Virus record (IMG/VR): IMGVR_UViG_3300034108_000811
Location: 1 to 64,000 of that record
Source: a virus
Strand: one strand, 5' to 3'
Length of the DNA: 64,000 nt
Shown: positions 1-64,000 of the stretch, piece after piece
Position numbering within the stretch: position 1 is the first letter of the stretch
Layout of the letters: each line of letters opens with the position of its first letter
Notes under the pieces: generated by a model
Databases searched by the model: none
What the model saw: the letters and a program-made list of their open reading frames with translations, nothing else
What the model was told of the DNA's origin: nothing
Translations under genes and position numbers: made by a program

Positions 1-785
1 TACATCTTCTATCAGAAGCACAATTAGAAGCTGCAGAGGAAATATGTGATAGGCATGACCAAGTTTTAGGGCTGACAGGTACACTTTCTTCAGATACACA
101 AAAAACATTATATGAAGAATTACATATACCTGTTGTAGCTAGCTATTCTATAGAACAAGCTGTTGCAGAAGGTGTAATTACAGATTATGAAATAACAGTG
201 GTAAGAGTGCCTCTGGATGATAAAAGAGTAAATGATTACAAGGGAAAGAAAAGAACAGAAAAGAAACAATTTGATAGCTATGCTTGGGTGATTGATTCTT
301 TACAAAGACAAGGAAAGCCTACAATGTTTCTAAGACTAGCAAGAATGCGTATAATCCAGAATAGCATTGCTAAATTAGAAAAGACAAGAGAACTTCTCAA
401 AAAGCACAAAAATGAACGAGTGTTAGTTTTCTGTGGTGTAACTAAAATAGCTGATGAAATAGGCATTCCTTCCTATCATAGTAAGACTAGTGAGGCAGAT
501 GTATTTAATAGCTTTGTTAGCGGTGAGGGTAATCCTCATTTGGCTGTTGTAAAGATTGGTAATACAGGTGTTACATATAAAGCGCTTAACAGAGTGATTA
601 TCAACTATTTCGACAGTAATGGAGAAAACTTGGCACAAAAGATTAACAGATGTATGGCTATGGAATATGACAATCCTGATAAAAAAGCTCATATTTACAT
701 TGTTAGCTCAGATGAAGATGTAGAAGACAAATGGTTAAACAAGGCTCTTGAATTTTTTGACAAAACTAAAATTAAATATGTATGA
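1..785 (+). CDS. SF2 DNA helicase, C-terminal part (truncated by window edge)
   Basis: The reading frame is open from base 3, so the gene starts upstream of the window. The first visible residues include VLGLTGTL, the usual motif III region of DEAD/DEAH superfamily 2 helicases (LTATP type). The C-terminal RecA-like lobe follows: KHKNERVLVFCG (motif IV), then an arginine-containing QKINRCMAM stretch at the motif VI position. The sequence resembles phage UvsW-like or RadD-like DNA unwinding enzymes used in replication and recombination. An internal ATG at 198 is not the start, because helicase motifs lie before it. The stop overlaps the next start as ATGA, which suggests translational coupling. 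The family is firm; the subfamily is uncertain because the Walker A lobe is missing. Confidence 0.85.
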   Translation, partial: HLLSEAQLEAAEEICDRHDQVLGLTGTLSSDTQKTLYEELHIPVVASYSIEQAVAEGVITDYEITVVRVPLDDKRVNDYKGKKRTEKKQFDSYAWVIDSLQRQGKPTMFLRLARMRIIQNSIAKLEKTRELLKKHKNERVLVFCGVTKIADEIGIPSYHSKTSEADVFNSFVSGEGNPHLAVVKIGNTGVTYKALNRVIINYFDSNGENLAQKINRCMAMEYDNPDKKAHIYIVSSDEDVEDKWLNKALEFFDKTKIKYV

Positions 786-1234
786 GCAGAAATTTAACAA
801 GTATAGATAGACTTACCCCAAATATTATATATCTTTTATCTGAAGCTAACGTAACTACAGTAGATGAACTAATTGATAATCAAGATAAATTACTAGATAT
901 TAAAGGTATTGGTCAAAAAACTTGGTCTATTATAGATTGTGAATTAGGTACAAATATTTTTGAAAAAAAAGGACGAAAAATAGAGATTGAAAAAAGTAAT
1001 AAAGCAAAAATAAAAAGACTTAAAATTAAATATATGACAATAAAACTTATTGAAGACATTAAAATAGGAAAACCAGCATGGTATAGTATACAACTTAACA
1101 ATGAATATGTTACAGGATTTTATAATAGAGACCAAGCATTAGCTTGTTATGAAGAACTAAAAAAAGAGCTCTTATTAAACAAAAAATATGGGACAAATAT
1201 TTTGAAAGAAGAGAAAATTGATGTAAATTTGTAA
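782..1234 (+). CDS. Helix-hairpin-helix protein resembling the RNA polymerase alpha C-terminal domain
   Basis: A 150-residue basic protein. Residues about 8-56 have the pattern of an RNAP alpha-CTD or HhH fold: a LTPNIIYLL helix, then ANVTTVDELID, then the hairpin DIKGIGQKTW, where GIG is the turn that contacts the DNA backbone. The rest is a Lys-rich linker and a C-terminal region with no match I recognise. It could bind DNA or mimic the host alpha-CTD at promoters, but neither is shown. It overlaps the helicase gene by four bases. The last codons carry the -33 and -7 elements of a promoter for the next gene. Confidence 0.6.
   Translation: MSRNLTSIDRLTPNIIYLLSEANVTTVDELIDNQDKLLDIKGIGQKTWSIIDCELGTNIFEKKGRKIEIEKSNKAKIKRLKIKYMTIKLIEDIKIGKPAWYSIQLNNEYVTGFYNRDQALACYEELKKELLLNKKYGTNILKEEKIDVNL
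1201..1231 (+). promoter_or_regulatory. Bacteroidota-type promoter before the P-loop ATPase gene
   Basis: TTTG at 1201-1204, 19 bases, then TAAATTTG at 1224-1231. This matches the consensus TTTG-N19-21-TAnnTTTG for the primary sigma factor of Bacteroidota. It lies inside the 3' end of the preceding gene, and the ATG at 1249 follows 17 bases after the box, giving a short leader. Confidence 0.65.
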
Positions 1235-1248
1235 AAAAAATAATAATT

Positions 1249-1920
1249 ATGGCAAGCAAATTAATTGGAATTGTTGGACCAACAGGAACAGGAAAATCAA
1301 CAAGCATTAAACATTTAAACCCAAAGGAAACTTACATTATTAACGTAGCAAAGAAAGAGCTTCCCTTTAAAGGAGCAGAAAAACTTTACAATGCTGAAAA
1401 CAAAAACTACAAGGAGGTAGATGACGCAAATGAAATAACAAGACTACTTAAAACAATCTCAGAGAAAGCACCTCATATTAAGAATATTATTATAGAGGAT
1501 AGCAATTACATTATGGGTTTTACTATTATTTCCAAAGCTACAGAGATTGGATATACAAAGTTTTCACTTATGGCTAAAGATATGGTGGAACTATTTAGAG
1601 AAGCAAGAAAGCTTCGTGATGATTTAAAGGTGTTTTATTTCACCCATCCTGAGACAATAGAAGATGGTGGTGAAATCATAGGATACAAGATTAAGACAGC
1701 TGGTAAGATGATTGACAACCAGATTGTATTAGAAGGACTTCTCACTGTTTGTTTATATACACATGTTGAAGAAGCTAAAGACGGAACTATAAACTATAGC
1801 TTCTTAACAAATAGATTTAGAAAATATCCTTCAAAAAGTCCAGATGGTATGTTTGCAGAGATTAAAATCCCTAATAACTTACAGACGGTAGTAGATGCAA
1901 TTAATGAATATTACAATTAA
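1249..1920 (+). CDS. P-loop ATPase (AAA_24 / Sak4-like phage nucleotide-binding protein)
   Basis: A 223-residue ATPase with a Walker A motif GPTGTGKST at residues 10-18 and a Walker B-like hydrophobic strand NIIIEDSNY around residue 85. Length and motif placement fit the small phage ATPases of the AAA_24/Sak4 type, which act in recombination and annealing and often sit beside an ssDNA-binding protein gene. That is the case here. The ATG at 1249 is favoured by an A-rich leader and by a promoter 17 bases upstream. Function as a recombination or replication ATPase follows from family and context only. Confidence 0.75.
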   Translation: MASKLIGIVGPTGTGKSTSIKHLNPKETYIINVAKKELPFKGAEKLYNAENKNYKEVDDANEITRLLKTISEKAPHIKNIIIEDSNYIMGFTIISKATEIGYTKFSLMAKDMVELFREARKLRDDLKVFYFTHPETIEDGGEIIGYKIKTAGKMIDNQIVLEGLLTVCLYTHVEEAKDGTINYSFLTNRFRKYPSKSPDGMFAEIKIPNNLQTVVDAINEYYN

Positions 1921-1944
1921 TAACAATTAAAAACAACAACAATT

Positions 1945-2805
1945 ATGATTACAGGAGAACAAAGAGAACAGAAACAACAAGACTTTTCAAAAAAGGTGGG
2001 GCTGTTTACAGCAGAAGTGATTGCCATCAATCCAACATTAGAACAATACAAGGATGTATTGGAAATTGAACTCACTGAAGGCAGTAAAGCCACTGAGTAT
2101 TTAGGAAAAAACAAGGATGATAACAACTATCTGAGAGTGGATGTATGGCTTAAAGAAGAGAAAAATGGTGACAAATTTAAGGTGACCTTCTTCTTAGAAG
2201 ACAAAGAGCGTGTAAACAAAGATGGCTCTAAGAAACAATACATTAATAACATTGGTGGTTGTTCTTGGGCTGAAGAAGAAAACATGCTTCCTGATTGGTT
2301 TAAAAAGCGTGAATATCGTGCAGCTCACGTAGGAGAAGAAGAGTTATACAATTTCTTACGTACATGGCTAGGACAGCTTGATTACAGCAAAGAAGATTCT
2401 GCATTAGAGCTAGATTGGAAAAAGCTTATGAAGGGTAACACTAGTGAGTTAAAAGCTCAAGTGAATGGTGCTTATTGCACACCTGTTGTAGCATTAGCCA
2501 CTGTTGTAATGAGAGAGAAAGAAGGTGAAATGAAAGAATACCAAGGAGTTTATAACAAAGCATTCCTACCTACGTATGCTTTAAAGAACTTCCGTACAGT
2601 TAATTATTCTGACAATTCTGTTCTTTCTAATATTCGTAGCAAGAAATCAAAGGATTTAAAGCCTCATGAGCGTTTTGTACTATCTGTTACAGGAGAATAT
2701 GGATGTAAAGACTTTTATATTCTAAAAGACATAAAAGAATACAATGCTGATGATAATTTAGTGGCATCTGATGCTGCTATTTCTTCTGATGGCGGAGATT
2801 ATTAA
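1945..2805 (+). CDS. Putative single-stranded DNA-binding protein
   Basis: A 286-residue protein preceded by an A-rich leader (aacaacaacaatt). The N-terminal half alternates short beta-like segments with charged turns (LRVDVWLKEE, FKVTFFLED), which suits an OB-like or beta-rich nucleic-acid-binding fold. The C-terminus is acidic and ends in SSDGGDY, like the acidic tails through which phage SSBs recruit partners. It sits between the Sak4-like ATPase and the primase, and a terminator follows it. I do not recognise a specific Pfam family; SSB is inferred from tail and neighbourhood. Confidence 0.5.
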   Translation: MITGEQREQKQQDFSKKVGLFTAEVIAINPTLEQYKDVLEIELTEGSKATEYLGKNKDDNNYLRVDVWLKEEKNGDKFKVTFFLEDKERVNKDGSKKQYINNIGGCSWAEEENMLPDWFKKREYRAAHVGEEELYNFLRTWLGQLDYSKEDSALELDWKKLMKGNTSELKAQVNGAYCTPVVALATVVMREKEGEMKEYQGVYNKAFLPTYALKNFRTVNYSDNSVLSNIRSKKSKDLKPHERFVLSVTGEYGCKDFYILKDIKEYNADDNLVASDAAISSDGGDY

Positions 2806-2823
2806 TTTACATTCTTAACTAAT

Positions 2824-2860
2824 AATGGCCTCCTTGTATAATAGCAAGGGGGCCATTTTA
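2824..2860 (+). terminator. Intrinsic terminator after the SSB-like gene
   Basis: A 13-bp stem (left arm 2824-2836, right arm 2845-2857, one G-U pair) closes an 8-base loop and runs into TTTTA. An ATG at 2825 lies in the stem, so the primase frame should not be started there. Confidence 0.8.
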
Positions 2861-2875
2861 TGTAAACACATATAT

Positions 2876-3880
2876 ATGATTAGTGGTCAATTAAAGGTTC
2901 CTTTGAATGTGGAATCTGTATTAAACAAGGTTACAGAATATGACATATTTATGTATTATATGCCAGAAAAAGGATGGAAATTGAATAGAGTGACTTTTTC
3001 TCCTTTTAGGAATGAGAGAAATCCTTCTTTTATAATAGGAGATAAACATGGATCATTGTATTTTATAGACTTTGCTGACACTTCTTTTCGTGGAAATTGC
3101 TTCATATTTGTTAAAATGCTGTTTAATCTACCAACACTCAATGATGTGTTGTTGAGAGTAGACAAGGATTTTGGACTAGGAATAATAAATAAAGGTGTTC
3201 CAGGAAAACTAGAAACCATTAAAAAAGAATATAAACAGCCTGAAGATCTAGGAAAGAGATATTGCTTAATACAGGCAATAACAAGACCTTTTAACAATGA
3301 AGAGCTTGAATATTGGAATGGCTATCATCAAGATAAGGCAGATTTGAGACAGAATAACATATATGCTATTAAAAGCTTATATATGAACAAAAAACTGTTT
3401 TCATTGAAACCTACAGAACTAGTGTTTGGCTATTTATATGATGGACATTGGAAAATCTATCGTCCTTATGGAGATAAGAAGAGTAAGTGGGTGCCTAACA
3501 ATGTTCCTATTACAGCTATGGATGGCAGAGATGATATACAGAATTGCAATGTGGCATTTATCAACAAGAGTAAGAAAGACTATATGGTGATGAAAAAGGT
3601 GTTTCCTTGTTGTTGTGCTGTACAAAACGAAGGTGTAGCTTGTTTCTCTCCAGAGAATGTAGAATACATAAAAGCTAATTCCACTTCTCAAATACTCAGT
3701 TTTGACAGTGATGTTACAGGAGTGACTAATTCTCAACAGATTACAAAACTGTTTGATTTTGGTTATTGCAATGTTCCTAGACATCTTCTTAAAGAAGGAA
3801 TTAAAGATTGGGCTGATTGGAGCAAGGTTTATGGACTAAAACCTATTGAAGATTATTTAAAACAAAAACAATTATTATAA
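2876..3880 (+). CDS. TOPRIM primase (DnaG-like)
   Basis: A 334-residue protein. The N-terminal 120 residues contain FSPFRNERNPSF and FIDFADTSFRGNCFIFV, which match the core of the DnaG/gp4 zinc-ribbon domain (sPF..e..pSF....), though the four zinc cysteines are not obvious. The C-terminal part has a TOPRIM pattern: NEG at about 257, SFDSD with D277 and D279, and the downstream IKDWADW. The role would be RNA primer synthesis for phage replication. Start 2876 is chosen because the longer frame from 2825 begins inside the upstream terminator. The stop overlaps the next start as TAATG. Confidence 0.7.
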   Translation: MISGQLKVPLNVESVLNKVTEYDIFMYYMPEKGWKLNRVTFSPFRNERNPSFIIGDKHGSLYFIDFADTSFRGNCFIFVKMLFNLPTLNDVLLRVDKDFGLGIINKGVPGKLETIKKEYKQPEDLGKRYCLIQAITRPFNNEELEYWNGYHQDKADLRQNNIYAIKSLYMNKKLFSLKPTELVFGYLYDGHWKIYRPYGDKKSKWVPNNVPITAMDGRDDIQNCNVAFINKSKKDYMVMKKVFPCCCAVQNEGVACFSPENVEYIKANSTSQILSFDSDVTGVTNSQQITKLFDFGYCNVPRHLLKEGIKDWADWSKVYGLKPIEDYLKQKQLL

Positions 3881-3975
3881 TGGAAAAACAACTATTTGAA
3901 ATTGACGGTTATAGAATTTGGGCTTATACATACGATGAAGCCTATCAAAACTATTTACAGATATTAAAATTCTAA
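3880..3975 (+). CDS. Small protein of unknown function (31 aa)
   Basis: ATG overlaps the primase stop (TAATG), and the frame runs 31 codons (MEKQLFEIDGYRIWAY...). It is acidic-aromatic with no recognised domain. The tight coupling to the primase and a spacing of one base to the next gene support it as a real small gene. Confidence 0.45.
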   Translation: MEKQLFEIDGYRIWAYTYDEAYQNYLQILKF

Positions 3976-3976
3976 C

Positions 3977-4171
3977 ATGACATTTATAAAACTGAAGAGA
4001 TATAACAAAAACCTAAGAGTGGTTGATGAGAAGGTCTATTCTTATGATACACATGTTGCCACCATTAAGCCTCTTTATAAAACAGTGAAAGTGTTAGGGT
4101 GGTGGAGTGTAACAACAAGCAAGCATATCAATTATGTTGCAAGAGAATTAAATTACGAATTAGAATTTTAA
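3977..4171 (+). CDS. Small phage protein (64 aa)
   Basis: A 64-residue basic protein with a central GWWSVTTSKHINYVARELN segment. Short phage proteins with a 'SVTTSKHINYVA' core recur in phage genomes, from memory, but no function is assigned. It starts one base after the preceding stop and lies in the tightly packed early operon. Confidence 0.55.
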   Translation: MTFIKLKRYNKNLRVVDEKVYSYDTHVATIKPLYKTVKVLGWWSVTTSKHINYVARELNYELEF

Positions 4172-4174
4172 ATT

Positions 4175-4327
4175 ATGACAACAGAAGAATTAGTAAAAGC
4201 TATTCAATGGGAAATAGAATATCTACAAACCTCTGAAGGAGATGAAATAGAATGCATATCTATTGAAAACCTTGAAGGAATATTAAACAGATTTTTAAAC
4301 AAACCAATTAAATTAACACAAGAATGA
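4175..4327 (+). CDS. Small acidic protein (50 aa)
   Basis: A 50-codon frame, MTTEELVKAIQWEIEYLQ, preceded by the operon's usual 'aaatt' leader. Predicted to be largely helical and acidic. Its TGA overlaps the ATG of the DUF932 gene (ATGA), which supports translation. Function unknown. Confidence 0.5.
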   Translation: MTTEELVKAIQWEIEYLQTSEGDEIECISIENLEGILNRFLNKPIKLTQE

Positions 4328-5127
4328 AAATTGCAACTTATTCAACAACTAAAGACGTATTGTTGAGTGCTGAAATTCCAGCAGAAACAAGAACATACAA
4401 ACCAATTACACACCAACAGCTAATAGACCTAACACTTGAGTCTATACAAGGAGCAGGATTCACTCTTGACAAACAGCTGTATTCAGCTTCTCCTAATGGA
4501 CAAGTGGCAAATGGTAATTTTACTATTTCTAATATAGCAGATAGTGAGATGCAATTACAAATTGGCTGGCAGAATAGCTACAACAGAACATTGAGCTTGA
4601 AATTTGCTATTGGCGCACGTATATTCATTTGTCAAAATGGCTCTGTACATGGTGACATGGGTTCATTTAAAAAGAAACATATGGGAGAAGTGCAACAATT
4701 TACACCATCTGCTATTACAGAATATATTAAGCAGGCTGGTGATACATTTTCAAAAATGCAAATGGAGCGTGAAGAAATGAAGCAAATTGAAACAAACAAG
4801 CGTGTGCAAGCTGAACTAGTTGGTAGATTGCTCCTTGAAGAGAATCTAATTAGCACTATGCAAGTGAATCAAATTGCTAAAGAACTCACATCTCCTACAT
4901 ATGATTATGGAGCTCCTGGAAGTTTATGGGAATTGTATCAATTCACCACACAAACAATGAGAGAAACTCATCCTAGCTTTTGGATTAATGACCACATTAA
5001 AGCTCATAAGTTCTTTGTAAATGCAGCTGGAATCATTATTCCTACAGAAAAAGCTGCACCAGTTAACACAACTTATGAAGAAGTGGTGGAAATGGAAGAA
5101 GCATTTAAACAATTAGAATTATTTTAA
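4324..5127 (+). CDS. DUF932 family protein
   Basis: A 267-residue protein with the signature of DUF932: an N-terminal helix-rich part (HQQLIDLTLESI), a beta-rich centre with RTLSLKFAIGARIFICQNG, then VHGDMGSFKKKHMG. The family motif is 'FxICxNGxxxxxxxxxxxxH'. DUF932 proteins are common in phages and plasmids, and their biochemical role is not established. The gene is translationally coupled to the gene before it and is followed after two bases by the UDG-like gene. Confidence 0.7.
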   Translation: MKIATYSTTKDVLLSAEIPAETRTYKPITHQQLIDLTLESIQGAGFTLDKQLYSASPNGQVANGNFTISNIADSEMQLQIGWQNSYNRTLSLKFAIGARIFICQNGSVHGDMGSFKKKHMGEVQQFTPSAITEYIKQAGDTFSKMQMEREEMKQIETNKRVQAELVGRLLLEENLISTMQVNQIAKELTSPTYDYGAPGSLWELYQFTTQTMRETHPSFWINDHIKAHKFFVNAAGIIIPTEKAAPVNTTYEEVVEMEEAFKQLELF

Positions 5128-5129
5128 TT

Positions 5130-5849
5130 ATGAATTGGGAACTATTCAAAGACAAATTTCACGAGAGTTGGCACCCAAAAATAAAACCATTTATAGAGAG
5201 TGAGGAATGTGATGGGATTTATGATGTTCTAAAGAGAGAATCAAAGAGGGGCAAGAAAATAGCCCCTCTTTCTTCTGATGTATTTAGAGCATTTAAAGAA
5301 ACTCCTTATGATGATCTAAAGATGGTGTTAGTGGGTATGTGCCCCTATCACACTATAAAGAATGGAATGTATGTAGCAGATGGACTACTTATGGGTTGTT
5401 CTGTTACACAAAAACCTCAACCTTCTTTAGAACAGTTTTACAAAGCTCTAGAGAAAGATGTGTATAACGGGCTCAATCTTAAATATGTTAAATTACCAGA
5501 TGTTAGTTATTTGGCTAGACAAGGAGTGTTAATGCTTAACGCTGCTCTTACAACAGAAATTAACAAAGCTGGTTCACATATAGCTCTATGGGAACCATTT
5601 ACAGAATATCTGTTTACAGAGGTGTTAGCTGTTACGCAAGCGCCTGTAGTGTTCTTAGGAAAAGATGCTGCTAAATATAAGAGATTTGTAGGTCCTTTTA
5701 CATGGAATTTTACATTGAGTCACCCAGCTAGCGCTGCTTACAATCATACAGATTGGGATTCTGAAGGAGTGTTTACAAAGGTGAATAAAATACTCAAAGA
5801 CAACAATGGATGGGAAATAGATTGGCTTTATGAAGAGCCACCATTTTAA
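5130..5849 (+). CDS. Uracil-DNA glycosylase family protein with altered catalytic motif
   Basis: A 239-residue protein aligned by eye to family 1 UDG. The strand before motif 1 is KMVLVGMCPYH (family: GQDPYH), the middle motif is GVLMLNAALTT (family: GVLLLNTVLTV), then AGSHIALWEPFT, the strand PVVFLGKDA, and finally LSHPASAAYN with H198 (family HPSPLSA). The catalytic water-activating Asp of motif 1 is replaced by Cys71. The Tyr-His of motif 1 and the motif 2 His are kept. It may be a weak or re-tasked glycosylase or a DNA-base binder. Family membership is fairly sure; activity is not. Confidence 0.8.
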   Translation: MNWELFKDKFHESWHPKIKPFIESEECDGIYDVLKRESKRGKKIAPLSSDVFRAFKETPYDDLKMVLVGMCPYHTIKNGMYVADGLLMGCSVTQKPQPSLEQFYKALEKDVYNGLNLKYVKLPDVSYLARQGVLMLNAALTTEINKAGSHIALWEPFTEYLFTEVLAVTQAPVVFLGKDAAKYKRFVGPFTWNFTLSHPASAAYNHTDWDSEGVFTKVNKILKDNNGWEIDWLYEEPPF

Positions 5850-5860
5850 AACAAAACAAT

Positions 5861-6190
5861 ATGAATTTAGTAAAAATTGAAGACTTATTAGTAGGAGATG
5901 AGATTTTATATGCCTCTGGCAGTAAGTTAATTAGAGCAAAAGTAATTAGACCTATTGCTACCAAAGATATGTCTAAGCGCTGGCATAAATTAGGAACGAC
6001 ATATTATAAATCAATTAAATGTGAAATAGAAACAGAGATAGTTACTACTAGTTATCAAGGTAGTGGTGGTAGTAAAGCTTACACTTACAAACGTAAAATT
6101 CACAAACATACAGGAAATTACAATGAAACAAAATACGTAGATTTAAATGAAAAAGACATTTATTTATTAAACAGAAGAGTGTATGACTAA
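5861..6190 (+). CDS. Hypothetical early protein (109 aa)
   Basis: A 109-residue basic, beta-rich protein starting MNLVKIEDLLVGDEILYASGSKLIRAKV. The opening resembles a small beta-barrel with a 'LLVGDEI' turn, like SH3-like or Hint-like barrels. No domain is recognised. It overlaps the following gene by eight bases. Confidence 0.55.
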   Translation: MNLVKIEDLLVGDEILYASGSKLIRAKVIRPIATKDMSKRWHKLGTTYYKSIKCEIETEIVTTSYQGSGGSKAYTYKRKIHKHTGNYNETKYVDLNEKDIYLLNRRVYD

Positions 6191-6584
6191 TTCAACAGTA
6201 AGATATGGAGGACAGCTAGAGATAGGTGACTTCATAGCAATAGCAGACCAAGGACATATAACATTAGGATGGTATGTAGGAAGAGGAGATGGAACAATAC
6301 AATATTACTATTATGAACAACCAGGAGATTCTTATGATGGGTATAATGAATTCTTAAATAACCCGTCTCCTGATAAATGGGAGGTTAAACATTATGCCAA
6401 ACATAAAAAGTTTTCTTCCAAACTTATATACAAAGGATATATATACGGATATGGAGCTACACCAAATAGCAAACGTGTAATAAAAATAGACAATCCAGAA
6501 TCACTATTTACAAACGCTGAAGACTTAGAAGCATATAACAAATCAAAACAAGCATTACTCACATTAAATTTTCCACTAAAATGA
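6183..6584 (+). CDS. Hypothetical early protein (133 aa)
   Basis: A 133-residue protein rich in Tyr and Gly (YYYYEQPGDSYDGYNEF). The opening YGGQLEIGDFIAIADQGHI resembles that of its neighbour at 5861 in having a beta-barrel-like 'xxGDxI' turn, so the two may be distant relatives. It overlaps the rIIA gene by four bases (ATGA). Function unknown. Confidence 0.55.
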   Translation: MTNSTVRYGGQLEIGDFIAIADQGHITLGWYVGRGDGTIQYYYYEQPGDSYDGYNEFLNNPSPDKWEVKHYAKHKKFSSKLIYKGYIYGYGATPNSKRVIKIDNPESLFTNAEDLEAYNKSKQALLTLNFPLK

Positions 6585-8893
6585 TTTTAGAAAAACAAAC
6601 AGACGCACTGGTTTATGAAAACGGAGAAGTAGAAGAAAGTATAGGTATGTCCCTAGACCTTGATTCTGCTCAGATTTTGATGCAAATGTTGAGCAAAAAC
6701 CTGTATTCAGATGCAATTGGTTCAACAATTAGAGAATGTGCAAGCAATGCGCTTGACAGCCACAGAAGAATTGGAAAAGGAGACACTCCTATTATTGTTG
6801 GTTTAACTGCCACAGATCAAGGAGGATTTGAGTTCTCTGTAGAAGATTTTGGTATTGGCTTAGATGCTGATGATGTAAAGAACATTATTAGCAAGTATGG
6901 TAAGTCTACCAAAAGAAACAGTGCTACAGAGCTTGGTATGATGGGTCTTGGCTTTAAGGCACCTCTTGCCTATACATCTAGTTTCTATTTTGTATGTCGT
7001 AAGGATGGCATAGAGAGGAAATATATGATGTATGAAGGAGAAGATGTTAACACTATTGACCTTATGTATGAGCAATCTACACAGGAACCTAATGGTGTAA
7101 AGGTGATTGTTCCTATATCATATAAAGATAAATCAGAATTTATTAAGAAGATTAAGGAACAATTGGCATATTTTGAGAATGTCTATTTTAGTGTAGAAGG
7201 TGTAGATAATGATTTTAGTATATACAGACACGAGAAGTTTCAGTTCTCTGGACTAGCTTATGATAAGAATCTGCACATCTGTCTAGATAATGTCTACTAT
7301 CCAATAGACTTTGATAAGCTTGGGATTTCAAGTATTAATATTCCTTTAGCTCTAAGATTTAGCCTTACAGATGGTATATTTCCTACACCAAATAGGGAAT
7401 CTATTAGATATACACAGGAGGCTAAAGATAAGATTCGTCAGCGCATTATTGAAATAGCAGATGTTCTTGTATTAAAATACAATGAATCATTGGTTGAGGC
7501 AGAGGATTTTATGACTGTTATGAAACATCTCAAAGGAGATGATAAAATGGTTGTTTTAACCACTATGGAAGTTTCTGTAAACATTAGACATTTAGTGAGT
7601 TATTCTAATATTAATCTTGCCACTCCTACATTGAAAGGATTTTCATTAATTAACATTGATACGCTTTATAGGAATAAAGACTACATCTTTTCTAATTATT
7701 CAAAGACGCATATTGTTTCTAGCAAAACAGTGAGAGAGAATAAAGGATGGAAAGATTTAGCCTTTTGGGATGTAGAAGATAGAAAGATGTTTATAGCTAG
7801 TCATACAATCTCAGGAATAAAGAAAGAATATATAAAATCTTTAGTTTCTGCTGCTGGAAGATGGAGTGAAAAATACATTGTAAAAAAGAAGCATAAACCA
7901 ATACCTTTGTTTAAGGGAGATGATTATACATGTTATTATAACATGTTAAAACTTAAAGACTATCCCAAATCCCAATGGAGAGCTGTAATTACAGAATTCC
8001 AAACTATTCTTCAGAGCATGATTGATAAATATTTTATCAACATAGACACTCTTGATATTCCTCAAGATTTTATTGATGCCAAAGCTAAACTTAAAGTGTT
8101 AAAGACTGGCTCAATAAAAAAAGACAAGAGGAAAAGACTTGAGGGAGAAATAGTGTGCAAGATTGCATATAGTCTTGAAAAATGGGTAGATGGAAAGAAT
8201 TGTAAATGGGTGAGTGAATCTTTTGATATGTCTAAATTTCATACAAGAAAGAGATTGATGGTGTATGGAGAGGCTAAAGATGCAGGAACTATGGATTTTT
8301 GGTTTAAACCTCTTAAATCAGTTGTAGATTTTGCTACATTCAGTGAAAGAGAGCTCAAAAAGGTAAAAGATTTAGAAATACACAACCTAATTACAATGGA
8401 AGAATTCATGAAGGGAAAAGACAAACCTTTTCAAAGGCTTGTTACATTTTGTTTAATTGATAAGCTTATGGATGAGAATGATAGTTTATTTATACATAGA
8501 GAGTATATTAAGGACATATCTACTAACTTATACGATAAATTAGAAATGTTACGTACATATCGTAAGAATAATAATGTTAACATAGATAACAGCGTAAGAA
8601 ATATTATTATTGAAAAGGGCATAGAACTATCTGCTTTTGATACAACTGTGTATTCAGAATATGTCTCTGTAAAAGCTATGTGTGAGAAGTTTCCATTCTT
8701 GGAAGTGCTTATGGAAGGAATTAAATCTTACAGCAAGTCAGATAACACTATAATAATCAAATCTATTATTGACCTTTTAAAATACAATAAACATAGAATA
8801 GACTGGAAGAATTACAAAATAACACTTAATGAAGACGTTCCTTTAGAGCAAGTGTTAACACAAGACACAATAGATGAATTAGTAAACAATTAA
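6581..8893 (+). CDS. rIIA: rIIA-like GHKL ATPase
   Basis: A 770-residue protein whose N-terminal 130 residues are a Bergerat-fold (GHKL/HSP90-type) ATPase: N-box RECASNALDSH at 50-60, G1 box VEDFGIGLD at 87-95, and G2 loop GMMGLGFKAPLAY at 119-131. Length and immediate linkage to an rIIB homologue match T4 rIIA, a membrane-associated early protein that protects against exclusion by resident prophages. The rest of the chain is poorly conserved, as usual for rIIA. A strong terminator follows. The ATPase is firm; the T4-like role is inferred. Confidence 0.82.
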   Translation: MILEKQTDALVYENGEVEESIGMSLDLDSAQILMQMLSKNLYSDAIGSTIRECASNALDSHRRIGKGDTPIIVGLTATDQGGFEFSVEDFGIGLDADDVKNIISKYGKSTKRNSATELGMMGLGFKAPLAYTSSFYFVCRKDGIERKYMMYEGEDVNTIDLMYEQSTQEPNGVKVIVPISYKDKSEFIKKIKEQLAYFENVYFSVEGVDNDFSIYRHEKFQFSGLAYDKNLHICLDNVYYPIDFDKLGISSINIPLALRFSLTDGIFPTPNRESIRYTQEAKDKIRQRIIEIADVLVLKYNESLVEAEDFMTVMKHLKGDDKMVVLTTMEVSVNIRHLVSYSNINLATPTLKGFSLINIDTLYRNKDYIFSNYSKTHIVSSKTVRENKGWKDLAFWDVEDRKMFIASHTISGIKKEYIKSLVSAAGRWSEKYIVKKKHKPIPLFKGDDYTCYYNMLKLKDYPKSQWRAVITEFQTILQSMIDKYFINIDTLDIPQDFIDAKAKLKVLKTGSIKKDKRKRLEGEIVCKIAYSLEKWVDGKNCKWVSESFDMSKFHTRKRLMVYGEAKDAGTMDFWFKPLKSVVDFATFSERELKKVKDLEIHNLITMEEFMKGKDKPFQRLVTFCLIDKLMDENDSLFIHREYIKDISTNLYDKLEMLRTYRKNNNVNIDNSVRNIIIEKGIELSAFDTTVYSEYVSVKAMCEKFPFLEVLMEGIKSYSKSDNTIIIKSIIDLLKYNKHRIDWKNYKITLNEDVPLEQVLTQDTIDELVNN

Positions 8894-8901
8894 TCACAAA
8901 A

Positions 8902-8933
8902 GGGGGGAATACATACAATCCCCCCACATTTTT
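8902..8933 (+). terminator. Intrinsic terminator after rIIA
   Basis: A run of six G followed by A (8902-8908) pairs with T plus six C (8919-8925), and the sequence then runs into ACATTTTT. Strong GC stem with U-rich tail. Confidence 0.85.
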
Positions 8934-8952
8934 AACAATTAAATAATAAAAC

Positions 8953-10320
8953 ATGAAGTTTAGTCTAAACTGGTTTAAATCCAAAAAACAAGAAGAATTA
9001 CAAGCATTGAAAATTGAAGAGCAAAAGCTTAAAAATGCCTTACTTTTTAAGGAATTACATTATGAAGAAAATGAGACTCCTAGTCTTCCTGTTGCCCCTA
9101 ACACACCTTACAAGAAGGTGAAACTAGTAAACAATGTCCTCACTGTATTATTACATGATGGCACTATTCTTAGTAAGAGCAATGCATCTGCTGATGATTA
9201 TTACATAGTGAAAGATGCAATCACTGAAGATGAGATTCTTGGTGTAATGGTGGTTAAGGAAATAAGAGAGGAGAGAATTGCAAAGGCTAAAGAATATGAG
9301 AAAGCCAAAACACTTAATAAAGGACTTAAAGTTCTTGAAAGTACAGGAGACTTTGTTGTAGATGGTAATTCTGTCTATCTAAAAGGAATTAATCGTTCTC
9401 TACCACAATTGTTAGTGGAAAGATTTCTTCTTATTGTAAACGAATATGATGGAAATTTCAACTATCTTCAAGAAAACGTTGAATATCAATCACTTAAGCG
9501 CTTCTTTATGTGGTGCTGTCTTAATCCAAGAGCAGAAGTGGCTAATGAGCTCTATCGTTTCTTAATGGAGAACAGCTTCCGTATTACAAAACAAGGCTTC
9601 TTTGTAGCTCTTAGAAACGTGGTGACATTACAGACGGACAATGAGATAGTTAAGTTTGTAAGCAATGCTTATAACAAGGTGAAAGCTGTTTGGAAGAAGA
9701 ATCCAGACAACTATCGTGTTATTGAGAATAATGGAGCTTATTCTATTGAAGCTGTAACTGCAAATCCTCGTGGGACAATTGTTGGTAACTTAACATCTCT
9801 CTATCTAGACCTTCCAAACATGGCAGAGAATAGATTTACAGATGATTGGACTAGGACATTTGACATCAGAATTGGTAAGGTGGTGAATATGCCTACAGAA
9901 GCTTGTAACTGGAGTACACAAGATTGTGCTGCTGCAGGACTTCATTTTACTAGTGACCAAATTCACTATGTAGGATGTGGTGATCAGTCTGTACTTGTTC
10001 TTATTAATCCTATGAAGGTGGTGGGTATTGGTCAGCATAAGGGTAGATGTTATGAATATTTACCAATTATGGCTGTTCCTCGTGAGGAAGCTACAGAAAT
10101 TCTTCATGACCTTGATTTTGACACTCTTGAGCTAGATGAAGATTATGCAATTCGTGAATTGGAAGATTTACAAGAGAAAGCACAAGATGGGTTTGCAGTG
10201 GAAGCAAGTAAGCATGAATTCAACATGCCTGCAATTTCCACAATAGAAGTGGAAAAGATTGTTGCCAGTCTTGATGAAATTAAGAAAGATATTTCAAAAA
10301 GAATTGTAACAATTAAGTAA
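8953..10320 (+). CDS. rIIB: rIIB-like protein
   Basis: A 455-residue protein. The central part matches the rIIB pattern: LKVLESTGDFVVDGNSVYLKG, then SLPQLLVERFL, then KRFFMWCCLNPRAEVANELYRFL (family: F..Wc.LNP....r..L..FL), then RITKQGFFVALRNVV (family: it..G..l.YR.V). The N-terminus is Lys/Glu-rich and likely coiled coil. The C-terminal tail is acidic then helical. It follows the rIIA gene after a terminator and has its own terminator. In T4, rIIA and rIIB act together against phage exclusion. Confidence 0.8.
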   Translation: MKFSLNWFKSKKQEELQALKIEEQKLKNALLFKELHYEENETPSLPVAPNTPYKKVKLVNNVLTVLLHDGTILSKSNASADDYYIVKDAITEDEILGVMVVKEIREERIAKAKEYEKAKTLNKGLKVLESTGDFVVDGNSVYLKGINRSLPQLLVERFLLIVNEYDGNFNYLQENVEYQSLKRFFMWCCLNPRAEVANELYRFLMENSFRITKQGFFVALRNVVTLQTDNEIVKFVSNAYNKVKAVWKKNPDNYRVIENNGAYSIEAVTANPRGTIVGNLTSLYLDLPNMAENRFTDDWTRTFDIRIGKVVNMPTEACNWSTQDCAAAGLHFTSDQIHYVGCGDQSVLVLINPMKVVGIGQHKGRCYEYLPIMAVPREEATEILHDLDFDTLELDEDYAIRELEDLQEKAQDGFAVEASKHEFNMPAISTIEVEKIVASLDEIKKDISKRIVTIK

Positions 10321-10325
10321 ATTTG

Positions 10326-10371
10326 TAGTGTGCTGGGGGACATATTGTTCCTCGGCACACTATTAATTTTT
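10326..10371 (+). terminator. Intrinsic terminator after rIIB
   Basis: A long inverted repeat, TAGTGTGC... pairing with ...GCACACTA (arms about 10326-10340 and 10349-10362), followed by ATTAATTTTTATT. The stem spans most of the spacer before the next gene. Confidence 0.85.
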
Positions 10372-10376
10372 ATTAT

Positions 10377-10781
10377 ATGAAGAAAAATGCTACAAAAAGA
10401 AAGGCTAAACCAAGAGTTACATCTGTCAAAACAAGGAATTCTAAAACAATGACAGAAAGTGCATTTTGGTCTTTCATAAGAAGTGGATTAAGACAGAAAA
10501 GCAGATGGTGGAAACCTATTACAGAATGTAAACTAAAAGCTAAAAGAGCTTATAAAGGACCTAATAAAAGACAAAGGTTTGAATATCAATGTAATACGTG
10601 TAAGCTGTGGTTTGCAGAAAAGCATATTAATGTAGACCATATACAACCTGCAGGAAGCTTAAACTGTGCACAAGACCTTCCAGGATTTGTAGAAAGACTA
10701 TTCTGTGAAATTGACAATCTTCAATGTTTGTGCACTGACTGTCACGACAAAAAAACAAAAGAAGAAAAATTAAAAAAATGA
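10377..10781 (+). CDS. HNH endonuclease (free-standing)
   Basis: A 134-residue Lys/Arg-rich protein with a clear HNH core near the C-terminus: CNTC (zinc pair), HINVDHIQPAGSL (first His pair), then DNLQCLCTDCHDKKT (Asn, second Cys pair, final His). Such small HNH proteins are either homing nucleases or replication/packaging nucleases of phages. It is not inside an intron and lies in an intact operon, overlapping its downstream neighbour by four bases. Confidence 0.85.
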   Translation: MKKNATKRKAKPRVTSVKTRNSKTMTESAFWSFIRSGLRQKSRWWKPITECKLKAKRAYKGPNKRQRFEYQCNTCKLWFAEKHINVDHIQPAGSLNCAQDLPGFVERLFCEIDNLQCLCTDCHDKKTKEEKLKK

Positions 10782-11017
10782 GTGAAGACAATATTGTAAT
10801 ATCAGTTAATAAAAGGCCCTCATTTACAGAAATATGGTATGAAGGGCAAGTGGAATATGGAAAAGAGAAACATAAGTTTTGGCTAATACATCCTCAAAAC
10901 CCTGATGACAAGGGAGAACATTATGAAATAGAAATACGATGGTTCTTCCAAAGAGTGCCAAAAGAAGTGAGAGCTCTCTATCCAAAAATTATAGAATCTT
11001 ATAAACAAACATTATGA
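10778..11017 (+). CDS. Hypothetical protein (79 aa)
   Basis: A 79-residue acidic protein containing IRWFFQRVPKEVRALYPKII. It lies between the HNH and exonuclease genes with four-base overlaps on both sides, so it is probably co-translated with the exonuclease. No domain recognised. Confidence 0.55.
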   Translation: MSEDNIVISVNKRPSFTEIWYEGQVEYGKEKHKFWLIHPQNPDDKGEHYEIEIRWFFQRVPKEVRALYPKIIESYKQTL

Positions 11018-12075
11018 TTACAGGACAAATGAAGACAGAAGCTCTATATAGAGCAAGTATGCTTGACAGTTCTTCTAGCTTGAAGGATTTTAGTCAGGAT
11101 AGAAAGAAATATTATAAAAAATACATTGGTTCAGAAGAACTACCAGAAGAAGAGGAAACATTAGCCCTTACAATGGGAAAGCTTGTAGAAACCTTACTTA
11201 TGGAACCTGAGCTGTTTGATGAGAAGTTTTACATGTCTGCTTGTGCTAAAACACCAACAGACAATATGCTTAAGTTTGTAGAGGCATTGTACAGAGAAAC
11301 AAGAGATTGTACAGATGACCAAGGAAATGTTACAAGAAGCTTTGAAGACCTTTCTAGACTTGCATTTGCAGAGTCTGGGTATTCAGGAAAGGGTACAGGT
11401 AGTTATGAGAATGCTATTAAGAAGTTTGCTGGCTCAGATGCTGAAATCTATTACAATGAAATCAGAAAGGTGAGAGCAAACAACTTAACAGTGGTTACAA
11501 CAGATAATGTAACTAATGCTGAAAGGATTGTGGAAGGCTTAAGAAATAGTCCACATACGAAAGACATCGTAAATCTTGTAAACAGTTCTAGATGGACAGT
11601 GTATAATCAGCTACAAGTGGAAGGATATGTTGTAGATGGACATAAGTTTAAGAGTATGATGGATAAGGTGGTTATTGACCATGAAAAGCAAACAGTACAA
11701 GTGTATGACCTAAAATGCACATGGAATGTGGAAAACTTCCTGGAAGAATACTATCTCTATCGTAGAGCATATATTCAAGCTTTGTTATATTACAAAGCAG
11801 CTATTCATTTTATGAATAATACAGAAGAGTTACGTGGCTATCGTGTAGAACCTATAAGATTTATTGTTTGTGATAGCACTAATTATTATGCTCCTCTTGT
11901 TTATACGTTGAGTGATAAGGATTTAGAGAATGCGTATAATGGATTTACCTACAAAAATAAGAACTATGTAGGTGTAGCTGAGTTGATTGAAGATTTGAAA
12001 TGGGCATTGGAGAACAATGTGTGGAATGTTTCAAGAAAAAATAGTTTGTCGAACGGGTTAGTAAATATTATGTAA
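11014..12075 (+). CDS. PD-(D/E)XK exonuclease (lambda-exo / RecE-like)
   Basis: A 353-residue nuclease of the PDDEXK_1 type. Visible elements: an N-terminal LALTMGKLVETLLMEP helix with the 'GxxxHxLL'-like position (Val-Glu here), then MMDKVVID with D217, and VYDLKCTW with D232 and K234, giving the D-(14)-DxK core. The downstream helix has YRRAYIQALLYYKA, matching the Q-containing motif III. It would degrade one strand of dsDNA to feed recombination with the Sak4-like ATPase, RecA and SSB-like proteins of this phage. Neighbouring genes overlap or abut. Confidence 0.82.
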   Translation: MITGQMKTEALYRASMLDSSSSLKDFSQDRKKYYKKYIGSEELPEEEETLALTMGKLVETLLMEPELFDEKFYMSACAKTPTDNMLKFVEALYRETRDCTDDQGNVTRSFEDLSRLAFAESGYSGKGTGSYENAIKKFAGSDAEIYYNEIRKVRANNLTVVTTDNVTNAERIVEGLRNSPHTKDIVNLVNSSRWTVYNQLQVEGYVVDGHKFKSMMDKVVIDHEKQTVQVYDLKCTWNVENFLEEYYLYRRAYIQALLYYKAAIHFMNNTEELRGYRVEPIRFIVCDSTNYYAPLVYTLSDKDLENAYNGFTYKNKNYVGVAELIEDLKWALENNVWNVSRKNSLSNGLVNIM

Positions 12076-12657
12076 ATGGAGTTTAAAAAAACAATAACAA
12101 CCGCTTTTATAGTTCCTACATTAGGAATTCCTAAAGAACAATTAAACATTAATGATTTTATTAATGGGTATTCTAAAGATGCAGGTAGAGAGGTACAATA
12201 TGAAAATTGTATATATGTATTATTTCGCCCATCTAATGTAGATAGATTTAGATTGTTCTTAGAAAAAGAATATGAAAGGGTAAAAGTGGTGGATGATTAT
12301 GACTACGAAGGAGGATATGTTATAGTGGTTTATGAGCTTGATAAGAAATACAGCAAGGACTTTAGTCTTGTTAGACAAGGCAAGTATTCTAAAACTTCTA
12401 AACAATTTCAAGAGCAATTCTCAAAGATGGTTAAAATAAATACAGGTGGTAACAATTTTAGAGAAGATGTAAGTTTGCAATATCGTGTATTTACTAAATC
12501 AAAAGATCTTGTTGAATATTGGGAAAACAGACTTGATATAAAGATTGATGAAGACCAAGAACTTTGGAACGGATTTCATGAAGAAATGGAAACATTATAC
12601 ATTGATAAAATAAGAGAAAATGATAAACAATCAATTGGTGAAAGAGCTAATAGCTAA
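12076..12657 (+). CDS. Hypothetical protein (193 aa)
   Basis: A 193-residue charged protein that starts immediately after the exonuclease stop. The middle contains VVDDYDYEGGYVIVVYELDKKYSKDF, an alpha/beta pattern, and the C-terminus is helical and Lys/Glu-rich. No family recognised. Its position next to the exonuclease could suggest a recombination partner, without further support. Confidence 0.55.
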   Translation: MEFKKTITTAFIVPTLGIPKEQLNINDFINGYSKDAGREVQYENCIYVLFRPSNVDRFRLFLEKEYERVKVVDDYDYEGGYVIVVYELDKKYSKDFSLVRQGKYSKTSKQFQEQFSKMVKINTGGNNFREDVSLQYRVFTKSKDLVEYWENRLDIKIDEDQELWNGFHEEMETLYIDKIRENDKQSIGERANS

Positions 12658-12823
12658 ATATGGAGAAGCTACCATCACTGTTTATTGCAAAATAGAAGCA
12701 GATAAGAACAGATTGGCCAGCAAGGATTTTAAAACATCAAATCCTAATGATCCTAATGAGTATGAATATGAAGCTCAATGGTGGGAAAATAAGTATAAAG
12801 AGTTAACAATCAATCAATTATAA
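12620..12823 (+). CDS. Hypothetical protein (67 aa)
   Basis: A 67-residue frame opening MINNQLVKELIAKYGEATIT and overlapping the previous gene by 38 bases. The overlap is large for this operon, but the frame fills an otherwise empty spacer and ends two bases before the next ATG, which makes it likely real. Function unknown. Confidence 0.5.
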   Translation: MINNQLVKELIAKYGEATITVYCKIEADKNRLASKDFKTSNPNDPNEYEYEAQWWENKYKELTINQL

Positions 12824-12825
12824 TT

Positions 12826-13212
12826 ATGAATTTAAATGAAATGCTGGATGAACATCCAAAGAGTGCTGCATTATTAAGAGAATGGTTTACTAATAGACTA
12901 ATAGAGTCTATAGAAGACATGGAAGAGTTTCAACAAGAAACTGCTGAACTTATGAAACAGCATCTCGTTAGTAATGAAGCTGTTAGTAACATAATTCAAG
13001 ATAATGTACGTTCTTTGTTTGACTTCTTTGATGAACAAGAAACATACATCACTATAACTAGGAACTATTTAGCTAGTGCTTTTGAATGGGATATTCAAAG
13101 TGTAAGAGAACCTGATTTACAATCATCACCATTTGTTAAGTTTTCTTCTAGAAAGGAAGCAGAAATGAGTGCTGTTTATGATGCATTTAAAACTTTGGAG
13201 GCTACATTATGA
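12826..13212 (+). CDS. Hypothetical acidic protein (128 aa)
   Basis: A 128-residue, mostly helical acidic protein (MNLNEMLDEHPKSAALLREWF, then IEDMEEFQQETAELM). It overlaps the MazG-like gene by four bases. No domain recognised. Confidence 0.5.
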   Translation: MNLNEMLDEHPKSAALLREWFTNRLIESIEDMEEFQQETAELMKQHLVSNEAVSNIIQDNVRSLFDFFDEQETYITITRNYLASAFEWDIQSVREPDLQSSPFVKFSSRKEAEMSAVYDAFKTLEATL

Positions 13213-13439
13213 GAGATGAGATAGTTGAAAAGGTGGTGGATAAAATGTATGAAAGAAGTCAATATGGAATAACCCATTATGGCACTACATTAGAAAAGAA
13301 TAATACAGACAATTTCTTCAATCATGCTTTGGAAGAAGCTATGGATTTGAGCCTATATTTAATGAAAATAATGGATGTGGTTAAAACCACTCCTAATGAC
13401 CAAGAATTAGGTGCAAAAATAAGACAAATGGTTATGTAG
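13209..13439 (+). CDS. MazG-like phage protein (76 aa)
   Basis: A 76-residue helical protein with YGITHYGTTLEKNN followed by NHALEEAMDLSLYLMKI. The pattern 'YGTTL..N......HA.EEA.DLa.YL' is typical of short phage proteins related to MazG-like nucleotide pyrophosphohydrolases, where the EEA.D helix carries the metal ligands. This one is short and may contain only the core helices. It precedes the ribonucleotide reductase gene, a sensible partner in nucleotide pool control. Moderate confidence in the relationship, low in enzyme activity. Confidence 0.5.
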   Translation: MRDEIVEKVVDKMYERSQYGITHYGTTLEKNNTDNFFNHALEEAMDLSLYLMKIMDVVKTTPNDQELGAKIRQMVM

Positions 13440-13453
13440 AATCTTTGTAAATC

Positions 13454-13485
13454 TTTGGAGAATAGAGGGGTGTTATGTATATTTG
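13454..13485 (+). promoter_or_regulatory. Promoter for the ribonucleotide reductase gene, overlapping a terminator
   Basis: TTTG at 13454-13457, 20 bases, TATATTTG at 13478-13485. The -7 box lies in the loop and right-arm boundary of the terminator hairpin at 13461-13500. The expected start near 13490 would leave out the left arm, so transcripts starting here cannot form that hairpin and would run into the gene at 13524. Confidence 0.6.
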
Positions 13486-13500
13486 CACCCCTCTATTTTT
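13461..13500 (+). terminator. Intrinsic terminator after the MazG-like gene
   Basis: A perfect 12-bp inverted repeat (AATAGAGGGGTG with CACCCCTCTATT) around a 12-base loop, followed by TTT. It ends the operon that begins upstream. Confidence 0.88.
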
Positions 13501-13523
13501 AAACAAATTAAAACAACAAAATT

Positions 13524-14502
13524 ATGGATGTAGGATTGGAGACATTGAGTTCTCTTACGGTTTTTAGTAAATACGCTAAGTATGTCCCTGAGTTACAAAG
13601 AAGAGAAACTTGGGAAGAGATTGTAAACAGGTATGGAAAAATGATGATTAACAAATATCCCAAGCTAAAAGGACAGATTGAAACAAGCTTAGGATATATT
13701 TTAGAGAAAAAGGTGTTGCCCTCTATGAGAGCATTACAATTTGCTGGACCAGCTGCAGAGGTGAACAATAGTAGGATTTATAACTGCTGTTTTCTACCAA
13801 TTGACAGCTTACACAGTTTTAGTGAAACCATGTTCTTATTATTAGGTGGTACAGGTGTTGGGTATTCTGTACAAAAGCACCACGTTGAGCAACTTCCTGT
13901 TATTAAACGACAAGAAACTTACAAACAACGCACCTATTTGATTGAAGACTCTATTATGGGATGGGCTGATGCTGTAAAGGTGTTAATGAAGTTTTATTTT
14001 GAGGGTGGGTATAAGCCTAAATTTGACTTTAGAGCTATTCGCCATAAAGGAGCAAGACTTGTAACAGCAGGTGGTAAAGCACCTGGTCCTGAACCACTTA
14101 AGATATGTTTAACACATATTGATGCTATTATGGAGCGTAAAGAAGATGGTAGTAAACTATCTCCTTTAGAATGTCATGATGTGCTTTGTCATATTGCTAA
14201 TAGTGTTCTGGCTGGTGGTATTAGAAGGTCAGCTATGATAAGCTTGTTTAGTCATGATGATGAGGAAATGATTACGTGTAAATATGGTAATTGGTGGGAA
14301 TTGAATGAACAGCGTGGTAGATCTAATAATTCAGCAGTTTTAGAAAGAGGTGCTGTATCAAAATTAGAATTTGATGCTTTATGGAAGAGAATTGAGCTCT
14401 CTGGAAGTGGAGAACCTGGAGTGTATTGGACTAACAATTTAGATTGGGGCACCAATCCATGTTGTGAAATAGGACTTAGACCCTATCAGTTTTGTAATCT
14501 CT
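13524..14502 (+). CDS. nrdJ: Class II ribonucleoside-triphosphate reductase, exon 1
   Basis: This is the first exon of an adenosylcobalamin-dependent reductase that makes dNTPs from NTPs. Residues show the 10-stranded barrel landmarks: SRIYNCCFLP with the N-terminal redox Cys, LLLGGTGVGYSVQ, ECHDVLCHIANSVLAGGIRRSAM, and NPCCEIGLRPYQFCN near the exon end. By analogy with the Lactobacillus RTPR enzyme, the Cys and Glu of NPCCE are the thiyl-radical Cys and the general base, and the Cys of QFCN is the second redox Cys. The usual NPCGE is NPCCE here. The frame hits TAA at 14502-14504 only because of an inserted group I intron. Joined with exon 2 it gives a 629-residue protein. Confidence 0.9.
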
Positions 14503-14700
14503 AAACTTTATGGAGATTTAAAACTCTGAGAATTGCTGGAAACTCTGACCACATAATGGTGAAGACAATCAGCAGCCGAGCCTAGAAATAGGAAGGTTCA
14601 ACGACTAGTCGAAAGACGTACACTCAAGTGAGTGGAAGCACAGAGCCCCTGAAAAGGGTGATGATATAGTCTGAACAATATAGAAATATATTGATGAAAA

Positions 14701-14732
14701 TTTGGAAATCTCGAATAAGTTTTGTAACTTTG
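14701..14732 (+). promoter_or_regulatory. Promoter inside the intron for the homing endonuclease
   Basis: TTTG at 14701-14704, 20 bases, TAACTTTG at 14725-14732, and the endonuclease ATG at 14748. A full match to the Bacteroidota consensus, located between the intron core and the ORF. Confidence 0.7.
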
Positions 14733-14747
14733 TAAAAATACAAAATT

Positions 14748-15203
14748 ATGAGAATAAATCGAGAAGGTTATAAAATATCTGAGACAGAACGAGAATGTAC
14801 TAATTGTGGTACAATGTTCTTAAAAACCTCAAAAACAGTAACTCTTTGTAATAAGTGTAATTCAGAACGAGTAAAGTGTACAGATCCTGAATCAAAAATG
14901 TTACAACGAGCAAAAGGTCGAGCTAAACTAAAAGGTTTAGAATTTGATTTAACTGTAAAAGATATTATTATACCAAAATATTGCCCAATTCTAGGTTTAG
15001 AATTGATTTGCAAAACAGGAGTTTCAGGAGGACAAAATAATTCTCCAGCATTAGATAGAATAGATTCAAAAGGGGGCTATACTAAAACTAATGTAAGAGT
15101 TATTAGTCACTTAGCAAACATGATGAAAAGTTGTGCTAGTAATTCTGAAATGATAAAATTTGCAGATTGGGTTAATAAAAATATTCCAAAGGATTCTGAT
15201 TAA
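14748..15203 (+). CDS. Intron-encoded HNH homing endonuclease
   Basis: A 151-residue protein. The N-terminal part has two Cys pairs (CTNC and CNKC), a likely zinc ribbon for DNA recognition. The C-terminal half has the HNH-type pattern YCPILGLEL, then SPALDRIDSKGGYTKTNVRVISHLANMMKS, matching phage HNH enzymes with 'LDRID..KGY...NvrviS..aN..K'. It would cut intronless reductase alleles and drive intron homing. Its own promoter lies 15 bases upstream of the ATG, so it can be expressed apart from the host gene. Confidence 0.85.
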   Translation: MRINREGYKISETERECTNCGTMFLKTSKTVTLCNKCNSERVKCTDPESKMLQRAKGRAKLKGLEFDLTVKDIIIPKYCPILGLELICKTGVSGGQNNSPALDRIDSKGGYTKTNVRVISHLANMMKSCASNSEMIKFADWVNKNIPKDSD

Positions 15204-15230
15204 GAAGTAACGCACTTAATTGAACATATG

Positions 15231-16141
15231 GTGAGGTGAATGTAAGCAATGTAACTAGTCAGGAAGACTTGAACAATCGTGTTTCTGTTGCTGCATTCTT
15301 TGGAACATTGCAGGCTGGATTTACAGATTTTCATTATCTGCGTCCTATTTGGCAGAAAACTACACAAAAAGATGCTCTCTTAGGAATAGGAATGACAGGT
15401 ATTGCTAGTGGGGAGGTGTTAAAATACAACCTTCAAGCAGCTGCAAATGTTGCTAAACTAACCAATTCATTAGTTAGTGAGATGACAGGTATTAATGAAG
15501 CAGCTCGTATTACATGTATTAAGCCTAGTGGTACAACATCTTTGGTGTTAGGTACAGCTAGTGGTATACATGCTTGGCATGCTCCTTTCTATCTACGTAC
15601 AATGCGCTTTGGAAAGAATGAAGACATTGCTAGCTATCTAATGGTTAATCATCCAGAACTAGTTGAAGATGACCAACTTAGACCAAAGGACACAATATGT
15701 GTACGCATTCCTGTTAAAGCTCCTGAAGGTTCTATATATAGAACAGAGACAGCTATTGACACCCTTGAGCGTGTTAAGAAGTTTTCTCAAGAATGGATTA
15801 AAGAAGGACATCTTAATGGAGACAATACACATAATGTAAGTGCTACAATTTCTATTGATAAGGATAGAAAATATGATGCTTTATTTGGTGTAATTGATGA
15901 ATGGGAAGTTGTAGGAGAATGGATGTGGGAGAATCGTGAGCATTACAACGGTTTGTCAGTGCTACCCTATTTTGGAGGAAATTACGTACAAGCACCTTTT
16001 GAGGACATTACAGAAGAAGAATACAATAAAAGAATAGCTACATTACATTCTGTTGATTTAACTCAAGTGAGAGAAATGGAAGATGTTGTTGATTTTGGCC
16101 AAGTGGCAGCTTGTGCAGGTGGTGCATGTGAAATTAGTTAA
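15231..16141 (+). CDS. nrdJ: Class II ribonucleoside-triphosphate reductase, exon 2
   Basis: This is the second exon. The first two bases complete a TGT codon with the last base of exon 1, and the frame continues EVNVSNVTSQEDL. Family landmarks follow: AAFFGTLQAGFTDF, GIGMTGIASG, CIKPSGTTSLVLGTASGIHAWHAPFYLRTMR (phosphate and nucleotide-binding segment), and the C-terminal redox tail ACAGGACEIS with the two Cys that re-reduce the active site. The 'GTG' at 15236 is not a start. A terminator lies about 100 bases after the stop. Confidence 0.9.
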
Positions 16142-16239
16142 AGCTATGCATGACAATCTTGTACAAAACATAATCAACTCAGTTTACATTAGTATTAAAA
16201 ATAATAGATGAGAGATTTGTTTTAGTCTGTGTTAATAAT

Positions 16240-16279
16240 AAAGCCCCTAATGTTTCTACATATAAGGGGCTTTTTTTTT
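16240..16279 (+). terminator. Intrinsic terminator after the reductase gene
   Basis: AAAGCCCCT pairs with AGGGGCTTT around a loop of about 16 bases and runs into nine T. Its T-tract is also the upstream end of the next promoter's -33 element. Confidence 0.85.
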
Positions 16280-16308
16280 GTTTTTATATAGACTATTTCG
16301 TATCTTTA
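16277..16308 (+). promoter_or_regulatory. Promoter for the recA operon
   Basis: TTTG at 16277-16280, 20 bases, TATCTTTA at 16301-16308 (one mismatch to TAnnTTTG). It directly follows the terminator and precedes the recA ATG at 16329. Confidence 0.55.
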
Positions 16309-16328
16309 TCACCCTAAAAAAATAAATT

Positions 16329-17360
16329 ATGGCAAAATCAAAAGAAGCTCCAGAGAGCAAAGGTAAATTTCAAGATGCTTTAGACAAGCTTAACAAGACG
16401 TATGGTGTAGGAACAGTTCTTACATTAGACAGCAAAACCACTGGTAACTATGACATATATAGTTCAGGAAGTGTAGGTTTTGATTACATCACACTTGGTG
16501 TAGGAGGATTTGTAAAGGGAAAGCTTTATGAACTTATGGGATGGGAAGGTACAGGTAAGAGTACAATATGTGGACATTTAGTTGCTGAGTGTCAGAAGAA
16601 GGGAGGTGTAGCATTATATATAGATGGAGAGCATGCATTAGACAAGACATATTTCCAGGCTTTAGGTGTAGACACTAATAAAATGCTTGTTGCTCAACCA
16701 AGTTGTGGAGAAGAAGGATTTAATGTTGCTATGGAGATGATTAACTCAGGAGGAATTGACCTTGTTATTATAGATTCAGATTCATCATTGATTCCTAAGA
16801 GACAGCTAGATGGTGATGTAGGTGATAGCACTATTGGTTATAAAGCTAGACTTAATAGTAATGCCTATCCAAAGCTTAAGACAGCTCTTTCTGATAACAA
16901 TGTTTGTGTTGTTGTTATTAGTCAATATCGTGAGAAGATAGGTGTTATGTTTGGTAACCCAACGACAACACAAGGAGGACATGCTTTAAAATTTTATTCA
17001 GACATTCGCATAGAAGTGAGTAAATTATTAGCTAAAGAGGGAGATGTAACTTATGGTAATCTTACAAAGGTGAAAGCCACCAAGAATAAAATAAGTCCTC
17101 CATATAGACAATCTAGTTTTGAAATCATCTATGGACAGGGAATTGATAAGGTGGGAGAGATTTTAGAGCTTATTAACACGTATGAGGTGGGTAGGAAGTA
17201 TGGTAAGACAATGACATTTGAAGATGTTAAATATGACCTAGAAGAGTTTAAGAGTATGCTTATGGACAACCAAGAGTTTTACGACAGTATTAAACAAACC
17301 ATCCTTAATAAAATATGGAAAACTGTTGACACTCAACCAGTTGAGAATGAACAAGTGTAA
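16329..17360 (+). CDS. recA: RecA/UvsX recombinase
   Basis: A 343-residue RecA-family ATPase. It has Walker A GWEGTGKST at residues 71-79, the strand VALYIDGEHALDKTY (RecA: ...DAEHALDP.Y), the Walker B-like DLVIIDSDSSLIPKRQLDGDVGD (RecA: ...DSVAALvPkaEieG.iGD), VVVISQYREKIGVMFGNPTTTQGGHALKFYSDIRIEV (RecA: iNQiReKiGvmfG.PetT.GG.aLkfyaSvRldi) and the C-terminal YGQGIDKVGE. It lacks the long C-terminal domain of bacterial RecA. It would catalyse strand exchange during phage replication and repair together with the exonuclease at 11014. Confidence 0.93.
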   Translation: MAKSKEAPESKGKFQDALDKLNKTYGVGTVLTLDSKTTGNYDIYSSGSVGFDYITLGVGGFVKGKLYELMGWEGTGKSTICGHLVAECQKKGGVALYIDGEHALDKTYFQALGVDTNKMLVAQPSCGEEGFNVAMEMINSGGIDLVIIDSDSSLIPKRQLDGDVGDSTIGYKARLNSNAYPKLKTALSDNNVCVVVISQYREKIGVMFGNPTTTQGGHALKFYSDIRIEVSKLLAKEGDVTYGNLTKVKATKNKISPPYRQSSFEIIYGQGIDKVGEILELINTYEVGRKYGKTMTFEDVKYDLEEFKSMLMDNQEFYDSIKQTILNKIWKTVDTQPVENEQV

Positions 17361-17742
17361 AACATGTGGCGGAAATTGTGACAAAGAATATTGTTTTGGG
17401 TGCAAACCAAGAAAGCCATTAGCTCAGAGAAAAATGTTGGTTAATACCTACAAAAAGGGGAATGATGTGGAAAATAAACAACAAATGCATGAATTTTTCC
17501 AATTATTATGGAAAAAATTCCCTCATTATTCTATGATTAGTGGAAAATATTTAGGAAATGAACCTTTAACAATATTCTTTCATCACATTTTACCAAAAGA
17601 AAAATATCCACAAGCTTGTTTAGATGAAGAAAACATCATAATTTTGACTCTTGAAGAACATGAACAAGTGGAAATGGACATGTATAGATTTGAAGAAGTG
17701 AACAACAAACGTAATTATTTAAAAACCAAATACAATTTATGA
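17347..17742 (+). CDS. Zinc-finger HNH-like nuclease
   Basis: A 131-residue protein from the ATG at 17347; a TTG 21 bases upstream in frame is a poorer start. The N-terminus has CKTCGGNC and CFGC, a four-Cys zinc finger. The C-terminal part has FFHHILPKEKYP, then ENIIILTLEEHEQVE, an HNH-type arrangement (His-His, Asn, His) as in NinG-like or other phage HNH proteins. It overlaps recA by 14 bases. A recombination-associated nuclease is plausible; a homing enzyme is the alternative. Confidence 0.65.
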   Translation: MNKCKTCGGNCDKEYCFGCKPRKPLAQRKMLVNTYKKGNDVENKQQMHEFFQLLWKKFPHYSMISGKYLGNEPLTIFFHHILPKEKYPQACLDEENIIILTLEEHEQVEMDMYRFEEVNNKRNYLKTKYNL

Positions 17743-18026
17743 ATCAGTTTTTTTACACAAGGGTGGAAGGAGAAAAGACCTTTAATGACAGTTTTAATGT
17801 TAATTTAGTTATTCGTTCTGTAGAGAATGAAGATGGAACAGTGTTAGTGTTGCTTAATGATTTACATGAGCGCTCTCGTGAAGTTCCTGATATTAATGTT
17901 AAAACAAACAAGGTGGTGGGAATGAAACGCCAAAGAGATGTATTTCAGAGTGAAATTACACTAAGTAAAGAAGATGGAATTAGATTTAAAACTTTAAACG
18001 AAAAAGAATGGAATTTAAGAAACTAA
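17739..18026 (+). CDS. Hypothetical protein (95 aa)
   Basis: A 95-residue beta-rich protein (FNVNLVIRSVENEDGTVLVLLNDLHERSREVP). It overlaps both neighbours (4 and 19 bases). No domain recognised. Placement between a nuclease and a cochaperonin gives no clear hint. Confidence 0.5.
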   Translation: MNQFFYTRVEGEKTFNDSFNVNLVIRSVENEDGTVLVLLNDLHERSREVPDINVKTNKVVGMKRQRDVFQSEITLSKEDGIRFKTLNEKEWNLRN

Positions 18027-18295
18027 GAGGCAATCGTGTATATTTAGAATTGCCCAAGAAAGAAGAAAGTAAGTTAGTTGTTGATGAAAACACTAAAGAA
18101 GCATTACAAAAGGAGATGTTAAAGAAGATGTCTAAGCTGAATGTGTATGCTGTAGGTGACCTTGTCACTGATATTATCCCTGGAGATGATGTGTTAGTTG
18201 ACCCAAGTGCTCTCAGTAAAAGTCTTATTATTCCTCTGTCTGATGAAAAAGATGTATTATTAGTGTCACCTTTTGATATTATACACGTATGGTAG
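18008..18295 (+). CDS. GroES-like cochaperonin
   Basis: A 95-residue protein with the GroES layout: an N-terminal strand RGNRVYLELPKKEES, a mobile-loop region (about residues 17-40), then LNVYAVGDLVTDIIPGDDVLVDPSA and the closing strand VLLVSPFDIIHVW. The strand order and the 'aVGd.V.di..GD.Vlv...dI..v' pattern are typical. Phages such as T4 (gp31) encode a GroES substitute that adapts host GroEL for folding capsid protein. No GroEL gene is seen, as expected. Overlaps the GT gene by seven bases. Confidence 0.8.
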   Translation: MEFKKLRGNRVYLELPKKEESKLVVDENTKEALQKEMLKKMSKLNVYAVGDLVTDIIPGDDVLVDPSALSKSLIIPLSDEKDVLLVSPFDIIHVW

Positions 18296-19059
18296 AAAAT
18301 CTTCCATTTATTAGTGCGAAGTGCATAACTTATGGAAGGGTGGAAATGTTGGAGGAAAGCTTACATAGCTTCCTCCAGCAAGACTATCCTGCTGATAAGT
18401 GTGAGCTTGTAATCGTTAATGATTATCATCTGCAGAAGCTTAAGTTTGATCACCCACAGGTGAGAATATACAATCTTGATGAAACATTCTCCACTATAGG
18501 AGATAAAGAAAACTATGCTACAGAGCTCTGTAAAGGAGACATCATATGTCAATGGGATGATGATGATGTAGCTACTCCTTGGCATTTGAAGAATGTAGCC
18601 AAATATTTCACTGATGATGTGAATATTATGCATTGGAACCCAGGTGTGTTCTATAATGGTGATGGTATTACAGACATCAGATGGATAGGTAATTCTGGTA
18701 TTGTTTTTCGTAAATCAGCCTGGAAAGCTATTGGAGGACATCCTATTGAGAATGCTGGATATGACATGACATTTATAGAGCGTTTACATGCTCATGGAGG
18801 AAGACTATTTGCTGAACCTCCTAAAGAAGAAGCAAGTTGGTTCTATATGTGGGGTGGAAGAGGCTATCATATGTCTGGACAAGGACATGACAAAGAAGGC
18901 AGTCCAAATGTTATACAGAGGCATAGTATGCATATAGAGAACATGAGAATGCAAGGCAAGATTCCCACAGGAGAAATAGAACTAAAGCCTTATTGGAAAC
19001 AAGATTATCAACAAATATTAAAAGACTATGTTAGTAGACTTCATAATCCCAACATATAA
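18289..19059 (+). CDS. Family 2-type glycosyltransferase
   Basis: A 256-residue GT-A fold enzyme. It has the N-terminal nucleotide-binding strand (ISAKCITYGRVEMLEESLHSFLQQDYP), then ELVIVNDY, NYATELCKGDIICQWDDDDVATPWHL with the DxD metal site in DDDD, and the acceptor-site region SGIVFRKSAWKAIGGHPIENAGYDMTFIERL (GT2: ...Rr.af..iGGf......ED.df..R). It would transfer a sugar from a nucleotide sugar to DNA, a virion protein or a host glycan; the acceptor cannot be told from sequence. It starts a run of sugar-related genes. Confidence 0.8.
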   Translation: MVENLPFISAKCITYGRVEMLEESLHSFLQQDYPADKCELVIVNDYHLQKLKFDHPQVRIYNLDETFSTIGDKENYATELCKGDIICQWDDDDVATPWHLKNVAKYFTDDVNIMHWNPGVFYNGDGITDIRWIGNSGIVFRKSAWKAIGGHPIENAGYDMTFIERLHAHGGRLFAEPPKEEASWFYMWGGRGYHMSGQGHDKEGSPNVIQRHSMHIENMRMQGKIPTGEIELKPYWKQDYQQILKDYVSRLHNPNI

Positions 19060-19594
19060 CAGACCTGAGCTGTTAAAATGCATGCTACATTCCTTAGTTG
19101 CTCAAATAGAGCCTGATTGGGGAGCACATGTTGTTATAGACAACCCTGATGATGTAGAGAACGTTAAGCTTGTAGAAAGCTTTAATGACAAACGCATTAG
19201 ATGGTCAAAGATGGACAAGCGTTATAATGACTGGGGACATACACCAAGAGAATATGGTAAACAGCAAAGTGAGGCTGATTACATTATTATGACAGGAGAT
19301 GACAACTATTACACTCCTAATTTTACAAAAGAACTTGATTCTAGAGCAATTGATAATCCTGGTATGATATATTGGGACATGGTGCATTCTCACTATCATT
19401 ATGCGTATTTTAAATGTTTTCCTGGTGGAGGACAAATAGACATGGGAGCATTTGCTACACGTAGAGACCTTGCCCAACAAATTCCATTAGGAACAGAATA
19501 TGCAGCTGATGGATGGTTTGTTGAGCATTTTAAACAAAAATTTCCATACGAAAACATTGCAAGAATAGACAAAGTGTTATTCGTTCATAACTAA
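19028..19594 (+). CDS. Family 2-like glycosyltransferase, short
   Basis: A 188-residue enzyme with DFIIPTYNRPELLKCMLHSLVAQ at the N-terminus (the GT2 opening), EYGKQQSEADYIIMTGDDNYYTPNF with a DD metal site, and a C-terminal FATRRDLAQQIP...DGWFVEHFKQK acceptor region. It overlaps the previous glycosyltransferase by 32 bases, so the two are probably co-translated and may act in sequence on one glycan. Confidence 0.75.
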   Translation: MLVDFIIPTYNRPELLKCMLHSLVAQIEPDWGAHVVIDNPDDVENVKLVESFNDKRIRWSKMDKRYNDWGHTPREYGKQQSEADYIIMTGDDNYYTPNFTKELDSRAIDNPGMIYWDMVHSHYHYAYFKCFPGGGQIDMGAFATRRDLAQQIPLGTEYAADGWFVEHFKQKFPYENIARIDKVLFVHN

Positions 19595-19599
19595 TTTAT

Positions 19600-19821
19600 A
19601 TGATAGTACAAACCATTCATGAAATCCTCAATCCATTTGATGTTGAGGTGAAAGAGCTAGGCTATGGTGTAGCTCTTTTTTTAATTGCTGGAAGTATACA
19701 TAGTAATCCCCAGTTTATTATTAGATTTTATAAAACAGGAATTCTTCGTACAGTGGACCAAAACGATATTATAGTTTATGGTAATCCAACAGCAGGAGAA
19801 TCTTTAATACCAAAACAATGA
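19600..19821 (+). CDS. Hypothetical protein (73 aa)
   Basis: A 73-residue beta-rich protein (VKELGYGVALFLIAGSIHSNPQFIIRFYKTG). It is coupled to the methyltransferase gene by a four-base overlap and sits amid glycan genes. Function unknown. Confidence 0.5.
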   Translation: MIVQTIHEILNPFDVEVKELGYGVALFLIAGSIHSNPQFIIRFYKTGILRTVDQNDIIVYGNPTAGESLIPKQ

Positions 19822-20399
19822 TATTAACAGAAATTGCCAATAAGAATGGCACAGATAAAGGAACAGAGCATTATGAAGCTCATGGGTATACAGATCATTA
19901 TGAGAAATATATTCCTTCTACAGGAAACTACACTCTCTTAGAGATAGGTGTGTGGCATGGGGATAGCCTAAGGATGTGGAAGGAATACAATCCTGAAATG
20001 AATTTACATGGTGTGGACATTGATCCAAGAACGACAAATTATGTTTCTCCAGATGAATTTAATATACATATAGGAGACCAAACAGATGAGAAATTCTTAG
20101 AAGATGTTGTTAAGCTTACAGGTCCCCTTGATTTTGTTATAGATGATGGAAGCCATGTAGGAGAACATATTGTAAAAAGCTTTGAAATCCTATGGAAACA
20201 TGTAAAGCCTGGAGGTTATTATTTCATTGAAGATTTGCATGCAGGACAAGCTGATGCAATGAATACAAGTATAAAAATACTTGATATTATAGATGCTATG
20301 AAACCCCATCATGATCATGACTTAGTGTGGATAACTCCAAATATTATTTATACACGCTTTGCTGTAAACAATAAACTACTAATTTTAGAAAAACCATGA
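19818..20399 (+). CDS. SAM-dependent methyltransferase
   Basis: A 193-residue class I methyltransferase. It opens with ANKNGTDKGTEHYEAHGYTDHYEKYI, typical of the sugar O-methyltransferases that cluster with glycosyltransferases (MycE/CmcI-like). It then has the SAM motif LLEIGVWHGDSLRMW, the acidic strand HGVDIDP, and DFVIDDGSHVGEHIVKSFE, with HVKPGGYYFIEDLH as post-motif III. It likely methylates a sugar or small molecule as part of the glycan pathway encoded here. Confidence 0.8.
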   Translation: MILTEIANKNGTDKGTEHYEAHGYTDHYEKYIPSTGNYTLLEIGVWHGDSLRMWKEYNPEMNLHGVDIDPRTTNYVSPDEFNIHIGDQTDEKFLEDVVKLTGPLDFVIDDGSHVGEHIVKSFEILWKHVKPGGYYFIEDLHAGQADAMNTSIKILDIIDAMKPHHDHDLVWITPNIIYTRFAVNNKLLILEKP

Positions 20400-21052
20400 C
20401 CCCAATTCCTGTAATAATAAACAATAGAAACCTTCTAACATGGCCCAAAGCTATGGTAGAGAGAATAAAACAATTTAAGGGTGTGGGAGAGATTATTATT
20501 GTAGACAATGATTCATCCTACCCACCATTATTAGAATGGTATGCTACTAATCCTTGTAGAATAGAGAAGCTTGATAGGAATGTAGGAATGGCTGCTCCTT
20601 GGTTAGCAGGTGTAGTGGCTAGGCTTGGTGTAGCACATTATGTTGTAACAGACCCAGATATGGGGCTAGCAGAAACTCCATACGATGTTCTTCTTCATCT
20701 AAAGGAGAAAATGCAAGAGCTTAATCTAACAAAGATAGGACTAGGACTAGACTGGCAGAGAGTGGAGAGCAAATCTCCTTATTATCAAAGACTCCATGTA
20801 TACGAGAAAGATAGATGGGAGAAATCACGCATGGTGGATGGTGTGGCACTAGATGTACAAATAGACACTACATTTGCTTTATACGCTATAGGAAACTATT
20901 TTATAGGAGGTGCGTCTACAACATTTCCATATGTAGCAAGACATCTTCCTTGGGAATTCTCTATAGAAGAAGCAAGAAACAATGAGGAATTTCTGTATTA
21001 TATACAGAATGCCACATCAGCCTCTTCCTACAAAACAATTGTAACGCTGTAA
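20396..21052 (+). CDS. Glycosyltransferase, GT2-like
   Basis: A 218-residue GT-A type protein: VIINNRNLLTWPKAMVERIKQFKGVGEIIIVDNDSSYPPLLEWY at the N-terminus, CRIEKLDRNVGMAAPWLAG, and HYVVTDPDMGLAE with the DPD metal-binding motif. The pattern is that of sugar transferases in LPS or capsule clusters. It is the last gene of the plus-strand unit and is followed by a bidirectional terminator. Confidence 0.75.
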   Translation: MTPIPVIINNRNLLTWPKAMVERIKQFKGVGEIIIVDNDSSYPPLLEWYATNPCRIEKLDRNVGMAAPWLAGVVARLGVAHYVVTDPDMGLAETPYDVLLHLKEKMQELNLTKIGLGLDWQRVESKSPYYQRLHVYEKDRWEKSRMVDGVALDVQIDTTFALYAIGNYFIGGASTTFPYVARHLPWEFSIEEARNNEEFLYYIQNATSASSYKTIVTL

Positions 21053-21054
21053 AT

Positions 21055-21083
21055 AAAAAAGCCCTCGTAATTGAGGGCTTTTT
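21055..21083. terminator. Bidirectional terminator between convergent operons
   Basis: GCCCTC (21061-21066) pairs with GAGGGC (21073-21078), flanked by six A on the left and a T-run on the right, so it can act in both directions. It separates the plus-strand glycan operon from the minus-strand late operon. Confidence 0.85.
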
Positions 21084-21094
21084 CTTTATCGAAA

Positions 21095-21169
21095 GCTTCT
21101 TTAAGGGACCTACTCTAGAATAGGTGTTCACAACCTGAGTGTGCAGTTCTTATGAGATGCAGGAGAAGC
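21095..21169. other. 75-base tRNA-sized structured element, not a canonical tRNA
   Basis: A 7-bp outer helix closes the element (GCTTCTT with GAGAAGC). Inside are short hairpins: CCTA/TAGG, an alternative TAGGT/ACCTG with a 7-base loop, CACA/TGTG, and TGCA/TGCA. On the plus strand bases 8-9 are TA as in tRNA, but no TTCRANN T-loop and no GG D-loop are present on either strand. On the minus strand it would be a 3' untranslated element of the late operon. Confidence 0.25.
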
Positions 21170-21171
21170 GA

Positions 21172-21309
21172 TTATTTTGACAATCTCTTTGATTTGAGAG
21201 GCCACATTTTACTTTTCAGTCTGCTTTTTGTATCACCTTCTTTCATGTAATTATCCTTAGGCTTAGGATTAATCACTTTAGGTGCTTTCTTTGGCTTTCC
21301 TGATTTCAT
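21172..21309 (-). CDS. Small Lys-rich protein (45 aa)
   Basis: A 45-residue very basic frame (MKSGKPKKAPKVINPKPKDN...). Almost one residue in three is Lys or Arg, and Pro is frequent. It abuts the next gene in the late operon with the same strand and style. It is probably disordered and nucleic-acid binding. Function unknown. Confidence 0.5.
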   Translation of the reverse strand: MKSGKPKKAPKVINPKPKDNYMKEGDTKSRLKSKMWPLKSKRLSK

Positions 21310-21522
21310 TTAACAACCCTTTTTCATCATTCCACCCTTTTTCATCATAGATGCACCGTAATTAGCTTTCTTTGTACCTTTAGGTACCATAGAAGCAGCT
21401 TTACCACCCATTTTCATTTTTGTACCAGATTTAGCAATAACACCACGACCTTTTAATATATCAGCCTTAGTTACTTTACCATCCTTGTTTAAGTCAGGAA
21501 AACTTTTTTTCATTTTTGCCAT
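21310..21522 (-). CDS. Small Lys/Gly/Met-rich protein with an EF-hand-like loop (70 aa)
   Basis: A 70-residue basic protein. The N-terminal part contains DLNKDGKVTKADIL, which matches the 12-residue calcium-binding loop pattern of dockerin/EF-hand repeats (D.N.DG.vt..D). The C-terminal part is a string of Lys, Met and Gly pairs (KMGGKA, MKKGGMMKKGC). It belongs to the cluster of tiny basic late proteins. A virion or DNA-condensing role is possible but unproven. Confidence 0.6.
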   Translation of the reverse strand: MAKMKKSFPDLNKDGKVTKADILKGRGVIAKSGTKMKMGGKAASMVPKGTKKANYGASMMKKGGMMKKGC

Positions 21523-21534
21523 GATTATTTAGAT

Positions 21535-22158
21535 TTAGATTTTAATATGTTTCCAAGTTTTACCTCTATGAATATCTTTTATAGAGTAATAACTCAGTTC
21601 AAGTTTATCTGCTACTTGTTTAGGAAGACAACCACTTGCCAATTGTTTTTTAATTTCAACTACTTGTTCATCTGTAAGCTTAGCCATTTTATGACTAGAA
21701 CCAGCTTTCCAATTTTTTGATAAGTTCTCTAGATGTTTGTTCCTATAAGTTTCATCTTTCCAGTTTTCTTTTTGAGAAACTGACTTTTTGAGTTTAACTT
21801 CTTCAGTTCTCTTTATTCCAAGGTTACTACCAGCAATCTTGGCTACATTATAATGTGGCTTTAGATTGTCAATATACTCTTGTTCTGTTTTAAGAATCTC
21901 CTCAGTAGGACACTCACAAATAATCTCAAACCTAAAGTTATCCTCTCCATGCTTATTCACTGCTCTGATTAACTTTACACATGTATTTTTACCAGAACGT
22001 ATGTCGTGGATGTGAGTGTAATACCTTTTTATCAGATTATTTGTACTTCCTATGTAGAACTTATCATCAACATCATTAGTAATTTTGTAAATAACTCCTC
22101 CTTTTTGCTTCTCGGAGAAGTATTTCTGTTTACTTTCATTACTAATGGCTAATATCAT
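21535..22158 (-). CDS. GIY-YIG homing endonuclease
   Basis: A 207-residue nuclease. Residues about 20-90 form the GIY-YIG domain: GGVIYKITNDVDDKFYIGSTNNLIKRYYTH, then an Arg/Lys helix and CPTEEILKTEQEYIDNLKPHYNVA with the catalytic Glu. The C-terminal part has short NUMOD-like segments (GIKRTEEVKLKKS) and an HTH-like end (LASGCLPKQVADKLELSYYSIKDIHRGKTWKHI), as in phage GIY-YIG mobile nucleases that bind DNA through these modules. It lies among tiny late genes and overlaps the one upstream by four bases. No intron is evident around it. Confidence 0.9.
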   Translation of the reverse strand: MILAISNESKQKYFSEKQKGGVIYKITNDVDDKFYIGSTNNLIKRYYTHIHDIRSGKNTCVKLIRAVNKHGEDNFRFEIICECPTEEILKTEQEYIDNLKPHYNVAKIAGSNLGIKRTEEVKLKKSVSQKENWKDETYRNKHLENLSKNWKAGSSHKMAKLTDEQVVEIKKQLASGCLPKQVADKLELSYYSIKDIHRGKTWKHIKI

Positions 22159-22322
22159 TTTTCTTTAGCTTTAATCTTTCTCTCCTGAGTTAACATAGCT
22201 TTTGTAGGGGCTTTAGATTTAGCACCAGTTTTTTTATTCTGGGCTGCTTTGCTCCTCAAATTATCCCACAATCCACGTTGTGATGTAGAACCATCTTTAC
22301 GTTTTAACATTTGTTTTGCCAT
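22155..22322 (-). CDS. Small Lys-rich protein (55 aa)
   Basis: A 55-residue basic protein: RGLWDNLRSKAAQNKK in the middle and PTKAMLTQERKIKAKEK at the end. 'LWDN' followed by Lys-rich segments and 'PTkeML.QE.KIKAK' recurs in small phage proteins, from memory, with no known function. The stop overlaps the start of the GIY-YIG gene (ATGA). Confidence 0.55.
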   Translation of the reverse strand: MAKQMLKRKDGSTSQRGLWDNLRSKAAQNKKTGAKSKAPTKAMLTQERKIKAKEK

Positions 22323-22334
22323 AATATTAAGTTT

Positions 22335-22664
22335 TTAACACTTCCACTTTCTCAAACTCTTATTAATTCTGCTGTTAGGGTCATTAGCAGTTTTTGCACT
22401 TGTAAGCTTTTTCTTCATACCTGACATCCTAGCACAAAATGATTTCTTTCTAGGACCACCCTCAGGTTGAGGAGCTTTAAGACCAGGCTTTCCTGGATTG
22501 GCTTTGTTATAAGAAGCTCTACCCTTAGCATTAAGTCCTCCAGAAGGATTCTTTCCTTCCTTTCTTTGCCATGCAGGTGTAGTGCCACCATTCTTTAATG
22601 ATGTACCATCTTTTTTAATAAGAGGACCATTAGGAACACGTGTAGGTTTCTTAATAGTAGCCAT
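22335..22664 (-). CDS. Conserved small basic phage protein (DUF6321-like, 109 aa)
   Basis: A 109-residue basic protein with NPSGGLNAKGRASYNKANPG, then PRKKSFCARMSGMKKKLTSA and RINKSLRKWKC. The pattern 'P.GGL...Gr..y' plus 'RkkSFcaRM.GM' is a recognisable conserved phage family, probably DUF6321. Many members sit among structural genes, so a virion role is likely. It lies in the cluster of tiny Lys-rich proteins. Confidence 0.65.
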   Translation of the reverse strand: MATIKKPTRVPNGPLIKKDGTSLKNGGTTPAWQRKEGKNPSGGLNAKGRASYNKANPGKPGLKAPQPEGGPRKKSFCARMSGMKKKLTSAKTANDPNSRINKSLRKWKC

Positions 22665-22666
22665 TG

Positions 22667-22816
22667 TTATTTCTTTTTAGCAGCTATTTTCTTAAAAGTT
22701 TTTGCTAACGCTTTAGCTTTACCAGTGCATCCAGGCTTTGTGATAGGCGTACATTTACCTTCTGTTCCTCTTTTCTTAATAGAGGCTGTAGCTTTTTGTA
22801 TCCATTTCTCTGCCAT
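22667..22816 (-). CDS. Small Lys-rich protein with a Cys pair (49 aa)
   Basis: A 49-residue basic frame MAEKWIQKATASIKKRGTEGKCTPITKPGCTGKAKALAKTF.... Two Cys are 8 residues apart and the C-terminus is Lys-rich. The opening 'KWIQ.A...IKK.G' is shared by small proteins in Bacteroidota phages, from memory. Function unknown. Confidence 0.5.
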   Translation of the reverse strand: MAEKWIQKATASIKKRGTEGKCTPITKPGCTGKAKALAKTFKKIAAKKK

Positions 22817-22820
22817 GATG

Positions 22821-22952
22821 TTATTTCTTTTTAGAGCCAGTCTTCTTACCAGCTATTGTACGTTGTTGCACCTTTGTAAATGCACCTTTAGGATCTACCA
22901 TAGGAGCTTTTGTTTTCTTAGTGAGAACACCTCCTGCTTGAGCTTTTTTCAT
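22821..22952 (-). CDS. Small Lys-rich protein (43 aa)
   Basis: From the ATG at 22952 the frame gives MKKAQAGGVLTKKTKAP..., 43 residues. The longer frame upstream (to 23054) overlaps the 80-residue gene in another frame and is rejected. It shares the 'KKAQ' and 'xxGG' signatures with the larger virion-type proteins at 59090-64000. Confidence 0.5.
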   Translation of the reverse strand: MKKAQAGGVLTKKTKAPMVDPKGAFTKVQQRTIAGKKTGSKKK

Positions 22953-22962
22953 GTTTAATGTT

Positions 22963-23205
22963 TTATTTAACCACTGATAAATTATTGAATGGTTCTGCTT
23001 CTTTAACAACATCAGCTTCAACAGCTTTAGCCATAACATTTTCAATTGCATCATTAGCTCTACTAGCTAAAAGAATTGTAGAGGCTTCTTGTGTGTTAAG
23101 AACAGAGCGAAGCGTGTTTAGAATTAATCCAAATTCGTGTCCTGTAATTTCAAATTTGTCATCAGGACTCCATGTATACTTTTTTGATGGGTCATACGTT
23201 GCCAT
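22963..23205 (-). CDS. Hypothetical late protein (80 aa)
   Basis: An 80-residue protein MATYDPSKKYTWSPDDKFEITGHEFGLILNTLRSVL..., amphipathic helical in the middle (EASTILLASRANDAIENVM). It is the first gene after a well-matched minus-strand promoter and heads the tiny-protein operon. No domain recognised. Confidence 0.6.
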   Translation of the reverse strand: MATYDPSKKYTWSPDDKFEITGHEFGLILNTLRSVLNTQEASTILLASRANDAIENVMAKAVEADVVKEAEPFNNLSVVK

Positions 23206-23231
23206 AAATTATAATTTTGGTTTTAAAAAAA

Positions 23232-23262
23232 CAAATGTAAAACAAATAAATCAAATATCAAA
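23232..23262 (-). promoter_or_regulatory. Minus-strand promoter for the tiny-protein operon
   Basis: On the minus strand TTTG (23262-23259), 19 bases, TACATTTG (23239-23232). The -33 element lies in the last codons of the gene at 23251-23538. The leader to the ATG at 23205 is about 20 bases. Confidence 0.65.
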
Positions 23263-23538
23263 ATCTAATTCAAATGTTATTGTTGCTGAACTTTTTATAG
23301 ACTTACTTAAGCTTAGCTTTATTTGGAAAATGTTATGTAGTTTTAATATCTCCTCCAGAAGCATGTCTGTATACATAGGAACTGATGGAGCTAGTCTAAA
23401 ATGATAGGAACGTGGGTTCTTTGTTATCTCCAATGCACAAAGTTCATCCACTGATTCTATAACTGCCTGAAGATGATTGAAATATATCACCTCATTATCT
23501 GGCATCACCTCAGGAAAAAACTTCTTATTTACTGTCAT
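23251..23538 (-). CDS. Hypothetical late protein (95 aa)
   Basis: A 95-residue protein (EVMPDNEVIYFNHLQAVIESVDELCAL...). It shares one base between its start and the ferritin-like gene's stop. Its last codons carry the next promoter. No family recognised. Confidence 0.55.
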   Translation of the reverse strand: MTVNKKFFPEVMPDNEVIYFNHLQAVIESVDELCALEITKNPRSYHFRLAPSVPMYTDMLLEEILKLHNIFQIKLSLSKSIKSSATITFELDFDI

Positions 23539-23954
23539 TAACTCAGAGTTAATAAATATTTTGCTTTTGCAGCTTCTCCAGATAGAGACTGGGCAATGTT
23601 CTCAATATCAGGCATTCCATTGGAGGAAGCATATGATTGTAGTTGAGTGGAGAATGCAAGTAAATTACCCACTACTGTATTAGGAACTCCTGAGGCGTAA
23701 TTAATGAGCATTTCATGCTTTACAGCCATTGGTCTTTTTCCTGAATACCCCATCATTTTTTCTACAATCTCATCTTTGAAATCAAACACTTTGTCATACA
23801 AACCACCAAGAGCTTGGTGTTCTGCATAACTAGTTGTCTGCCAATGCAATAGATGCAATTGGTCAACAAAGTGTGTTAGCTTTGATGCAACTAAATCTAA
23901 GCTTAGCTCTCCTCCTGAAGAGCTAAGCATATCCTCTGGAAATAAAGATTTCAT
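23538..23954 (-). CDS. Ferritin-like / Dps-like protein (DUF5856-like)
   Basis: A 138-residue helical protein from the ATG at 23954; a longer frame from 23993 overlaps the previous gene. It carries LTHFVDQLHLLHWQTTSYAEHQALGGLYDKVFDFKDEIVEKMMG with H37-W38, H46, D61-E62 and E65. This is the first half of a Dps/ferritin four-helix bundle (HW......H........D.iaE). DUF5856-like relatives occur in large phages. It might bind metal or be a structural component; ferroxidase activity is not established. The start overlaps the upstream stop as TAATG. Confidence 0.65.
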   Translation of the reverse strand: MKSLFPEDMLSSSGGELSLDLVASKLTHFVDQLHLLHWQTTSYAEHQALGGLYDKVFDFKDEIVEKMMGYSGKRPMAVKHEMLINYASGVPNTVVGNLLAFSTQLQSYASSNGMPDIENIAQSLSGEAAKAKYLLTLS

Positions 23955-24121
23955 TAGGTGGTTGTTGTAGTGGTGGTGGTATAATTGCAGCATTCATAGC
24001 CTTGAATTTCCATCCACTTACCTACCTTGGGCATGTTCTTTCTCAGAATAAGGCTTCCAGCTACAATTCTTCCACTTCCATCGAAGCGAACATAAGCTTT
24101 TAAAGGACGAGCGTTTGACAT
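23954..24121 (-). CDS. Small protein with poly-threonine tail (55 aa)
   Basis: A 55-residue frame: SNARPLKAYVRFDGSGRIVAGSL, then ECCNY and eight Thr before the stop. The N-terminal half looks like a small beta structure (AYVRFDGSGRIVAGSLILR). The Cys-Cys and poly-Thr tail are unusual. Thr runs are common at the ends of structural proteins of Bacteroidota phages and may be O-glycosylation targets, which is speculative. It precedes the ferritin-like gene. Confidence 0.5.
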   Translation of the reverse strand: MSNARPLKAYVRFDGSGRIVAGSLILRKNMPKVGKWMEIQGYECCNYTTTTTTTT

Positions 24122-24131
24122 TTTTTAATAA

Positions 24132-25166
24132 TTAATAGGTTAGATTATATTTAATAGATAGGTCTTTTAACTTTTGTGCGTAATATCCTGTACACATTTT
24201 CTTAGACCTTTCATCGTTTAAAACATCGTTTAAATGTGGGTCTTGCGTAGGGTCTTGTCCTGTATGGTATTTACCCTTATAGAACATTTTGATAGGAGGT
24301 TGATCTCCACCTGCTGGCATTTCAGTTCCTACAGCTCCTGCATTATGAAGGATGGGGTGGTCTTTAAGTTTCTCTATTGGATCAGGAGCCCAAGAAAACC
24401 CCATTTCAGGAACTATCTTAATCTCTTTTTCTCTTAGTACAAGATTCCATAGAACAGCCCACATATCTGCACACCAACTTTGAAATCCTCTGTCTTCACT
24501 TTCAAAAAACTCCTTGTTTATCTTCAACAAGTAGTTTCTAATAACTATACAGTCTGTAATCACCTTGTTCCAGAAAGCAGCATCAATGTTCTTTAATAGA
24601 TATTGAGCCCCTCCAGAATCACTGTTTATTGCTGTTAGTTGTTCTCTAGATACACCTACAACACTTGCTATTTCAGCAAGCACGTCTCTAGTTTTGTATT
24701 CTTCTAGTTTCTCAGGAAGAACATCTCTCTCCTTACTATCAAAATAATCAACGTTTATGTAGCTTAATGTATCAGACAAATAGCACACATCATCATCTAT
24801 AAACTTTTGAACATCAAAATGTTCCATAAAAAGAACATCTGAATCACAATAGAATATTGCTTTATTTGCTAATTCTGGATGTGCCTTCCAATGTCTCCAA
24901 AGAGTGTATGGTCTAAGAACAGGAATATAGATTCCTAACAAAGAACTAATCTTATCTTCATCCTTGTAGAAATGGAATTCAGCTTCTGGATAGAGGTCTA
25001 TCACTTGCTGCCATTTTGGATTCTTTTCTCTGTAATTAGGAATAAATATAAGCACAATTGCTTTATCACTCTCTCCTCTGTTCTTTAAGCTTTCAAGCCA
25101 TAGATGCACTTGCCATGTGTAATACGTGTCATCTGGTTGTACGCAGACATACTTAAAATCCTTCAT
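24132..25166 (-). CDS. Putative glycosyltransferase (GT-A type, DSD motif)
   Basis: A 344-residue protein with KYVCVQPDDTYYTWQVHLWLESLKN at the start and the central strand KAIFYCDSDVLFMEHF, a DxD metal-binding motif of GT-A enzymes. The C-terminal part has GFQSWCADMWAVLWNL and ILHNAG, which fits a nucleotide-diphospho-sugar transferase acceptor site (WCaDmWa). Being in the minus-strand late operon with structural genes, it may decorate virion proteins. Acceptor unknown. Confidence 0.65.
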   Translation of the reverse strand: MKDFKYVCVQPDDTYYTWQVHLWLESLKNRGESDKAIVLIFIPNYREKNPKWQQVIDLYPEAEFHFYKDEDKISSLLGIYIPVLRPYTLWRHWKAHPELANKAIFYCDSDVLFMEHFDVQKFIDDDVCYLSDTLSYINVDYFDSKERDVLPEKLEEYKTRDVLAEIASVVGVSREQLTAINSDSGGAQYLLKNIDAAFWNKVITDCIVIRNYLLKINKEFFESEDRGFQSWCADMWAVLWNLVLREKEIKIVPEMGFSWAPDPIEKLKDHPILHNAGAVGTEMPAGGDQPPIKMFYKGKYHTGQDPTQDPHLNDVLNDERSKKMCTGYYAQKLKDLSIKYNLTY

Positions 25167-25197
25167 ATATGTAATTATTGGTTTATAATTTGAGCTT

Positions 25198-25875
25198 TTA
25201 TGCTCCTCTGAATCCTGTCACTGTTAAATATACAACACCACTAGTTGTTGATGTAGGTATTAAAAAGTTAAGATTTGCATCAGGTGCACTTCTCAACGGT
25301 GTAGGGAACTCAATGCTTTGAGGAGTAGTAATTGCTGTAGTTGCAAGCCTTAATCTAAACAACACTCTATAACTATTAGCAGCTGTGGCTGCAACAGATG
25401 GTGCAAGATTTGAACCAAATATAGAAGCAGAGATGTTATATGTTGTTGGAGAACTAACGTCAGTTACGTAATAAAGAGTGTTTGTTGTAAGACCTGTACC
25501 TCCAGTGAGAGTGTTATAAATAACAGTGTCTCCCACCTTCAAGTCATGAGGAGTGGTGGTGGTTACAAGTCCTGTACCTGTAGCAATAGAAGATACAGAC
25601 AAAAGTCCATCTAAAATAAGTAAGAACCCAGCTGCTCCAAGTGTATCTGTACTTAATATAACAGAGGAAACATAGTTTCTAAGACCATTATTTTGTGATT
25701 TTGGAACAAGTCCTTGAACTGTCACCACTGTACCAGCAGACTGTACCACTGTTGAATAAGCTGTATCTTTTGCAGGATTTGAATAAGCTATTGAAGAAAG
25801 TCTTTCAACAGCCTTAGCTACATACCATGTGTTTGTAGCTTCAACACTCTGTCCTATTTGTCTATTTGGTATCAT
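25198..25875 (-). CDS. Virion structural protein (adhesin-like, 225 aa)
   Basis: A 225-residue Thr/Ser/Val-rich beta protein. It contains TTTPHDLKVGDTVIYNTLTGGTGLTTNTLYYVTDVS, a module seen in phage tail-fibre and decoration proteins ('HgL.vGDtV......tg......YYV'). No signal peptide. A TATATTTG-like box 20 bases upstream lacks a good -33 element. Role: capsid or tail surface protein, inferred. Confidence 0.6.
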   Translation of the reverse strand: MIPNRQIGQSVEATNTWYVAKAVERLSSIAYSNPAKDTAYSTVVQSAGTVVTVQGLVPKSQNNGLRNYVSSVILSTDTLGAAGFLLILDGLLSVSSIATGTGLVTTTTPHDLKVGDTVIYNTLTGGTGLTTNTLYYVTDVSSPTTYNISASIFGSNLAPSVAATAANSYRVLFRLRLATTAITTPQSIEFPTPLRSAPDANLNFLIPTSTTSGVVYLTVTGFRGA

Positions 25876-25905
25876 ATTTAATGTTTTGTATATTGCAAAT
25901 ATATA

Positions 25906-26028
25906 TTATTTTCCTTGTCCAATATATTTACTTTTGGATTTATCCTTTGGACCCTTGCTTTTTCTAGCTTTTCCACCTTTTCTTTTACCAAAAACTGTTT
26001 TTCTAGAATCAACTGCTCCCTTTTTCAT
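25906..26028 (-). CDS. Small Lys-rich protein (40 aa)
   Basis: A 40-residue frame, MKKGAVDSRKTVFGKRKGGKARKSKGPK..., ending KYIGQGK. About half the residues are basic. The ATG overlaps the amidase stop (ATGA). It is another member of the tiny basic set, separated from the main cluster by 2 kb. Confidence 0.5.
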   Translation of the reverse strand: MKKGAVDSRKTVFGKRKGGKARKSKGPKDKSKSKYIGQGK

Positions 26029-26561
26029 TTTCTATATTGATTTAATGTTAAAGCTATTTTACGAGCAATTCCATGTTTATTAGATTGATAGAGCTTCATA
26101 TCTAGAGCATTTGATAGAAAACATGCTTCAAGAAGAATATTTTCAGCTCCAGGTCTCATCCAACCAAGAGTTTTTCTTGCACTCTGAGATTCAGGTCTTA
26201 CACCTCTACTTTTAAAACCAAATATTGTAAAGCATTTAAGAAGCTCTAGTCCTAATGTTCTTTCAAAGCTAGAAGACTGGTCAGGAATAAACACTTCTGT
26301 TCCTTTAGCATCTGGACCAGCAGAGTTCCAATGTATGTCTAAAAGAATATCACCTGTGGTGAATTTACCTCTGAGCCATAAAAGAGTTTGTTTAAGAGCA
26401 TTCTTATCATCATCTACTAAAGCGCTGATTCCCAATGCTTTAAGCTCAGCTACAATTAAGTTTCTGAGTTCTATTGCTAAGTCACGTTCAATGTAGCCAT
26501 TTCCTGAAGCTCCAGGATCTACACCACCGTGTCCAGCTGATAGGATGATTTTTCTAGCCAT
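26025..26561 (-). CDS. N-acetylmuramoyl-L-alanine amidase (Amidase_3), endolysin
   Basis: A 178-residue zinc amidase from the ATG at 26561; the longer frame has an unlikely N-terminus inside the holin gene. Motifs: IILSAGHGGVDPGASGNGYIERDLAIEL with zinc ligands H11 and E25, LLDIHWNSAG with ligand H77, and ENILLEACFLSN with catalytic E145. It is cut down to the catalytic domain with no cell-wall-binding module or signal peptide, so it depends on the adjacent holin for release. It hydrolyses the amide bond between MurNAc and the stem peptide. Confidence 0.92.
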   Translation of the reverse strand: MARKIILSAGHGGVDPGASGNGYIERDLAIELRNLIVAELKALGISALVDDDKNALKQTLLWLRGKFTTGDILLDIHWNSAGPDAKGTEVFIPDQSSSFERTLGLELLKCFTIFGFKSRGVRPESQSARKTLGWMRPGAENILLEACFLSNALDMKLYQSNKHGIARKIALTLNQYRK

Positions 26562-26766
26562 TGTCTTCAGGAGTTTCACTAAAAAAGTTAGAAATAAACT
26601 TACCAACTATAGCAACAATCATTACAATAGTTCCTGCAACAGGATGTCCATTGAGTACAATTATAGTGCCGCCAAATGTTCCTGCAGCAGCTAAACTATC
26701 ACCCAACACTCTAAGTCTCTTAGGTGTAGGGGCAAAATAGTATTTCCAGCCAAACTTAGTTTTCAT
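26554..26766 (-). CDS. Holin-like two-TM membrane protein
   Basis: A 70-residue protein from the ATG at 26766 (ATGA overlap with the upstream gene). It has a basic N-terminus (FAPTPKRLRVLGD), then two hydrophobic segments: about residues 28-43 (SLAAAGTFGGTIIVLN) and 47-64 (VAGTIVMIVAIVGKFISN), then an acidic tail. Size, two TM segments and overlap with the amidase gene support a holin, though sequence similarity alone would not. Confidence 0.65.
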   Translation of the reverse strand: MKTKFGWKYYFAPTPKRLRVLGDSLAAAGTFGGTIIVLNGHPVAGTIVMIVAIVGKFISNFFSETPEDNG

Positions 26767-27383
26767 TTCTTGATTTTTAATTTCCAATAACTATCAATTC
26801 CATAAACTACTGTTCCTTGTGTGGATATTCCTACATTAGCTCCAAAGAGCTGATCTTTCTTTGTCTTTAGCATTACACCAGCTCTAACCTGATTGATTAG
26901 AGCATTTTGACTAGCACCTATTCCACCACCTATATAAAGCTGATTTTTAGGCTGTTGGTGAATTGTTATGGTTTCTTTGATGATGGGATATTTAACCTTC
27001 ACCTCTGTAACCCTACCTATAATTAGGTTCTTTTGAACTGTATCAGTTATTTTTACGTATCCATTCGTATCAATACGTATACTGTCTGAATGTATGTTCT
27101 TTGCTAACAGTTCTTTTACCACCTCCTGATACTGTCCTACTAATTTATTGTAATTGGTGTCAGGAATGTAGTGGTTTATAATAGTGTCATGTGATGTTAT
27201 CTGTATTGTCTTTATAACACTTGGTTTACTAGCTATCAAGGAATCCTTGACAACCCATACTGTATCTCTTTTGATAGAAGGAGGAATTACATCTTTTTCA
27301 CCCCCACCACATCTCTGTAACAAAATCACTGTCAAGAGAACAAGAACAATGAAATTGAGAACATTAGACTTTATAAAATCCAT
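26763..27383 (-). CDS. Spanin-like membrane protein (DUF6808-like)
   Basis: A 206-residue protein with one N-terminal TM helix (residues 8-23, NFIVLVLLTVILLQ) followed at once by RCGGG, and a long periplasmic region with many charged and Asp-Thr repeats (DTVWVV, HDTIINHYIPDT). The C-terminal part (QLYIGGGIGASQN...VRAGVMLKTKKDQLFGANVGIS) could be short beta strands. Position between a coiled-coil protein and the holin suits a spanin that fuses inner and outer membranes. The Cys could be a lipobox residue; I am not sure. Confidence 0.55.
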   Translation of the reverse strand: MDFIKSNVLNFIVLVLLTVILLQRCGGGEKDVIPPSIKRDTVWVVKDSLIASKPSVIKTIQITSHDTIINHYIPDTNYNKLVGQYQEVVKELLAKNIHSDSIRIDTNGYVKITDTVQKNLIIGRVTEVKVKYPIIKETITIHQQPKNQLYIGGGIGASQNALINQVRAGVMLKTKKDQLFGANVGISTQGTVVYGIDSYWKLKIKK

Positions 27384-27384
27384 A

Positions 27385-27732
27385 TTATTTCTTAATTGTT
27401 GTATACACTCTCAGAACAAATTCAGCTGCCATTACAATAAATCCTAAAACAGCAAGTATCCAGTACACTTTCTTTTTAAAATCCTCAAGTTCTGCCACCT
27501 TTTTATCAAGAACGTGAATTCTAGTCTTTTCAATATGTATAATCTTTTGATCAAAGGATTCTAAAAGTTTAACAAATCCACCCTGTTTTGTCAAAGCATT
27601 ACCCAAAATGGCATCCACCACTTGTGTAAGCTTTGTATCCATAGAAGTGAGTTTCTCCTCCATATCTGTAAGACGTTGGTCCATGCTTTTAAGTTCATCT
27701 TTTACTTGTTCTTCAAAATGTGTTGATTCCAT
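27385..27732 (-). CDS. Coiled-coil protein with C-terminal TM (XhlA-like)
   Basis: A 115-residue protein. Residues 1-85 are heptad-rich coiled coil (EEQVKDELKSMDQRLTDMEEKL), and residues about 89-109 are a single TM helix (VYWILAVLGFIVMAAEFVLRV). Architecture and position match the XhlA/holin-associated proteins that start phage lysis cassettes. It is the first gene after the minus-strand lysis promoter. Confidence 0.65.
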   Translation of the reverse strand: MESTHFEEQVKDELKSMDQRLTDMEEKLTSMDTKLTQVVDAILGNALTKQGGFVKLLESFDQKIIHIEKTRIHVLDKKVAELEDFKKKVYWILAVLGFIVMAAEFVLRVYTTIKK

Positions 27733-27762
27733 GAGAAAGGTTACATTGTAGGGAGTTTAAAT

Positions 27763-27798
27763 AAAAAAACGCTAGTCCTTATTGAAAAGAATATAGCG
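27763..27798 (-). terminator. Candidate attenuator in the lysis operon leader
   Basis: On the minus strand CGCTA (27798-27794) pairs with TAGCG (27774-27770) with an inner TATT/AATA helix, followed by seven T. It lies in the 100-base leader between the lysis promoter and its first ATG at 27732. The stem is short, so read-through may be considerable. Confidence 0.4.
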
Positions 27799-27834
27799 CA
27801 AGTGTAATTAATATAGCAGAGAGCTGCATTTACG

Positions 27835-27866
27835 CAAATTTATAATTTAATTTTGAAACTACCAAA
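27835..27866 (-). promoter_or_regulatory. Lysis operon promoter (minus strand)
   Basis: On the minus strand TTTG (27866-27863), 20 bases, TAAATTTG (27842-27835). Full consensus match. Its elements interleave with those of the plus-strand promoter at 27852-27882. Confidence 0.7.
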
Positions 27867-27882
27867 TATTTATTTAACTTTG
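27852..27882 (+). promoter_or_regulatory. Surface-sugar operon promoter (plus strand)
   Basis: TTTG at 27852-27855, 19 bases, TAACTTTG at 27875-27882. The ATG at 27889 follows only six bases after the box, so the transcript would be leaderless or nearly so. It overlaps the lysis promoter on the other strand. Confidence 0.7.
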
Positions 27883-27888
27883 TTCATT

Positions 27889-28806
27889 ATGAAAATACTC
27901 TACGTAGCTCCACATTTATCTACAGGAGGCATGCCTCAATACCTGTATAAGCAAATTAGTTATTTCTGTAAAGAACATCAAATTGAAGTGGTGGATTACA
28001 CCAATTCAGGAGGTGATGCATTTGTTGTACAGAAGAACAGAATCAAAGAGCTTGTACCTGTACACAACCATATTCTTATGGAAGTGTATGAAAGAATGGC
28101 TCCTGATGTAATTCATTTTCAGGAGATTCCTGAAACATTTCTTCCTTCAGATGTTCTAGAAGTTCTATTTTCTATAGATAGAAAGCATTTTAACATTGTT
28201 ACACCACATAGTTCAACTGTTAACCCAGACACTATTTCCTACCATCCAGACAAATATGTATTTGTTTGTAAGTGGAGCCAGGATAGGTTTGCCCATTTAG
28301 CTGTAGATAGTGATGTGTGGACCTATCCCACAAAACTCCATATATATGATAAAGCTAAGGCTAAAGCAGCTGTAGGCTTTCGTGAGGGAAGTAAACATGT
28401 CCTTCATGTAGGACTATTTACACCAGGAAAAGATCAAGCAGAGCTGTTTGAAATAGCTAGAAAGGTGGTTGGTCTTCCTATTCAGTTCCATTTTGTAGGT
28501 AATCAGGCTAGTAATTTTGAGCACTATTGGGGCCCATTAATGGAAAACAAGCCTTCTAATTGTATTGTTTGGGGAGAAAGAGATGATGTAGACACCTTCT
28601 ACAAAGCTGCAGACTTGTTCTATTTTCCTTCTAAATATGAGCTATACCCCCTGTCTTTGCTAGAGGCTCTGAGCTACAATCTTCCCTGCATGTTTAGAAA
28701 GCTTCCTTCTTATTTAGATGACTTTGATAAAATGGAAAATGTCACATATATTACAGAAAACGTGACAGAAAACAAATCTCTTCTTCTTAAAACCCTTCAA
28801 TTATGA
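27889..28806 (+). CDS. Family 4 glycosyltransferase
   Basis: A 305-residue GT-B enzyme. Opening MKILYVAPHLSTGGMPQYLYKQISYF is the GT4 N-terminal domain with the donor-side GG loop, and HVLHVGLFTPGKDQAELFEIAR begins the C-terminal Rossmann domain. KYELYPLSLLEALSYNLPCMF matches the 'E.fpl..lEAma.g.Pvv' EX7E site. A TTG frame extending to 27853 is rejected because it overlaps the promoter. It heads a three-gene plus-strand operon with four-base overlaps. Confidence 0.85.
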   Translation: MKILYVAPHLSTGGMPQYLYKQISYFCKEHQIEVVDYTNSGGDAFVVQKNRIKELVPVHNHILMEVYERMAPDVIHFQEIPETFLPSDVLEVLFSIDRKHFNIVTPHSSTVNPDTISYHPDKYVFVCKWSQDRFAHLAVDSDVWTYPTKLHIYDKAKAKAAVGFREGSKHVLHVGLFTPGKDQAELFEIARKVVGLPIQFHFVGNQASNFEHYWGPLMENKPSNCIVWGERDDVDTFYKAADLFYFPSKYELYPLSLLEALSYNLPCMFRKLPSYLDDFDKMENVTYITENVTENKSLLLKTLQL

Positions 28807-29918
28807 GCATTTACAACAACCTTGTAAAAAACCAATCTGCAGTTAATAACCGTGTAGAAATCATTTGTCACTTTGTAGATGGACCTTATTTAGAAATCCT
28901 ATCTCCTATATCTGCTACATATGTTGTAAAATTCATAGATGTAGATAAGAACCTAGTGGTGTATGAAACTACCATTAATAATAACAACTGGTCAAAAGCT
29001 TCCACCAAATACTTTGTTAATTGGAAGATAGAAGTGTACCAGAACAATAAACTTATATATGAACATGCATATAATGCTGCTGGTAAGAATGTTTACATCT
29101 CCATAGAAAGTTCTTCTTTGGGAGATGGTCTTGCCTGGATGCCTTATATTGAAGAATTTCAGAAAATACATCAATGTAATGTAATTGTTAGCACTTATTT
29201 AAACCATCTGTTTGAGAACGAATACAAATCAATAAAGTTTGTAAATCCAGGAGATGTAGTGGAAAACTTATACGCTATGTATAAAATAGGGTATTTTTAC
29301 AATCCAGAAATGGAACCTGTTCTTCCTCATACAATTCCTCTTCAGAAACAAGCTTGTAACATATTAGGTATTATTTATAATGAGGTTAGACCAAGAATAA
29401 CCCATGTTCCTAAAAATGTATATGATTTAGATAAAACTATAACAATAGCTACAGAATCAACAGCTGGATGTAAACTTTGGACAAATGAGGGATGGCAAGA
29501 GCTTATTAATTTTCTTAATCAACAAGGATATACAGTGATTAATGTCTCCAAAGATGGATTTCCTTATGAAGGATGTACAGTGATACCATTTGACCCAACG
29601 CTTCAAGCTCCTATGGATGCAATAGCAAGTAGCAAATTGTTTATTGGACTTGCTTCAGGAATGAGTTGGCTAGCTTGGGCTCTATTTGCGCCTGTTGCAA
29701 TAATATCAAACTTCTCAGAAGAAGGACATGAGTTTTTCTCAGAGATTCGTATTACAAATACAGATGTTTGTCATGGATGCTGGAACAGTCACCGCTTTAA
29801 ATTTGACAAAGCAGATTGGAATTGGTGTCCTGTTAACAAAGGAACAGACAGACAATTTGAATGTCAGTCTTCTATAAGCAGCCAAATGGTTATTAATCAA
29901 ATACAAAGATATATATGA
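28803..29918 (+). CDS. TibC-like O-heptosyltransferase (GT9-type)
   Basis: A 371-residue enzyme resembling the autotransporter O-heptosyltransferases (TibC, Aah, BAHT). It has an N-terminal beta domain (residues 1-95), then YISIESSSLGDGLAWMPYIEEFQKIH (the GT9 loop), PRITHVPK, TESTAGCKLWTNEGWQEL, and GLASGMSWLAWAL (the donor-site S-G-S loop). The Cys cluster C323, C326, C342 and C354 (CHGC...WCP...EC) matches the iron finger of that family. In bacteria these dodecameric enzymes add heptose to surface adhesins. A phage copy would be notable. The acceptor is unknown. Confidence 0.8.
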   Translation: MSIYNNLVKNQSAVNNRVEIICHFVDGPYLEILSPISATYVVKFIDVDKNLVVYETTINNNNWSKASTKYFVNWKIEVYQNNKLIYEHAYNAAGKNVYISIESSSLGDGLAWMPYIEEFQKIHQCNVIVSTYLNHLFENEYKSIKFVNPGDVVENLYAMYKIGYFYNPEMEPVLPHTIPLQKQACNILGIIYNEVRPRITHVPKNVYDLDKTITIATESTAGCKLWTNEGWQELINFLNQQGYTVINVSKDGFPYEGCTVIPFDPTLQAPMDAIASSKLFIGLASGMSWLAWALFAPVAIISNFSEEGHEFFSEIRITNTDVCHGCWNSHRFKFDKADWNWCPVNKGTDRQFECQSSISSQMVINQIQRYI

Positions 29919-30598
29919 ACATAGACAATTTCATATGGGAACCAATCTGCTATCCAGGCTTTAAAGAAACTGTTATAAAAGAAATCTTTGATGATAGGTT
30001 GTACGAAACCTTCTTTCTAGTTGAAGAAGGTGATGTAGTTTTTGATATTGGAGCCAGCCTTGGACCATTTACATATTCTATTCTACCTAGAAAACCTAAA
30101 CATGTATTTGCTCTTGAGCCAAGCTATGAGGAATTTAAAACCCTTGTTCTTAATACACGTCATGGAAATGTTACACACATCAACAAGGGAATATCAGACT
30201 TTGTAGGTGAAATGCATTTCCAATATGCCTTTGATAAAACACATAAAATGTATGCCACCACCTTTAAAACTATTATAGAGCAATATGGAATTCAGAAAAT
30301 AGATTTTCTTAAGACAGATTGCGAAGGTGGGGAGTATGATGTGTTTAACATTGACAATCTATTATGGATTAAGAACAATGTTAGAAAGATTGTAGGAGAA
30401 TGGCACCTAGGAGAACAATGGATGAAGAGCAAGTTTAAAGCTTTCAGAGATGTCTACCTAAGAGTTTTTCCTAATTATAGAATCTTGTCTGTGGATGGAG
30501 TGGAAATCACCTCTCAGTTGTGGAGTGATGATTTTATTTCTCATTATACAGAAGTGATTATATTTATTGATAATACAGTTATTTCCACGTCCCACTAA
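29915..30598 (+). CDS. FkbM family methyltransferase
   Basis: A 227-residue SAM-dependent methyltransferase. It has motif I VVFDIGASLGPFTYSIL, FALEPSYEEFKTLVLN (acidic residue binding SAM ribose), NVTHINKGISDFVGEMHFQY, and FLKTDCEGGEYDVF (FkbM: ...DcEG.E...). FkbM enzymes methylate sugars in glycan and polyketide clusters, which fits its place after two glycosyltransferases. It ends three bases before the convergent tail operon. Confidence 0.85.
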   Translation: MNIDNFIWEPICYPGFKETVIKEIFDDRLYETFFLVEEGDVVFDIGASLGPFTYSILPRKPKHVFALEPSYEEFKTLVLNTRHGNVTHINKGISDFVGEMHFQYAFDKTHKMYATTFKTIIEQYGIQKIDFLKTDCEGGEYDVFNIDNLLWIKNNVRKIVGEWHLGEQWMKSKFKAFRDVYLRVFPNYRILSVDGVEITSQLWSDDFISHYTEVIIFIDNTVISTSH

Positions 30599-30601
30599 CT
30601 T

Positions 30602-31519
30602 TTATGGTATTGCAGTGGCATAAGCGTTTATAAGTATATTAATCCTATTGCTTAAAGATGTTAAATTCAAATTCTCTCCAATAGAATAAAAAGAAATTCT
30701 TCCGTTATAATATGGACTAACTCCACGACCAAAAACATTTATAGTTTCAGAGAGTGGAGTTTCGGAAGTCAATGTATTTGTTACAGGAATCCCTGAAATT
30801 ATTGCATTAACGTTAGATGAGCTGTTTCTTGATATTCCATGAAAGCCCGTTAGTTTTGTAAATGTAGTGCCAATAACCGAGGTAGTACTTTGACTCCGAA
30901 TGAAGTAACGACCATCACCTAAGTTAGATATTTGTGAAGTTCCAGCTAAAGAACCTCCGACTCCAATTAAACCAACAGTAGACGTCTGAGAGTCTACCGC
31001 AGTAACCCAAACCGCTAAGTGTTGATTATTCTGAGGATCAGCGTTGTTGTTTCGGTTGGTACTGATAAATTTTGTTGTGCCATCTCCAATAGGGCCAATC
31101 TTGCGATTATAGTCTGCATTAACAAAATTATTGTTTGTTGGAGCGGTTCCTACCAATGGAACTAATGCACCATTTAAGGTACGAGCACCTGCAAGAATAC
31201 AGCAAGCTTTAATTGAGTTCCATATACCATCGCTTTTGCAACCAACCACAAAGTTATTAATAGCTACCTTAACACCCTCTTCAAGTGCGGCACCATCAGC
31301 GGTTTCCACTGCATTTATATATGTTAAAGCATCTGCATCAAAACTAGAGCCTTTCCATACCCCAGCTATTTTAATGTATGGAGTGGTTATTTTCCAAATA
31401 CCCCCCACTCTTGTGTATGGAGTTGCTAGTTTCCACGTTCCGCTAACTTTTATCCACACTTTTACTCCTGCTGGAGCAGCTCCTGACCCTAATGAGGGCA
31501 TCCTTATTCTTAGTGGCAT
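30602..31519 (-). CDS. Tail fibre / adhesin with WK repeats (305 aa)
   Basis: A 305-residue protein. Residues 18-58 hold three short tandem repeats ending in Trp-Lys (IKVSGTWKLATPYTRV, GGIWKITTPYIKI, AGVWKGSS), typical of phage tail-tip anchors. The rest has ALTYINAVETADGAALEEGVK and IKACCILAGARTLNGALVPLVGTAPT, a conserved phage tail-fibre domain that looks lectin-like. It is the last gene of the tail operon, converging with the sugar operon. Likely receptor binding. Confidence 0.65.
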   Translation of the reverse strand: MPLRIRMPSLGSGAAPAGVKVWIKVSGTWKLATPYTRVGGIWKITTPYIKIAGVWKGSSFDADALTYINAVETADGAALEEGVKVAINNFVVGCKSDGIWNSIKACCILAGARTLNGALVPLVGTAPTNNNFVNADYNRKIGPIGDGTTKFISTNRNNNADPQNNQHLAVWVTAVDSQTSTVGLIGVGGSLAGTSQISNLGDGRYFIRSQSTTSVIGTTFTKLTGFHGISRNSSSNVNAIISGIPVTNTLTSETPLSETINVFGRGVSPYYNGRISFYSIGENLNLTSLSNRINILINAYATAIP

Positions 31520-31531
31520 AGCTTAATAGTT

Positions 31532-32404
31532 TTAGTTGTCTCCTATTAATGGTGGTCTATTGATATACGGGTGTGTTGGTAAAAGGCTTGTAATCATTCC
31601 CCATTTCCAAGCAAGATACCCTTCTAATATTTGACGAGTGTTGTTGCTGACAATAGACGAAAGAATTATGACTTCTGCAATGTAACCGACATGCAGAACT
31701 ACGTTATTACCTGCTGCTCCAATCTGTAAAACAAACGAAGCATCGGTAGCAACTGGAGCATTTATGTCCACATTAGCTTGCGTGAGAGTACGATTAATTC
31801 TGAGAAAAGATCTGTTAGCAGCCACTCCGTTATTGGGGTCGGCAATTAGGGAAATGATGACAGGAGTATTAGCTGGGTGTACGCCATTTGCAGTCGTATT
31901 ACTTGCAGCAACCTGACCAGTCACTCCTCTTGAGATTTGCGAAATTATCGCATCGTTTCTCGAAGCACTGGCACGATCGTCGTAGATAATGTAATAACCA
32001 GTGTTCGCTGACGCAGCTCCATTGTTCCCAAGCAAAGTGTAAATCGTATTAGGGTCAGCAACATTTCCTGCTTTCCAGACAGCAAAGACACTTGAGCCAT
32101 TTGTATTATGAAGAAAATTCCATGTTGCCGCTGTATTAATAGAAGTCAAGTATTGTGAACCATTAAAAGAAAGAACGGATTTACCATTTAACTCATTAAG
32201 CGTGAGAGTTGGTTGCGCTATACCTGTGCCTTGTGTTACATTTCTTCCAAGTCCACTTTTATCTCTCCACTCAGAAACTCCCGTTGCAACAGTGATTGTT
32301 GAAATATCAGAAGCATCTAACCAAAGTGCAGTTCTTAGCACATCAGGACTCCATAATCTATTTTGAATAACTGCTTCATCAACTCTATTTACTCCTCTTG
32401 GCAT
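31532..32404 (-). CDS. LamG/concanavalin-like tail protein (290 aa)
   Basis: A 290-residue protein: LWLDASDISTITVATGVSEWRDKSGLGRNVTQ, then GKSVLSFNGSQYLTS, and the C-terminal EVIILSSIVSNNTRQILEGYLAWKWGM...LPTHPY. This is the usual laminin-G/concanavalin-like domain of phage and bacterial adhesins ('LWLDAsd..ti....G.vs.W.DkSG' ... 'EgYLAwKWG....L...HPY'). It probably binds host glycans. Confidence 0.75.
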   Translation of the reverse strand: MPRGVNRVDEAVIQNRLWSPDVLRTALWLDASDISTITVATGVSEWRDKSGLGRNVTQGTGIAQPTLTLNELNGKSVLSFNGSQYLTSINTAATWNFLHNTNGSSVFAVWKAGNVADPNTIYTLLGNNGAASANTGYYIIYDDRASASRNDAIISQISRGVTGQVAASNTTANGVHPANTPVIISLIADPNNGVAANRSFLRINRTLTQANVDINAPVATDASFVLQIGAAGNNVVLHVGYIAEVIILSSIVSNNTRQILEGYLAWKWGMITSLLPTHPYINRPPLIGDN

Positions 32405-32415
32405 ATTGTTTTATT

Positions 32416-32829
32416 TTAAACTATATCCTCATTCCAAGGACGGATGTATAATTCATTACCACTTGCAGCAAATGCCACTCCTGCGTTATTAATAACACTT
32501 ATTCTCATTGAATAGGGATAGAGACGTGCCATATTCACCACAGCCACTTTTGCAGATGCTCCTGACGTTATAGGAATTACATATTGGTCTCCACCAATCC
32601 TATCTGCGGTATCCGTCCCATCGTTATAGGTTACACGAACAGTGATGGAGCCACCTGTTGAAGGTGTTATGGAACCAAGTTTAATTGTAACTGTTCCATA
32701 CAAATCTCTATTTGTACTATTATCGTAAGTTACAGCAGTTGATTCTCCTAAGTTAGCTAGAGAGTTAAGTGTTGTACTTGCAATGTTACTAGACCTTGCT
32801 GAAGGTGTTGCCCATTTTGCTATTGCCAT
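32416..32829 (-). CDS. Small beta-rich tail protein (137 aa)
   Basis: A 137-residue Ser/Thr/Gly-rich protein (YGTVTIKLGSITPSTGGSITVRVTYNDGTD) with a late ELYIRPWNEDIV. It looks like an immunoglobulin-like or jelly-roll decoration protein from the alternation of strands. It lies inside the tail operon. No family named. Confidence 0.55.
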   Translation of the reverse strand: MAIAKWATPSARSSNIASTTLNSLANLGESTAVTYDNSTNRDLYGTVTIKLGSITPSTGGSITVRVTYNDGTDTADRIGGDQYVIPITSGASAKVAVVNMARLYPYSMRISVINNAGVAFAASGNELYIRPWNEDIV

Positions 32830-32847
32830 AATTGTCTGTTTTTAATG

Positions 32848-33420
32848 TTATTCTCCTGGTTCTTCTATTGGTGGAGGAATTGGTTCAGATGTTGTTGTTG
32901 TAGATGTTGTTGGATTTGGACTTCCACCTGGATTTGCTCCACGTTCTATTCCTACAATACGTGCATCTATATTTTGATAATTATTTAATGCTGCCCAACT
33001 CTCACCGTATTCTGTTATATCTTTTTGAACAATCAAAGATAGGAGAATTTGTTTAGTTTGAGAAGATATTATTCCTGCTGTTTCTAAATTATTTGCTATT
33101 TCTCCGTATCCAGTTAGGTAGCTTGGGTTGTTCATGTCAAGCTCATCAAATCCGTTTAAAGCTTCTAGTACATTGACACATAATGCTTTAGTAGGATTTG
33201 TACCACTCAAAGATAATTCCTTTATGACAGCATATTCTCCTCCTATAATCAACATTCCTTTAATGTCTTTACACACTATTGGAACATATTTTTGTACAAT
33301 GGTTGATGGTTGTTCATTCAATTTATTGGCTATGAACCAATCAGGAACGCTTTCTGATGTGCCTTCAAAATCATCTTTATGAAGAAGGGCTAGTTCATTA
33401 ATTTTGTCTATTAGACTCAT
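32848..33420 (-). CDS. Tail protein with Thr/Pro-rich C-terminus (190 aa)
   Basis: A 190-residue protein, helical over residues 1-155 (LIDKINELALLHKDDF, IVQKDITEYGESWAALNNY) and with a low-complexity end NPTTSTTTTSEPIPPPIEEPGE. The helical part resembles small phage tail or tape-measure-associated proteins only loosely. Function inferred from operon position. Confidence 0.5.
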   Translation of the reverse strand: MSLIDKINELALLHKDDFEGTSESVPDWFIANKLNEQPSTIVQKYVPIVCKDIKGMLIIGGEYAVIKELSLSGTNPTKALCVNVLEALNGFDELDMNNPSYLTGYGEIANNLETAGIISSQTKQILLSLIVQKDITEYGESWAALNNYQNIDARIVGIERGANPGGSPNPTTSTTTTSEPIPPPIEEPGE

Positions 33421-33431
33421 GTCAAACTGTA

Positions 33432-35501
33432 TTACGTATATTGTAAATAAATATCACCATCAACACCACCAGAAGGAGCTGCTGTTCCAGATGTAATTAT
33501 CTTGTTAGCTCCTACACTATTGAAGCTTATTGTTCTTGCAACAGAACCATCAAATGTACTTGTAGGAGCATCTCCTGTTCCAGCAGAGCTGAATGTCAAT
33601 GGGTTAGTGGTTACACCACCACCTGCACCAGAAGTACCACTTGATCCTGAGGTTCCTGCTCCGCTAGTTCCACTTGTACCTGTTAAACCACTAGAGCCGC
33701 TAGTTCCTGCTGTTCCATTAACGCCACTAAGTCCTGATGTACCAGCAGTTCCTGATACACCACTAGTTCCAGTAGCTCCACTACTACCACTTGTACCGTT
33801 TATTCCAGATGTACCTGAGCTACCAACAGCACCATTTGCCCCACTAGTTCCACTTGAACCTGAAGCTCCAGAAGTACCAGATGTGCCAGAAGGAGTTGAT
33901 GTAATAATAAATAATACATCGTGGTTATTTGGAAAAGAAAATGTAGAGGTTCCTAATGTAACATTAAGTGTCCAATATGTAGTGAAGTCTGTTTTGGAGG
34001 TGACTGTCCAAGTTTGATATTGGAGGTGGTTATTTTTATCTTGAATTGTTATCAATGAACCATTTGGAATATTTGATAAGAATATGTCAAGGTTGTTACT
34101 AAGATCATCTGTATCACTTATATTTAACTGAGTGGCACTTGCTTGTGTGGCATTGTTCCAAATTATAAATCCAGATCCTGGGTTACCACTTGTAATAGTG
34201 GTTTTTGCTCTATAGTTAAAGAATGAGTTAGAAGACCCACTAGTTCCTGAACTACCTGTACTACCAGATGACCCACTACTACCAGACACTCCTGATGTTC
34301 CTGAAACTCCTGATGTACCATTTACACCAGATGTACCATTTACGCCACTTGTTCCATTGGCTCCATTAACACCTGACGTACCGTTTATTCCACTTGTACC
34401 ACTTACACCCCCTGAACCTGATGTTCCACTAGTTCCACCTCCACCTGATATACTCACTCTAGCTACACCACCACCAAGGTTGGTCACTGTAGCACCAACA
34501 AAGGATAATTGTGATACACTATTTACAGTGGTTGTACCATCTGTAGCTGATAGGGCTGTACCTGTACCAGAGCTTCCTGATGTTCCATTAGCTCCACTTG
34601 TGCCAGATGTACCAGCACCACCGCTAGTTCCATTAATACCACTAGTTCCACTTGTACCAGTGCCACCATTAACACCACTAGAGCCACTTGAGCCACTAAC
34701 ACCTGAACTACCTGATGTGCCACTAACACCACTTGTTCCGTTAGAACCATTGATTCCTGATGTACCATTAAGTCCACTAGTGCCATTAGCCCCAGATGTT
34801 CCAGAGCTTCCTGTAGCACCGCTTGTACCAGTAGCACCAGAAGTTCCTGAGCTACCACTAGTTCCGTTGACACCAGAAGTGCCATTAATTCCTGAGGTGC
34901 CTGATGTTCCACCACCACCTCCTCCAGTGCCTGATGTGCCTGAAGATCCACTAACACCACTTGAACCAGAAGTGCCAACACCAGATGTACCACTAGAGCC
35001 ATTTGCTCCTGCAGCCCCTGATGTACCACTAGATCCACTAGCTCCGCTAGAGCCTGTAGCACCAGATGTTCCACTTGTTCCTGTTCCTCCACTTGTTCCT
35101 GAACTACCATTTACGCCTGATGTTCCAGAAGAACCTGTAGAACCACTAGAGCCTGATGTGCCATTAGAACCTCCTGCTGCACCACTAGTACCAGAGCTAC
35201 CACTTGCTCCACTAGAGCCCGTTGCTCCAGAACTACCACTAGTACCTGATGTACCAGTTCCTCCTGTACCTCCACCGCCCCCAGCAGCAAATGTAGCTTC
35301 TATCTTTTCAATAACCACTTGAAGGTTATCATTATTGTTGATTTTTGTATAAACAAGATTGGGCCCTTCATAGAACACACATTTTGCATCTAATATGACA
35401 GGGCATGGATTTGCACCACAAACAGGGTTTGTGCTACAATGAGAAGGGGGAGCAGCACAACCTGCTGTCCCATATGGTAGTATAGATGGAAGTACGTTCA
35501 T
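33432..35501 (-). CDS. Collagen-like tail fibre protein (689 aa)
   Basis: A 689-residue protein. Residues 1-45 are Cys-rich (six Cys), and 45-75 form a short domain (CVFYEGPNLVYTKINNNDNLQVVIEKIEATF). Then come three blocks of Gly-X-Y triplets of the GTSG/SSG type, interrupted by two compact beta domains (about 315-355, LSFVGATVTNLGGGVARVSIS, and about 425-535, NSFFNYRAKTTITSG...). It ends with a tail-fibre-type domain (VTTNPLTFSSAGTGDAPTSTFDG...GDIYLQYT). Gly-X-Y runs form collagen-like triple helices in phage fibres, so this is likely a trimeric fibre. Confidence 0.8.
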   Translation of the reverse strand: MNVLPSILPYGTAGCAAPPSHCSTNPVCGANPCPVILDAKCVFYEGPNLVYTKINNNDNLQVVIEKIEATFAAGGGGGTGGTGTSGTSGSSGATGSSGASGSSGTSGAAGGSNGTSGSSGSTGSSGTSGVNGSSGTSGGTGTSGTSGATGSSGASGSSGTSGAAGANGSSGTSGVGTSGSSGVSGSSGTSGTGGGGGGTSGTSGINGTSGVNGTSGSSGTSGATGTSGATGSSGTSGANGTSGLNGTSGINGSNGTSGVSGTSGSSGVSGSSGSSGVNGGTGTSGTSGINGTSGGAGTSGTSGANGTSGSSGTGTALSATDGTTTVNSVSQLSFVGATVTNLGGGVARVSISGGGGTSGTSGSGGVSGTSGINGTSGVNGANGTSGVNGTSGVNGTSGVSGTSGVSGSSGSSGSTGSSGTSGSSNSFFNYRAKTTITSGNPGSGFIIWNNATQASATQLNISDTDDLSNNLDIFLSNIPNGSLITIQDKNNHLQYQTWTVTSKTDFTTYWTLNVTLGTSTFSFPNNHDVLFIITSTPSGTSGTSGASGSSGTSGANGAVGSSGTSGINGTSGSSGATGTSGVSGTAGTSGLSGVNGTAGTSGSSGLTGTSGTSGAGTSGSSGTSGAGGGVTTNPLTFSSAGTGDAPTSTFDGSVARTISFNSVGANKIITSGTAAPSGGVDGDIYLQYT
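33615..35275 (-). repeat. Coding repeat region, Gly-Thr-Ser triplets
   Basis: Three blocks (about 33615-33890, 34235-34440 and 34560-35275) consist of nine-base-period codon repeats encoding Gly-Thr-Ser-Gly, Gly-Ser-Ser-Gly, Gly-Val-Asn-Gly and variants. On the plus strand the same DNA reads as long open frames of Pro-rich sequence, which are artefacts of this composition. Expect length variation by slippage. Confidence 0.85.
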
Positions 35502-35896
35502 TAATACACTATTTTTAAGAATTCGCCTGTACGATAGGTTTGACCAACTGTAAGACCAGCAGCTATAGCAGCTGCATTGTTTGCATATTCAGGAGCTCCT
35601 GTTGGTTCTGTAGATAGAAGAATTCTCCAGTCTGTAGCACCTGTGCCTTTTGTTTGAGCGTAATACAGGTTTTTGTTTCCTGATGTTCTAACGTAGAGTT
35701 GTCCTAAATATAGAGAAGAAACTGCAGGAACAGCTGTTCCAGAGATGGGAACTAGATTGGTATCAATCTTTTGAAAAGCCACTTGAACAGAGTCAAGAGG
35801 GCTAATCTGTGTGTTTGGCAATAAGGTTCCATTGTACAGAATACATAGAGCGTTCTCATAAGTGGAACATGTAGGGCAAATTTGTGCGGTTCTCAT
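35501..35896 (-). CDS. Small fibre-anchor-like protein (131 aa)
   Basis: A 131-residue protein. Residues 1-50 (CPTCSTYENALCILYNGTLLPNTQISPLDSVQVAFQKIDTNL) resemble residues 30-75 of the collagen-like protein (ILDAKCVFYEGPNLVYTKI...), suggesting a shared attachment domain. The C-terminal part (GQLYVRTSGNKNLYYAQTKGTGATDWRIL) is a beta module common in tail proteins. It is the first gene after the tail-operon promoter, with a leader of no more than a few bases. Confidence 0.6.
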   Translation of the reverse strand: MRTAQICPTCSTYENALCILYNGTLLPNTQISPLDSVQVAFQKIDTNLVPISGTAVPAVSSLYLGQLYVRTSGNKNLYYAQTKGTGATDWRILLSTEPTGAPEYANNAAAIAAGLTVGQTYRTGEFLKIVY

Positions 35897-35901
35897 ATAG
35901 G

Positions 35902-35931
35902 CAAAATTAGTTGTTATAAATAGATTTACAA
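35902..35931 (-). promoter_or_regulatory. Tail operon promoter (minus strand)
   Basis: On the minus strand TTG (35931-35929), 19 bases, TAATTTTG (35909-35902). The ATG at 35896 is five bases after the box, so the mRNA would have almost no leader. Confidence 0.65.
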
Positions 35932-35966
35932 TGGGTTATTAATAGAAATATGGTATAATATAGCTA

Positions 35967-38900
35967 TCATCGTATTCCTGATTGAGATTGAACTTTTATA
36001 CCTAAATCTTTGGCTAAGTCTGGTAAAAACATAGGAATGTAGGTTTGTCCAACATTTGAAACAGGAAAGGTTTTCATTAGATATTTTATAGGATAGGCTT
36101 TCTTTTGCATTTCTTCATCACCAATAGCCATTCCATACATTTCTTTAGAGAAGTTGTTAATCAATTTTGTATAGTTGGTAATTAATGTCATGGAAGGAAA
36201 TATTCCTCTAGAAATCAATCCTTGAATACTTGTTGGGTCATAGAAATACATCAACTCATCTCTTAGTTTATCAGTGGCTCTGAGTAAAAACTTATATTGA
36301 TTTTTAACTACAGGGTCTTCATCATCATCTGGTTCATATGCTTTAAGCGCTAAGAACAAAGACATTAGTGTTAAAAGAAACACAGTGTCAACCATTTGAG
36401 CTTTGATATTAGATCTAACAAGTTCAATAAATTGAGCTTCATCCATTTTTAAATCTTTCCCTGTTTCTTCTTTGTATTTTTTAGACTTTTCTTCATATAG
36501 GGTTTTAATCTTATCTATCATTTTTTTATCGTTTCCAAAGATTGCACCTTTTAAACTACCAAGGGATTTAAGTGTATCTTTAGATAAATATGCAAAAATA
36601 GTCCTTGTTCTTCCCCACTCATAAGCATCTGAACCAGAGTTGTATTTTAAATCTCCAAATCTAACATCCACTTGACGAGGAATCCAACCCTTGAAAACCA
36701 TAAAAGATTTTCCATATATATTGAGATTGATAAGACGATTATCATCCTCAGATAGATTACCTAATGCATCTTTAGTTAAAGCTTGTACCTTTCTTCTTAT
36801 ATCTACAACACTTTCTGATTTTCTTTCTACCCCAGGTATAACAAGTTTACCATCTTCTATCTTGCTGAGTTTTAACACTCCTTTTTCCTCAATAAGTTTT
36901 TTTACGTCTTCTTCAAATTCCTCATCAAGCTTTTTTCTTTCTTCAACACCAACATTAAATCTATTAGCATACTTTTCTAAGTTTCTCACCTCTTCTCTAG
37001 CATTTTTAATAACACCATCTTCTACAATTGTGTTCTTAAGAAACGACCAAAAGTTAGTAACTTGTACAGCTACATCAGAATTTCTCATAAGACCCATTAT
37101 AAACTCTTGTACATTCTCCTGACTTAACTGATTGATAGACAGCTTCTTAGCAAGCTGTTTAGTTTGGTCTTCTGTTAAAGGAAGAAAATAATCTAGAGCA
37201 GCAATATACTTATCTCTATTTTCTCCACCCATCATTTTATTTTGGAAAATCCATGTACTAGAAGCTACAAAATCACTTTTTGTAAACCATTTTCCAGAAT
37301 TAATAATAGATTGAGCACTACCACCAAAAAGGTTTGATAGAGCAGAAAGAGGGTTTAGTCCAAGTGTGATTAGCTGAAAGTTATTGTTAATATTGTTTAT
37401 CACTTTGTTTAAACTTATTTGTCTTTCTGACATGTTTTCATCAAACAATTTAACTCCAAGCTTATCATTAATTTTCTTTCCCCAATCACCCATTTTACCA
37501 AGAAGAACATCAAAGGTTTCACTTTCTAGAAACTTCTGACCATAGAGAATAGCACTTGTCATATCTTCTATAATCTGGGTGTTTGTAGTGTTATCTCTTG
37601 TGTATTCTGTTTCGCCATTAGGTTTAACACGAGTTTTGCCCCACCAAGTGGTAGCTATTGCCTTTTTGTTTTTCTCTAAGTTGATGAGAGCTCTAGCTTG
37701 ATATTCAACATCACTAAGATATTTGAATCTTAGAGCCATTTCATTATATAAAGCCATTGTACGGAAAAGATCTACACTCACTTCTCCTTCAATCTCTGAT
37801 GTAAAATACTTAGGAATCTTTTGAACAGGTCTACCTGTTTTGAAGTCTAATTTACCCATTCCAACATCTCCCTGGTCAACGCTAATGCTTCTTAAGAATT
37901 GCTCTCCTAATGATATTTTTCCTCCAATAAACAGTTTTTCAGAAAGTTCTTTTCTCACCCAAGGAAGAAACACCCTAGTTTCAGCTTTTGATAAATAGCC
38001 AAACTCAGCATATTCTTCATTCTTTTTCTTTATATAGTTATAGAACTCTAGAGCTGGAGCATTTTCAGGTTTATTTAGTTCTTTCCATTCTGGAGATTCC
38101 CATTTCTTATTAGGAAACTTTTTAATGTCTTTGTACAATAACCATCCTACAGAGTCAATATAACTAATGTTATATAAATCATTCACCTTATTCTTTTCAA
38201 ACACTATCTTTGCACGAATTTTAGTGTTAATAGGTTCATTTTCAGGAGTTTCTGCAAGAAGAATATTCTCAGGCTTGTTTTCTATTCTTAAATGTTCTTT
38301 TTCTATCTGTTCTTTTAGATAGGCAGCATAAGCCTCTTTATCAATATTTTCTGAAATCCATTTAATATCCTTTTCATCTATCTTCTTTTTTAATGTAGAA
38401 TAAAATTCAGGAGAATATTCATCAATAAGTTCATTCTTATCAGACAAACTCTCTGTATATCTATCCTCAATCTTCTGCAAAGCTTCTTTATATCCTTCAG
38501 CAGAAAGATTGTTCTTGTTTTTTTCTAGTTCTGCTATATCATTTTTACGTCTTTCTTCTCCTTGTTTCTTATAAACCTCTGGCTTTTTTCTAATTATATC
38601 AAAGTAGTTACTAAGTTTCAATCCCTTAGATCTAGCCCATTTATCATATCTCTCCTTTATTCCAGATAGTATAGAAGTTTCATCTGTTGCATCTGCTTTT
38701 GCATAGAACAGAGCTCTGTTAATTTTCTTATATAAAGCTTCTACAGACTTAATTTGCATTACAGATGTACTTGAAAACCATTTACCTAGTCCTCTAATTG
38801 ATCTTTCTGCATTTTTAACTCCTGTAACTCTTTCTTTACCAGCAACAATATCGTTTGTAAAATTTTCATCCACTTCTTCTAATTCTGATAATAGCATACG

Positions 38901-41255
38901 AGCCTCATCTACAGAATCTCTCAATTCTTGTTTAAGTGCTTTGTCTTCTTCAGAAAGCTCACCACTTCCTATAAATAAGGATTTTAATTCAATATCAAGT
39001 TCTGTATAAAGAGTTAAGGAATAAATAGCGTTTTCAACATCACTAGAAAAGTCATTAATCACTTTTTCCCATTCTAATCCTGAGAAAGATGTTGGGTCTT
39101 TATCTTTAAATTTGCTATTATATTGCTCAATAATAAATCTTACATTTTTGTTATATATACCAGCTTGTTCTATAAGAGGTGCTATATTCTGTCTCATTTG
39201 AAGCTGCCTGATAGCAAAGAATAAAGCATTCAATTGTTCTGCCTTGCTTTGTTTTTCAGAAGGAAGAGCCTTCTTTTCAGATATTCCTTTATATATATTG
39301 TTAAGTTTTTCAAGAAGTTTATCTATCTTTTTGTTTCCAGTGGGCTCCCTTTCAATTCCTACAGGAAGTAAATAAGGGTCTAAAATGTTCTTAGTTTCAA
39401 CATCTCCAATAGACACTCCTAATAGTTGAGGATATATTTTGTTTAGAGCGTCTCCTTTAGAATAAGTGGCTATGATTGGAATCATTCTTGCTTGTTCAAT
39501 GTTTTCAGGCTTCACTCCATACATTCTTGAAAGAATGTTTATGTATGCATCCATTTGTTGTTGCCAAGCATTAATCTTATACCAAGGAATATCACTAGTT
39601 TGTTGATACTCATTTAAGCCCATGAATTTCCAGTCAAGAACTGAAATTTGTCCTGTTGGACGTATGGCAATAAAATCCACTGTACCTGCTAATCCATTGG
39701 CTGTCTTGCTATTATAAATAATTGTTTCAGAAAGAAATCTAGTTTTTCCTCCACCAAGATTGTTATTAAAATATAGAAGGCGTTGATAAAGATTTTCTTT
39801 TAATGTTTCATACATTGTTCTATCATCAGGATCAATCTGAGAAATATAGGTTGAATCATCTAGAGGAACATCTCTTAAATATCCATCTTCATCTACAAAT
39901 AGTTTAAACACCTCTTCAAAATCAGCATGTCCAGCTGTACCCTTTTCTTTCTTTAAATCATTTACAGCTTTGGTCCATTCACTATCTGCTAAAGCTTTGT
40001 CTGAAAAAACCTGGTCATACCAACTCTTAACAAGATCTGTAACCCTGGGAATCTTTCTTCCAGTTGCTTTGTCAAAATAACCATCATCTCCTCTTTTATC
40101 AATAGTAAACTTAGAAGCTTTTAACAGGTCGTACAATCTATCTTGTTCAGATTTTTGAAGAAAATATTCTCCTTCTTCTTCTCTAATATCATCAGCTGTA
40201 CCAAATTTCTTTCCAGATATAATATCAAATATAGCTTGGTCAAATCCTGATTTGGCAAACAATGATGTAATATAATCCAATATTGTTTTCCACCAGCTCT
40301 GAACCTTTGCTAATAGCTCAGGTTTTTCTGTAAGACCCTCAGTCTTATTTATAATCTTCTCTACTAATAGTTTTGCAATAGCTTCTTCTTTAAGCTTTAC
40401 AACATTAGGTTTTCCATCAATTTGATATTTTGGGTCATTGCCATATTGCTCAAACACCTCTGACTTAATTCTGTAATCATTAATCTCACTCATGAGCTTT
40501 TTATACAGAACAGGATTAGTTTGTTTTATAATAGCCACTACAAAGTGCATTGTTTCTTCAGGAAGAGCTGTATCTTCTTTTCCTTCAACCACTTGTACAA
40601 TTCCTTCCATCACCTTTGCTATACCGTCGGAATCTAATTTCTTACCATTAACTACAATTTGTTTAACTCCTTCATAGTTAACTCCCATATTCTTTAACAA
40701 ATCTTTAACTAAAGCAATCACTTTAGGTGATGCTGTAGAAGATGGCATTGTTTCTTTTTGTTCAAAAAGCTGACCAGGAGTGACAGTGGCTTTGTTTGGA
40801 GTTATTTCTACAACCTTTACTAATGGATTTTTAGTAGATTTTATAGTGAATAACGTGGGGTGTTTAGCTGCCAAATCTATCATCAATCTTAGATTGGGTT
40901 TAAACACTGTTTCTATTTGCTCTTGGTTATACACCAAGCTTCCTGTGCTAGTCCATCCTTTTGTAATAAAAACTGCATCTTTATGTTGGCTTATCACTCC
41001 CTTCAAAAGAGAAAGAATGGCTTCTTTTGATAAATTGGGGTTTTGCTCAAGAGCAAAGTTTACAACATTAAACATGTCTTTTTTATAAAACATCATCCAT
41101 GTTTTAAACTCTTTTACAGAAGGATAGTAGAAATCATCAGATAGTCCCTTTACGTCAGAGGAATACTTTCTGACAAAAGTTTCAGCTAGTTTCTCTCCAT
41201 ATACACTGGAAAGCTTTTTGAATTCAGGATTGCTTTTATTTATGCAAACACTCAT
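35967..41255 (-). CDS. Giant virion-type protein with PD-(D/E)XK nuclease (1762 aa)
   Basis: A 1762-residue protein. Residues 225-325 contain LPEETMHFVVAII (E233-E234...H237) and LKEEAIAKLLVEKI, a metallopeptidase-like pattern in which the first His of HExxH is Glu. Residues about 430-600 form a PD-(D/E)XK nuclease: KGTAGHADFEEVF, LAGTVDFIAI with D527, SVLDWKFMG with D541 and K543, and WQQQMDAYINIL. The middle is charged helical. The C-terminus has a hydrophobic segment (TVFLLTLMSLFLAL, about 1615-1630) and a conserved end. It overlaps the 5027-residue gene by four bases. Packaging in the virion is inferred. Confidence 0.75.
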   Translation of the reverse strand: MSVCINKSNPEFKKLSSVYGEKLAETFVRKYSSDVKGLSDDFYYPSVKEFKTWMMFYKKDMFNVVNFALEQNPNLSKEAILSLLKGVISQHKDAVFITKGWTSTGSLVYNQEQIETVFKPNLRLMIDLAAKHPTLFTIKSTKNPLVKVVEITPNKATVTPGQLFEQKETMPSSTASPKVIALVKDLLKNMGVNYEGVKQIVVNGKKLDSDGIAKVMEGIVQVVEGKEDTALPEETMHFVVAIIKQTNPVLYKKLMSEINDYRIKSEVFEQYGNDPKYQIDGKPNVVKLKEEAIAKLLVEKIINKTEGLTEKPELLAKVQSWWKTILDYITSLFAKSGFDQAIFDIISGKKFGTADDIREEEGEYFLQKSEQDRLYDLLKASKFTIDKRGDDGYFDKATGRKIPRVTDLVKSWYDQVFSDKALADSEWTKAVNDLKKEKGTAGHADFEEVFKLFVDEDGYLRDVPLDDSTYISQIDPDDRTMYETLKENLYQRLLYFNNNLGGGKTRFLSETIIYNSKTANGLAGTVDFIAIRPTGQISVLDWKFMGLNEYQQTSDIPWYKINAWQQQMDAYINILSRMYGVKPENIEQARMIPIIATYSKGDALNKIYPQLLGVSIGDVETKNILDPYLLPVGIEREPTGNKKIDKLLEKLNNIYKGISEKKALPSEKQSKAEQLNALFFAIRQLQMRQNIAPLIEQAGIYNKNVRFIIEQYNSKFKDKDPTSFSGLEWEKVINDFSSDVENAIYSLTLYTELDIELKSLFIGSGELSEEDKALKQELRDSVDEARMLLSELEEVDENFTNDIVAGKERVTGVKNAERSIRGLGKWFSSTSVMQIKSVEALYKKINRALFYAKADATDETSILSGIKERYDKWARSKGLKLSNYFDIIRKKPEVYKKQGEERRKNDIAELEKNKNNLSAEGYKEALQKIEDRYTESLSDKNELIDEYSPEFYSTLKKKIDEKDIKWISENIDKEAYAAYLKEQIEKEHLRIENKPENILLAETPENEPINTKIRAKIVFEKNKVNDLYNISYIDSVGWLLYKDIKKFPNKKWESPEWKELNKPENAPALEFYNYIKKKNEEYAEFGYLSKAETRVFLPWVRKELSEKLFIGGKISLGEQFLRSISVDQGDVGMGKLDFKTGRPVQKIPKYFTSEIEGEVSVDLFRTMALYNEMALRFKYLSDVEYQARALINLEKNKKAIATTWWGKTRVKPNGETEYTRDNTTNTQIIEDMTSAILYGQKFLESETFDVLLGKMGDWGKKINDKLGVKLFDENMSERQISLNKVINNINNNFQLITLGLNPLSALSNLFGGSAQSIINSGKWFTKSDFVASSTWIFQNKMMGGENRDKYIAALDYFLPLTEDQTKQLAKKLSINQLSQENVQEFIMGLMRNSDVAVQVTNFWSFLKNTIVEDGVIKNAREEVRNLEKYANRFNVGVEERKKLDEEFEEDVKKLIEEKGVLKLSKIEDGKLVIPGVERKSESVVDIRRKVQALTKDALGNLSEDDNRLINLNIYGKSFMVFKGWIPRQVDVRFGDLKYNSGSDAYEWGRTRTIFAYLSKDTLKSLGSLKGAIFGNDKKMIDKIKTLYEEKSKKYKEETGKDLKMDEAQFIELVRSNIKAQMVDTVFLLTLMSLFLALKAYEPDDDEDPVVKNQYKFLLRATDKLRDELMYFYDPTSIQGLISRGIFPSMTLITNYTKLINNFSKEMYGMAIGDEEMQKKAYPIKYLMKTFPVSNVGQTYIPMFLPDLAKDLGIKVQSQSGIR

Positions 41256-44200
41256 AATCTACATTTTAACATTTCTATAAACTCTGATTCTTTTATATCA
41301 AATGGCACCTCTAACAGTTCATTTATAATATCTTCCATGCTTCCAAGCTTATCTCTATCTTCCTGTGATAAGGAGTTATAAAACTCACCAACAGTGATTG
41401 TTGGTGATGTGGCAGGAGCTCCTTGTTGAGAAGCTGGAAGAGGCGTGGAAGTTTCTGGTTGAGCAATATTGTTAACTTTATTGCTAATTTCAGAAGGCGT
41501 GATTTTAACATTTGCTGATTGAGGAAGAAGTATCACCTCTTTTGAACTTCTTGTAATAGCTGTATAATACCATCTTGCACTATTCCATTCAGGAGCTACA
41601 TAGTTTTGATTTACAAACACCTTTTCCCATTGACTTCCTTGAGACTTATGACCTGTAACAGCATATCCATAAGTACCTATTATTACAGAAGGACTTAATT
41701 TTACGCCTTTTATAGTTCTTATTGCCAATCCAGATGATTGTAATCCATCATATAATGAAGGATTGGTCTCTCTGATTGATTTTAGAATTTCAGCATGATA
41801 CATACTTGGTCTATCAAGTGTAGAGAAAAAGAATAAAATTTCTGTTCTACCTATCTCTTTTGTTTTAACTTCATATGCTTTCATAGGATAGTTTTTAACA
41901 GTTCCATTCTTATCAGTGATTGAAATTGTTGTAGACAAATCTGCCCTTTCACTACCTATAGAGTCTACAGTGAATGTTTCACCATTAGCAAAGTTTTCAC
42001 TGTTTGCTACAGACATAACTTTCTCAGAATCAATAAGAATGGCTTTCTCTCCATCACCAAACTTTGCCATTCTAGCAACCTGGTTCATTATCATTCTTTC
42101 ATTATTTGTAGCTACAATTCCTATAACATCTTCTCCATCAGCAATAGCTTTTCTAAAGCTTGATATAAACTCTCCCTTTCCTGATGAAAGTGTAAAGTCT
42201 TCCATTGAAACAGATGGTATATATGCTTTTTTATCTTCTCTAGTTAATGTAGCCATCTTTAAAACATTACTGTCTAAAGACTGTCTTTTCACCTCTGTAA
42301 GTTCTGTGCTACCAATCAATTTAGTTCCATAGTTTTCTTGAAACTTGCTAGACCCTTTTAGAGATGAGAATAATCCAGAGTCTTCTCCTATTTGTTCAAG
42401 TTGGAAACCATCTCCTAAGAAAATCACTATATTGTTTCTTCCCTTTGCAGCATTAATTAAGTCAGACATCAGCTCTTTAGAAATCATAGAAGACTCATCA
42501 ATAATAATTAAGCTGTTTTCCAAAAGGGCTTTTGGAATCCATTCTCCTGTTTGAGGGTCAGGTTCTCCATAAATAGATCTATGAATTGTAGAAGTGTTTG
42601 CTTTGGCATCGCTTTCTTTGAGTTTTTCATTTAATACAACAACTGCTTTATTGGTAGGAGCCATGATTAAAACTGGTCTACCAGACATATTAGAATAATT
42701 AACCATGTTTTCTACAAGAGTGGTTTTACCTGTTCCTGCATATCCAGCAAGTAGATAGAAGCTTTGTGTAGAGTCATCAATTAATTTCTGTATATCCAAA
42801 AGAGCTTTAGTTTGTCCTGTTGTATATGATAGAGGATTTTTTCTAGTCTCAAATATAGTGGGTTTTTCATTACCAGCAACAGTTTGTCTACTATTCATAT
42901 CTACTGTTGGAGCTATTGAAGCACTCCAAATACCAGAAGCATCTTCACGTATATATCCTTTAGAAGTAAGATAATTAGCCATATCTACTTCACCTATATT
43001 ATACCCACTAGTATTATCTAGGTGAGCTTTAGTGTCCATAATAAAACGAGCACCAGTAGCAATAGCTTTATCAATTAGTTTATAAGGACCTTGTAAAACT
43101 CCATCTTTTACATTTATAAAACGATTACCACGATTTCCATTAGATGATACATAAATTAAATCATCAGATGTGTAGTTACCTGTATTAGCCAATCCCACCT
43201 GAGTATAAGCATTCTCCATACGTTGGGTAGTAGAGTCATTACCTCCACCTGTACCAATAAATTGTGTAGCTTGACGAATCTTAAATAGCTCTTTAGGAAG
43301 ATGTTTTTTGGCTGATTCTTTTACATAGCCAGGAGCTGTTACAATATCTTCTACAACTTTTGATGGTGCTTGTTCTGTTGGTTTTGTTGAAACTTCTACT
43401 AACTTATCAAAGTTTTCGTTAAACACAATGTTAGAAGGAATTGTTCCAGCAGAACTGAACATATTTGCCATTTCTTGTCCTGTATATCCATTCAGATTTT
43501 TTTCAGAATAATCAGATACTAAAAACTTCTTGTCTGGATTTTGTTTGGCATATTCATATAAGCCTTTTATCTCATTGATAATTTCTTGAGGAGTGCTAGA
43601 CTTTTCTACGTCATAGTATTTTTTAGTTACAATACCATAAGATTTTCCCTGAAGTCCTCTAGGTTGTCCTTGTATTGCTCCAAATTTTTCTCTAGCTAAC
43701 TTAGCAGATCCTGCTCCATGTGTAGGAGCACCTCCTTTAGAACTTCCTATGTTTGAACCAAATACAAATATTTCATTAGGCGCTAGGCTAACCACTCTAC
43801 CTTTATATGTTTTTCTTTCTGAATTAGCTTTTTCACCAGTGGATGGTTGTGTAGATTCTTTAGGTGGCTGTAATAATGGAGGCTGTTTTCCAAGATAGTA
43901 TTCAACTATACTACTATCAGGAATCTCAGTTTCCACTTTCACTGTTCCATTATCTATTACAGACTTAGTAAATACTTCTTTGTGCTCCACAGTGTAAGGA
44001 TTATCTCCATACAAATTTACTAATTTATATACATATATTGTGTCTCCTTTATCATTTTTATATGTTAAAGGTTCGTCATTTACCATCACTTTCTTATATC
44101 CATAGACATCATTAAGACTTGGGTCTCCCTTTTGCTTCATTTCAGCAAAGCTTAACTTAGTGATTGTCAAGCCCGTCTTCATATCTATCATCTCTCCAGT

Positions 44201-47200
44201 GGTTCTATCTGTCACTACACGAGGCACCTTTACATACATATATGGAACATCTCCACTATTATATTTCTCGTTAAGTTCCAATATCATTCTACTTGTACTT
44301 TTCATACCAAGCATTTCTATATTTGGAAATAAAGAAGAATAGTATTGGAAGATGTCAGCATAGAATTCACCATACATATCAACTTGATATGTAGCAGGGT
44401 CTTCAGAAGCGAAGAAGAACTTAGGCATCACCTTTGGAACAACATCATCATCTTTGAAAGCATTTCTATGAAAACTTCCTTGTATAAATGCTTCCAATCC
44501 ATTAGTGGAGTTTAAACCACGAATTACAGGAGAAATAAGAGTTTGCAAGTCTTCAACAGGAATAACGTTTCTTATTGAGCTCTGAGAGAAATAAGTTCCT
44601 TGTAATATGGATAGCTTAACCAAATCATTGTAAAACTCCTTAAGTTCATTATTACTATCTCTGAGTTCTCTCATCATACCAGTGTTCATATTCTCAGCTT
44701 CTCCACCCCTATCATTAATAATAAGCTTTACGTTTTTACCACCCAACATTCTATCTGAAGAAATGGGAATAAGTCTCTTTAGAACATCCACCTCTGGGTA
44801 TTTGACTGCCAACTCTCCTAGTCTACTTGCTACACTAGTCTTTGGATCCACCATAAGTCTCTCCACTTCAGAACCAATACTAGTTTTTGTTAAAATCAGA
44901 TAGTCTATAAAAGAAGCCTTTATCTTATTAGCTATCTTTTCAAAATCATCATTTGACAAGTATTCATCCTCAGCATAAGCTTTCATCAGTGTATTCTCTG
45001 TAATAAATCTGTATATATCCTGTTCAGTTTTAAATACTGTGCCCATAGCTTGTCTGAAGGAATTTAACAAATAAGCTTGCTTACCTATGAAAGTTTCTTC
45101 TAATATGTTATCTACACAACATATAATATTCTGAGTTCTGGCTTTCTCTGTTAAAAACTGCTTTCTTGTTAAAGCTTCTCCGCTTCTAAACTTAGTGGTG
45201 TCATAGTTAATGGCTTGTGTAAACTTAAAGTTTTGTTCAGCCATCTTTGCATATTTCAAAAACTCTGTCAGAATTCGTTGTTGCTCAATGAGTTGTGAAT
45301 TAGAAAGCTTTCCATTCTTGTAATAAGCCTCAATGTTTTCCTCAAGAGTGCTGACATTAAAAGGAACATCTACTAGTTCACTATCAGGAGTGTAAGAAAA
45401 TCTATCTCGTATTGCCTGAATGTTTCTTGAATTGAAGAGGCTTCTGATATTCTTATTATCAAGCATTTTTACATACTCTACAATAATAGGTTGGTTCAAG
45501 AAGTTTATGCCAGATTGCCCAGCACCTATTCTTTCTAAGAACATAGCAGGTCCTACTAATAACTGACTTCTGATAACCTTTGACAAATATGGGTCTTTTA
45601 CAACGTCCACTGTACCAGAAGCATATCCAGATAATCTCTTAGAAATAAACATATCAGTGCCATCAGCTGTCTTTCTTCCAGAAAGAGAAATGAATTTCTC
45701 ATTATTTTTCTCATAGCTATTATGCGGAAGATAGACCACTCCATTACCAAGAAGATTTCTTTCTATAGGTTTAAGAAGGCTAAATCTTCTTGGGTCAATA
45801 TATGTAGGAACTTTCTGAGTTATAGAAACACCAGTGATGTTTACAGCCACAATACCAATCCAGTTTTTAGCCATTTCATACAAGTGACGCATTTCAGTCA
45901 TGTATGTTCTGTCCAAAATAGATAGTTCACTTTTTGTTTCACCTCTTAACTCAATGATTCTTTGTGACACTTTTTTCAATCCAGCATCATCTACAGGAGT
46001 GATTAATCTTTCAAAAGCTTCAGGAAGAGTTAACAATTCTTCCATAGATTCAAAATATTCATTCTCTATAGAACGCTTATACATCTCTTTCACCCACTTG
46101 TTCTTTATAACAGCCTGAGCCTGAGCATCTGTAAGTTTCTTAAGCTCTGATGTAATCATTTCATTAAAATCTGCTGGGTCCATTCCTTCAAGCATAATAT
46201 CAAGAATTTCTCCATATTTATCCACTAGTTCTTTTGGATCATCTAAACCATAACTAAGAATATCAGCAGCCTCTCTTAACTCATTCTTTTTGAATATCTT
46301 GTTCTTTAAAATACTATCAAACTCTTTAGAAAAGAATTCTTTTGTTTCTGCTTCTGAGCCAAGATATTTAACAAGCTTTATATTTCCATTTCTATCTATG
46401 TATGTAGCTTTTAGATACATATTCAACTTGTCAATATCAAAGTCAGAACCAGCTTTTGTAGTGATTTCAGCAGGGACAATAATGGTGTCTCCCATATAGC
46501 TTGGTAAAAACCCTTTCACTCTAAACACTTCCATAGAGCTTAATGACTGAGTGGGAATACGGAAAGCTACACCTGAAAGAATTTTCTTACCCTCAGGAGA
46601 ATTGTTCAAATAGTCAAGAAGCGCAGCTTCATTTTTAAACTTACCACCCATCTTCACCTTGAACCAATGAGGAAGCATCACCTCACAATAAGGAGCATCT
46701 TTTGTGTAAAACTTTAATGTATTGTCAGTGAGCGCTACGCTTTTCTTACTTTTATCATCAAGAGCTTCATACTCTTCTTTACTAATATTTACAAACTTTT
46801 TATTTCCTTGCTCATCTTTAATTTGACGAACTAGTTGTCTGGAAGAACCAAGTGGTGCAAATCCTGTAACAGGAGCTTGAACATGAGGTCTACCATTCAC
46901 CTTCACTGAAATTATAGACTTGTGAATAAACGAATATACAATATTCTTAATTTGACCATAAGAAGGAGATGCTTCAAGAGGAAATATAAATTCTCCATTA
47001 TCATCCACTTGAATACTGTCTTTAATATTGTCAGAAAGTTCTCTTCTAAACATTTCATAAGCAAGAGCTTCAGAAATTGCGTTTCCATCAGAAAGAACAA
47101 ATCCATCTCCTAAGTCTTCAATGCCAAGTTTATTCAAAAGTTCATTATACGCATTCTCATGCATCATGTCCAAAATCTCTTTATTTCTTCTGTAAGCTCT

Positions 47201-50200
47201 TAACGCTTTGTCACTAACAGGAATACCATTTTCAAACAAGTCTATAGAAACAAGTTTTGTTGGTTGTGTACCTCTAATCTGTTGCTTATCAGCTTGATAT
47301 GAAGTTTCCACCTGTACACTATATGCTGACCAGGGCACTCTTACATTATTATTAAACCCATCTGTATTAAACTCTCCATTACCATTATAAAGAGAATAAG
47401 TTTCATCAGTTCCAAGCTTTCTACCAGATTCTACAATACCATATCCTTTTTTAGAGTTAAACATTTTTATATAGAAATCCTCAAGTTGTGTCCCTTCAAC
47501 TAAACTAAAGTAGATGGGCATTTGTGAAAACTTATCAAGAACAAGTTCTATATGATTCATTCCATCCTTACTACCTCTTACAATAGGCTTTAATATATTA
47601 AGCTTATGTTCAGGAGATGGCTTTGATAGAGTTTTCTTATCAATAGCTTTTAATTTACCATTCTCAGGATAGGTGTAGATTCCTTTTTCAGCAAATTTAC
47701 TTCTTGTATAAGCCATTTGCCATTGATGGAAAGCTTCAGCAGCATCATCCCATTGTCCACTCTTTAGCTTAATTTCTTTATAAGTGTTGTCCATTAACCA
47801 AGAAGCAGCATCAGCTACGTTAACCTCACCATAAGCTGAAGGTAGAAGATTTGCTAATCTACTAGCAATCACGTCATCTTTTATAGTGATGGTGTCTGTA
47901 TGAGATTTGTGTAAATGGTAGCCAGGAGTGTCTTCTGTTAAAGCAACATCCCCTACATTGTTGTATTTATTATTGAGAAAATTGTTGTATTCATCAGAAT
48001 TAAAAATAGACCTAGCTGGGGATAAGAAGCTTTTGATACGCTTTAGTTCATCAAGAATAATTTCACCATTCTTATCTGAAATCTTAAATTGATAGGGATC
48101 ACCAAATAAAATCTTATGAAACTCTGTATTGGCAATAGTGTAATTTATGGTGACAAATGAAAGAATGTTATCAATTCCTTTTTCTGTCATACGACTTTTG
48201 TCAAACTTTCTAGATGTAGCAAAGTCACTATCCAACATTGGATAGCTATATAAATCTTTTTCTCTAGTTATAATTTGACCAGATTCTACAAGAATATTCT
48301 TAAGTTTTTCAGTGTTTCTGTCTATATAAGTTTTTACAGCTTCGTTAATAGTAGGTGCATTTTCTTTAACATAAGTCATTATAGTTTCTACACTATCACC
48401 CTTATCAATCTTACTTTCTATTTCATTAATCGTTTTAGCTGGTAGAATTTCTCTAAACCATCTAAGTTGTTTTGCTTTCTTCTCACCTATATTAGCAAGA
48501 TGTTTTCTATTCTTCCAGTCTGAAGCTAATGCTATTTCATCCTCTAGATAGCCTGTAAATACATCATAAACTTGTGACCACGCTCTTCCTGCAGAAACAT
48601 CATCAAAAGAAATATTGTTTCCAAGAGTCATTAACCAAGGAGTGGAACCATCTCCCTGGTTTAATACAAAGTATCTACCATTTAGATTTTGGTTAATTTC
48701 CTGAGCATATCTATATCCACGACTCATCTTATATCCACTAAGACCTTTTCCAGCATCTCTATCTCTACCTCCTTGAATATATCCCACCTTTAGTTCTCTT
48801 ACAGATCTACCCTCTTCGTTATAGAACATTCCTCCGCTCTTTAACACTAAGCTATTTTTAGAGAATACATCGTTAAGTTCTGGCCTTTGTTGTTTTAGCT
48901 CATCTATACTATTAGATTCATTAAATTGATTTTCAAACAGGGAAGGTGCATTATTTTCTGAATATGACCCCACTTGTGTACCATCAACTCCTATATAAGT
49001 GTTTGAAGTTTCATAACTAGAGGCTTTTGCATAAAGCTCAGAGAGAATAGAAACTGGACCACTCACTTGAAGTGTTTTACTCTTTACACTATACACTTCT
49101 CTATTAGCACCAAAGTAGCTTTTCAAAGAGCTAACAGCATCATCAAACTTTTGCTTCTCACTCTTATCATTCATCTTCTTAGGAACATCACTAAGTTTTT
49201 GCCATATATCTATAGGAAAATTAATACCTATAGCAGATAGGTAGTCAATTTGTTGTTGTACATTTCTAATAGGAAGACTATTAAGAACAGACGTGTTTAC
49301 AATATATGACCCTATTTGCTTACCACTTTTATCGTTAGCTGCAGAATATTTTATAATAGAAGATGGATCAGAAGCCATAAGCTTCATGTTCTCAATCCAT
49401 GCTCTTTCCACTTCTTTCTTAGCACTTTGGAAGTTAGCAGATTGAGTGTATACATTTGTTCCAGAGATGTATTCTATTAATGCATCTGGTTTTTGTTTTG
49501 TAAAGGTTTGCCAGAAGTTTATAAAAAGTCTCCAATCATTTTCATCAAATTGGTCAAACTTCATAGTGGCTATCTTGTCACCACTTAATGTAGAAATATC
49601 TGCACCAAGTCTCTTCAGAAGAGATATATAGTTTACATCATCTTTGGCAAGCTCAAATGTTTTGTTTACAGCTTCTTGTACACTTGTTGTATTGCTCAGC
49701 TTTTCAAGTATTTGACCAAATGCCTTGCTAAAGTTGATAAGTCTATACCCATTTACAGAGGACAGTTCAGGCGAGAGTTTACCACCCTTACCTATAATTT
49801 GTTCTATAGGTTCATTTTTTGACCTAATCAATGTAGCAAGAACAAATCTAATAGCTGCTGGGGAAGTTTGTTTCCAATCTATTTTAAATGGATTACCACC
49901 ATATTCTTTAGAATTATATTCCTCAGTGTTAATATCTACAGCATCGTCAGTGATGGTTATGCCTAATGTTGTAAGTTTTTCTTTTGTTTTCTGAATCAAT
50001 GTGTTAAGTGATTCTTCTGAAAGACGATCTTCTGGTTTTACACTCTCGTAGTATTTTTTCTTTATATTAGTGAAAATCTCTACACCTGTAATCTTTTCAG
50101 GATTAAATATAAGACGTTTGGATTTTCCAAATAAATAAACAGCAACTCTTGCAGTCATGTCTTCTACAAAGTCACGAGTTTGCACTTCTGTTAATCCTTC

Positions 50201-53200
50201 TACAGCTCTATATTCAGCAGCTTTGTTATATACACTAGGGAATAGAAATTCTTTTTTAAACTTCCCAGCATCTATATCTTTAAACAATTGTTCCTTTAGA
50301 GAAGGTTTAGTTCCAAAACTCTTAAAGAAATCCACGATGGCTTTGAAGAATCTACGTATACGTTCAGACAAAGACCTTGCAGGAAGTTTTCCCACTCTAT
50401 AATCAGCAAAGTCATCCATTATTCTTTCTTTGATTTGCTGTCTTGTAGCTGTAGCGTATTGAAGTTTTTTACCAGAAAGTCTGTCTATAAAGGTGCCACC
50501 CTTAGCTCTTTCATCAGCTATAATAGCATCTTGCTCCTCATTAGAAAGCATACCATTCCATATAGCTTCTCCAAGCTCATGGTATTCAGTTCCTTTAAGT
50601 CCTCCTCTTACAAACTTAACAATGCCCTTTTCAAAAACACCCCATGCTTTTCTTGTTCTATTAATCTTAATTACATTCTCCAGTATTTCATAAGGAATAT
50701 TAGGAGCCACTTCAGCTACATAGTTTTTGAATATAGCTAAGTCCTCTTCTGTAATTCTGTTATCTTCATCTAGTTCTGATATTTCTCTATAATCATCATC
50801 TGTAGGAGGAGCTGAAAAGTTTCCACCAGGAGGAGTGATTGGAGGTTTTTTATCTTCGGGTTTACCTTCTACTCCAAGTGCTCTCTGATTAATAATGTCT
50901 TCATATTCACCTACAGTTTTTGCACCAGACTCTTCATAAGAAAGGAGACTATGCTGAAACTCATGCTCAATTACAAATTTCTCCCATGCGTCATATGTTG
51001 AAAATGCATCTGCGGAAAGAGCTGTAGCAGAAGAACCATCTTTCTGCTTACGAGGACTAGTCCAAGCTTTTTCATCAAACTTCTTTTTAAGAAGCTCTCT
51101 ATTAATAGTAATTTTATTCTCAGTGCGATTGTATTGAGCAGCTCCAGGTTCTCCTGTAGCTGTTGTAATAGAAGAACTATCTATCACTTGTATACCCTTA
51201 TAGGTGTAACTAGGTTTAGCTCCTTCTAAAGCAGCTAGTTCTGCATCATATTTAGCATTGATTTTATCAATAAGCTCTTCATAAGTAATAGCATTAATTT
51301 GACTAACTTTATTTGAGAAAGTATTACTAGTTTCTCCTTCTTTTACATCAAAAAGAACAACATATGGTTCTGGTGTACCATTATCTTTTAGTAACTCAAT
51401 ATTTCTATCATTAATTACTTTAGCTTCTTTTAACAACTCCTGTCTTCTTCTTTCTATATCAGCTATTGCAGCAGAAACTACAGGAGCTGTTGGTGTTGGA
51501 GCTACAGGAGCAGCAGGCTGTTCATTGAGAGTTTTTAACTTACTGCTTATTATTATTTGTGCAAGTGCATTTATTATTTGTTCATCTGAAAGACGAGAAA
51601 CAAACTCTGGATTTTTATCTTTATACTCTTCTACTAATATTTCTTTCAAACTATTGAATGTATCAATAGCAAGTTGTTCTCCTTTATTCTTTCTTTCAAT
51701 TAAATCCTTTGCACCTTCACTAACTGCTTCTACATTAAAGAATCCTTTTTCCCCAGGAACTGCTTTAAATCTCACCTTTCCAAAAGGAGGTTTTAATTCT
51801 ATGATGTTTTCTTTTTTATTAACAAAAAAGTTACCAACCATTGGTTCTTCTTTAGAACCAGGAGGAGGTGTTTGCTTAGGAGCTTCTTTTGGAACAGTTT
51901 GTACAGGAAGATTTATACCATTTATAACAGCATATTTCTGTTTAAATGAGAGTTTGCCATCTGAAGGTTCAGCTATATCAGTGAATAAAGGCAATTCATT
52001 AACAGAACGAGATTTACCATCTGGATATTTGTTACTTAATAAGAAAGATTGGTAATTAGTCCATTGTCTTTCTTCAATCACCACCTTACCATCTGCATCT
52101 TTTGTTGTATATAGCTCATAAAACTTATCAAAGAACTTACCATCTAATGTCTTCTTGTTGATGCTGAAATAAGTGTTCTGAAATTTATTTACTATTTCAT
52201 CTCTCTTGTCAGCAATTTCTGAAAGACCATATTTAATACCACCAATCTCAAGCTGCATTGTATCAGTGTTGAGGTTGATTTGGTTAGTTGAGGGGCTAGT
52301 TCTGTTACTCCAGAATAGAACATTTGATAGATAGTCAGAATATCTAGTGTTTATTTCAGGAGTTTTTCCAGCAGCTTGTGCAGCTATTAGCTCGTTAGCC
52401 ATAGCGTTAATAATCTCATATAGATTTGCAGCCTGCTGTTTAGAGAACTTACTAGACCTTATAAATGTTAAAGTGTCACCATATTGGAAAAATGGTCTAC
52501 CCTTAGGTACATTTATACTTTCTCCTTGGTGAGAAATAGTTCCTGTAGATGAGATTTGAATAATACCTTTAGTCTTAGAAATTAGGTCTGAAGGAATTAA
52601 GACATCACTTACGTAATTTTTATCTGACTCCATAACCTGTTTACCATCCTTATCAAGTACAGGATTACCATTTTCATCCAACTTAGGAACAAGAGGTCTT
52701 GAAGGAATGCCTCTAGATATTTTGAATTCAAATGCCTCATACTTATTAGGATCAGCTTGCCAAAAGTCTTCTCTATATTTCTTCCATGCTTTAGAATAAG
52801 CTTCTAATGTGACTTGCTGTTCTCCTCTATATCTTGGTTGACCCTTAGAATCTGTTGTTTTTATTGTAGGCATTGTTTGGAAAATAATCTTTCCAAGAGA
52901 AGGAGTGTCTACCCCCACCTTACCTATTCTTTCTCCATTTTGATCTACATAGTGTAAAGACCCATCTGTAGCATCTTGTTCTACAAACACTGATGCCATC
53001 CAACCATATTCTACATTTGTAGCCTTGTTACCATCATATTCAATGTCTTCCACCTTTGTAGAAGCGTCTACATTGTAAGACATTTGAACAATACCATTAA
53101 GCTTAAGCGCTTCAATGTTTTTATGATTGATGACAATCATTTTCATTCTACCTCTGTTAGGATAGAACTTAGCATTATTTAGAAAATATCTTGCACGAAT

Positions 53201-56200
53201 AACGTGTGGTGAAGAACTAATAGGAGCTTCCCATCCATTCTTCTCACCTCCTTCAGATTCAGTGACAGTAGATATGTAAAAAATAGGAGCATCTTTTAGA
53301 GCTGGTTCTTCATATCCACCTGTTTCAAATGACGTTGGAATGTCACCAGAGTTACCAAATATAGTGGATAGTTGTTGGTCAAGAGATGACTTGTGTCTAC
53401 CCATTTTTTCTTCAACACTTTCCACGAGCTCATAACCAGAAAGCTTTCTTGGGTCAACGTTGGTTATATTACCAGCATTATCTTCTATTTTAAGTGTACC
53501 ATCAGCATTGATGTCTAACACCTTCACTTTGTTATAGTCCTGAAGACTGTCATTGAATTCCTCTGCAGCCTCTTGAGCAGTATCTTTGTTAGAAAAGAAC
53601 AAACTATCTCCATATGGAGTGATTAGTTCATATCTATCGTCAGCAATTTTATTAATCTTAGCTGGGGAAAGAGCTTCAATTTGATATTCTCTACCTACAC
53701 TTATTGGTTCTTTCTTCCCTTCTTTATTTGTAATTTCTACACTAGCAACAACAGGAGCTTCTTGTTCTTCAGGAATAGACTGAGATGCCACTTGTTCGGC
53801 CTGTATAAAATATTCTTTAAACCCTTTCTTGTCTGAAAGAGCCTCTATAGCATTAGCTGCTTTATCTCTTCTAATTCTATCTCTATTAACATCTATACCA
53901 ATATTGTACATATCGTTAAAAGAATCTCCACTAATTATATTGTCACTAATAGATTTTCTTCCGCCAATTTCAAAATTGATAATTTTTCCAAGTCCTTTGC
54001 TGTCTAAATTCTTGGCCGCAATAGCTAAGTTAATCTTCTCAGACATTGTTCTAAGAGCCTTTATTCTATCTCTTATTTGTTTCTTATCCTGAGGAGAGGT
54101 GAATTCTGTTATTGTAGCTCCAAGTGCAGCTGCTTCTAATTCATATTCATCTCTAAGTGTTTCAGCCCCATCTTTTCTTAAGATGTTACTTACCAGTTCA
54201 GCAGATAGCATTGGATTGATATTCATTTTTAAATGAGCATCATGTTTTTGCAATTTATCTTCAGAAATATCTTTTACATTATGATAGTAGGCAATGTCTG
54301 TTTTATATTGTTCAAATATTTTATAGTTTTCTCTTTCTATTTCCTCTTGTTCATTTGTAGGATTGGCATAATAATTAAAAGGATTTTTAAATAATAAGTT
54401 AACAGAATCTGTAATTTCTTTAATCTTCTCAGCTTTTTCAATCATTGCATCTACATACTCACTCACTGTACCTTTGTTCTCCGCACTAAAGTTCATCCCA
54501 AAGGTTTTTTCAAACTCTTCTTTATCTAAACCTTTCAACATTTTTAGTTGCTCAATTGTAACATCATGCATACCTGAAGGAATACGAGATGTTACAAAAT
54601 TAAAGAACATGTCTTCTTTTAGATTATTAAACTTATAAACATCTCCTTTAGATACAGCATCTTTCATTTCTGAAGCAATGCCCATGCTATTCAATGTGCT
54701 ATCATATTTTTGACCAAAACTACCTGTTATGGGAGAATTGTTTAATATATTAATTGCAGATTGAGTTCTTTTATCTTTAGAATTGTTTTTTCTAGAATCA
54801 ATTCTTCCTAATATACCTCCAGAAACAATGGCGCTAATTGCACCAACAATCATATTTTCTACTCCTTCCTGTTTTCCAAATTGTTCAGAAAGACCAAATC
54901 CAGTTGATTTAATTGCTTCATTTAATGTATTCCAGTTTTCATTATTTCTAGGAATAGATAAATTTTTATATCTTCTTGTATAATAATCGTATGTACCACG
55001 TTCTGCAGCAAACTGCCCACCTTCTTCATACACACCTTCAGCAAGAGCGTTTCCTATAACGGGCTTAACCTTCTCCCAAGCTTTATCTAAAAGTTTTTCA
55101 GAAACCTTACTTTCAAAAACATCTATAGACCCTTTCTTTAAACCTATTTCACCAACACCTTCTGAAAATACACCACTCAAAAGTTTACCATCTTTAGCAA
55201 TCATTGATTTAAAAAGATTGCCAAACTGTATATTATTAGATAGTAGTAATAATCCCATGTTTATACCAAACCTAGCATTCATACCATTAGTTGCTAAATC
55301 TTCTATTTGTTCAGCATCTTTACCAGTGGGGTCACTATTAAAATGTTCTAGTTTATATTGTCTTGTAAGTTCTTCCTTAATTTGTCTATATCCATCTCTA
55401 GATTCTACAGCACTCTCCGTAGCGGTGCTTCCATACATAGCAAGTCCAAATCTAGCACCATTTATTATTTTTGCAGACTCAGCAGCATATGCTAAATTCT
55501 TTATATTTAGTATGGTTTGTTCTGATTTATTTAATGCTCTAGCTAAGTCTAAAACTTTATCTACTTTATTTGTTCCTGCAAAAACTTTATTTAAATACAG
55601 AGAAGCTCTTCCTATTTGACTAGCTAACAATGGTATTTCTCCAATACCTCCTGTTATTGCACCAACAGCAAGGTCTTGCACAAATGCTCCTCCAATTGCT
55701 CCAGCAGTGAAACCTAAGTTCTTTAAAACCATGTTTCCCCAGAAGTTTGCTGATCCTGTAGCGAAAGGAACCATAGCCAAATATGGATGCTCCTTCTCAT
55801 AATCTGTCATATAATTAGGAAAAGCATCTTCCATGTTTCTAAGAAACATGTCTGTATCTGATTTATATCCATCTTTTCCAGAAAGTTCTGATACAGAGCC
55901 TTTCTTTATTGCAGATATTGCATCAGGTATTGTTGAAAATTGCATAGCAAATGTTCCAACAGCTGTAGCTGCAAATTTAACAGCAGCATTGCCCCATTGA
56001 GATAGAGCACTTTGTTGAAGACCATATATGTTTTCAAGATTTCTGTCTCTTAAATATAAATCATATCTTTTATTCTCATCAAGTTCGCTACCAGGAACCA
56101 TCTGCATAGGAGAAGCAAATGTAGGTGCACTAGAAGGCATCTTTGAAAAGCTGGAAAGTTGGTCAATAGTAAGACCTGTTTTACTATCTCCTTTAGTAGT

Positions 56201-56335
56201 AAAATTATCAAATCCTCCTAAATAAAGATTTAAAGGTCTTGTATTAGGAGAACCTAAAGGTTGTTCAGGTAGAGAAGATTGCTCTTTGCTAACATCACGA
56301 CCCCCATCAAGAAGTTCATTATCAAGTATTGCCAT
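41252..56335 (-). CDS. Giant polyvalent protein: metallopeptidase, RNA-polymerase-like and helicase modules (5027 aa)
   Basis: A single uninterrupted frame of 5027 codons. Order of modules: Gly-rich hydrophobic segments at about 205-245 and 500; HEFQH zincin motif at 1791-1795; a second, degenerate HELGE motif at 1919-1923 followed by DDFADYRVG; an RNAP-like core at about 2840-3320, with DKFSQMPI (K2935), SGRKLG (K2973), FRIPTQSLS and the metal motif DFDID (D3298, D3300, D3302); a long conserved region to about 4130; Pro-rich linker; a macro-like domain EIFVFGSN (4188-4195); a small GTGGGNDST domain at about 4350-4480; an SF1 helicase with GYAGTGKTT (4531-4539), IIIDESSM (D4613) and GHKSQGSQW (about 4896). 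It is probably injected with DNA; the enzymatic readings are motif-level inferences. Confidence 0.7.
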   Translation of the reverse strand: MAILDNELLDGGRDVSKEQSSLPEQPLGSPNTRPLNLYLGGFDNFTTKGDSKTGLTIDQLSSFSKMPSSAPTFASPMQMVPGSELDENKRYDLYLRDRNLENIYGLQQSALSQWGNAAVKFAATAVGTFAMQFSTIPDAISAIKKGSVSELSGKDGYKSDTDMFLRNMEDAFPNYMTDYEKEHPYLAMVPFATGSANFWGNMVLKNLGFTAGAIGGAFVQDLAVGAITGGIGEIPLLASQIGRASLYLNKVFAGTNKVDKVLDLARALNKSEQTILNIKNLAYAAESAKIINGARFGLAMYGSTATESAVESRDGYRQIKEELTRQYKLEHFNSDPTGKDAEQIEDLATNGMNARFGINMGLLLLSNNIQFGNLFKSMIAKDGKLLSGVFSEGVGEIGLKKGSIDVFESKVSEKLLDKAWEKVKPVIGNALAEGVYEEGGQFAAERGTYDYYTRRYKNLSIPRNNENWNTLNEAIKSTGFGLSEQFGKQEGVENMIVGAISAIVSGGILGRIDSRKNNSKDKRTQSAINILNNSPITGSFGQKYDSTLNSMGIASEMKDAVSKGDVYKFNNLKEDMFFNFVTSRIPSGMHDVTIEQLKMLKGLDKEEFEKTFGMNFSAENKGTVSEYVDAMIEKAEKIKEITDSVNLLFKNPFNYYANPTNEQEEIERENYKIFEQYKTDIAYYHNVKDISEDKLQKHDAHLKMNINPMLSAELVSNILRKDGAETLRDEYELEAAALGATITEFTSPQDKKQIRDRIKALRTMSEKINLAIAAKNLDSKGLGKIINFEIGGRKSISDNIISGDSFNDMYNIGIDVNRDRIRRDKAANAIEALSDKKGFKEYFIQAEQVASQSIPEEQEAPVVASVEITNKEGKKEPISVGREYQIEALSPAKINKIADDRYELITPYGDSLFFSNKDTAQEAAEEFNDSLQDYNKVKVLDINADGTLKIEDNAGNITNVDPRKLSGYELVESVEEKMGRHKSSLDQQLSTIFGNSGDIPTSFETGGYEEPALKDAPIFYISTVTESEGGEKNGWEAPISSSPHVIRARYFLNNAKFYPNRGRMKMIVINHKNIEALKLNGIVQMSYNVDASTKVEDIEYDGNKATNVEYGWMASVFVEQDATDGSLHYVDQNGERIGKVGVDTPSLGKIIFQTMPTIKTTDSKGQPRYRGEQQVTLEAYSKAWKKYREDFWQADPNKYEAFEFKISRGIPSRPLVPKLDENGNPVLDKDGKQVMESDKNYVSDVLIPSDLISKTKGIIQISSTGTISHQGESINVPKGRPFFQYGDTLTFIRSSKFSKQQAANLYEIINAMANELIAAQAAGKTPEINTRYSDYLSNVLFWSNRTSPSTNQINLNTDTMQLEIGGIKYGLSEIADKRDEIVNKFQNTYFSINKKTLDGKFFDKFYELYTTKDADGKVVIEERQWTNYQSFLLSNKYPDGKSRSVNELPLFTDIAEPSDGKLSFKQKYAVINGINLPVQTVPKEAPKQTPPPGSKEEPMVGNFFVNKKENIIELKPPFGKVRFKAVPGEKGFFNVEAVSEGAKDLIERKNKGEQLAIDTFNSLKEILVEEYKDKNPEFVSRLSDEQIINALAQIIISSKLKTLNEQPAAPVAPTPTAPVVSAAIADIERRRQELLKEAKVINDRNIELLKDNGTPEPYVVLFDVKEGETSNTFSNKVSQINAITYEELIDKINAKYDAELAALEGAKPSYTYKGIQVIDSSSITTATGEPGAAQYNRTENKITINRELLKKKFDEKAWTSPRKQKDGSSATALSADAFSTYDAWEKFVIEHEFQHSLLSYEESGAKTVGEYEDIINQRALGVEGKPEDKKPPITPPGGNFSAPPTDDDYREISELDEDNRITEEDLAIFKNYVAEVAPNIPYEILENVIKINRTRKAWGVFEKGIVKFVRGGLKGTEYHELGEAIWNGMLSNEEQDAIIADERAKGGTFIDRLSGKKLQYATATRQQIKERIMDDFADYRVGKLPARSLSERIRRFFKAIVDFFKSFGTKPSLKEQLFKDIDAGKFKKEFLFPSVYNKAAEYRAVEGLTEVQTRDFVEDMTARVAVYLFGKSKRLIFNPEKITGVEIFTNIKKKYYESVKPEDRLSEESLNTLIQKTKEKLTTLGITITDDAVDINTEEYNSKEYGGNPFKIDWKQTSPAAIRFVLATLIRSKNEPIEQIIGKGGKLSPELSSVNGYRLINFSKAFGQILEKLSNTTSVQEAVNKTFELAKDDVNYISLLKRLGADISTLSGDKIATMKFDQFDENDWRLFINFWQTFTKQKPDALIEYISGTNVYTQSANFQSAKKEVERAWIENMKLMASDPSSIIKYSAANDKSGKQIGSYIVNTSVLNSLPIRNVQQQIDYLSAIGINFPIDIWQKLSDVPKKMNDKSEKQKFDDAVSSLKSYFGANREVYSVKSKTLQVSGPVSILSELYAKASSYETSNTYIGVDGTQVGSYSENNAPSLFENQFNESNSIDELKQQRPELNDVFSKNSLVLKSGGMFYNEEGRSVRELKVGYIQGGRDRDAGKGLSGYKMSRGYRYAQEINQNLNGRYFVLNQGDGSTPWLMTLGNNISFDDVSAGRAWSQVYDVFTGYLEDEIALASDWKNRKHLANIGEKKAKQLRWFREILPAKTINEIESKIDKGDSVETIMTYVKENAPTINEAVKTYIDRNTEKLKNILVESGQIITREKDLYSYPMLDSDFATSRKFDKSRMTEKGIDNILSFVTINYTIANTEFHKILFGDPYQFKISDKNGEIILDELKRIKSFLSPARSIFNSDEYNNFLNNKYNNVGDVALTEDTPGYHLHKSHTDTITIKDDVIASRLANLLPSAYGEVNVADAASWLMDNTYKEIKLKSGQWDDAAEAFHQWQMAYTRSKFAEKGIYTYPENGKLKAIDKKTLSKPSPEHKLNILKPIVRGSKDGMNHIELVLDKFSQMPIYFSLVEGTQLEDFYIKMFNSKKGYGIVESGRKLGTDETYSLYNGNGEFNTDGFNNNVRVPWSAYSVQVETSYQADKQQIRGTQPTKLVSIDLFENGIPVSDKALRAYRRNKEILDMMHENAYNELLNKLGIEDLGDGFVLSDGNAISEALAYEMFRRELSDNIKDSIQVDDNGEFIFPLEASPSYGQIKNIVYSFIHKSIISVKVNGRPHVQAPVTGFAPLGSSRQLVRQIKDEQGNKKFVNISKEEYEALDDKSKKSVALTDNTLKFYTKDAPYCEVMLPHWFKVKMGGKFKNEAALLDYLNNSPEGKKILSGVAFRIPTQSLSSMEVFRVKGFLPSYMGDTIIVPAEITTKAGSDFDIDKLNMYLKATYIDRNGNIKLVKYLGSEAETKEFFSKEFDSILKNKIFKKNELREAADILSYGLDDPKELVDKYGEILDIMLEGMDPADFNEMITSELKKLTDAQAQAVIKNKWVKEMYKRSIENEYFESMEELLTLPEAFERLITPVDDAGLKKVSQRIIELRGETKSELSILDRTYMTEMRHLYEMAKNWIGIVAVNITGVSITQKVPTYIDPRRFSLLKPIERNLLGNGVVYLPHNSYEKNNEKFISLSGRKTADGTDMFISKRLSGYASGTVDVVKDPYLSKVIRSQLLVGPAMFLERIGAGQSGINFLNQPIIVEYVKMLDNKNIRSLFNSRNIQAIRDRFSYTPDSELVDVPFNVSTLEENIEAYYKNGKLSNSQLIEQQRILTEFLKYAKMAEQNFKFTQAINYDTTKFRSGEALTRKQFLTEKARTQNIICCVDNILEETFIGKQAYLLNSFRQAMGTVFKTEQDIYRFITENTLMKAYAEDEYLSNDDFEKIANKIKASFIDYLILTKTSIGSEVERLMVDPKTSVASRLGELAVKYPEVDVLKRLIPISSDRMLGGKNVKLIINDRGGEAENMNTGMMRELRDSNNELKEFYNDLVKLSILQGTYFSQSSIRNVIPVEDLQTLISPVIRGLNSTNGLEAFIQGSFHRNAFKDDDVVPKVMPKFFFASEDPATYQVDMYGEFYADIFQYYSSLFPNIEMLGMKSTSRMILELNEKYNSGDVPYMYVKVPRVVTDRTTGEMIDMKTGLTITKLSFAEMKQKGDPSLNDVYGYKKVMVNDEPLTYKNDKGDTIYVYKLVNLYGDNPYTVEHKEVFTKSVIDNGTVKVETEIPDSSIVEYYLGKQPPLLQPPKESTQPSTGEKANSERKTYKGRVVSLAPNEIFVFGSNIGSSKGGAPTHGAGSAKLAREKFGAIQGQPRGLQGKSYGIVTKKYYDVEKSSTPQEIINEIKGLYEYAKQNPDKKFLVSDYSEKNLNGYTGQEMANMFSSAGTIPSNIVFNENFDKLVEVSTKPTEQAPSKVVEDIVTAPGYVKESAKKHLPKELFKIRQATQFIGTGGGNDSTTQRMENAYTQVGLANTGNYTSDDLIYVSSNGNRGNRFINVKDGVLQGPYKLIDKAIATGARFIMDTKAHLDNTSGYNIGEVDMANYLTSKGYIREDASGIWSASIAPTVDMNSRQTVAGNEKPTIFETRKNPLSYTTGQTKALLDIQKLIDDSTQSFYLLAGYAGTGKTTLVENMVNYSNMSGRPVLIMAPTNKAVVVLNEKLKESDAKANTSTIHRSIYGEPDPQTGEWIPKALLENSLIIIDESSMISKELMSDLINAAKGRNNIVIFLGDGFQLEQIGEDSGLFSSLKGSSKFQENYGTKLIGSTELTEVKRQSLDSNVLKMATLTREDKKAYIPSVSMEDFTLSSGKGEFISSFRKAIADGEDVIGIVATNNERMIMNQVARMAKFGDGEKAILIDSEKVMSVANSENFANGETFTVDSIGSERADLSTTISITDKNGTVKNYPMKAYEVKTKEIGRTEILFFFSTLDRPSMYHAEILKSIRETNPSLYDGLQSSGLAIRTIKGVKLSPSVIIGTYGYAVTGHKSQGSQWEKVFVNQNYVAPEWNSARWYYTAITRSSKEVILLPQSANVKITPSEISNKVNNIAQPETSTPLPASQQGAPATSPTITVGEFYNSLSQEDRDKLGSMEDIINELLEVPFDIKESEFIEMLKCRL

Positions 56336-56353
56336 TGTTAACTATTGATTTTA

Positions 56354-59011
56354 TTATCTACCATATTTAATAACATCTTCAACCGTAGTGGTTCCTATGC
56401 TCCTCATAATACCTTCTAGCCCTGCTGCGTCAACATATCCTTTTTTATTAAGCTCAGATTGTTTCCAACCATTAGGTGTGTTAACATACATTAACACTTC
56501 AAACAAATCATTATCATCTCCTATATTACTATTTGCACCTTTTACATCCATTCTAACTATAGAAGCAAGTGATGTTTCAGCAATGCCTGGAATATTATAC
56601 CCACTAATATATGCGTTCACTGGGTTATCAGTTCCTGTAGAGTTTGTTGTAAAGTTTGCATTACCTATTATTTTTGCTTTAATATCTGTAATAAAATTTG
56701 CACTGCCACTAATTGTTTCTGGAAAGAAGTTTCTCATTTCAGTAGAAGAAAGAGGTATCTTTTGCACCGTAGTTCCGTCATCAAGAGTGAGTACCCCTGT
56801 ACCACCATATTTTTTTGTTAGAACATACCCAGTGGCATCTTTATTTTTTCCTGCTGTTAATTGTTTAATAGTTTCTGGATTAAAATCTCCCATCTTCTTA
56901 ACATCAGCAGCACCTAGTTGTCTGTATTCATTTATCTTATTATTAATAAGGTTGTTAACTGTTTGCATCACTTCCTTATCTTGAGTGTTTAAAGTTCCAC
57001 TATAAGATTGAACGCTAGGCATTCTCTTTGCTAAAAAGTCATCTTGAGCTGTTGTTTTTTGTTTATGTAAATCTTCAACTTTTAATTGATTATTTCTATA
57101 TATTTCTCTAGCTCCCCCTACTATTGTTTTTTCAAAAGGAGTTAAAGGTTGATTTTTCGCATCTTTAATAAAGGCTACTGCTACAGATTGTAATCTTGTT
57201 CCTTTATATCTATCCATGATTACCTTCTCATCAAACTTTACATCTTCTGTGGTAGTAACATAAGAAGGACGACCTATCACTGGATTGTATTTATTTGATG
57301 CAACTAAACTAGCAACATCGTATAATTCTTTAGCACTATATTTTACTTGTCCTGATTTTGTATTAACTGTCCACCCAGGTTCTGTTGATAATAAATTGTC
57401 CACTTGCTTATCGTATTGTTCAACATGTTTCATAGAACCTAGAGAAAGGCCATTTAATTGTGCCTTTGTCATTTCTAAGCTTCTGATTCTTTCAAGAAAC
57501 AATCTTTTACCATTGTTGTTTATATATGGAGCATTAGGATTTGGGTCTCTTACATATTCAGCTACCACTTTATCAATTACACTTTCTAAATTAGTAATTG
57601 GTTTTCCTTCTTTTGTATACCCTACAACTTTGTCAGGATCTTGCACTTCAGAAAATGCTTTTCTACCATCAACGCTTTTTATCTGTTGTATGTTATCAGA
57701 AGCTTCAGTTATGTCTGCATTTAATTTTGATATATAAGAACCGCTTACATTTCCTGTAGGAAGAGTGTCAGGACTAACAATTGGAGATTTATCTGTTTTT
57801 AGTGTTGCTGCACGATTAGTTATTATTTCTCTTTCTTTTTGTTGATAGCTCATATACCACTGTCTAGACTGTTGTCTATAATGTTCAGCAGTGAGATTCA
57901 GCTTTTGTCTTTCCATGTCCATTTGAGCATAGGGATTATTCTTATACTCATATTCAATAGATTCATAAGACATGTCTTTTGCTAAATTGTTTAAATATTT
58001 ATCTGTATATATTGAATATTTATAATTTAACAAATCTTTATCAGAATTTATTCTTGACAACTGTCCATCTCTAGCTTTTTCCAAAGCGTTACTATTCAAA
58101 AAGTCTTGACTTGATTTAATCTGTGCTTCTTTTTTAGCCCTATCCGCTGCACTTAGTTTACCATTAGTGCTTAGTTCTGCAGTTAAATCAATAACGTTTT
58201 TTTCAAGTGCTGTTTTTGCATCTTGATAATTATTAGTTATATCTTTTCTAAATCCATCAACAGTTGCATTTCTATAGTGATAGTTAGCAGTGATCATTAA
58301 TTGTTGTTGGTCTCCTTCATCTAAACTATCTTTAAAATTATTTAGAAGAGTTTGAACAGATTTACTTTTAGTTTTAATTTGTAAAATTGCATCATCAGGA
58401 ATAGGATTACCATCTTTGCCTACCATAATGTTCCCAGCATTATCTCTTTTATAAGGAATTTCCACCGTATTATCTAGTTCTTTAATTTTATCTCCTAAGT
58501 CTCTAAGTTTTTTATTAACATCTTTATATGGAATATATTTACCATTAAATGAACTAGACAAGTTAGGATTATTAATCCAACTATTTATTTCACTGTTTAG
58601 CCAATACTCATTTTCAGGAGAGGACTTTCCTTCTTTTATAGCCTCTTCCATTAATTTAGTTTGCTTTTGAACCTTTTGAGTGGAACTTACAGCATTTTGT
58701 ATAATAGGGTCTTTTGCAAGTTTTCCCACCATACCCCCTACACTATTAACAAGCTGGAAGTTGGAGAAGTCCGCAGCAGCTACACCCTTGAGATTGTTAC
58801 CAAGCTCATTAAGTTTAGATTGTAAGTATAGCTTTTGTTCAGGATGTATTATATCCATCCCAGCCACTTGGTCTATCTGAGACTGGATTCTTTGATAGCC
58901 TGCGTCGTAGCGTCTTTGCTTATCCATACCTACAGATACCATAGCTTCTACGGGAAGCTGTTGGATGTAGGGATTGAATTTAGGAATTGCAGTGTCTGTA
59001 AACGATGCCAT
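56354..59011 (-). CDS. Large inner-virion-type protein (885 aa)
   Basis: An 885-residue protein. The ATG at 59011 (MASFTDTAIPKFNPYIQQLP) is chosen over an upstream TTG because a promoter ends six bases before it. The N-terminal region (VEAMVSVGMDKQRRYDAGYQRIQSQIDQVAGMDI) is conserved in large Bacteroidota phage structural cassettes, from memory, and is followed by long charged helices. No enzyme motif seen. It heads a 23-kb transcription unit with the giant polyvalent and nuclease proteins, and is likely virion-associated. Confidence 0.65.
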   Translation of the reverse strand: MASFTDTAIPKFNPYIQQLPVEAMVSVGMDKQRRYDAGYQRIQSQIDQVAGMDIIHPEQKLYLQSKLNELGNNLKGVAAADFSNFQLVNSVGGMVGKLAKDPIIQNAVSSTQKVQKQTKLMEEAIKEGKSSPENEYWLNSEINSWINNPNLSSSFNGKYIPYKDVNKKLRDLGDKIKELDNTVEIPYKRDNAGNIMVGKDGNPIPDDAILQIKTKSKSVQTLLNNFKDSLDEGDQQQLMITANYHYRNATVDGFRKDITNNYQDAKTALEKNVIDLTAELSTNGKLSAADRAKKEAQIKSSQDFLNSNALEKARDGQLSRINSDKDLLNYKYSIYTDKYLNNLAKDMSYESIEYEYKNNPYAQMDMERQKLNLTAEHYRQQSRQWYMSYQQKEREIITNRAATLKTDKSPIVSPDTLPTGNVSGSYISKLNADITEASDNIQQIKSVDGRKAFSEVQDPDKVVGYTKEGKPITNLESVIDKVVAEYVRDPNPNAPYINNNGKRLFLERIRSLEMTKAQLNGLSLGSMKHVEQYDKQVDNLLSTEPGWTVNTKSGQVKYSAKELYDVASLVASNKYNPVIGRPSYVTTTEDVKFDEKVIMDRYKGTRLQSVAVAFIKDAKNQPLTPFEKTIVGGAREIYRNNQLKVEDLHKQKTTAQDDFLAKRMPSVQSYSGTLNTQDKEVMQTVNNLINNKINEYRQLGAADVKKMGDFNPETIKQLTAGKNKDATGYVLTKKYGGTGVLTLDDGTTVQKIPLSSTEMRNFFPETISGSANFITDIKAKIIGNANFTTNSTGTDNPVNAYISGYNIPGIAETSLASIVRMDVKGANSNIGDDNDLFEVLMYVNTPNGWKQSELNKKGYVDAAGLEGIMRSIGTTTVEDVIKYGR

Positions 59012-59017
59012 AATTAG

Positions 59018-59048
59018 CAAATTTAATATGAATTATTATATATTCCAA
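59018..59048 (-). promoter_or_regulatory. Promoter for the giant-protein operon (minus strand)
   Basis: On the minus strand TTG (59048-59046), 20 bases, TAAATTTG (59025-59018). The ATG at 59011 follows six bases later. It drives the genes at 59011, 56335 and 41255. Confidence 0.65.
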
Positions 59049-59089
59049 GAAGAATAACGAATTTTGGTAAATCGCTATAACTTAACCAG

Positions 59090-62000
59090 TTAGATGTTTT
59101 TAAGGTTTTTTACAATAGTCCCATTTCTAGCAACAGTTTTACTATTAGCTTTTCTTTTAGTTCCAATTATTTGACCTTGTGCATTGTAAGTGAACTCATA
59201 ATTAGGATTTAGACCTCCACTACCTCCTTGTCCTACACCACCACTTCCATCCATATCAAATTGAGCTAAAGGATTCATGTTCATAGCTCTGAATCTTGGG
59301 TCAAAACGGTAGTTATATTGATTCTCATACACCTGTAATGTCCTGTTTTCCAGCTTGTTCTGAGCATATTTAGCACTAATTGAATCAAGAGCAGCTTGTT
59401 TTACAGCTTTTGTATTACTCTTAGCTTGTTCTTGTCTGCCATATTGTGTGTCAAGGATTCCCAGATTTTGAAGCTTGGCTTGGTTGAGAATGTTTCTATT
59501 CTCTCCATACACCCTGTCCTTCATAGCTTGGTTAGCACGGAACTGCTCACCTAACACTTTCTCATTAGCTCCATATTTCTGAGCATTTAATATTGACTGA
59601 GCAGCAGGGTTATATCCTGCCATTCTTTGTTGAGACCTATAATCTGCTTGATTCTGATTTAGTATATCTTGATATGAAATATCATATGGAACACCAAGTT
59701 CAGGCTGGAATGTTTGGGCTCTTACAGGTTCTAATTGATTGCTAGCCAATGCGTTCATTTCTCCATATAGCTGATTGGGGTCAAGAGGTTCTGCATCTGA
59801 AGGTCTTAAATAAGGTAACACTTGATTAGCATAATCCATCCATGAGAGTCCTTTGCTAGGAGCAATTGTTGTTGTTGGAGCTGTTGTTGGAAATTGAAAG
59901 AATCCTGGGTCTATAGTTTTAAGAGGTGTTCCTGGCGGTGTTGGTGTACTCACCTCTTTAGCAGGCTCAGGAGTTATGATGTTTCTTATCAAATCATGAT
60001 AGGGACCAGGTTTAAAATCTGATGCATTTTTCTTAGCAATTTTTATCTTTTCTTCAAGAGTTTTTCCTTTTTTAATTAAATTCACAACATCAGCAGCATC
60101 CTGTCCTTGATAGTTTTCTAATCTATCAATTATAGATTTAGCTGCTTCTTTATTAGAAAACACACTCTCCACCTTAGGTAACCAGAGTTTCTTATATGAA
60201 GATTCATCTTTGAACTCTTCAACTGATTCTGTTCCTAGTGGATTATAGTCTATATATCCAGGATTTTTAGCTTTCTTTTTATATATTCCATTCTGAGCAA
60301 TGCCATTTCTAGCAGTGGCAATATCCCCATCATTTGTAATCCTCATTAGCTTTTCTTCTTCAGAAGAATTAACAGCATTTTGAAGCATTGCCAAATCTTG
60401 CGTTTGATTGGCATAGTTCTTAAGCTTTTGGTCTCCCCCATCCATTATAGCCTTTTGTGTGTTAAAAGAAAGCTTATCAAATGGAGAATTCAAATCCATA
60501 GAGGAAAGCTTTGTAGAAGCACCATCCATCATTTTGTTTTGCTTACTGGTCTTTTCACCTATAAGCTTTGCTGCGTTTTTGAATTTCATACCTGATATAG
60601 ATTTACCATCAATTTTTTGATTTTCTAATAAACTTGCTAAGCCCTTGTTTATCTTAATATTTCCAAACACATGCATACTATCTCCTGCAGAACCACCATC
60701 TTTTAGCTTAACAGCAGGTTCACCTCTTTCCACTTCCACCTCACTTTCACCATATGTTACACCTATACCTGTGCGTCCTTTGTCATCACTCTGATCATGA
60801 TACTGACCCCTGAACATCACCATTTCTCCACCATCTGGTAGATAGTGGTTGTAAGCCATAGGTTCTGCATATCCACCCCAATGTGTTTTGAGTTCTCCAC
60901 CCATAGCCATTCTTTCTGTAGACATAGCTTCTTCTGAGGGATTTGTGTATTCTTTCAAATGTCCTCCTGCACGTAGGGTGTCCATTGTTCTATCTGGTCT
61001 TAATAAATCAGACATTTTATGTTCTCCAAAGGAAGCTATCACTTGAGGTTGCCATGTGTGGCTAACCCATTCATAATCAGAATCTACCATTCCCCCATCC
61101 TTCATAAAAGAAGAATTCTGTACTTGAGAAGCTTGCATACCATTTTGAAAAGCCATAGAATTAATATTCCCCATAGCAGCATCCTGAGCTTTCTTTATCT
61201 TTTGTGGGTTTTTGTCAAGAGCCATTCCAATTAACTGTCCTCCCACTTGCCCTATCATTTTACCACCTGGCCCAAAGAATGAACCTATTGTACCACCTAT
61301 TGTGCCACCAAGATTACCTCCAGCATTCTCACCACCAATAGCTGTAATCAACTGACTACCAAAATTTCCAACACCAGCATCTTCTAAACTTCCCAAAACT
61401 CCACCATCCTGATATTGTTTCATTCTACCACTATCATTTAATGGCTCATATCCAAGATCGTCATATAATGTATTAGGAGCATATGTATTAGCTATCTCTG
61501 CCCCATTCTTTGCAAGGACATTTGTTCCTACACCATATATAGGAAACTTTTCTTCCCCTGTCCTTTCTTCCCCTGTCATCTGTTGATCTTCAGGACGAAC
61601 ATATCTACGTTGCACTTCTTCTTGACGTGTTCTGGAAGCTTGTAAAGCTACATCACTCACTTGTTCAGCTTGTTGAGCTCTTTCTACAGCTCTCTTCTCT
61701 TCTCTCAATGCTTGCACCCCTTCTATAATTTTACCAGCAGAAGGCATTATCTTTCCTAATGCACTGTCTAGTTTTGAACCAGGTTTTTTATCTATGTTAG
61801 GAGCAGTTTTAGCTGGAGTGTTCTTTGGAGTTTTAAATGAGCTGAAATAATCTTGTGCAGGCTGTTTAGCAAAGCTTTCCATGTTCTGCATTCCTCCAAC
61901 TGATTGAGGATCAATGAATTGTGGAGCTGGAGCAGGAGGCATAAGAGCTGTTGGTACATTAGGATTTCCCCAAACATTATTACCAGAAGGCATCATGTTT

Positions 62001-62284
62001 TGCATTCCCCCCACTTTTCTAGGATTCATAAACTGCGGTGGTTGAGCATAATTTACATATCCTTGAGCATATGGCACTTGTGTATTAGGTGCCTGCACAC
62101 CAAGATTTGGCATTTGGAACTGCTGCATTTTATAAGGAGTTTGAGACTTCATAACTCCAACTCCCACTTGAGCTTTCTTAAACTCTTTCTTATGAGCCTT
62201 CATAAATGCTTCTTCTGTGGGATATTTCTTGTAGAATTCCTTGTCAGACTTAACACCAGCTATTTTTAAAATTTGAGCTTTCAT
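59090..62284 (-). CDS. Large virion-type protein (1064 aa)
   Basis: A 1064-residue protein. The start ILKIAGVKSDKEFYKKYPTEEAFMKAHKKEFKKAQ is followed by Pro/Gln/Met-rich low complexity. A Gly-rich hydrophobic stretch (about residues 300-355, LGGTIGGTIGSFFGPGGKMIGQVGGQLIG) looks membrane-interacting. The centre has ELKTHWGGYAEPMAYNHYLPDGGEMVMFRGQ, and the end ARNGTIVKNLKNI; both recur in large Bacteroidota phage proteins, from memory. Short motifs ending in Gly-Gly punctuate the chain. Probably an internal virion or ejection protein. One base separates it from the upstream gene. Confidence 0.6.
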   Translation of the reverse strand: MKAQILKIAGVKSDKEFYKKYPTEEAFMKAHKKEFKKAQVGVGVMKSQTPYKMQQFQMPNLGVQAPNTQVPYAQGYVNYAQPPQFMNPRKVGGMQNMMPSGNNVWGNPNVPTALMPPAPAPQFIDPQSVGGMQNMESFAKQPAQDYFSSFKTPKNTPAKTAPNIDKKPGSKLDSALGKIMPSAGKIIEGVQALREEKRAVERAQQAEQVSDVALQASRTRQEEVQRRYVRPEDQQMTGEERTGEEKFPIYGVGTNVLAKNGAEIANTYAPNTLYDDLGYEPLNDSGRMKQYQDGGVLGSLEDAGVGNFGSQLITAIGGENAGGNLGGTIGGTIGSFFGPGGKMIGQVGGQLIGMALDKNPQKIKKAQDAAMGNINSMAFQNGMQASQVQNSSFMKDGGMVDSDYEWVSHTWQPQVIASFGEHKMSDLLRPDRTMDTLRAGGHLKEYTNPSEEAMSTERMAMGGELKTHWGGYAEPMAYNHYLPDGGEMVMFRGQYHDQSDDKGRTGIGVTYGESEVEVERGEPAVKLKDGGSAGDSMHVFGNIKINKGLASLLENQKIDGKSISGMKFKNAAKLIGEKTSKQNKMMDGASTKLSSMDLNSPFDKLSFNTQKAIMDGGDQKLKNYANQTQDLAMLQNAVNSSEEEKLMRITNDGDIATARNGIAQNGIYKKKAKNPGYIDYNPLGTESVEEFKDESSYKKLWLPKVESVFSNKEAAKSIIDRLENYQGQDAADVVNLIKKGKTLEEKIKIAKKNASDFKPGPYHDLIRNIITPEPAKEVSTPTPPGTPLKTIDPGFFQFPTTAPTTTIAPSKGLSWMDYANQVLPYLRPSDAEPLDPNQLYGEMNALASNQLEPVRAQTFQPELGVPYDISYQDILNQNQADYRSQQRMAGYNPAAQSILNAQKYGANEKVLGEQFRANQAMKDRVYGENRNILNQAKLQNLGILDTQYGRQEQAKSNTKAVKQAALDSISAKYAQNKLENRTLQVYENQYNYRFDPRFRAMNMNPLAQFDMDGSGGVGQGGSGGLNPNYEFTYNAQGQIIGTKRKANSKTVARNGTIVKNLKNI

Positions 62285-62285
62285 A

Positions 62286-64000
62286 TTATTGATATTTATC
62301 TAACCATCCACCCTTGGTTGGTTTGTTATAATTGGTAAAGTTAGTTAATTGGTCCAGCTTTTCAATAGGCTGAGCATCTAAATTATTTATATTCCCACCA
62401 GATTTCATCATAGGATATTCTGTAACAGGCCCTTTGTTGAATTTATAATCTTCTCCAGGCTGCATCATCATTTGTTCACCATCTGCACCTATTCCTAATA
62501 CAGGATAGGGTACACCTTGCATTGTTATATTGTTAGAATCTATTTGTGTTATTTCTCCTGGATGTGCCCATTGTCCTCTGTCATCTTTAATAATGCCACC
62601 TTGTTTATATTGCTTTACACCATAATGAGGAAGTATCACTGATTCATTTTTTAAAAAAGGTCTCTGTATATCTTTTGGTATAATTCCTCTTTTTATTTGT
62701 TCATCTATTTCTGAATTAAGGTATTTAGCAATGTCACTTGCTTCATATTCAAAATTAGATAAAAACCCCATAGTATTCATTGGTTTATATCCAAGAAATT
62801 GAGGATCTCCTTTGTCATATTTAAACACTTGCTTTAATTGTGGAAGATATGAACTGTGTGATGTGTTTGTACTTCCTGTAAATACATCTCCAGAATTCAT
62901 TCCTTGTGGAGCAGAACTAACTTTTTTGGAAACATTCTTTAAATTTCCTGAATTTGCTAGAGTAAGCAATGAAACGTTCTCATTCACTGTTCCAGAGTGA
63001 TAAGGATAGTTTTGAGAATTTATCATAAATAAATTCTCAAGTTTATTATCAATGTTTCTCATACCTGTATTCAGTCTCTCTAATATTACAGGCATCGGAT
63101 TTTTAGTACGAGATGCAATATTACCAGATGCAGAATAAGGTACATCTAAATTTAAGTTAAGATATTCAGGAGGAGCTGCAAGTTGATTATTTTCAGCAAG
63201 TGATTCTATAAAACTTCTAACTTGTGTAGACCTGTCTATATTAGCAGATGATCTTTCTACATTGTTAATTGCTGAAGATATGTCTGTCATATCCCAATCA
63301 AGTGATTCAGATAAACTTGGATCCATTTGTCTAAGAAGAGCATTTTGTTCCGTTGCAAAAGTTCTCAAACTACTAAGCTGTTCATCTGAAAGAGCTCTAA
63401 AATTAATTGCTCCACCAAGATCATCAGCTCCTTCCCCAATTATATTTGCTACACGCTCTTCTCCGTAGTGTATTGAGGGCTGGTCTTCAAGATACCTAAT
63501 TAACACATCTCTATGTCTATAATACCTATCAGCTTCGGCCCTTCTGGAAGGCCTTGTTAAATCTATAGAAGAAGATCTACCAACAGATTGTTCACCAGCT
63601 TCAGAATTTAAAAATAATTGTGCTTCTTCTTTAGATCTGCCAAATACTTTTTGAAAATGTTCTTCAGGAAGCTTATTTTCTAATGCATATTTCATTTGTC
63701 CAGTGTATGGAACATTTGTTGCTCTAAGTCTTCCTATTTCCTGAACTTGTCTAAGAGCTTTTACATCGTCAATTCCCATTCTTGGTATGTCTGCATTTAA
63801 GGGAATTCCTCCTATTCTACCTATTGCTTCTTTTATATTTTTAGCTCTTGGTAAATCAACTACAGTTTTTGCTGCATTTTTTAAAGCTGGAGATTTCAAT
63901 GCACTACCTAATGGGTCAAATCCTATAGCACCAAGTCCTGCTGTCATTGCTACATTTAGAGCTGCTTCTTGGGGTGTTCTAGAATTACCTAGATTTGAAG
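62286..64000 (-). CDS. Large virion-type protein, N-terminus beyond the window
   Basis: The frame stays open to the window end, so the ATG at 63947 is probably not the start. At least 571 residues are visible. The N-terminal visible part is alanine-rich and helical (AALNVAMTAGLGAIGFDPLG). The C-terminal 120 residues contain YKQGGIIKDDRGQWAHPGEITQIDSNNITMQGVPYPVLGIGADGEQMMMQPGEDY, a module conserved in large phages of this host group, from memory. The function is unknown; a structural role is inferred from the neighbours. Confidence 0.6.
   Translation of the reverse strand, partial: SNLGNSRTPQEAALNVAMTAGLGAIGFDPLGSALKSPALKNAAKTVVDLPRAKNIKEAIGRIGGIPLNADIPRMGIDDVKALRQVQEIGRLRATNVPYTGQMKYALENKLPEEHFQKVFGRSKEEAQLFLNSEAGEQSVGRSSSIDLTRPSRRAEADRYYRHRDVLIRYLEDQPSIHYGEERVANIIGEGADDLGGAINFRALSDEQLSSLRTFATEQNALLRQMDPSLSESLDWDMTDISSAINNVERSSANIDRSTQVRSFIESLAENNQLAAPPEYLNLNLDVPYSASGNIASRTKNPMPVILERLNTGMRNIDNKLENLFMINSQNYPYHSGTVNENVSLLTLANSGNLKNVSKKVSSAPQGMNSGDVFTGSTNTSHSSYLPQLKQVFKYDKGDPQFLGYKPMNTMGFLSNFEYEASDIAKYLNSEIDEQIKRGIIPKDIQRPFLKNESVILPHYGVKQYKQGGIIKDDRGQWAHPGEITQIDSNNITMQGVPYPVLGIGADGEQMMMQPGEDYKFNKGPVTEYPMMKSGGNINNLDAQPIEKLDQLTNFTNYNKPTKGGWLDKYQ

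Follow-up and report, generated by a model that had tools for sequence, protein, structure and literature searches.

The window analysed here is a stretch of 64,000 nucleotides drawn from a 69,659-base linear viral sequence that is probably a fragment. A nearest-DNA search of the phage collection with the window returns nothing, and a generic TerL profile finds no match in the 69.7-kb record, nor in the 100-kb sequence G007, so the genome as a whole can be classified only in part. The locus is centered on a single open frame encoding 5027 amino acids, which is uninterrupted as the original prediction had proposed, but lies on the minus strand; stop codons fill the opposite strand (Table 1). 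A fusion of genes produced by a frameshift, which had been named as a risk to that prediction, is unlikely as frames of ~3,650-5,110 codons with the identical order occur in dozens of independent contigs. The giant gene belongs to a row coding for proteins of 553, 1064, 888, 5027, and 1762 amino acids, all in one direction, with the first three genes upstream and the 1762-aa gene downstream, and this layout matches the crAss-like transcription block, described in PMC7886860 as encoding several large multidomain proteins. The product of the 1762-aa gene resembles a giant protein of crassvirus cr108_1. Elsewhere in the window, adjoining genes at 6581-10317 match the RIIA and RIIB lysis-inhibition families, and a 689-aa gene just downstream of the transcription block (33435-35501) has many matches to tail-fibre/collagen-like families.

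Table 1. Position of the giant open frame, its constituent regions, and the flanking genes in the window
Feature	Residues	Window position	Strand	Remarks
5027-aa open frame	1-5027	41252..56335	(-)	ATG at 56335, stop at 41254-41252, no internal stop
crAss001 gp47-like virion cargo region	1-2050	50186..56335	(-)	Separate gene in other crassviruses
Mobile HExxH cassette	1700-1825	50861..51238	(-)	HEFQH, residues 1791-1795, at 50951-50965
Conserved PEP2 domain	1850-2035	50231..50788	(-)	Motif YHELGE; HELGE, residues 1919-1923, at 50567-50581
crAss-like single-chain RNA polymerase	2051-4145	43901..50185	(-)	Match to 6vr4_A; conserved in ~75 relatives
DFDID	3298-3302	46430..46444	(-)	Catalytic metal-binding motif, aligned with phi14:2 GSDFDIDK
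Variable C-terminal cassette	4146-4953	41477..43900	(-)	Absent from relatives L002-L007
A1S_2505-family macro-like domain	4178-4318	43382..43804	(-)	NF049995 5.6e-24, phrog_2072 1.1e-25, AlphaFold/Foldseek
Module B	4322-4500	42836..43372	(-)	83% identical to part of the polymerase protein of distant L008
Dda/RecD2-type SF1B helicase	4500-4950	41486..42838	(-)	Walker A GYAGTGKT, residues 4531-4538
C-terminal tail	4954-5027	41252..41476	(-)	Shared with L002 (40%) and L068; brackets the insertion
1762-aa gene, next after the giant		35967..41255	(-)	Weak exonuclease-like match, residues 430-592
888-aa gene, upstream of the giant		56354..59020	(-)	Relatives have a frame of 842-883 aa in the equivalent position

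The core of the chain is an RNA polymerase. Residues 2696-3623 match the crAss-like virion RNA polymerase (phi14:2 gp66, PDB code 6VR4, chain A) with an E value of 1.8e-18, and the ~900 residues of homology, in which the motif is aligned with GSDFDIDK, confirm the RNA polymerase-like context in which DFDID had been placed. The consensus SDFD[IV]DK is kept in 9/9 aligned relatives down to 22% identity, with GSDFD and DK invariant, and polymerase matches are present in 131 phage records, mostly crassviruses. Alignment over 900 residues with a polymerase of solved structure suggests that the chain contains two double-psi beta-barrels; the two-barrel 6vr4 is the sole PDB sequence match, and the T7-like polymerase fold of the N4 type is not matched. 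By homology with phi14:2 and crAss001, the protein would be packaged in the virion and would transcribe early genes (PMC10172136, PMC10136315). The giant size is already known, since the crAss-like group is on record as having single polymerase genes that reach about 6000 aa (PMC10136315) and large proteins without an assigned function have been noted fused to such polymerases (PMC10770324).

The N-terminal region is related to a second virion protein. Residues 57-644 match crAss001 gp47 (tblastn, 1e-8), and a profile of residues 1-1640 matches a protein that Dulem virus 41 encodes separately, upstream, at 1.3e-50. The N-terminal profile has no match to phi14:2 gp67, and searches of Pfam and PHROGs with residues 1-1800 and 1500-3500 give chance-level matches only. 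crAss001 encodes gp47 and gp50 as two genes, and mass spectrometry finds gp47, gp49, and gp50 in its virions (PMC10172136). The 5027-aa chain is therefore most plausibly two virion subunits in one, a gp47-type protein fused to the polymerase, with a predicted junction near residue 2050 as PEP2 is located near the end of gp47-type proteins. That same location, seen in Dulem_a and crAss001 gp47, rules out PEP2 as part of the polymerase gene. The hydrophobic Gly-rich segments described in the original prediction are present and are conserved in relatives; as membrane spans they find no support, none reaching transmembrane-type hydropathy (Kyte-Doolittle mean of 1.6 over 19 residues). A homologue of the N-terminal region (25% identity, E 1e-51) occurs in Leptolyngbya phage Lbo-JY46 (PP438436.1), a cyanobacterial phage by its record, together with weaker homologues of the 888-aa, 1064-aa, and 553-aa proteins in the same gene order and with no match to the DFDID polymerase. 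Might this be a crAss-like cargo operon beyond Bacteroidota?

Two metallopeptidase-like motifs had been proposed in this part of the chain. The first, HEFQH, is a true HExxH motif, the second, HELGE, is not, and neither region yields a peptidase fold. HEFQH lies in a cassette of ~120 residues, which shares 80% identity with the equivalent segment of L007, compared with 44% for the whole protein. The cassette is mobile, with insertion at this site common only to the present protein and L007. It is placed C-terminal of the polymerase in L031, L032, L034, L055, and L069, after PEP2 in L053, and in a downstream gene of L035, and it is absent from most relatives among the matches listed; HExxH is preserved in all copies. 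The last position of the PEP2 motif is Glu in about 60 relatives, this one included, and His in about 21. Because most relatives have conserved a Glu where the second His would stand, the motif seems to be under selection and not decaying. An AlphaFold model of the HExxH and PEP2 regions has a mean pLDDT of 66, and a Foldseek search with it gives nothing significant and no peptidase fold, AQ_1354 (PDB code 1oz9), a YbeY-like HExxH protein, appearing only at a probability of 0.25. The PEP2 and HExxH alignments give no credible match in PDB profile searches, and these regions are at most putative peptidases, named so for their motifs.

Substantial differences from the closest relatives occur at the C terminus. 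The homology to L003-L007 stops at about residues 4144-4169, and the final 74 residues match the tails of L002 and L068. The inserted cassette consists of an A1S_2505 domain, module B, and a Dda/RecD2-type helicase, in that order, and its base composition is not distinct from that of the surroundings. The A1S_2505 domain scores 84.5 bits against an NCBIfam cut-off of 45, and the corresponding part of the AlphaFold model (about residues 4180-4310) has pLDDT values mostly of 80-95. In Foldseek the top hit of this part is TARG1 (E 0.015, probability 0.98, TM(target) about 0.5), and macro domains form the majority of the top 50. No PDB structure is matched below E 0.01, and a PDB profile search with the A1S_2505 alignment gives no credible match. 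The macro-like domain of the original prediction is thus supported by family membership and by the resemblance of the model to TARG1 and macro domains, though not by a structure match below that E value, and a macro fold is probable.

Module B belongs to no known family found in searches and, besides L008, has remote Vibrio phage matches only; an assignment as SLOG is unsupported and was dropped. Its DNA is 79.8% identical to L008 over 435 nucleotides, the rest of the 15-kb gene having no DNA match to L008, whose polymerase is about 25% identical to the present one. This identity amid an otherwise unmatched locus points to a recent exchange of module B between distant phages.

The SF1 helicase expected after residue 4500 is clearly defined by Pfam AAA_30 (4.5e-24), UvrD_C_2 (1.2e-12), and the PHROG Dda-like family (7.9e-59), with intact motifs. 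Walker A, DExx, GDxxQ, and the C-terminal motifs are retained in 7/7 fused copies (this one and six others), and no second Dda-like helicase is found in the record. A single chain thus carries an RNA polymerase core and an SF1 helicase with a macro-like domain in between, as had been proposed.

The linker C-terminal to the polymerase was compared among related polymerases. A scan with the polymerase alignment gives at least 498 loci, from which the best 80 were taken, a sample of the nearest relatives rather than of the full diversity. Among these best 80 of at least 498, module profiles and Pfam/PHROG searches place in the linker a Dda-like helicase in L053, L068, L077, and L078 and also in L009; A1S_2505 or DUF7831 in L068, L074, L077, L103, and L110 and also in L009 and L010; NADAR in L031, L038, and L078; cpYpsA SLOG in L031; an AlkB-like oxygenase in L040, L047, and L078; and the HExxH cassette in the five loci given above. 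On a polymerase tree from the same sample (78 rows, 75 scored for modules), the helicase is present in 6/75 scored rows and its label needs five changes, of which well supported branches force four, and the A1S_2505 label needs seven, a change being a gain or a loss and the counts near the root being soft as the tree is a quick one with long-branched deepest rows. The C-terminal linker is a hotspot of module swapping among phages. Most relatives among the matches listed have no recognisable add-on, indicating that the add-ons are dispensable for polymerase function. The helicase and macro-like parts are not the integral components of one machine that the original prediction took them for, and instead are swappable C-terminal modules. 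In L078 (2579-18052) the polymerase is split within its core into two adjacent frames, and AlkB-like, NADAR, and helicase modules follow in series at the C terminus. In cr112_1 (L113, 2126-2491) the A1S_2505 domain is located at the N terminus of the polymerase instead of the C terminus, so it attaches at more than one site. A polymerase-type gene with an A1S_2505 domain also occurs in a cultured crassvirus, Kolpuevirus 'frurule' of Bacteroides cellulosilyticus.

The original prediction knew of no described protein that joins an RNA polymerase core, an SF1 helicase, and a peptidase; the combination is not unique. The same order is found in phage contigs L077 and L009 and in the deposited Cohcovirus hiberniae cr50_1 protein YP_010110216.1, which is also the top match of the cassette model in a viral structure library. 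This protein, labelled "DNA helicase," contains YHEAFH, SDFDID, A1S_2505, and a Dda-like helicase in one frame of 4774 aa, and the architecture is accordingly already in the databases. It is very divergent from the present chain, matches neither the HEFQH cassette nor module B, and has a helicase of somewhat different make-up. A literature search for a crassvirus polymerase-helicase fusion found no description, and an earlier mention is possible. Compared with phi14:2 gp66 (6VR4) and crAss001 gp50, the present chain has a homologous single-chain polymerase with DFDID in a block of giant genes, and differs in the fusion of the polymerase to a gp47-like protein and to the helicase and macro-like cassette. 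The N4-type virion RNA polymerases and polyvalent proteins (PMC5512222) likewise join a giant injected polymerase to a peptidase-like domain and other effectors, but the N4 polymerase is T7-like and the present one is of the two-barrel type. The P23-45 virion RNA polymerase (5,002 aa; PMC10770324) is a giant two-barrel protein as here, is fused to a tape measure protein, and is described in that paper with no mention of a helicase. The helicase domain itself is shared with T4 Dda and RecD2, which are free-standing or otherwise fused, and in cr3_1 a replication gene of its own encodes a Dda-type helicase. The novelty lies in a C-terminal cassette that recurs and is exchanged; the giant polymerase itself is already known.

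These observations are probably best accommodated by a virion-delivered polymerase that carries lineage-specific C-terminal accessory enzymes, the linker serving as a hotspot for activities that clear or de-modify DNA. The chain would be packed in the capsid and ejected before or together with the DNA, as reported for the phi14:2 and crAss001 homologues, and the polymerase would transcribe the early genes. The Dda/RecD2-like helicase and macro-like domain would enter tethered to it and work on that DNA as it comes in, with the helicase stripping bound proteins or opening the DNA and the macro-like domain taking off ADP-ribose-type marks left by host defence (e.g. by DarT-like toxins). The captured set of helicase, ADP-ribose, and alkylation-reversal enzymes fits a role in clearing and restoring incoming DNA for the fused polymerase. 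NADAR removes ADP-ribose from guanine, thymidine-linked ADP-ribose in DNA is the substrate of a TARG1-like macro enzyme, and DarTG systems are anti-phage defences (PMC11125620, PMC11833690). Phage fusions of SLOG with SF1 helicases have been interpreted as regulated by NAD/ADP-ribose signals (PMC9503650). Against a counter-defence role, the phage NADARs tested hydrolyse their substrate in vitro yet do not protect cells from DarT1 (PMC11125620). More tentatively, the linker could be a fast-exchanging dock through which a single polypeptide delivers transcription-coupled repair and counter-defence ahead of all phage gene expression, its cargo being DNA-clearing, DNA/RNA de-ADP-ribosylating, or dealkylating enzymes carried on the first transcribing complex.

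The main rival takes the helicase as a transcription factor acting in cis, which clears roadblocks, R-loops, and stalled complexes with the macro-like domain being incidental; PcrA/UvrD and HelD with cellular RNA polymerase would be the nearest functional analogy. SF1 helicases that bind RNA polymerase are well known (PMC8318588, PMC7749167), the motifs are intact in every fused copy, and visibly different helicases have been captured in scattered lineages. However, Dda/RecD2 differs from the UvrD/HelD type, the absence of the helicase from most related polymerases among the matches listed means it is unneeded for elongation, and the co-travelling NADAR, AlkB, and macro-like modules are better suited to DNA repair or counter-defence, making this reading unlikely. 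An improbable alternative is that the giant is a polyprotein-like carrier cleaved by its HExxH/HExxE regions after ejection to release polymerase, helicase, and macro-like proteins individually, the fusion serving only for packaging at a fixed ratio. Other crassviruses encode the equivalent parts separately, a metallopeptidase domain is fused to nearly all N4-type virion RNA polymerases (PMC5512222), and each cassette copy retains HExxH, but the PEP2 Glu seen here and in most relatives (about 60 loci), the failure of AlphaFold and Foldseek to reveal a peptidase fold, and the lack of the HExxH cassette in most relatives among the matches listed argue against cleavage. Least probable is that the modules are neutral insertions into a flexible linker with no functional coupling, which would suit a linker that varies in almost every lineage with frequent loss and gain of modules among the matches listed, but not the helicase catalytic motifs intact throughout, the open frames, or a captured set skewed to nucleic-acid and ADP-ribose enzymes.

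The favoured reading of a virion-delivered polymerase with exchangeable accessory enzymes turns an unlabelled stretch of the largest protein of an abundant phage group into a testable delivery hotspot, and the cassette accounts for the bare "DNA helicase" label given to some giant crassvirus polymerase proteins. The captured Dda helicase, macro-like, NADAR, SLOG, and AlkB-like modules hint at the defences that these phages face, in particular ADP-ribosylation of nucleic acids. If the modules act on incoming DNA, counter-defence and repair enzymes would arrive with the polymerase, ahead of host immunity.

Follow-up and report, generated by a model that had tools for sequence, protein, structure and literature searches.

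The virion RNA polymerase of phage phi14:2, gp66 (PDB 6VR4), is a single chain of 2,180 residues that carries the motif DFDID and two conserved lysines, and is annotated, as are gp65 and gp67, from MS/MS; crAss-like polymerases with a DxDxD motif have been published (PMC7886860, where Fig. 3 also marks ‘recognized conserved domains’ of the polymerase gene block). In crAss001 the polymerase gp50 and gp47, a virion RNA-polymerase-associated protein, are encoded by separate genes on opposite strands, and gp47, gp49 and gp50 have been detected in virions by mass spectrometry (PMC10172136). The N4-like virion polymerases, or ‘polyvalent proteins’, combine a giant ejected polymerase of T7-like fold with metallopeptidase, ADP-ribosyltransferase and other effector domains, and the text of Iyer et al. 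2017 (PMC5512222), in which the word ‘Cellulophaga’ does not occur, describes such enzymes as confined to N4-like phages. Phage Macro, NADAR and SLOG proteins, for which the text of Iyer et al. 2022 proposes early-infection action against host NAD/ADPr immunity, are, outside RNA virus polyproteins, typically standalone (PMC9503650; ‘crass’ is absent from that text).

The protein described here, W, is encoded in a 64,000-nucleotide stretch of viral DNA (‘the window’; positions 1 to 64,000 of IMG/VR record IMGVR_UViG_3300034108_000811). We consider it very likely to be a crAss-like virion-type RNA polymerase that is fused to a gp47-like region, carries interchangeable modules at two sites and would act early in infection. 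Its overall layout is as follows (homologous records are given L-numbers):

41252..56335, minus strand: single ORF of 5,027 aa, an uninterrupted frame with no stop; start at 56335
53807..56101, minus strand: gp47-like N-terminus, aa 79-843 (tblastn, blastp)
54797..54865, minus strand: hydrophobic stretch, aa 491-513, the sole one above the Kyte-Doolittle threshold used
50558..50587, minus strand: EYHELGEAIW, aa 1917-1926, an HExx(E/H) motif conserved in the backbone
43946..48268, minus strand: RNA polymerase region, aa 2690-4130 (6VR4 homology, tblastn)
35967..41255, minus strand: next gene, 1,762 aa, its start codon overlapping the stop of the giant ORF

Working along the chain, the gp47-like N-terminus is followed by a variable site A, the two-barrel-type polymerase and a variable C-terminal site B. 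The same backbone is present in 22 distinct relatives, and its length between aa 1900 and 4100 is tightly held, ranging only from 2158 to 2277 aa among the giant homologues; four of 23 homologues have HEIGH or HEAFH as their HExx(E/H) motif. The initial annotation was right to see a polymerase, yet it missed the larger point, which is this 5,027-residue fusion with its interchangeable modules.

That the central region is an RNA polymerase of the phi14:2 gp66 kind, as first proposed from a motif, is now borne out by both sequence and fold. The region matches gp66 by phmmer (1.6e-20), the two proteins being 23% identical, and a tblastn query of aa 2301-3900 matches 134 phage records, nearly all crAss-like among the matches listed; searching phages at the DNA level with the core returned one weak match alone, and protein searches were needed. 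Foldseek with the predicted model finds 6VR4 as its sole match at E<=0.001 (E 7.2e-15), the two superposing over 600 residues with Z 21.0 and rmsd 4.2. Confidence in the AlphaFold2 model is middling (pLDDT 66.9, pTM 0.61), and whilst the structural comparison suggested at the outset does return the expected fold, the model is poor around K2935, around K2973 and just before DFDID. Leptolyngbya phage Lbo-JY46 gave no BLAST match to the polymerase core, a result that carries no weight in a comparison run without a positive control, and a pattern search of 84,980 prokaryote genomes found no relative and hence offers no prophage or host clue.

The elements of the active site lie within the ORF as follows:

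47513-47536, minus strand: DKFSQMPI, aa 2934-2941
47531..47533, minus strand: K2935, first conserved lysine, equivalent to gp66 K1027; invariant in 29/29
47411-47428, minus strand: SGRKLG, aa 2970-2975
47417..47419, minus strand: K2973, second conserved lysine, equivalent to gp66 K1065; invariant in 29/29
46517-46573, minus strand: GVAFRIPTQSLSSMEVFRV, aa 3255-3273
46466-46489, minus strand: DTIIVPAE, aa 3283-3290
46421-46450, minus strand: GSDFDIDKLN, aa 3296-3305
46430..46444, minus strand: DFDID, predicted catalytic triad D3298/D3300/D3302, equivalent to gp66 D1361/D1363/D1365; invariant in 29/29

The positions originally given for the three aspartates and the two upstream lysines are exact, D3298 lying 325 residues past K2973, and both candidate lysines align with conserved lysines of gp66, which itself has DFDID. 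All five residues are unchanged in the 22 close relatives and invariant across 29 aligned polymerases, a set that takes in gp66, crAss001 gp50, cr112_1 and four distant IMG/VR polymerases. A D.D.D pattern by itself is weak evidence for a polymerase, occurring three times in 24,082 residues of window frames of at least 100 aa (GSDFDxD once); DFDID is raised above chance because the region is homologous to gp66 and the five residues are invariant. Judged by alignment, DFDID, K2935 and K2973 are thus predicted to form the active site of an RNA polymerase whose kind is already known, and this active site is textbook for the group.

Site A is bounded on both sides by conserved border sequence:

51422..51472, minus strand: upstream border of the variable cassette, ADIERRRQELL type, aa 1622-1638
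51215..51262, minus strand: downstream border linker INAKYDAELAALEGAK, aa 1692-1707
50858..51220, minus strand: metallopeptidase-like module, aa 1706-1826, named from its motif only
50951-50965, minus strand: HEFQH in this module, aa 1791-1795

The metallopeptidase-like module occupies site A in W, L007 and L019 and site B in L030 and L031; that of W is 79% identical over 123 aa to its counterpart in L019 and 38-39% identical to the site B copies. Pfam recognises almost nothing in site A or in the linker cassettes, some of which we take, by eye, to be ART-like or ASCH-like. The exact DNA pattern of the border was found in 53 viral stretches: in 37 the same ORF, outside the linker, resembles a reference polymerase or ejection protein of crAss-like phages, in 5 more such similarity lies elsewhere on the stretch, and the remaining 11 are unassigned. 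As these stretches were selected by DNA, their codon identity is left out of the evidence. A DnaJ-like cassette (so named from an HPD motif and sub-threshold Pfam matches of 0.053 and 0.018) is 79% identical between L057, a gp47-like protein, and L086, a polymerase, two proteins that are otherwise dissimilar; the named phages searched with one linker cassette gave no match.

We suggest that distant crAss-like polymerases and other large proteins of the ejected type gain, lose and exchange modules, probably by recombination, partly aided by this border linker. A serious contender, though one that we rate clearly below an even chance, is that selection on the protein or RNA maintains the linker, which would then not be a recombination site. 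Such selection would sit well with the site B modules, which by reading have no border linker, and with the finding that five of the seven relatives have backbone windows equal to the linker in codon identity, three of them beyond a handful (L013 128/1260, L032 34/1317, L028 30/1296). Against it, 84 of 96 identical linker residues across the seven relatives keep the same codon, compared with 47-55% in the backbone; no window reaches the linker's value in L018 (0/1541) or L025 (0/1546); and one identical 33-bp border flanks differing cassettes in non-orthologous giant proteins.

At the other variable site, the C-terminus of W carries three modules ahead of its final tail:

43391..43813, minus strand: module 1, macro-like (NCBIfam A1S_2505 N-terminal family, phrog_2072), aa 4175-4315
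42911..43363, minus strand: module 2, a domain of about 150 aa, aa 4325-4475, sharing 84% identity over 149 aa with the C-terminus of L037, a divergent polymerase
41456..42868, minus strand: module 3, SF1B (RecD2/Dda-like) helicase, aa 4490-4960 (profiles, motifs)
41255..41476, minus strand: C-terminal tail, aa 4954-5027, shared with L002 (40% over 80 aa, 1.8e-11)

Module 1 matches profile NF049995 over its cut-off (3.4e-25), and residues 1-133 of its model have a predicted macro fold, resembling TARG1 (Z 10.4) and the DarG macrodomains (Z 9.0), with a macrodomain also the best Foldseek match (E 0.006); in the site B model as a whole (pLDDT 55.6, higher in the macro-like part) only this first domain folded well. 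Module 2, which returned neither a profile match nor a confident model, looks SLOG-like by eye only. Module 3, from its profile matches (phrog_325 9.5e-59; TIGR01448 1e-32) and its retained Walker A, DESSM, GDGFQL and YTAITR motifs, is predicted to be an SF1B helicase of the RecD2/Dda type. An assignment to RecD2 itself was rejected, TIGR01448 scoring 113 bits against an equivalog cut-off of 500. Of six segments scanned with PADLOC, one that carries NADAR matched PDC-M42C, and the sole other result was a weak match to PDC-S57.

Among the 22 giant homologues that retain a C-terminus, site B is bimodal in length, with 48-88 aa in 10 and 201-1189 aa in 12, the loaded tails carrying NADAR, AlkB-like, macro/DUF7831, helicase or metallopeptidase-like modules. 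Pfam on 10 site B segments identifies NADAR in three, 2OG-FeII_Oxy_2 in three and DUF7831 in one. The helicase module is found in W, L027 and L034. By reading, phi14:2 gp66 and crAss001 gp50 have no macro, helicase or similar module at the C-terminus. Exchange between lineages is shown by module 2, as it is by the metallopeptidase-like and DnaJ-like modules described above: whilst its copy in L037 is 84% identical to that of W, the polymerase backbones are 24% identical, and at the DNA level the module matches at 80% over 435 bp with the rest of the gene giving no match. On the backbone tree we count 3 changes for the helicase, 3 for NADAR, 2 for AlkB and 5 for the metallopeptidase, figures that are rough because W lies on a long branch; the helicase count equals chance (shuffled-label mean 2.9; 500 of 500 shuffles as low), and for this module the tree shows only that its carriers are not one clade.

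Like the polyvalent proteins, W combines a number of unrelated effector-like domains within a single large protein, and it shares with the N4-like proteins, whose polymerase is unrelated to its own, the format of a giant polymerase that is ejected, as we infer for W. The kinds of ADP-ribose-processing domain are those of the phage Macro, NADAR and SLOG proteins, here placed inside a virion-type RNA polymerase gene. Within the first minutes of infection the modules would probably be directed either at ADP-ribose-based host defences or at the incoming DNA: macro and NADAR domains may remove or sense ADP-ribose, an AlkB-like domain may reverse DNA damage and an SF1B helicase may unwind DNA. A part of the modules in countering such host defences is an inference. 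More tentatively, and short of what we would call probable, the injected polymerase and other giant ejected proteins may serve as exchangeable carriers; the modules, tethered to the enzyme that is first to read the incoming genome, would let it clear or bypass host-made lesions (e.g. those of DarT-type toxins) on its own template, and would be traded between lineages partly via the ~45-bp linker, in the manner of polymorphic toxin tips.

It is less probable, in our judgement, that W is merely a standard virion polymerase of the gp66 type and that its additional domains, being neutral or of use in packaging or folding, play no part against host defence. Site B cargo is dispensable, since 10 of the 22 homologues manage without it; giant size is common here, reaching ~6000 aa according to the text of a review (PMC10136315); and three of the 12 loaded tails (L002, L007, L017), with most linker cassettes, hold no recognised domain. 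Neutrality is nevertheless hard to square with modules that, where recognised, belong to enzyme families (NADAR, 2OG-Fe(II) oxygenase, macro-like, SF1B helicase), with the retention of the helicase motifs, and with two modules that remain 79-84% identical across backbones far more diverged.

By analogy with phi14:2 and crAss001, the capsid would contain the polymerase, which would be ejected along with the DNA and transcribe the first genes; in the lineage of W it is fused behind the gp47-like part, with one variable site within the chain and one at its C-terminus. Residues 79-843 resemble crAss001 gp47 and a 1,552-aa protein of Lbo-JY46 (N-terminal blastp: 25% over 798 aa, 6.5e-52), the polymerase resembles gp50, and the next gene is weakly similar to gp49 (3e-4), with a nuclease-like stretch (phrog exonuclease, 0.0025). 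W thereby joins in one gene what crAss001 holds in two, and the gp47-like region also sets it apart from gp66. The TerL of relative L102 best matches Lbo-JY46 (40%), followed by epsilon crAss-like phages (30-32%), whilst no TerL match was found on the window's own record, which is a fragment; a search with the crAss001 MCP matched 2 of 10 records, the window's record (G000) and its close relatives not among them. A two-barrel polymerase alone is no proof of packaging, the virion role being known from homologues only, and W could in principle be made during infection, as are the PhiKZ nvRNAP and YonO; we regard this as improbable in view of its fusion to a gp47 homologue and its gp49-like neighbour, both of which are virion proteins in phi14:2/crAss001, and of the Z of only 3.2 that the PhiKZ nvRNAP scores against the model of W, compared with 21.0 for 6VR4. 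Least credible of all is that misassembly produced the giant ORF and joined to it helicase and macro modules from other genes: the record is indeed a metagenomic contig, 69,659 bp long and unfinished, but the frame is single and open, two further contigs (L027 and L034) have a helicase fused at this site, the GC of the site B modules (0.336-0.344) falls within that of the backbone (0.332-0.348), and the final tail is common to L002, a relative without these modules.

If the proposed reading is correct, a very abundant group of phages would use its virion polymerase to carry effectors, which would make a second such case, unrelated to that of N4; this would yield specific candidates for packaged counter-defence proteins and help to explain the large size and difficult annotation of crAss-like polymerase genes. 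In the text passages covered by our literature search, macro, NADAR or AlkB modules of crAss-like polymerases were not described. Named phages of the genera Kolpuevirus, Kehishuvirus and Pamirivirus (frurule, cr126_1, cr112_1, cr116_1) likewise have a polymerase gene with a module that is either macro-like (45-47% identical) or NADAR, differing in its location: N-terminal in cr112_1 and cr126_1, mid-gene in cr116_1 and near the C-terminus in frurule. Roles of the giant proteins outside transcription would become testable in cultured phages, frurule for example. One crAss-like polymerase bears the name of its NADAR module in a public record.

The parent viral record is 69,659 bp long, the window covering its bases 1–64000, and on the minus strand of the window lies a single giant ORF, whose product we call W:

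56335..41252, minus strand, giant ORF of 5,027 codons, uninterrupted

Translation of this ORF recovers, with the numbering as originally reported, all of the peptides and residues that the initial annotation had read as an RNA-polymerase signature, namely a DFDID motif with lysines K2935 and K2973. Since the D.D.D pattern occurs three times in the 24,082 residues that make up the window's frames of at least 100 aa, it is by itself unremarkable and we place the evidential weight on homology. A phmmer search of PDB sequences with amino acids 2301–3900 of W returns a sole significant match (1.6e-20), to the DNA-dependent RNA polymerase of phage phi14:2 (gp66; PDB: 6VR4); tblastn with the same segment finds 134 phage records, gp66 on top and crAss-like phages making up nearly all among the matches listed. 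The two lysines and three aspartates are invariant across 22 aligned homologues, and equally so in a 29-member set that also takes in gp66, its crAss001 counterpart gp50, cr112_1 and four distant IMG/VR polymerases; in the alignment they correspond to K1027, K1065, D1361, D1363 and D1365 of gp66.

An AlphaFold2 model of amino acids 2740–3880 (pLDDT 66.9, pTM 0.61) likewise matches 6VR4 in Foldseek (7.2e-15; nothing else at ≤0.001) and in structural alignment (Z 21.0 over 600 residues; next-best row Z 4.0), with model confidence low near K2935, near K2973 and immediately ahead of DFDID; by analogy with gp66, the aspartate loop would face the lysines. A DxDxD motif and both barrels on a single chain are described for the crAss-like polymerase group (PMC7886860). 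Together, the gp66 homology, the invariant residues and the fold match support the RNA-polymerase interpretation: judged from its sequence, W carries a polymerase with its catalytic residues intact. The active-site finding is correct, the enzyme being already known in kind; the new element is its set of swappable modules.

Two scans of IMG/VR yielded 22 distinct relatives sharing the giant gene (duplicates set aside; L013 without its 5′ end, L032 without its 3′ end). Aligned on W, these have amino acids 1–1500 and 1890–4150 in common—the ‘backbone’, several relatives being far more divergent across the first ~800 residues and the 1900–4100 stretch being near-constant in length (2158 to 2277 aa)—and do not share ~1600–1860 (‘site A’) or anything beyond ~4150 (‘site B’). 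The length of site B is bimodal, at 48–88 aa in 10 of 22 homologues and 201–1189 aa in the other 12 (window included, L032 left out). Because the last ~75 residues of W are also found in L002, a relative with none of its modules, we place the modules of W between backbone and tail.

Site B of the window comprises a macro-like domain (NCBIfam NF049995, 3.4e-25), the predicted model of which matches the folds of TARG1 (Z 10.4) and DarG macrodomains (Z 9.0); a second domain that appears SLOG-like by eye; and an SF1B helicase that retains its motifs. A Pfam scan of ten other site B segments (L027 represented by the first 600 of its 1189 aa) detects NADAR in three (L018, L026, L027), an AlkB-type 2OG-Fe(II) oxygenase in three (L024, L027, L028) and DUF7831 in one (L031), with nothing above cut-off in four (L002, L007, L017, L030). 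BLAST adds a helicase in L027 and L034 (51% identity) and, in the site B segments of both L030 and L031, an HExxH module of the same family as the one that W, L007 and L019 have at site A (38–39%; 5e-19 and 2e-20).

These modules are fused to the polymerase and exchanged among polymerases. Searching with amino acids 4134–4500 of W gave three further loci, in which the modules are all C-terminal in other, much more divergent crAss-like polymerases. The polymerase of L037 is 24% identical to that of W, as against 84% over 149 aa for the second module; at the DNA level the match is 80% over 435 bp, and the rest of the gene shows no similarity. The macro-like module recurs in L038 (57%) and L039 (52%), and a helicase also lies at the C-terminus of the L038 polymerase. 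Within named Crassvirales, examples of which were taken from among the best matches listed and are not a census, the polymerase gene contains a macro-like module in frurule, cr112_1 and cr116_1 (45–47%) and an N-terminal NADAR in cr126_1 (1.3e-14), and NADAR-like matches occur in frames of cr131_1 and cr272_1 that also match polymerase; the same listings show many module copies in other phages’ genes. On a backbone tree, where W forms a long branch, each module label needs 2–5 changes, those of the helicase being no fewer than with shuffled labels. The cr126_1 gene (L099:8854-16062, NC_055884.1) is annotated ‘DUF1768 domain-containing protein’, after its N-terminal NADAR module.

Site A cassettes are often flanked by ADIE(K/R)RRQEEL on one side and INAKYDAELAALE on the other. 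In the seven relatives with this linker, retrieved by protein and not by DNA, it uses the same codon as W at 84 of 96 identical residues, compared with 47–55% for the backbone; backbone windows reaching the linker’s codon identity are absent from L018 and L025 and present in the other five. A DNA pattern of the border matches 53 stretches in viral contigs, all with the linker reading frame open (326–4,896 codons), and in 37 of these frames the sequence outside the linker resembles a crAss-like polymerase or another giant protein of the ejected type. A DnaJ-like cassette is 77–79% identical among L057 (gp47-like), L077 and L086/L013 (polymerase), with similarity nowhere else. The linker data fit exchange at the linker, short of proof. 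Several giants (L028, L046 and L066, in the site A region) also have in common a second short module, GEETNIGKEITAVAPFNKGTITGKI..., located after the border linker.

By analogy with relatives, the polymerase would be packaged in the virion and ejected, early transcription then following; the domain families suggest that the modules may act at entry. DNA ADP-ribosylation by DarT toxins is reversed by macro (DarG) and NADAR domains (PMC11125620), and a role against ADP-ribose-based immunity has been suggested for the Macro, NADAR and SLOG domains of phages (PMC9503650); a note of caution is that a tested phage NADAR cleared the guanosine mark in vitro, yet left cells unprotected from DarT1 (PMC11125620). 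In N4-like phages the virion polymerase is joined to metallopeptidase and ADP-ribosyltransferase domains, in what have been named polyvalent proteins (PMC5512222), and we predict that W works like these fusions, although the N4-like polymerases have an unrelated fold and W belongs to another polymerase family.

The N-terminus of W (amino acids 79–843) is similar to crAss001 gp47 and to a protein of Leptolyngbya phage Lbo-JY46, and the gene downstream of the giant ORF has a weak likeness to gp49; gp47, gp49 and gp50 are virion cargo in crAss001 (PMC10172136). A TerL search of the window’s record gave no match, and the TerL of L102, a relative, is closest to that of Lbo-JY46 (40%), epsilon crAss-like phages coming next (30–32%); we thus term the phage a crAss-like relative, in a descriptive rather than a formal sense. 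Judged by TerL, and also by the giant protein's N-terminal portion, the nearest named phage is Lbo-JY46 (L008, PP438436.1; recorded host a cyanobacterium); a BLAST search of it for a gp66-type polymerase found none.

Elsewhere, the window encodes adjacent matches to the T4 RIIA and RIIB lysis-inhibitor families (6581–10320; phrog_612 5e-54, phrog_609 8e-15), a short ribonucleotide reductase gene (13524–14504; phrog_367 9e-74), a RecA/UvsX-like recombinase (16329–17360; Pfam RecA 3.9e-86), a glycosyltransferase family 9-like gene (28803–29918; Pfam 7.7e-07, above cut-off) and a 689-aa protein consisting mostly of collagen-like GTSG/GSSG repeats (33432–35501). In a 1,358-aa protein of another locus (L012:3414-7490; record 65413–69489), several Thr/Ser-rich (TTTTST) linkers separate other segments.
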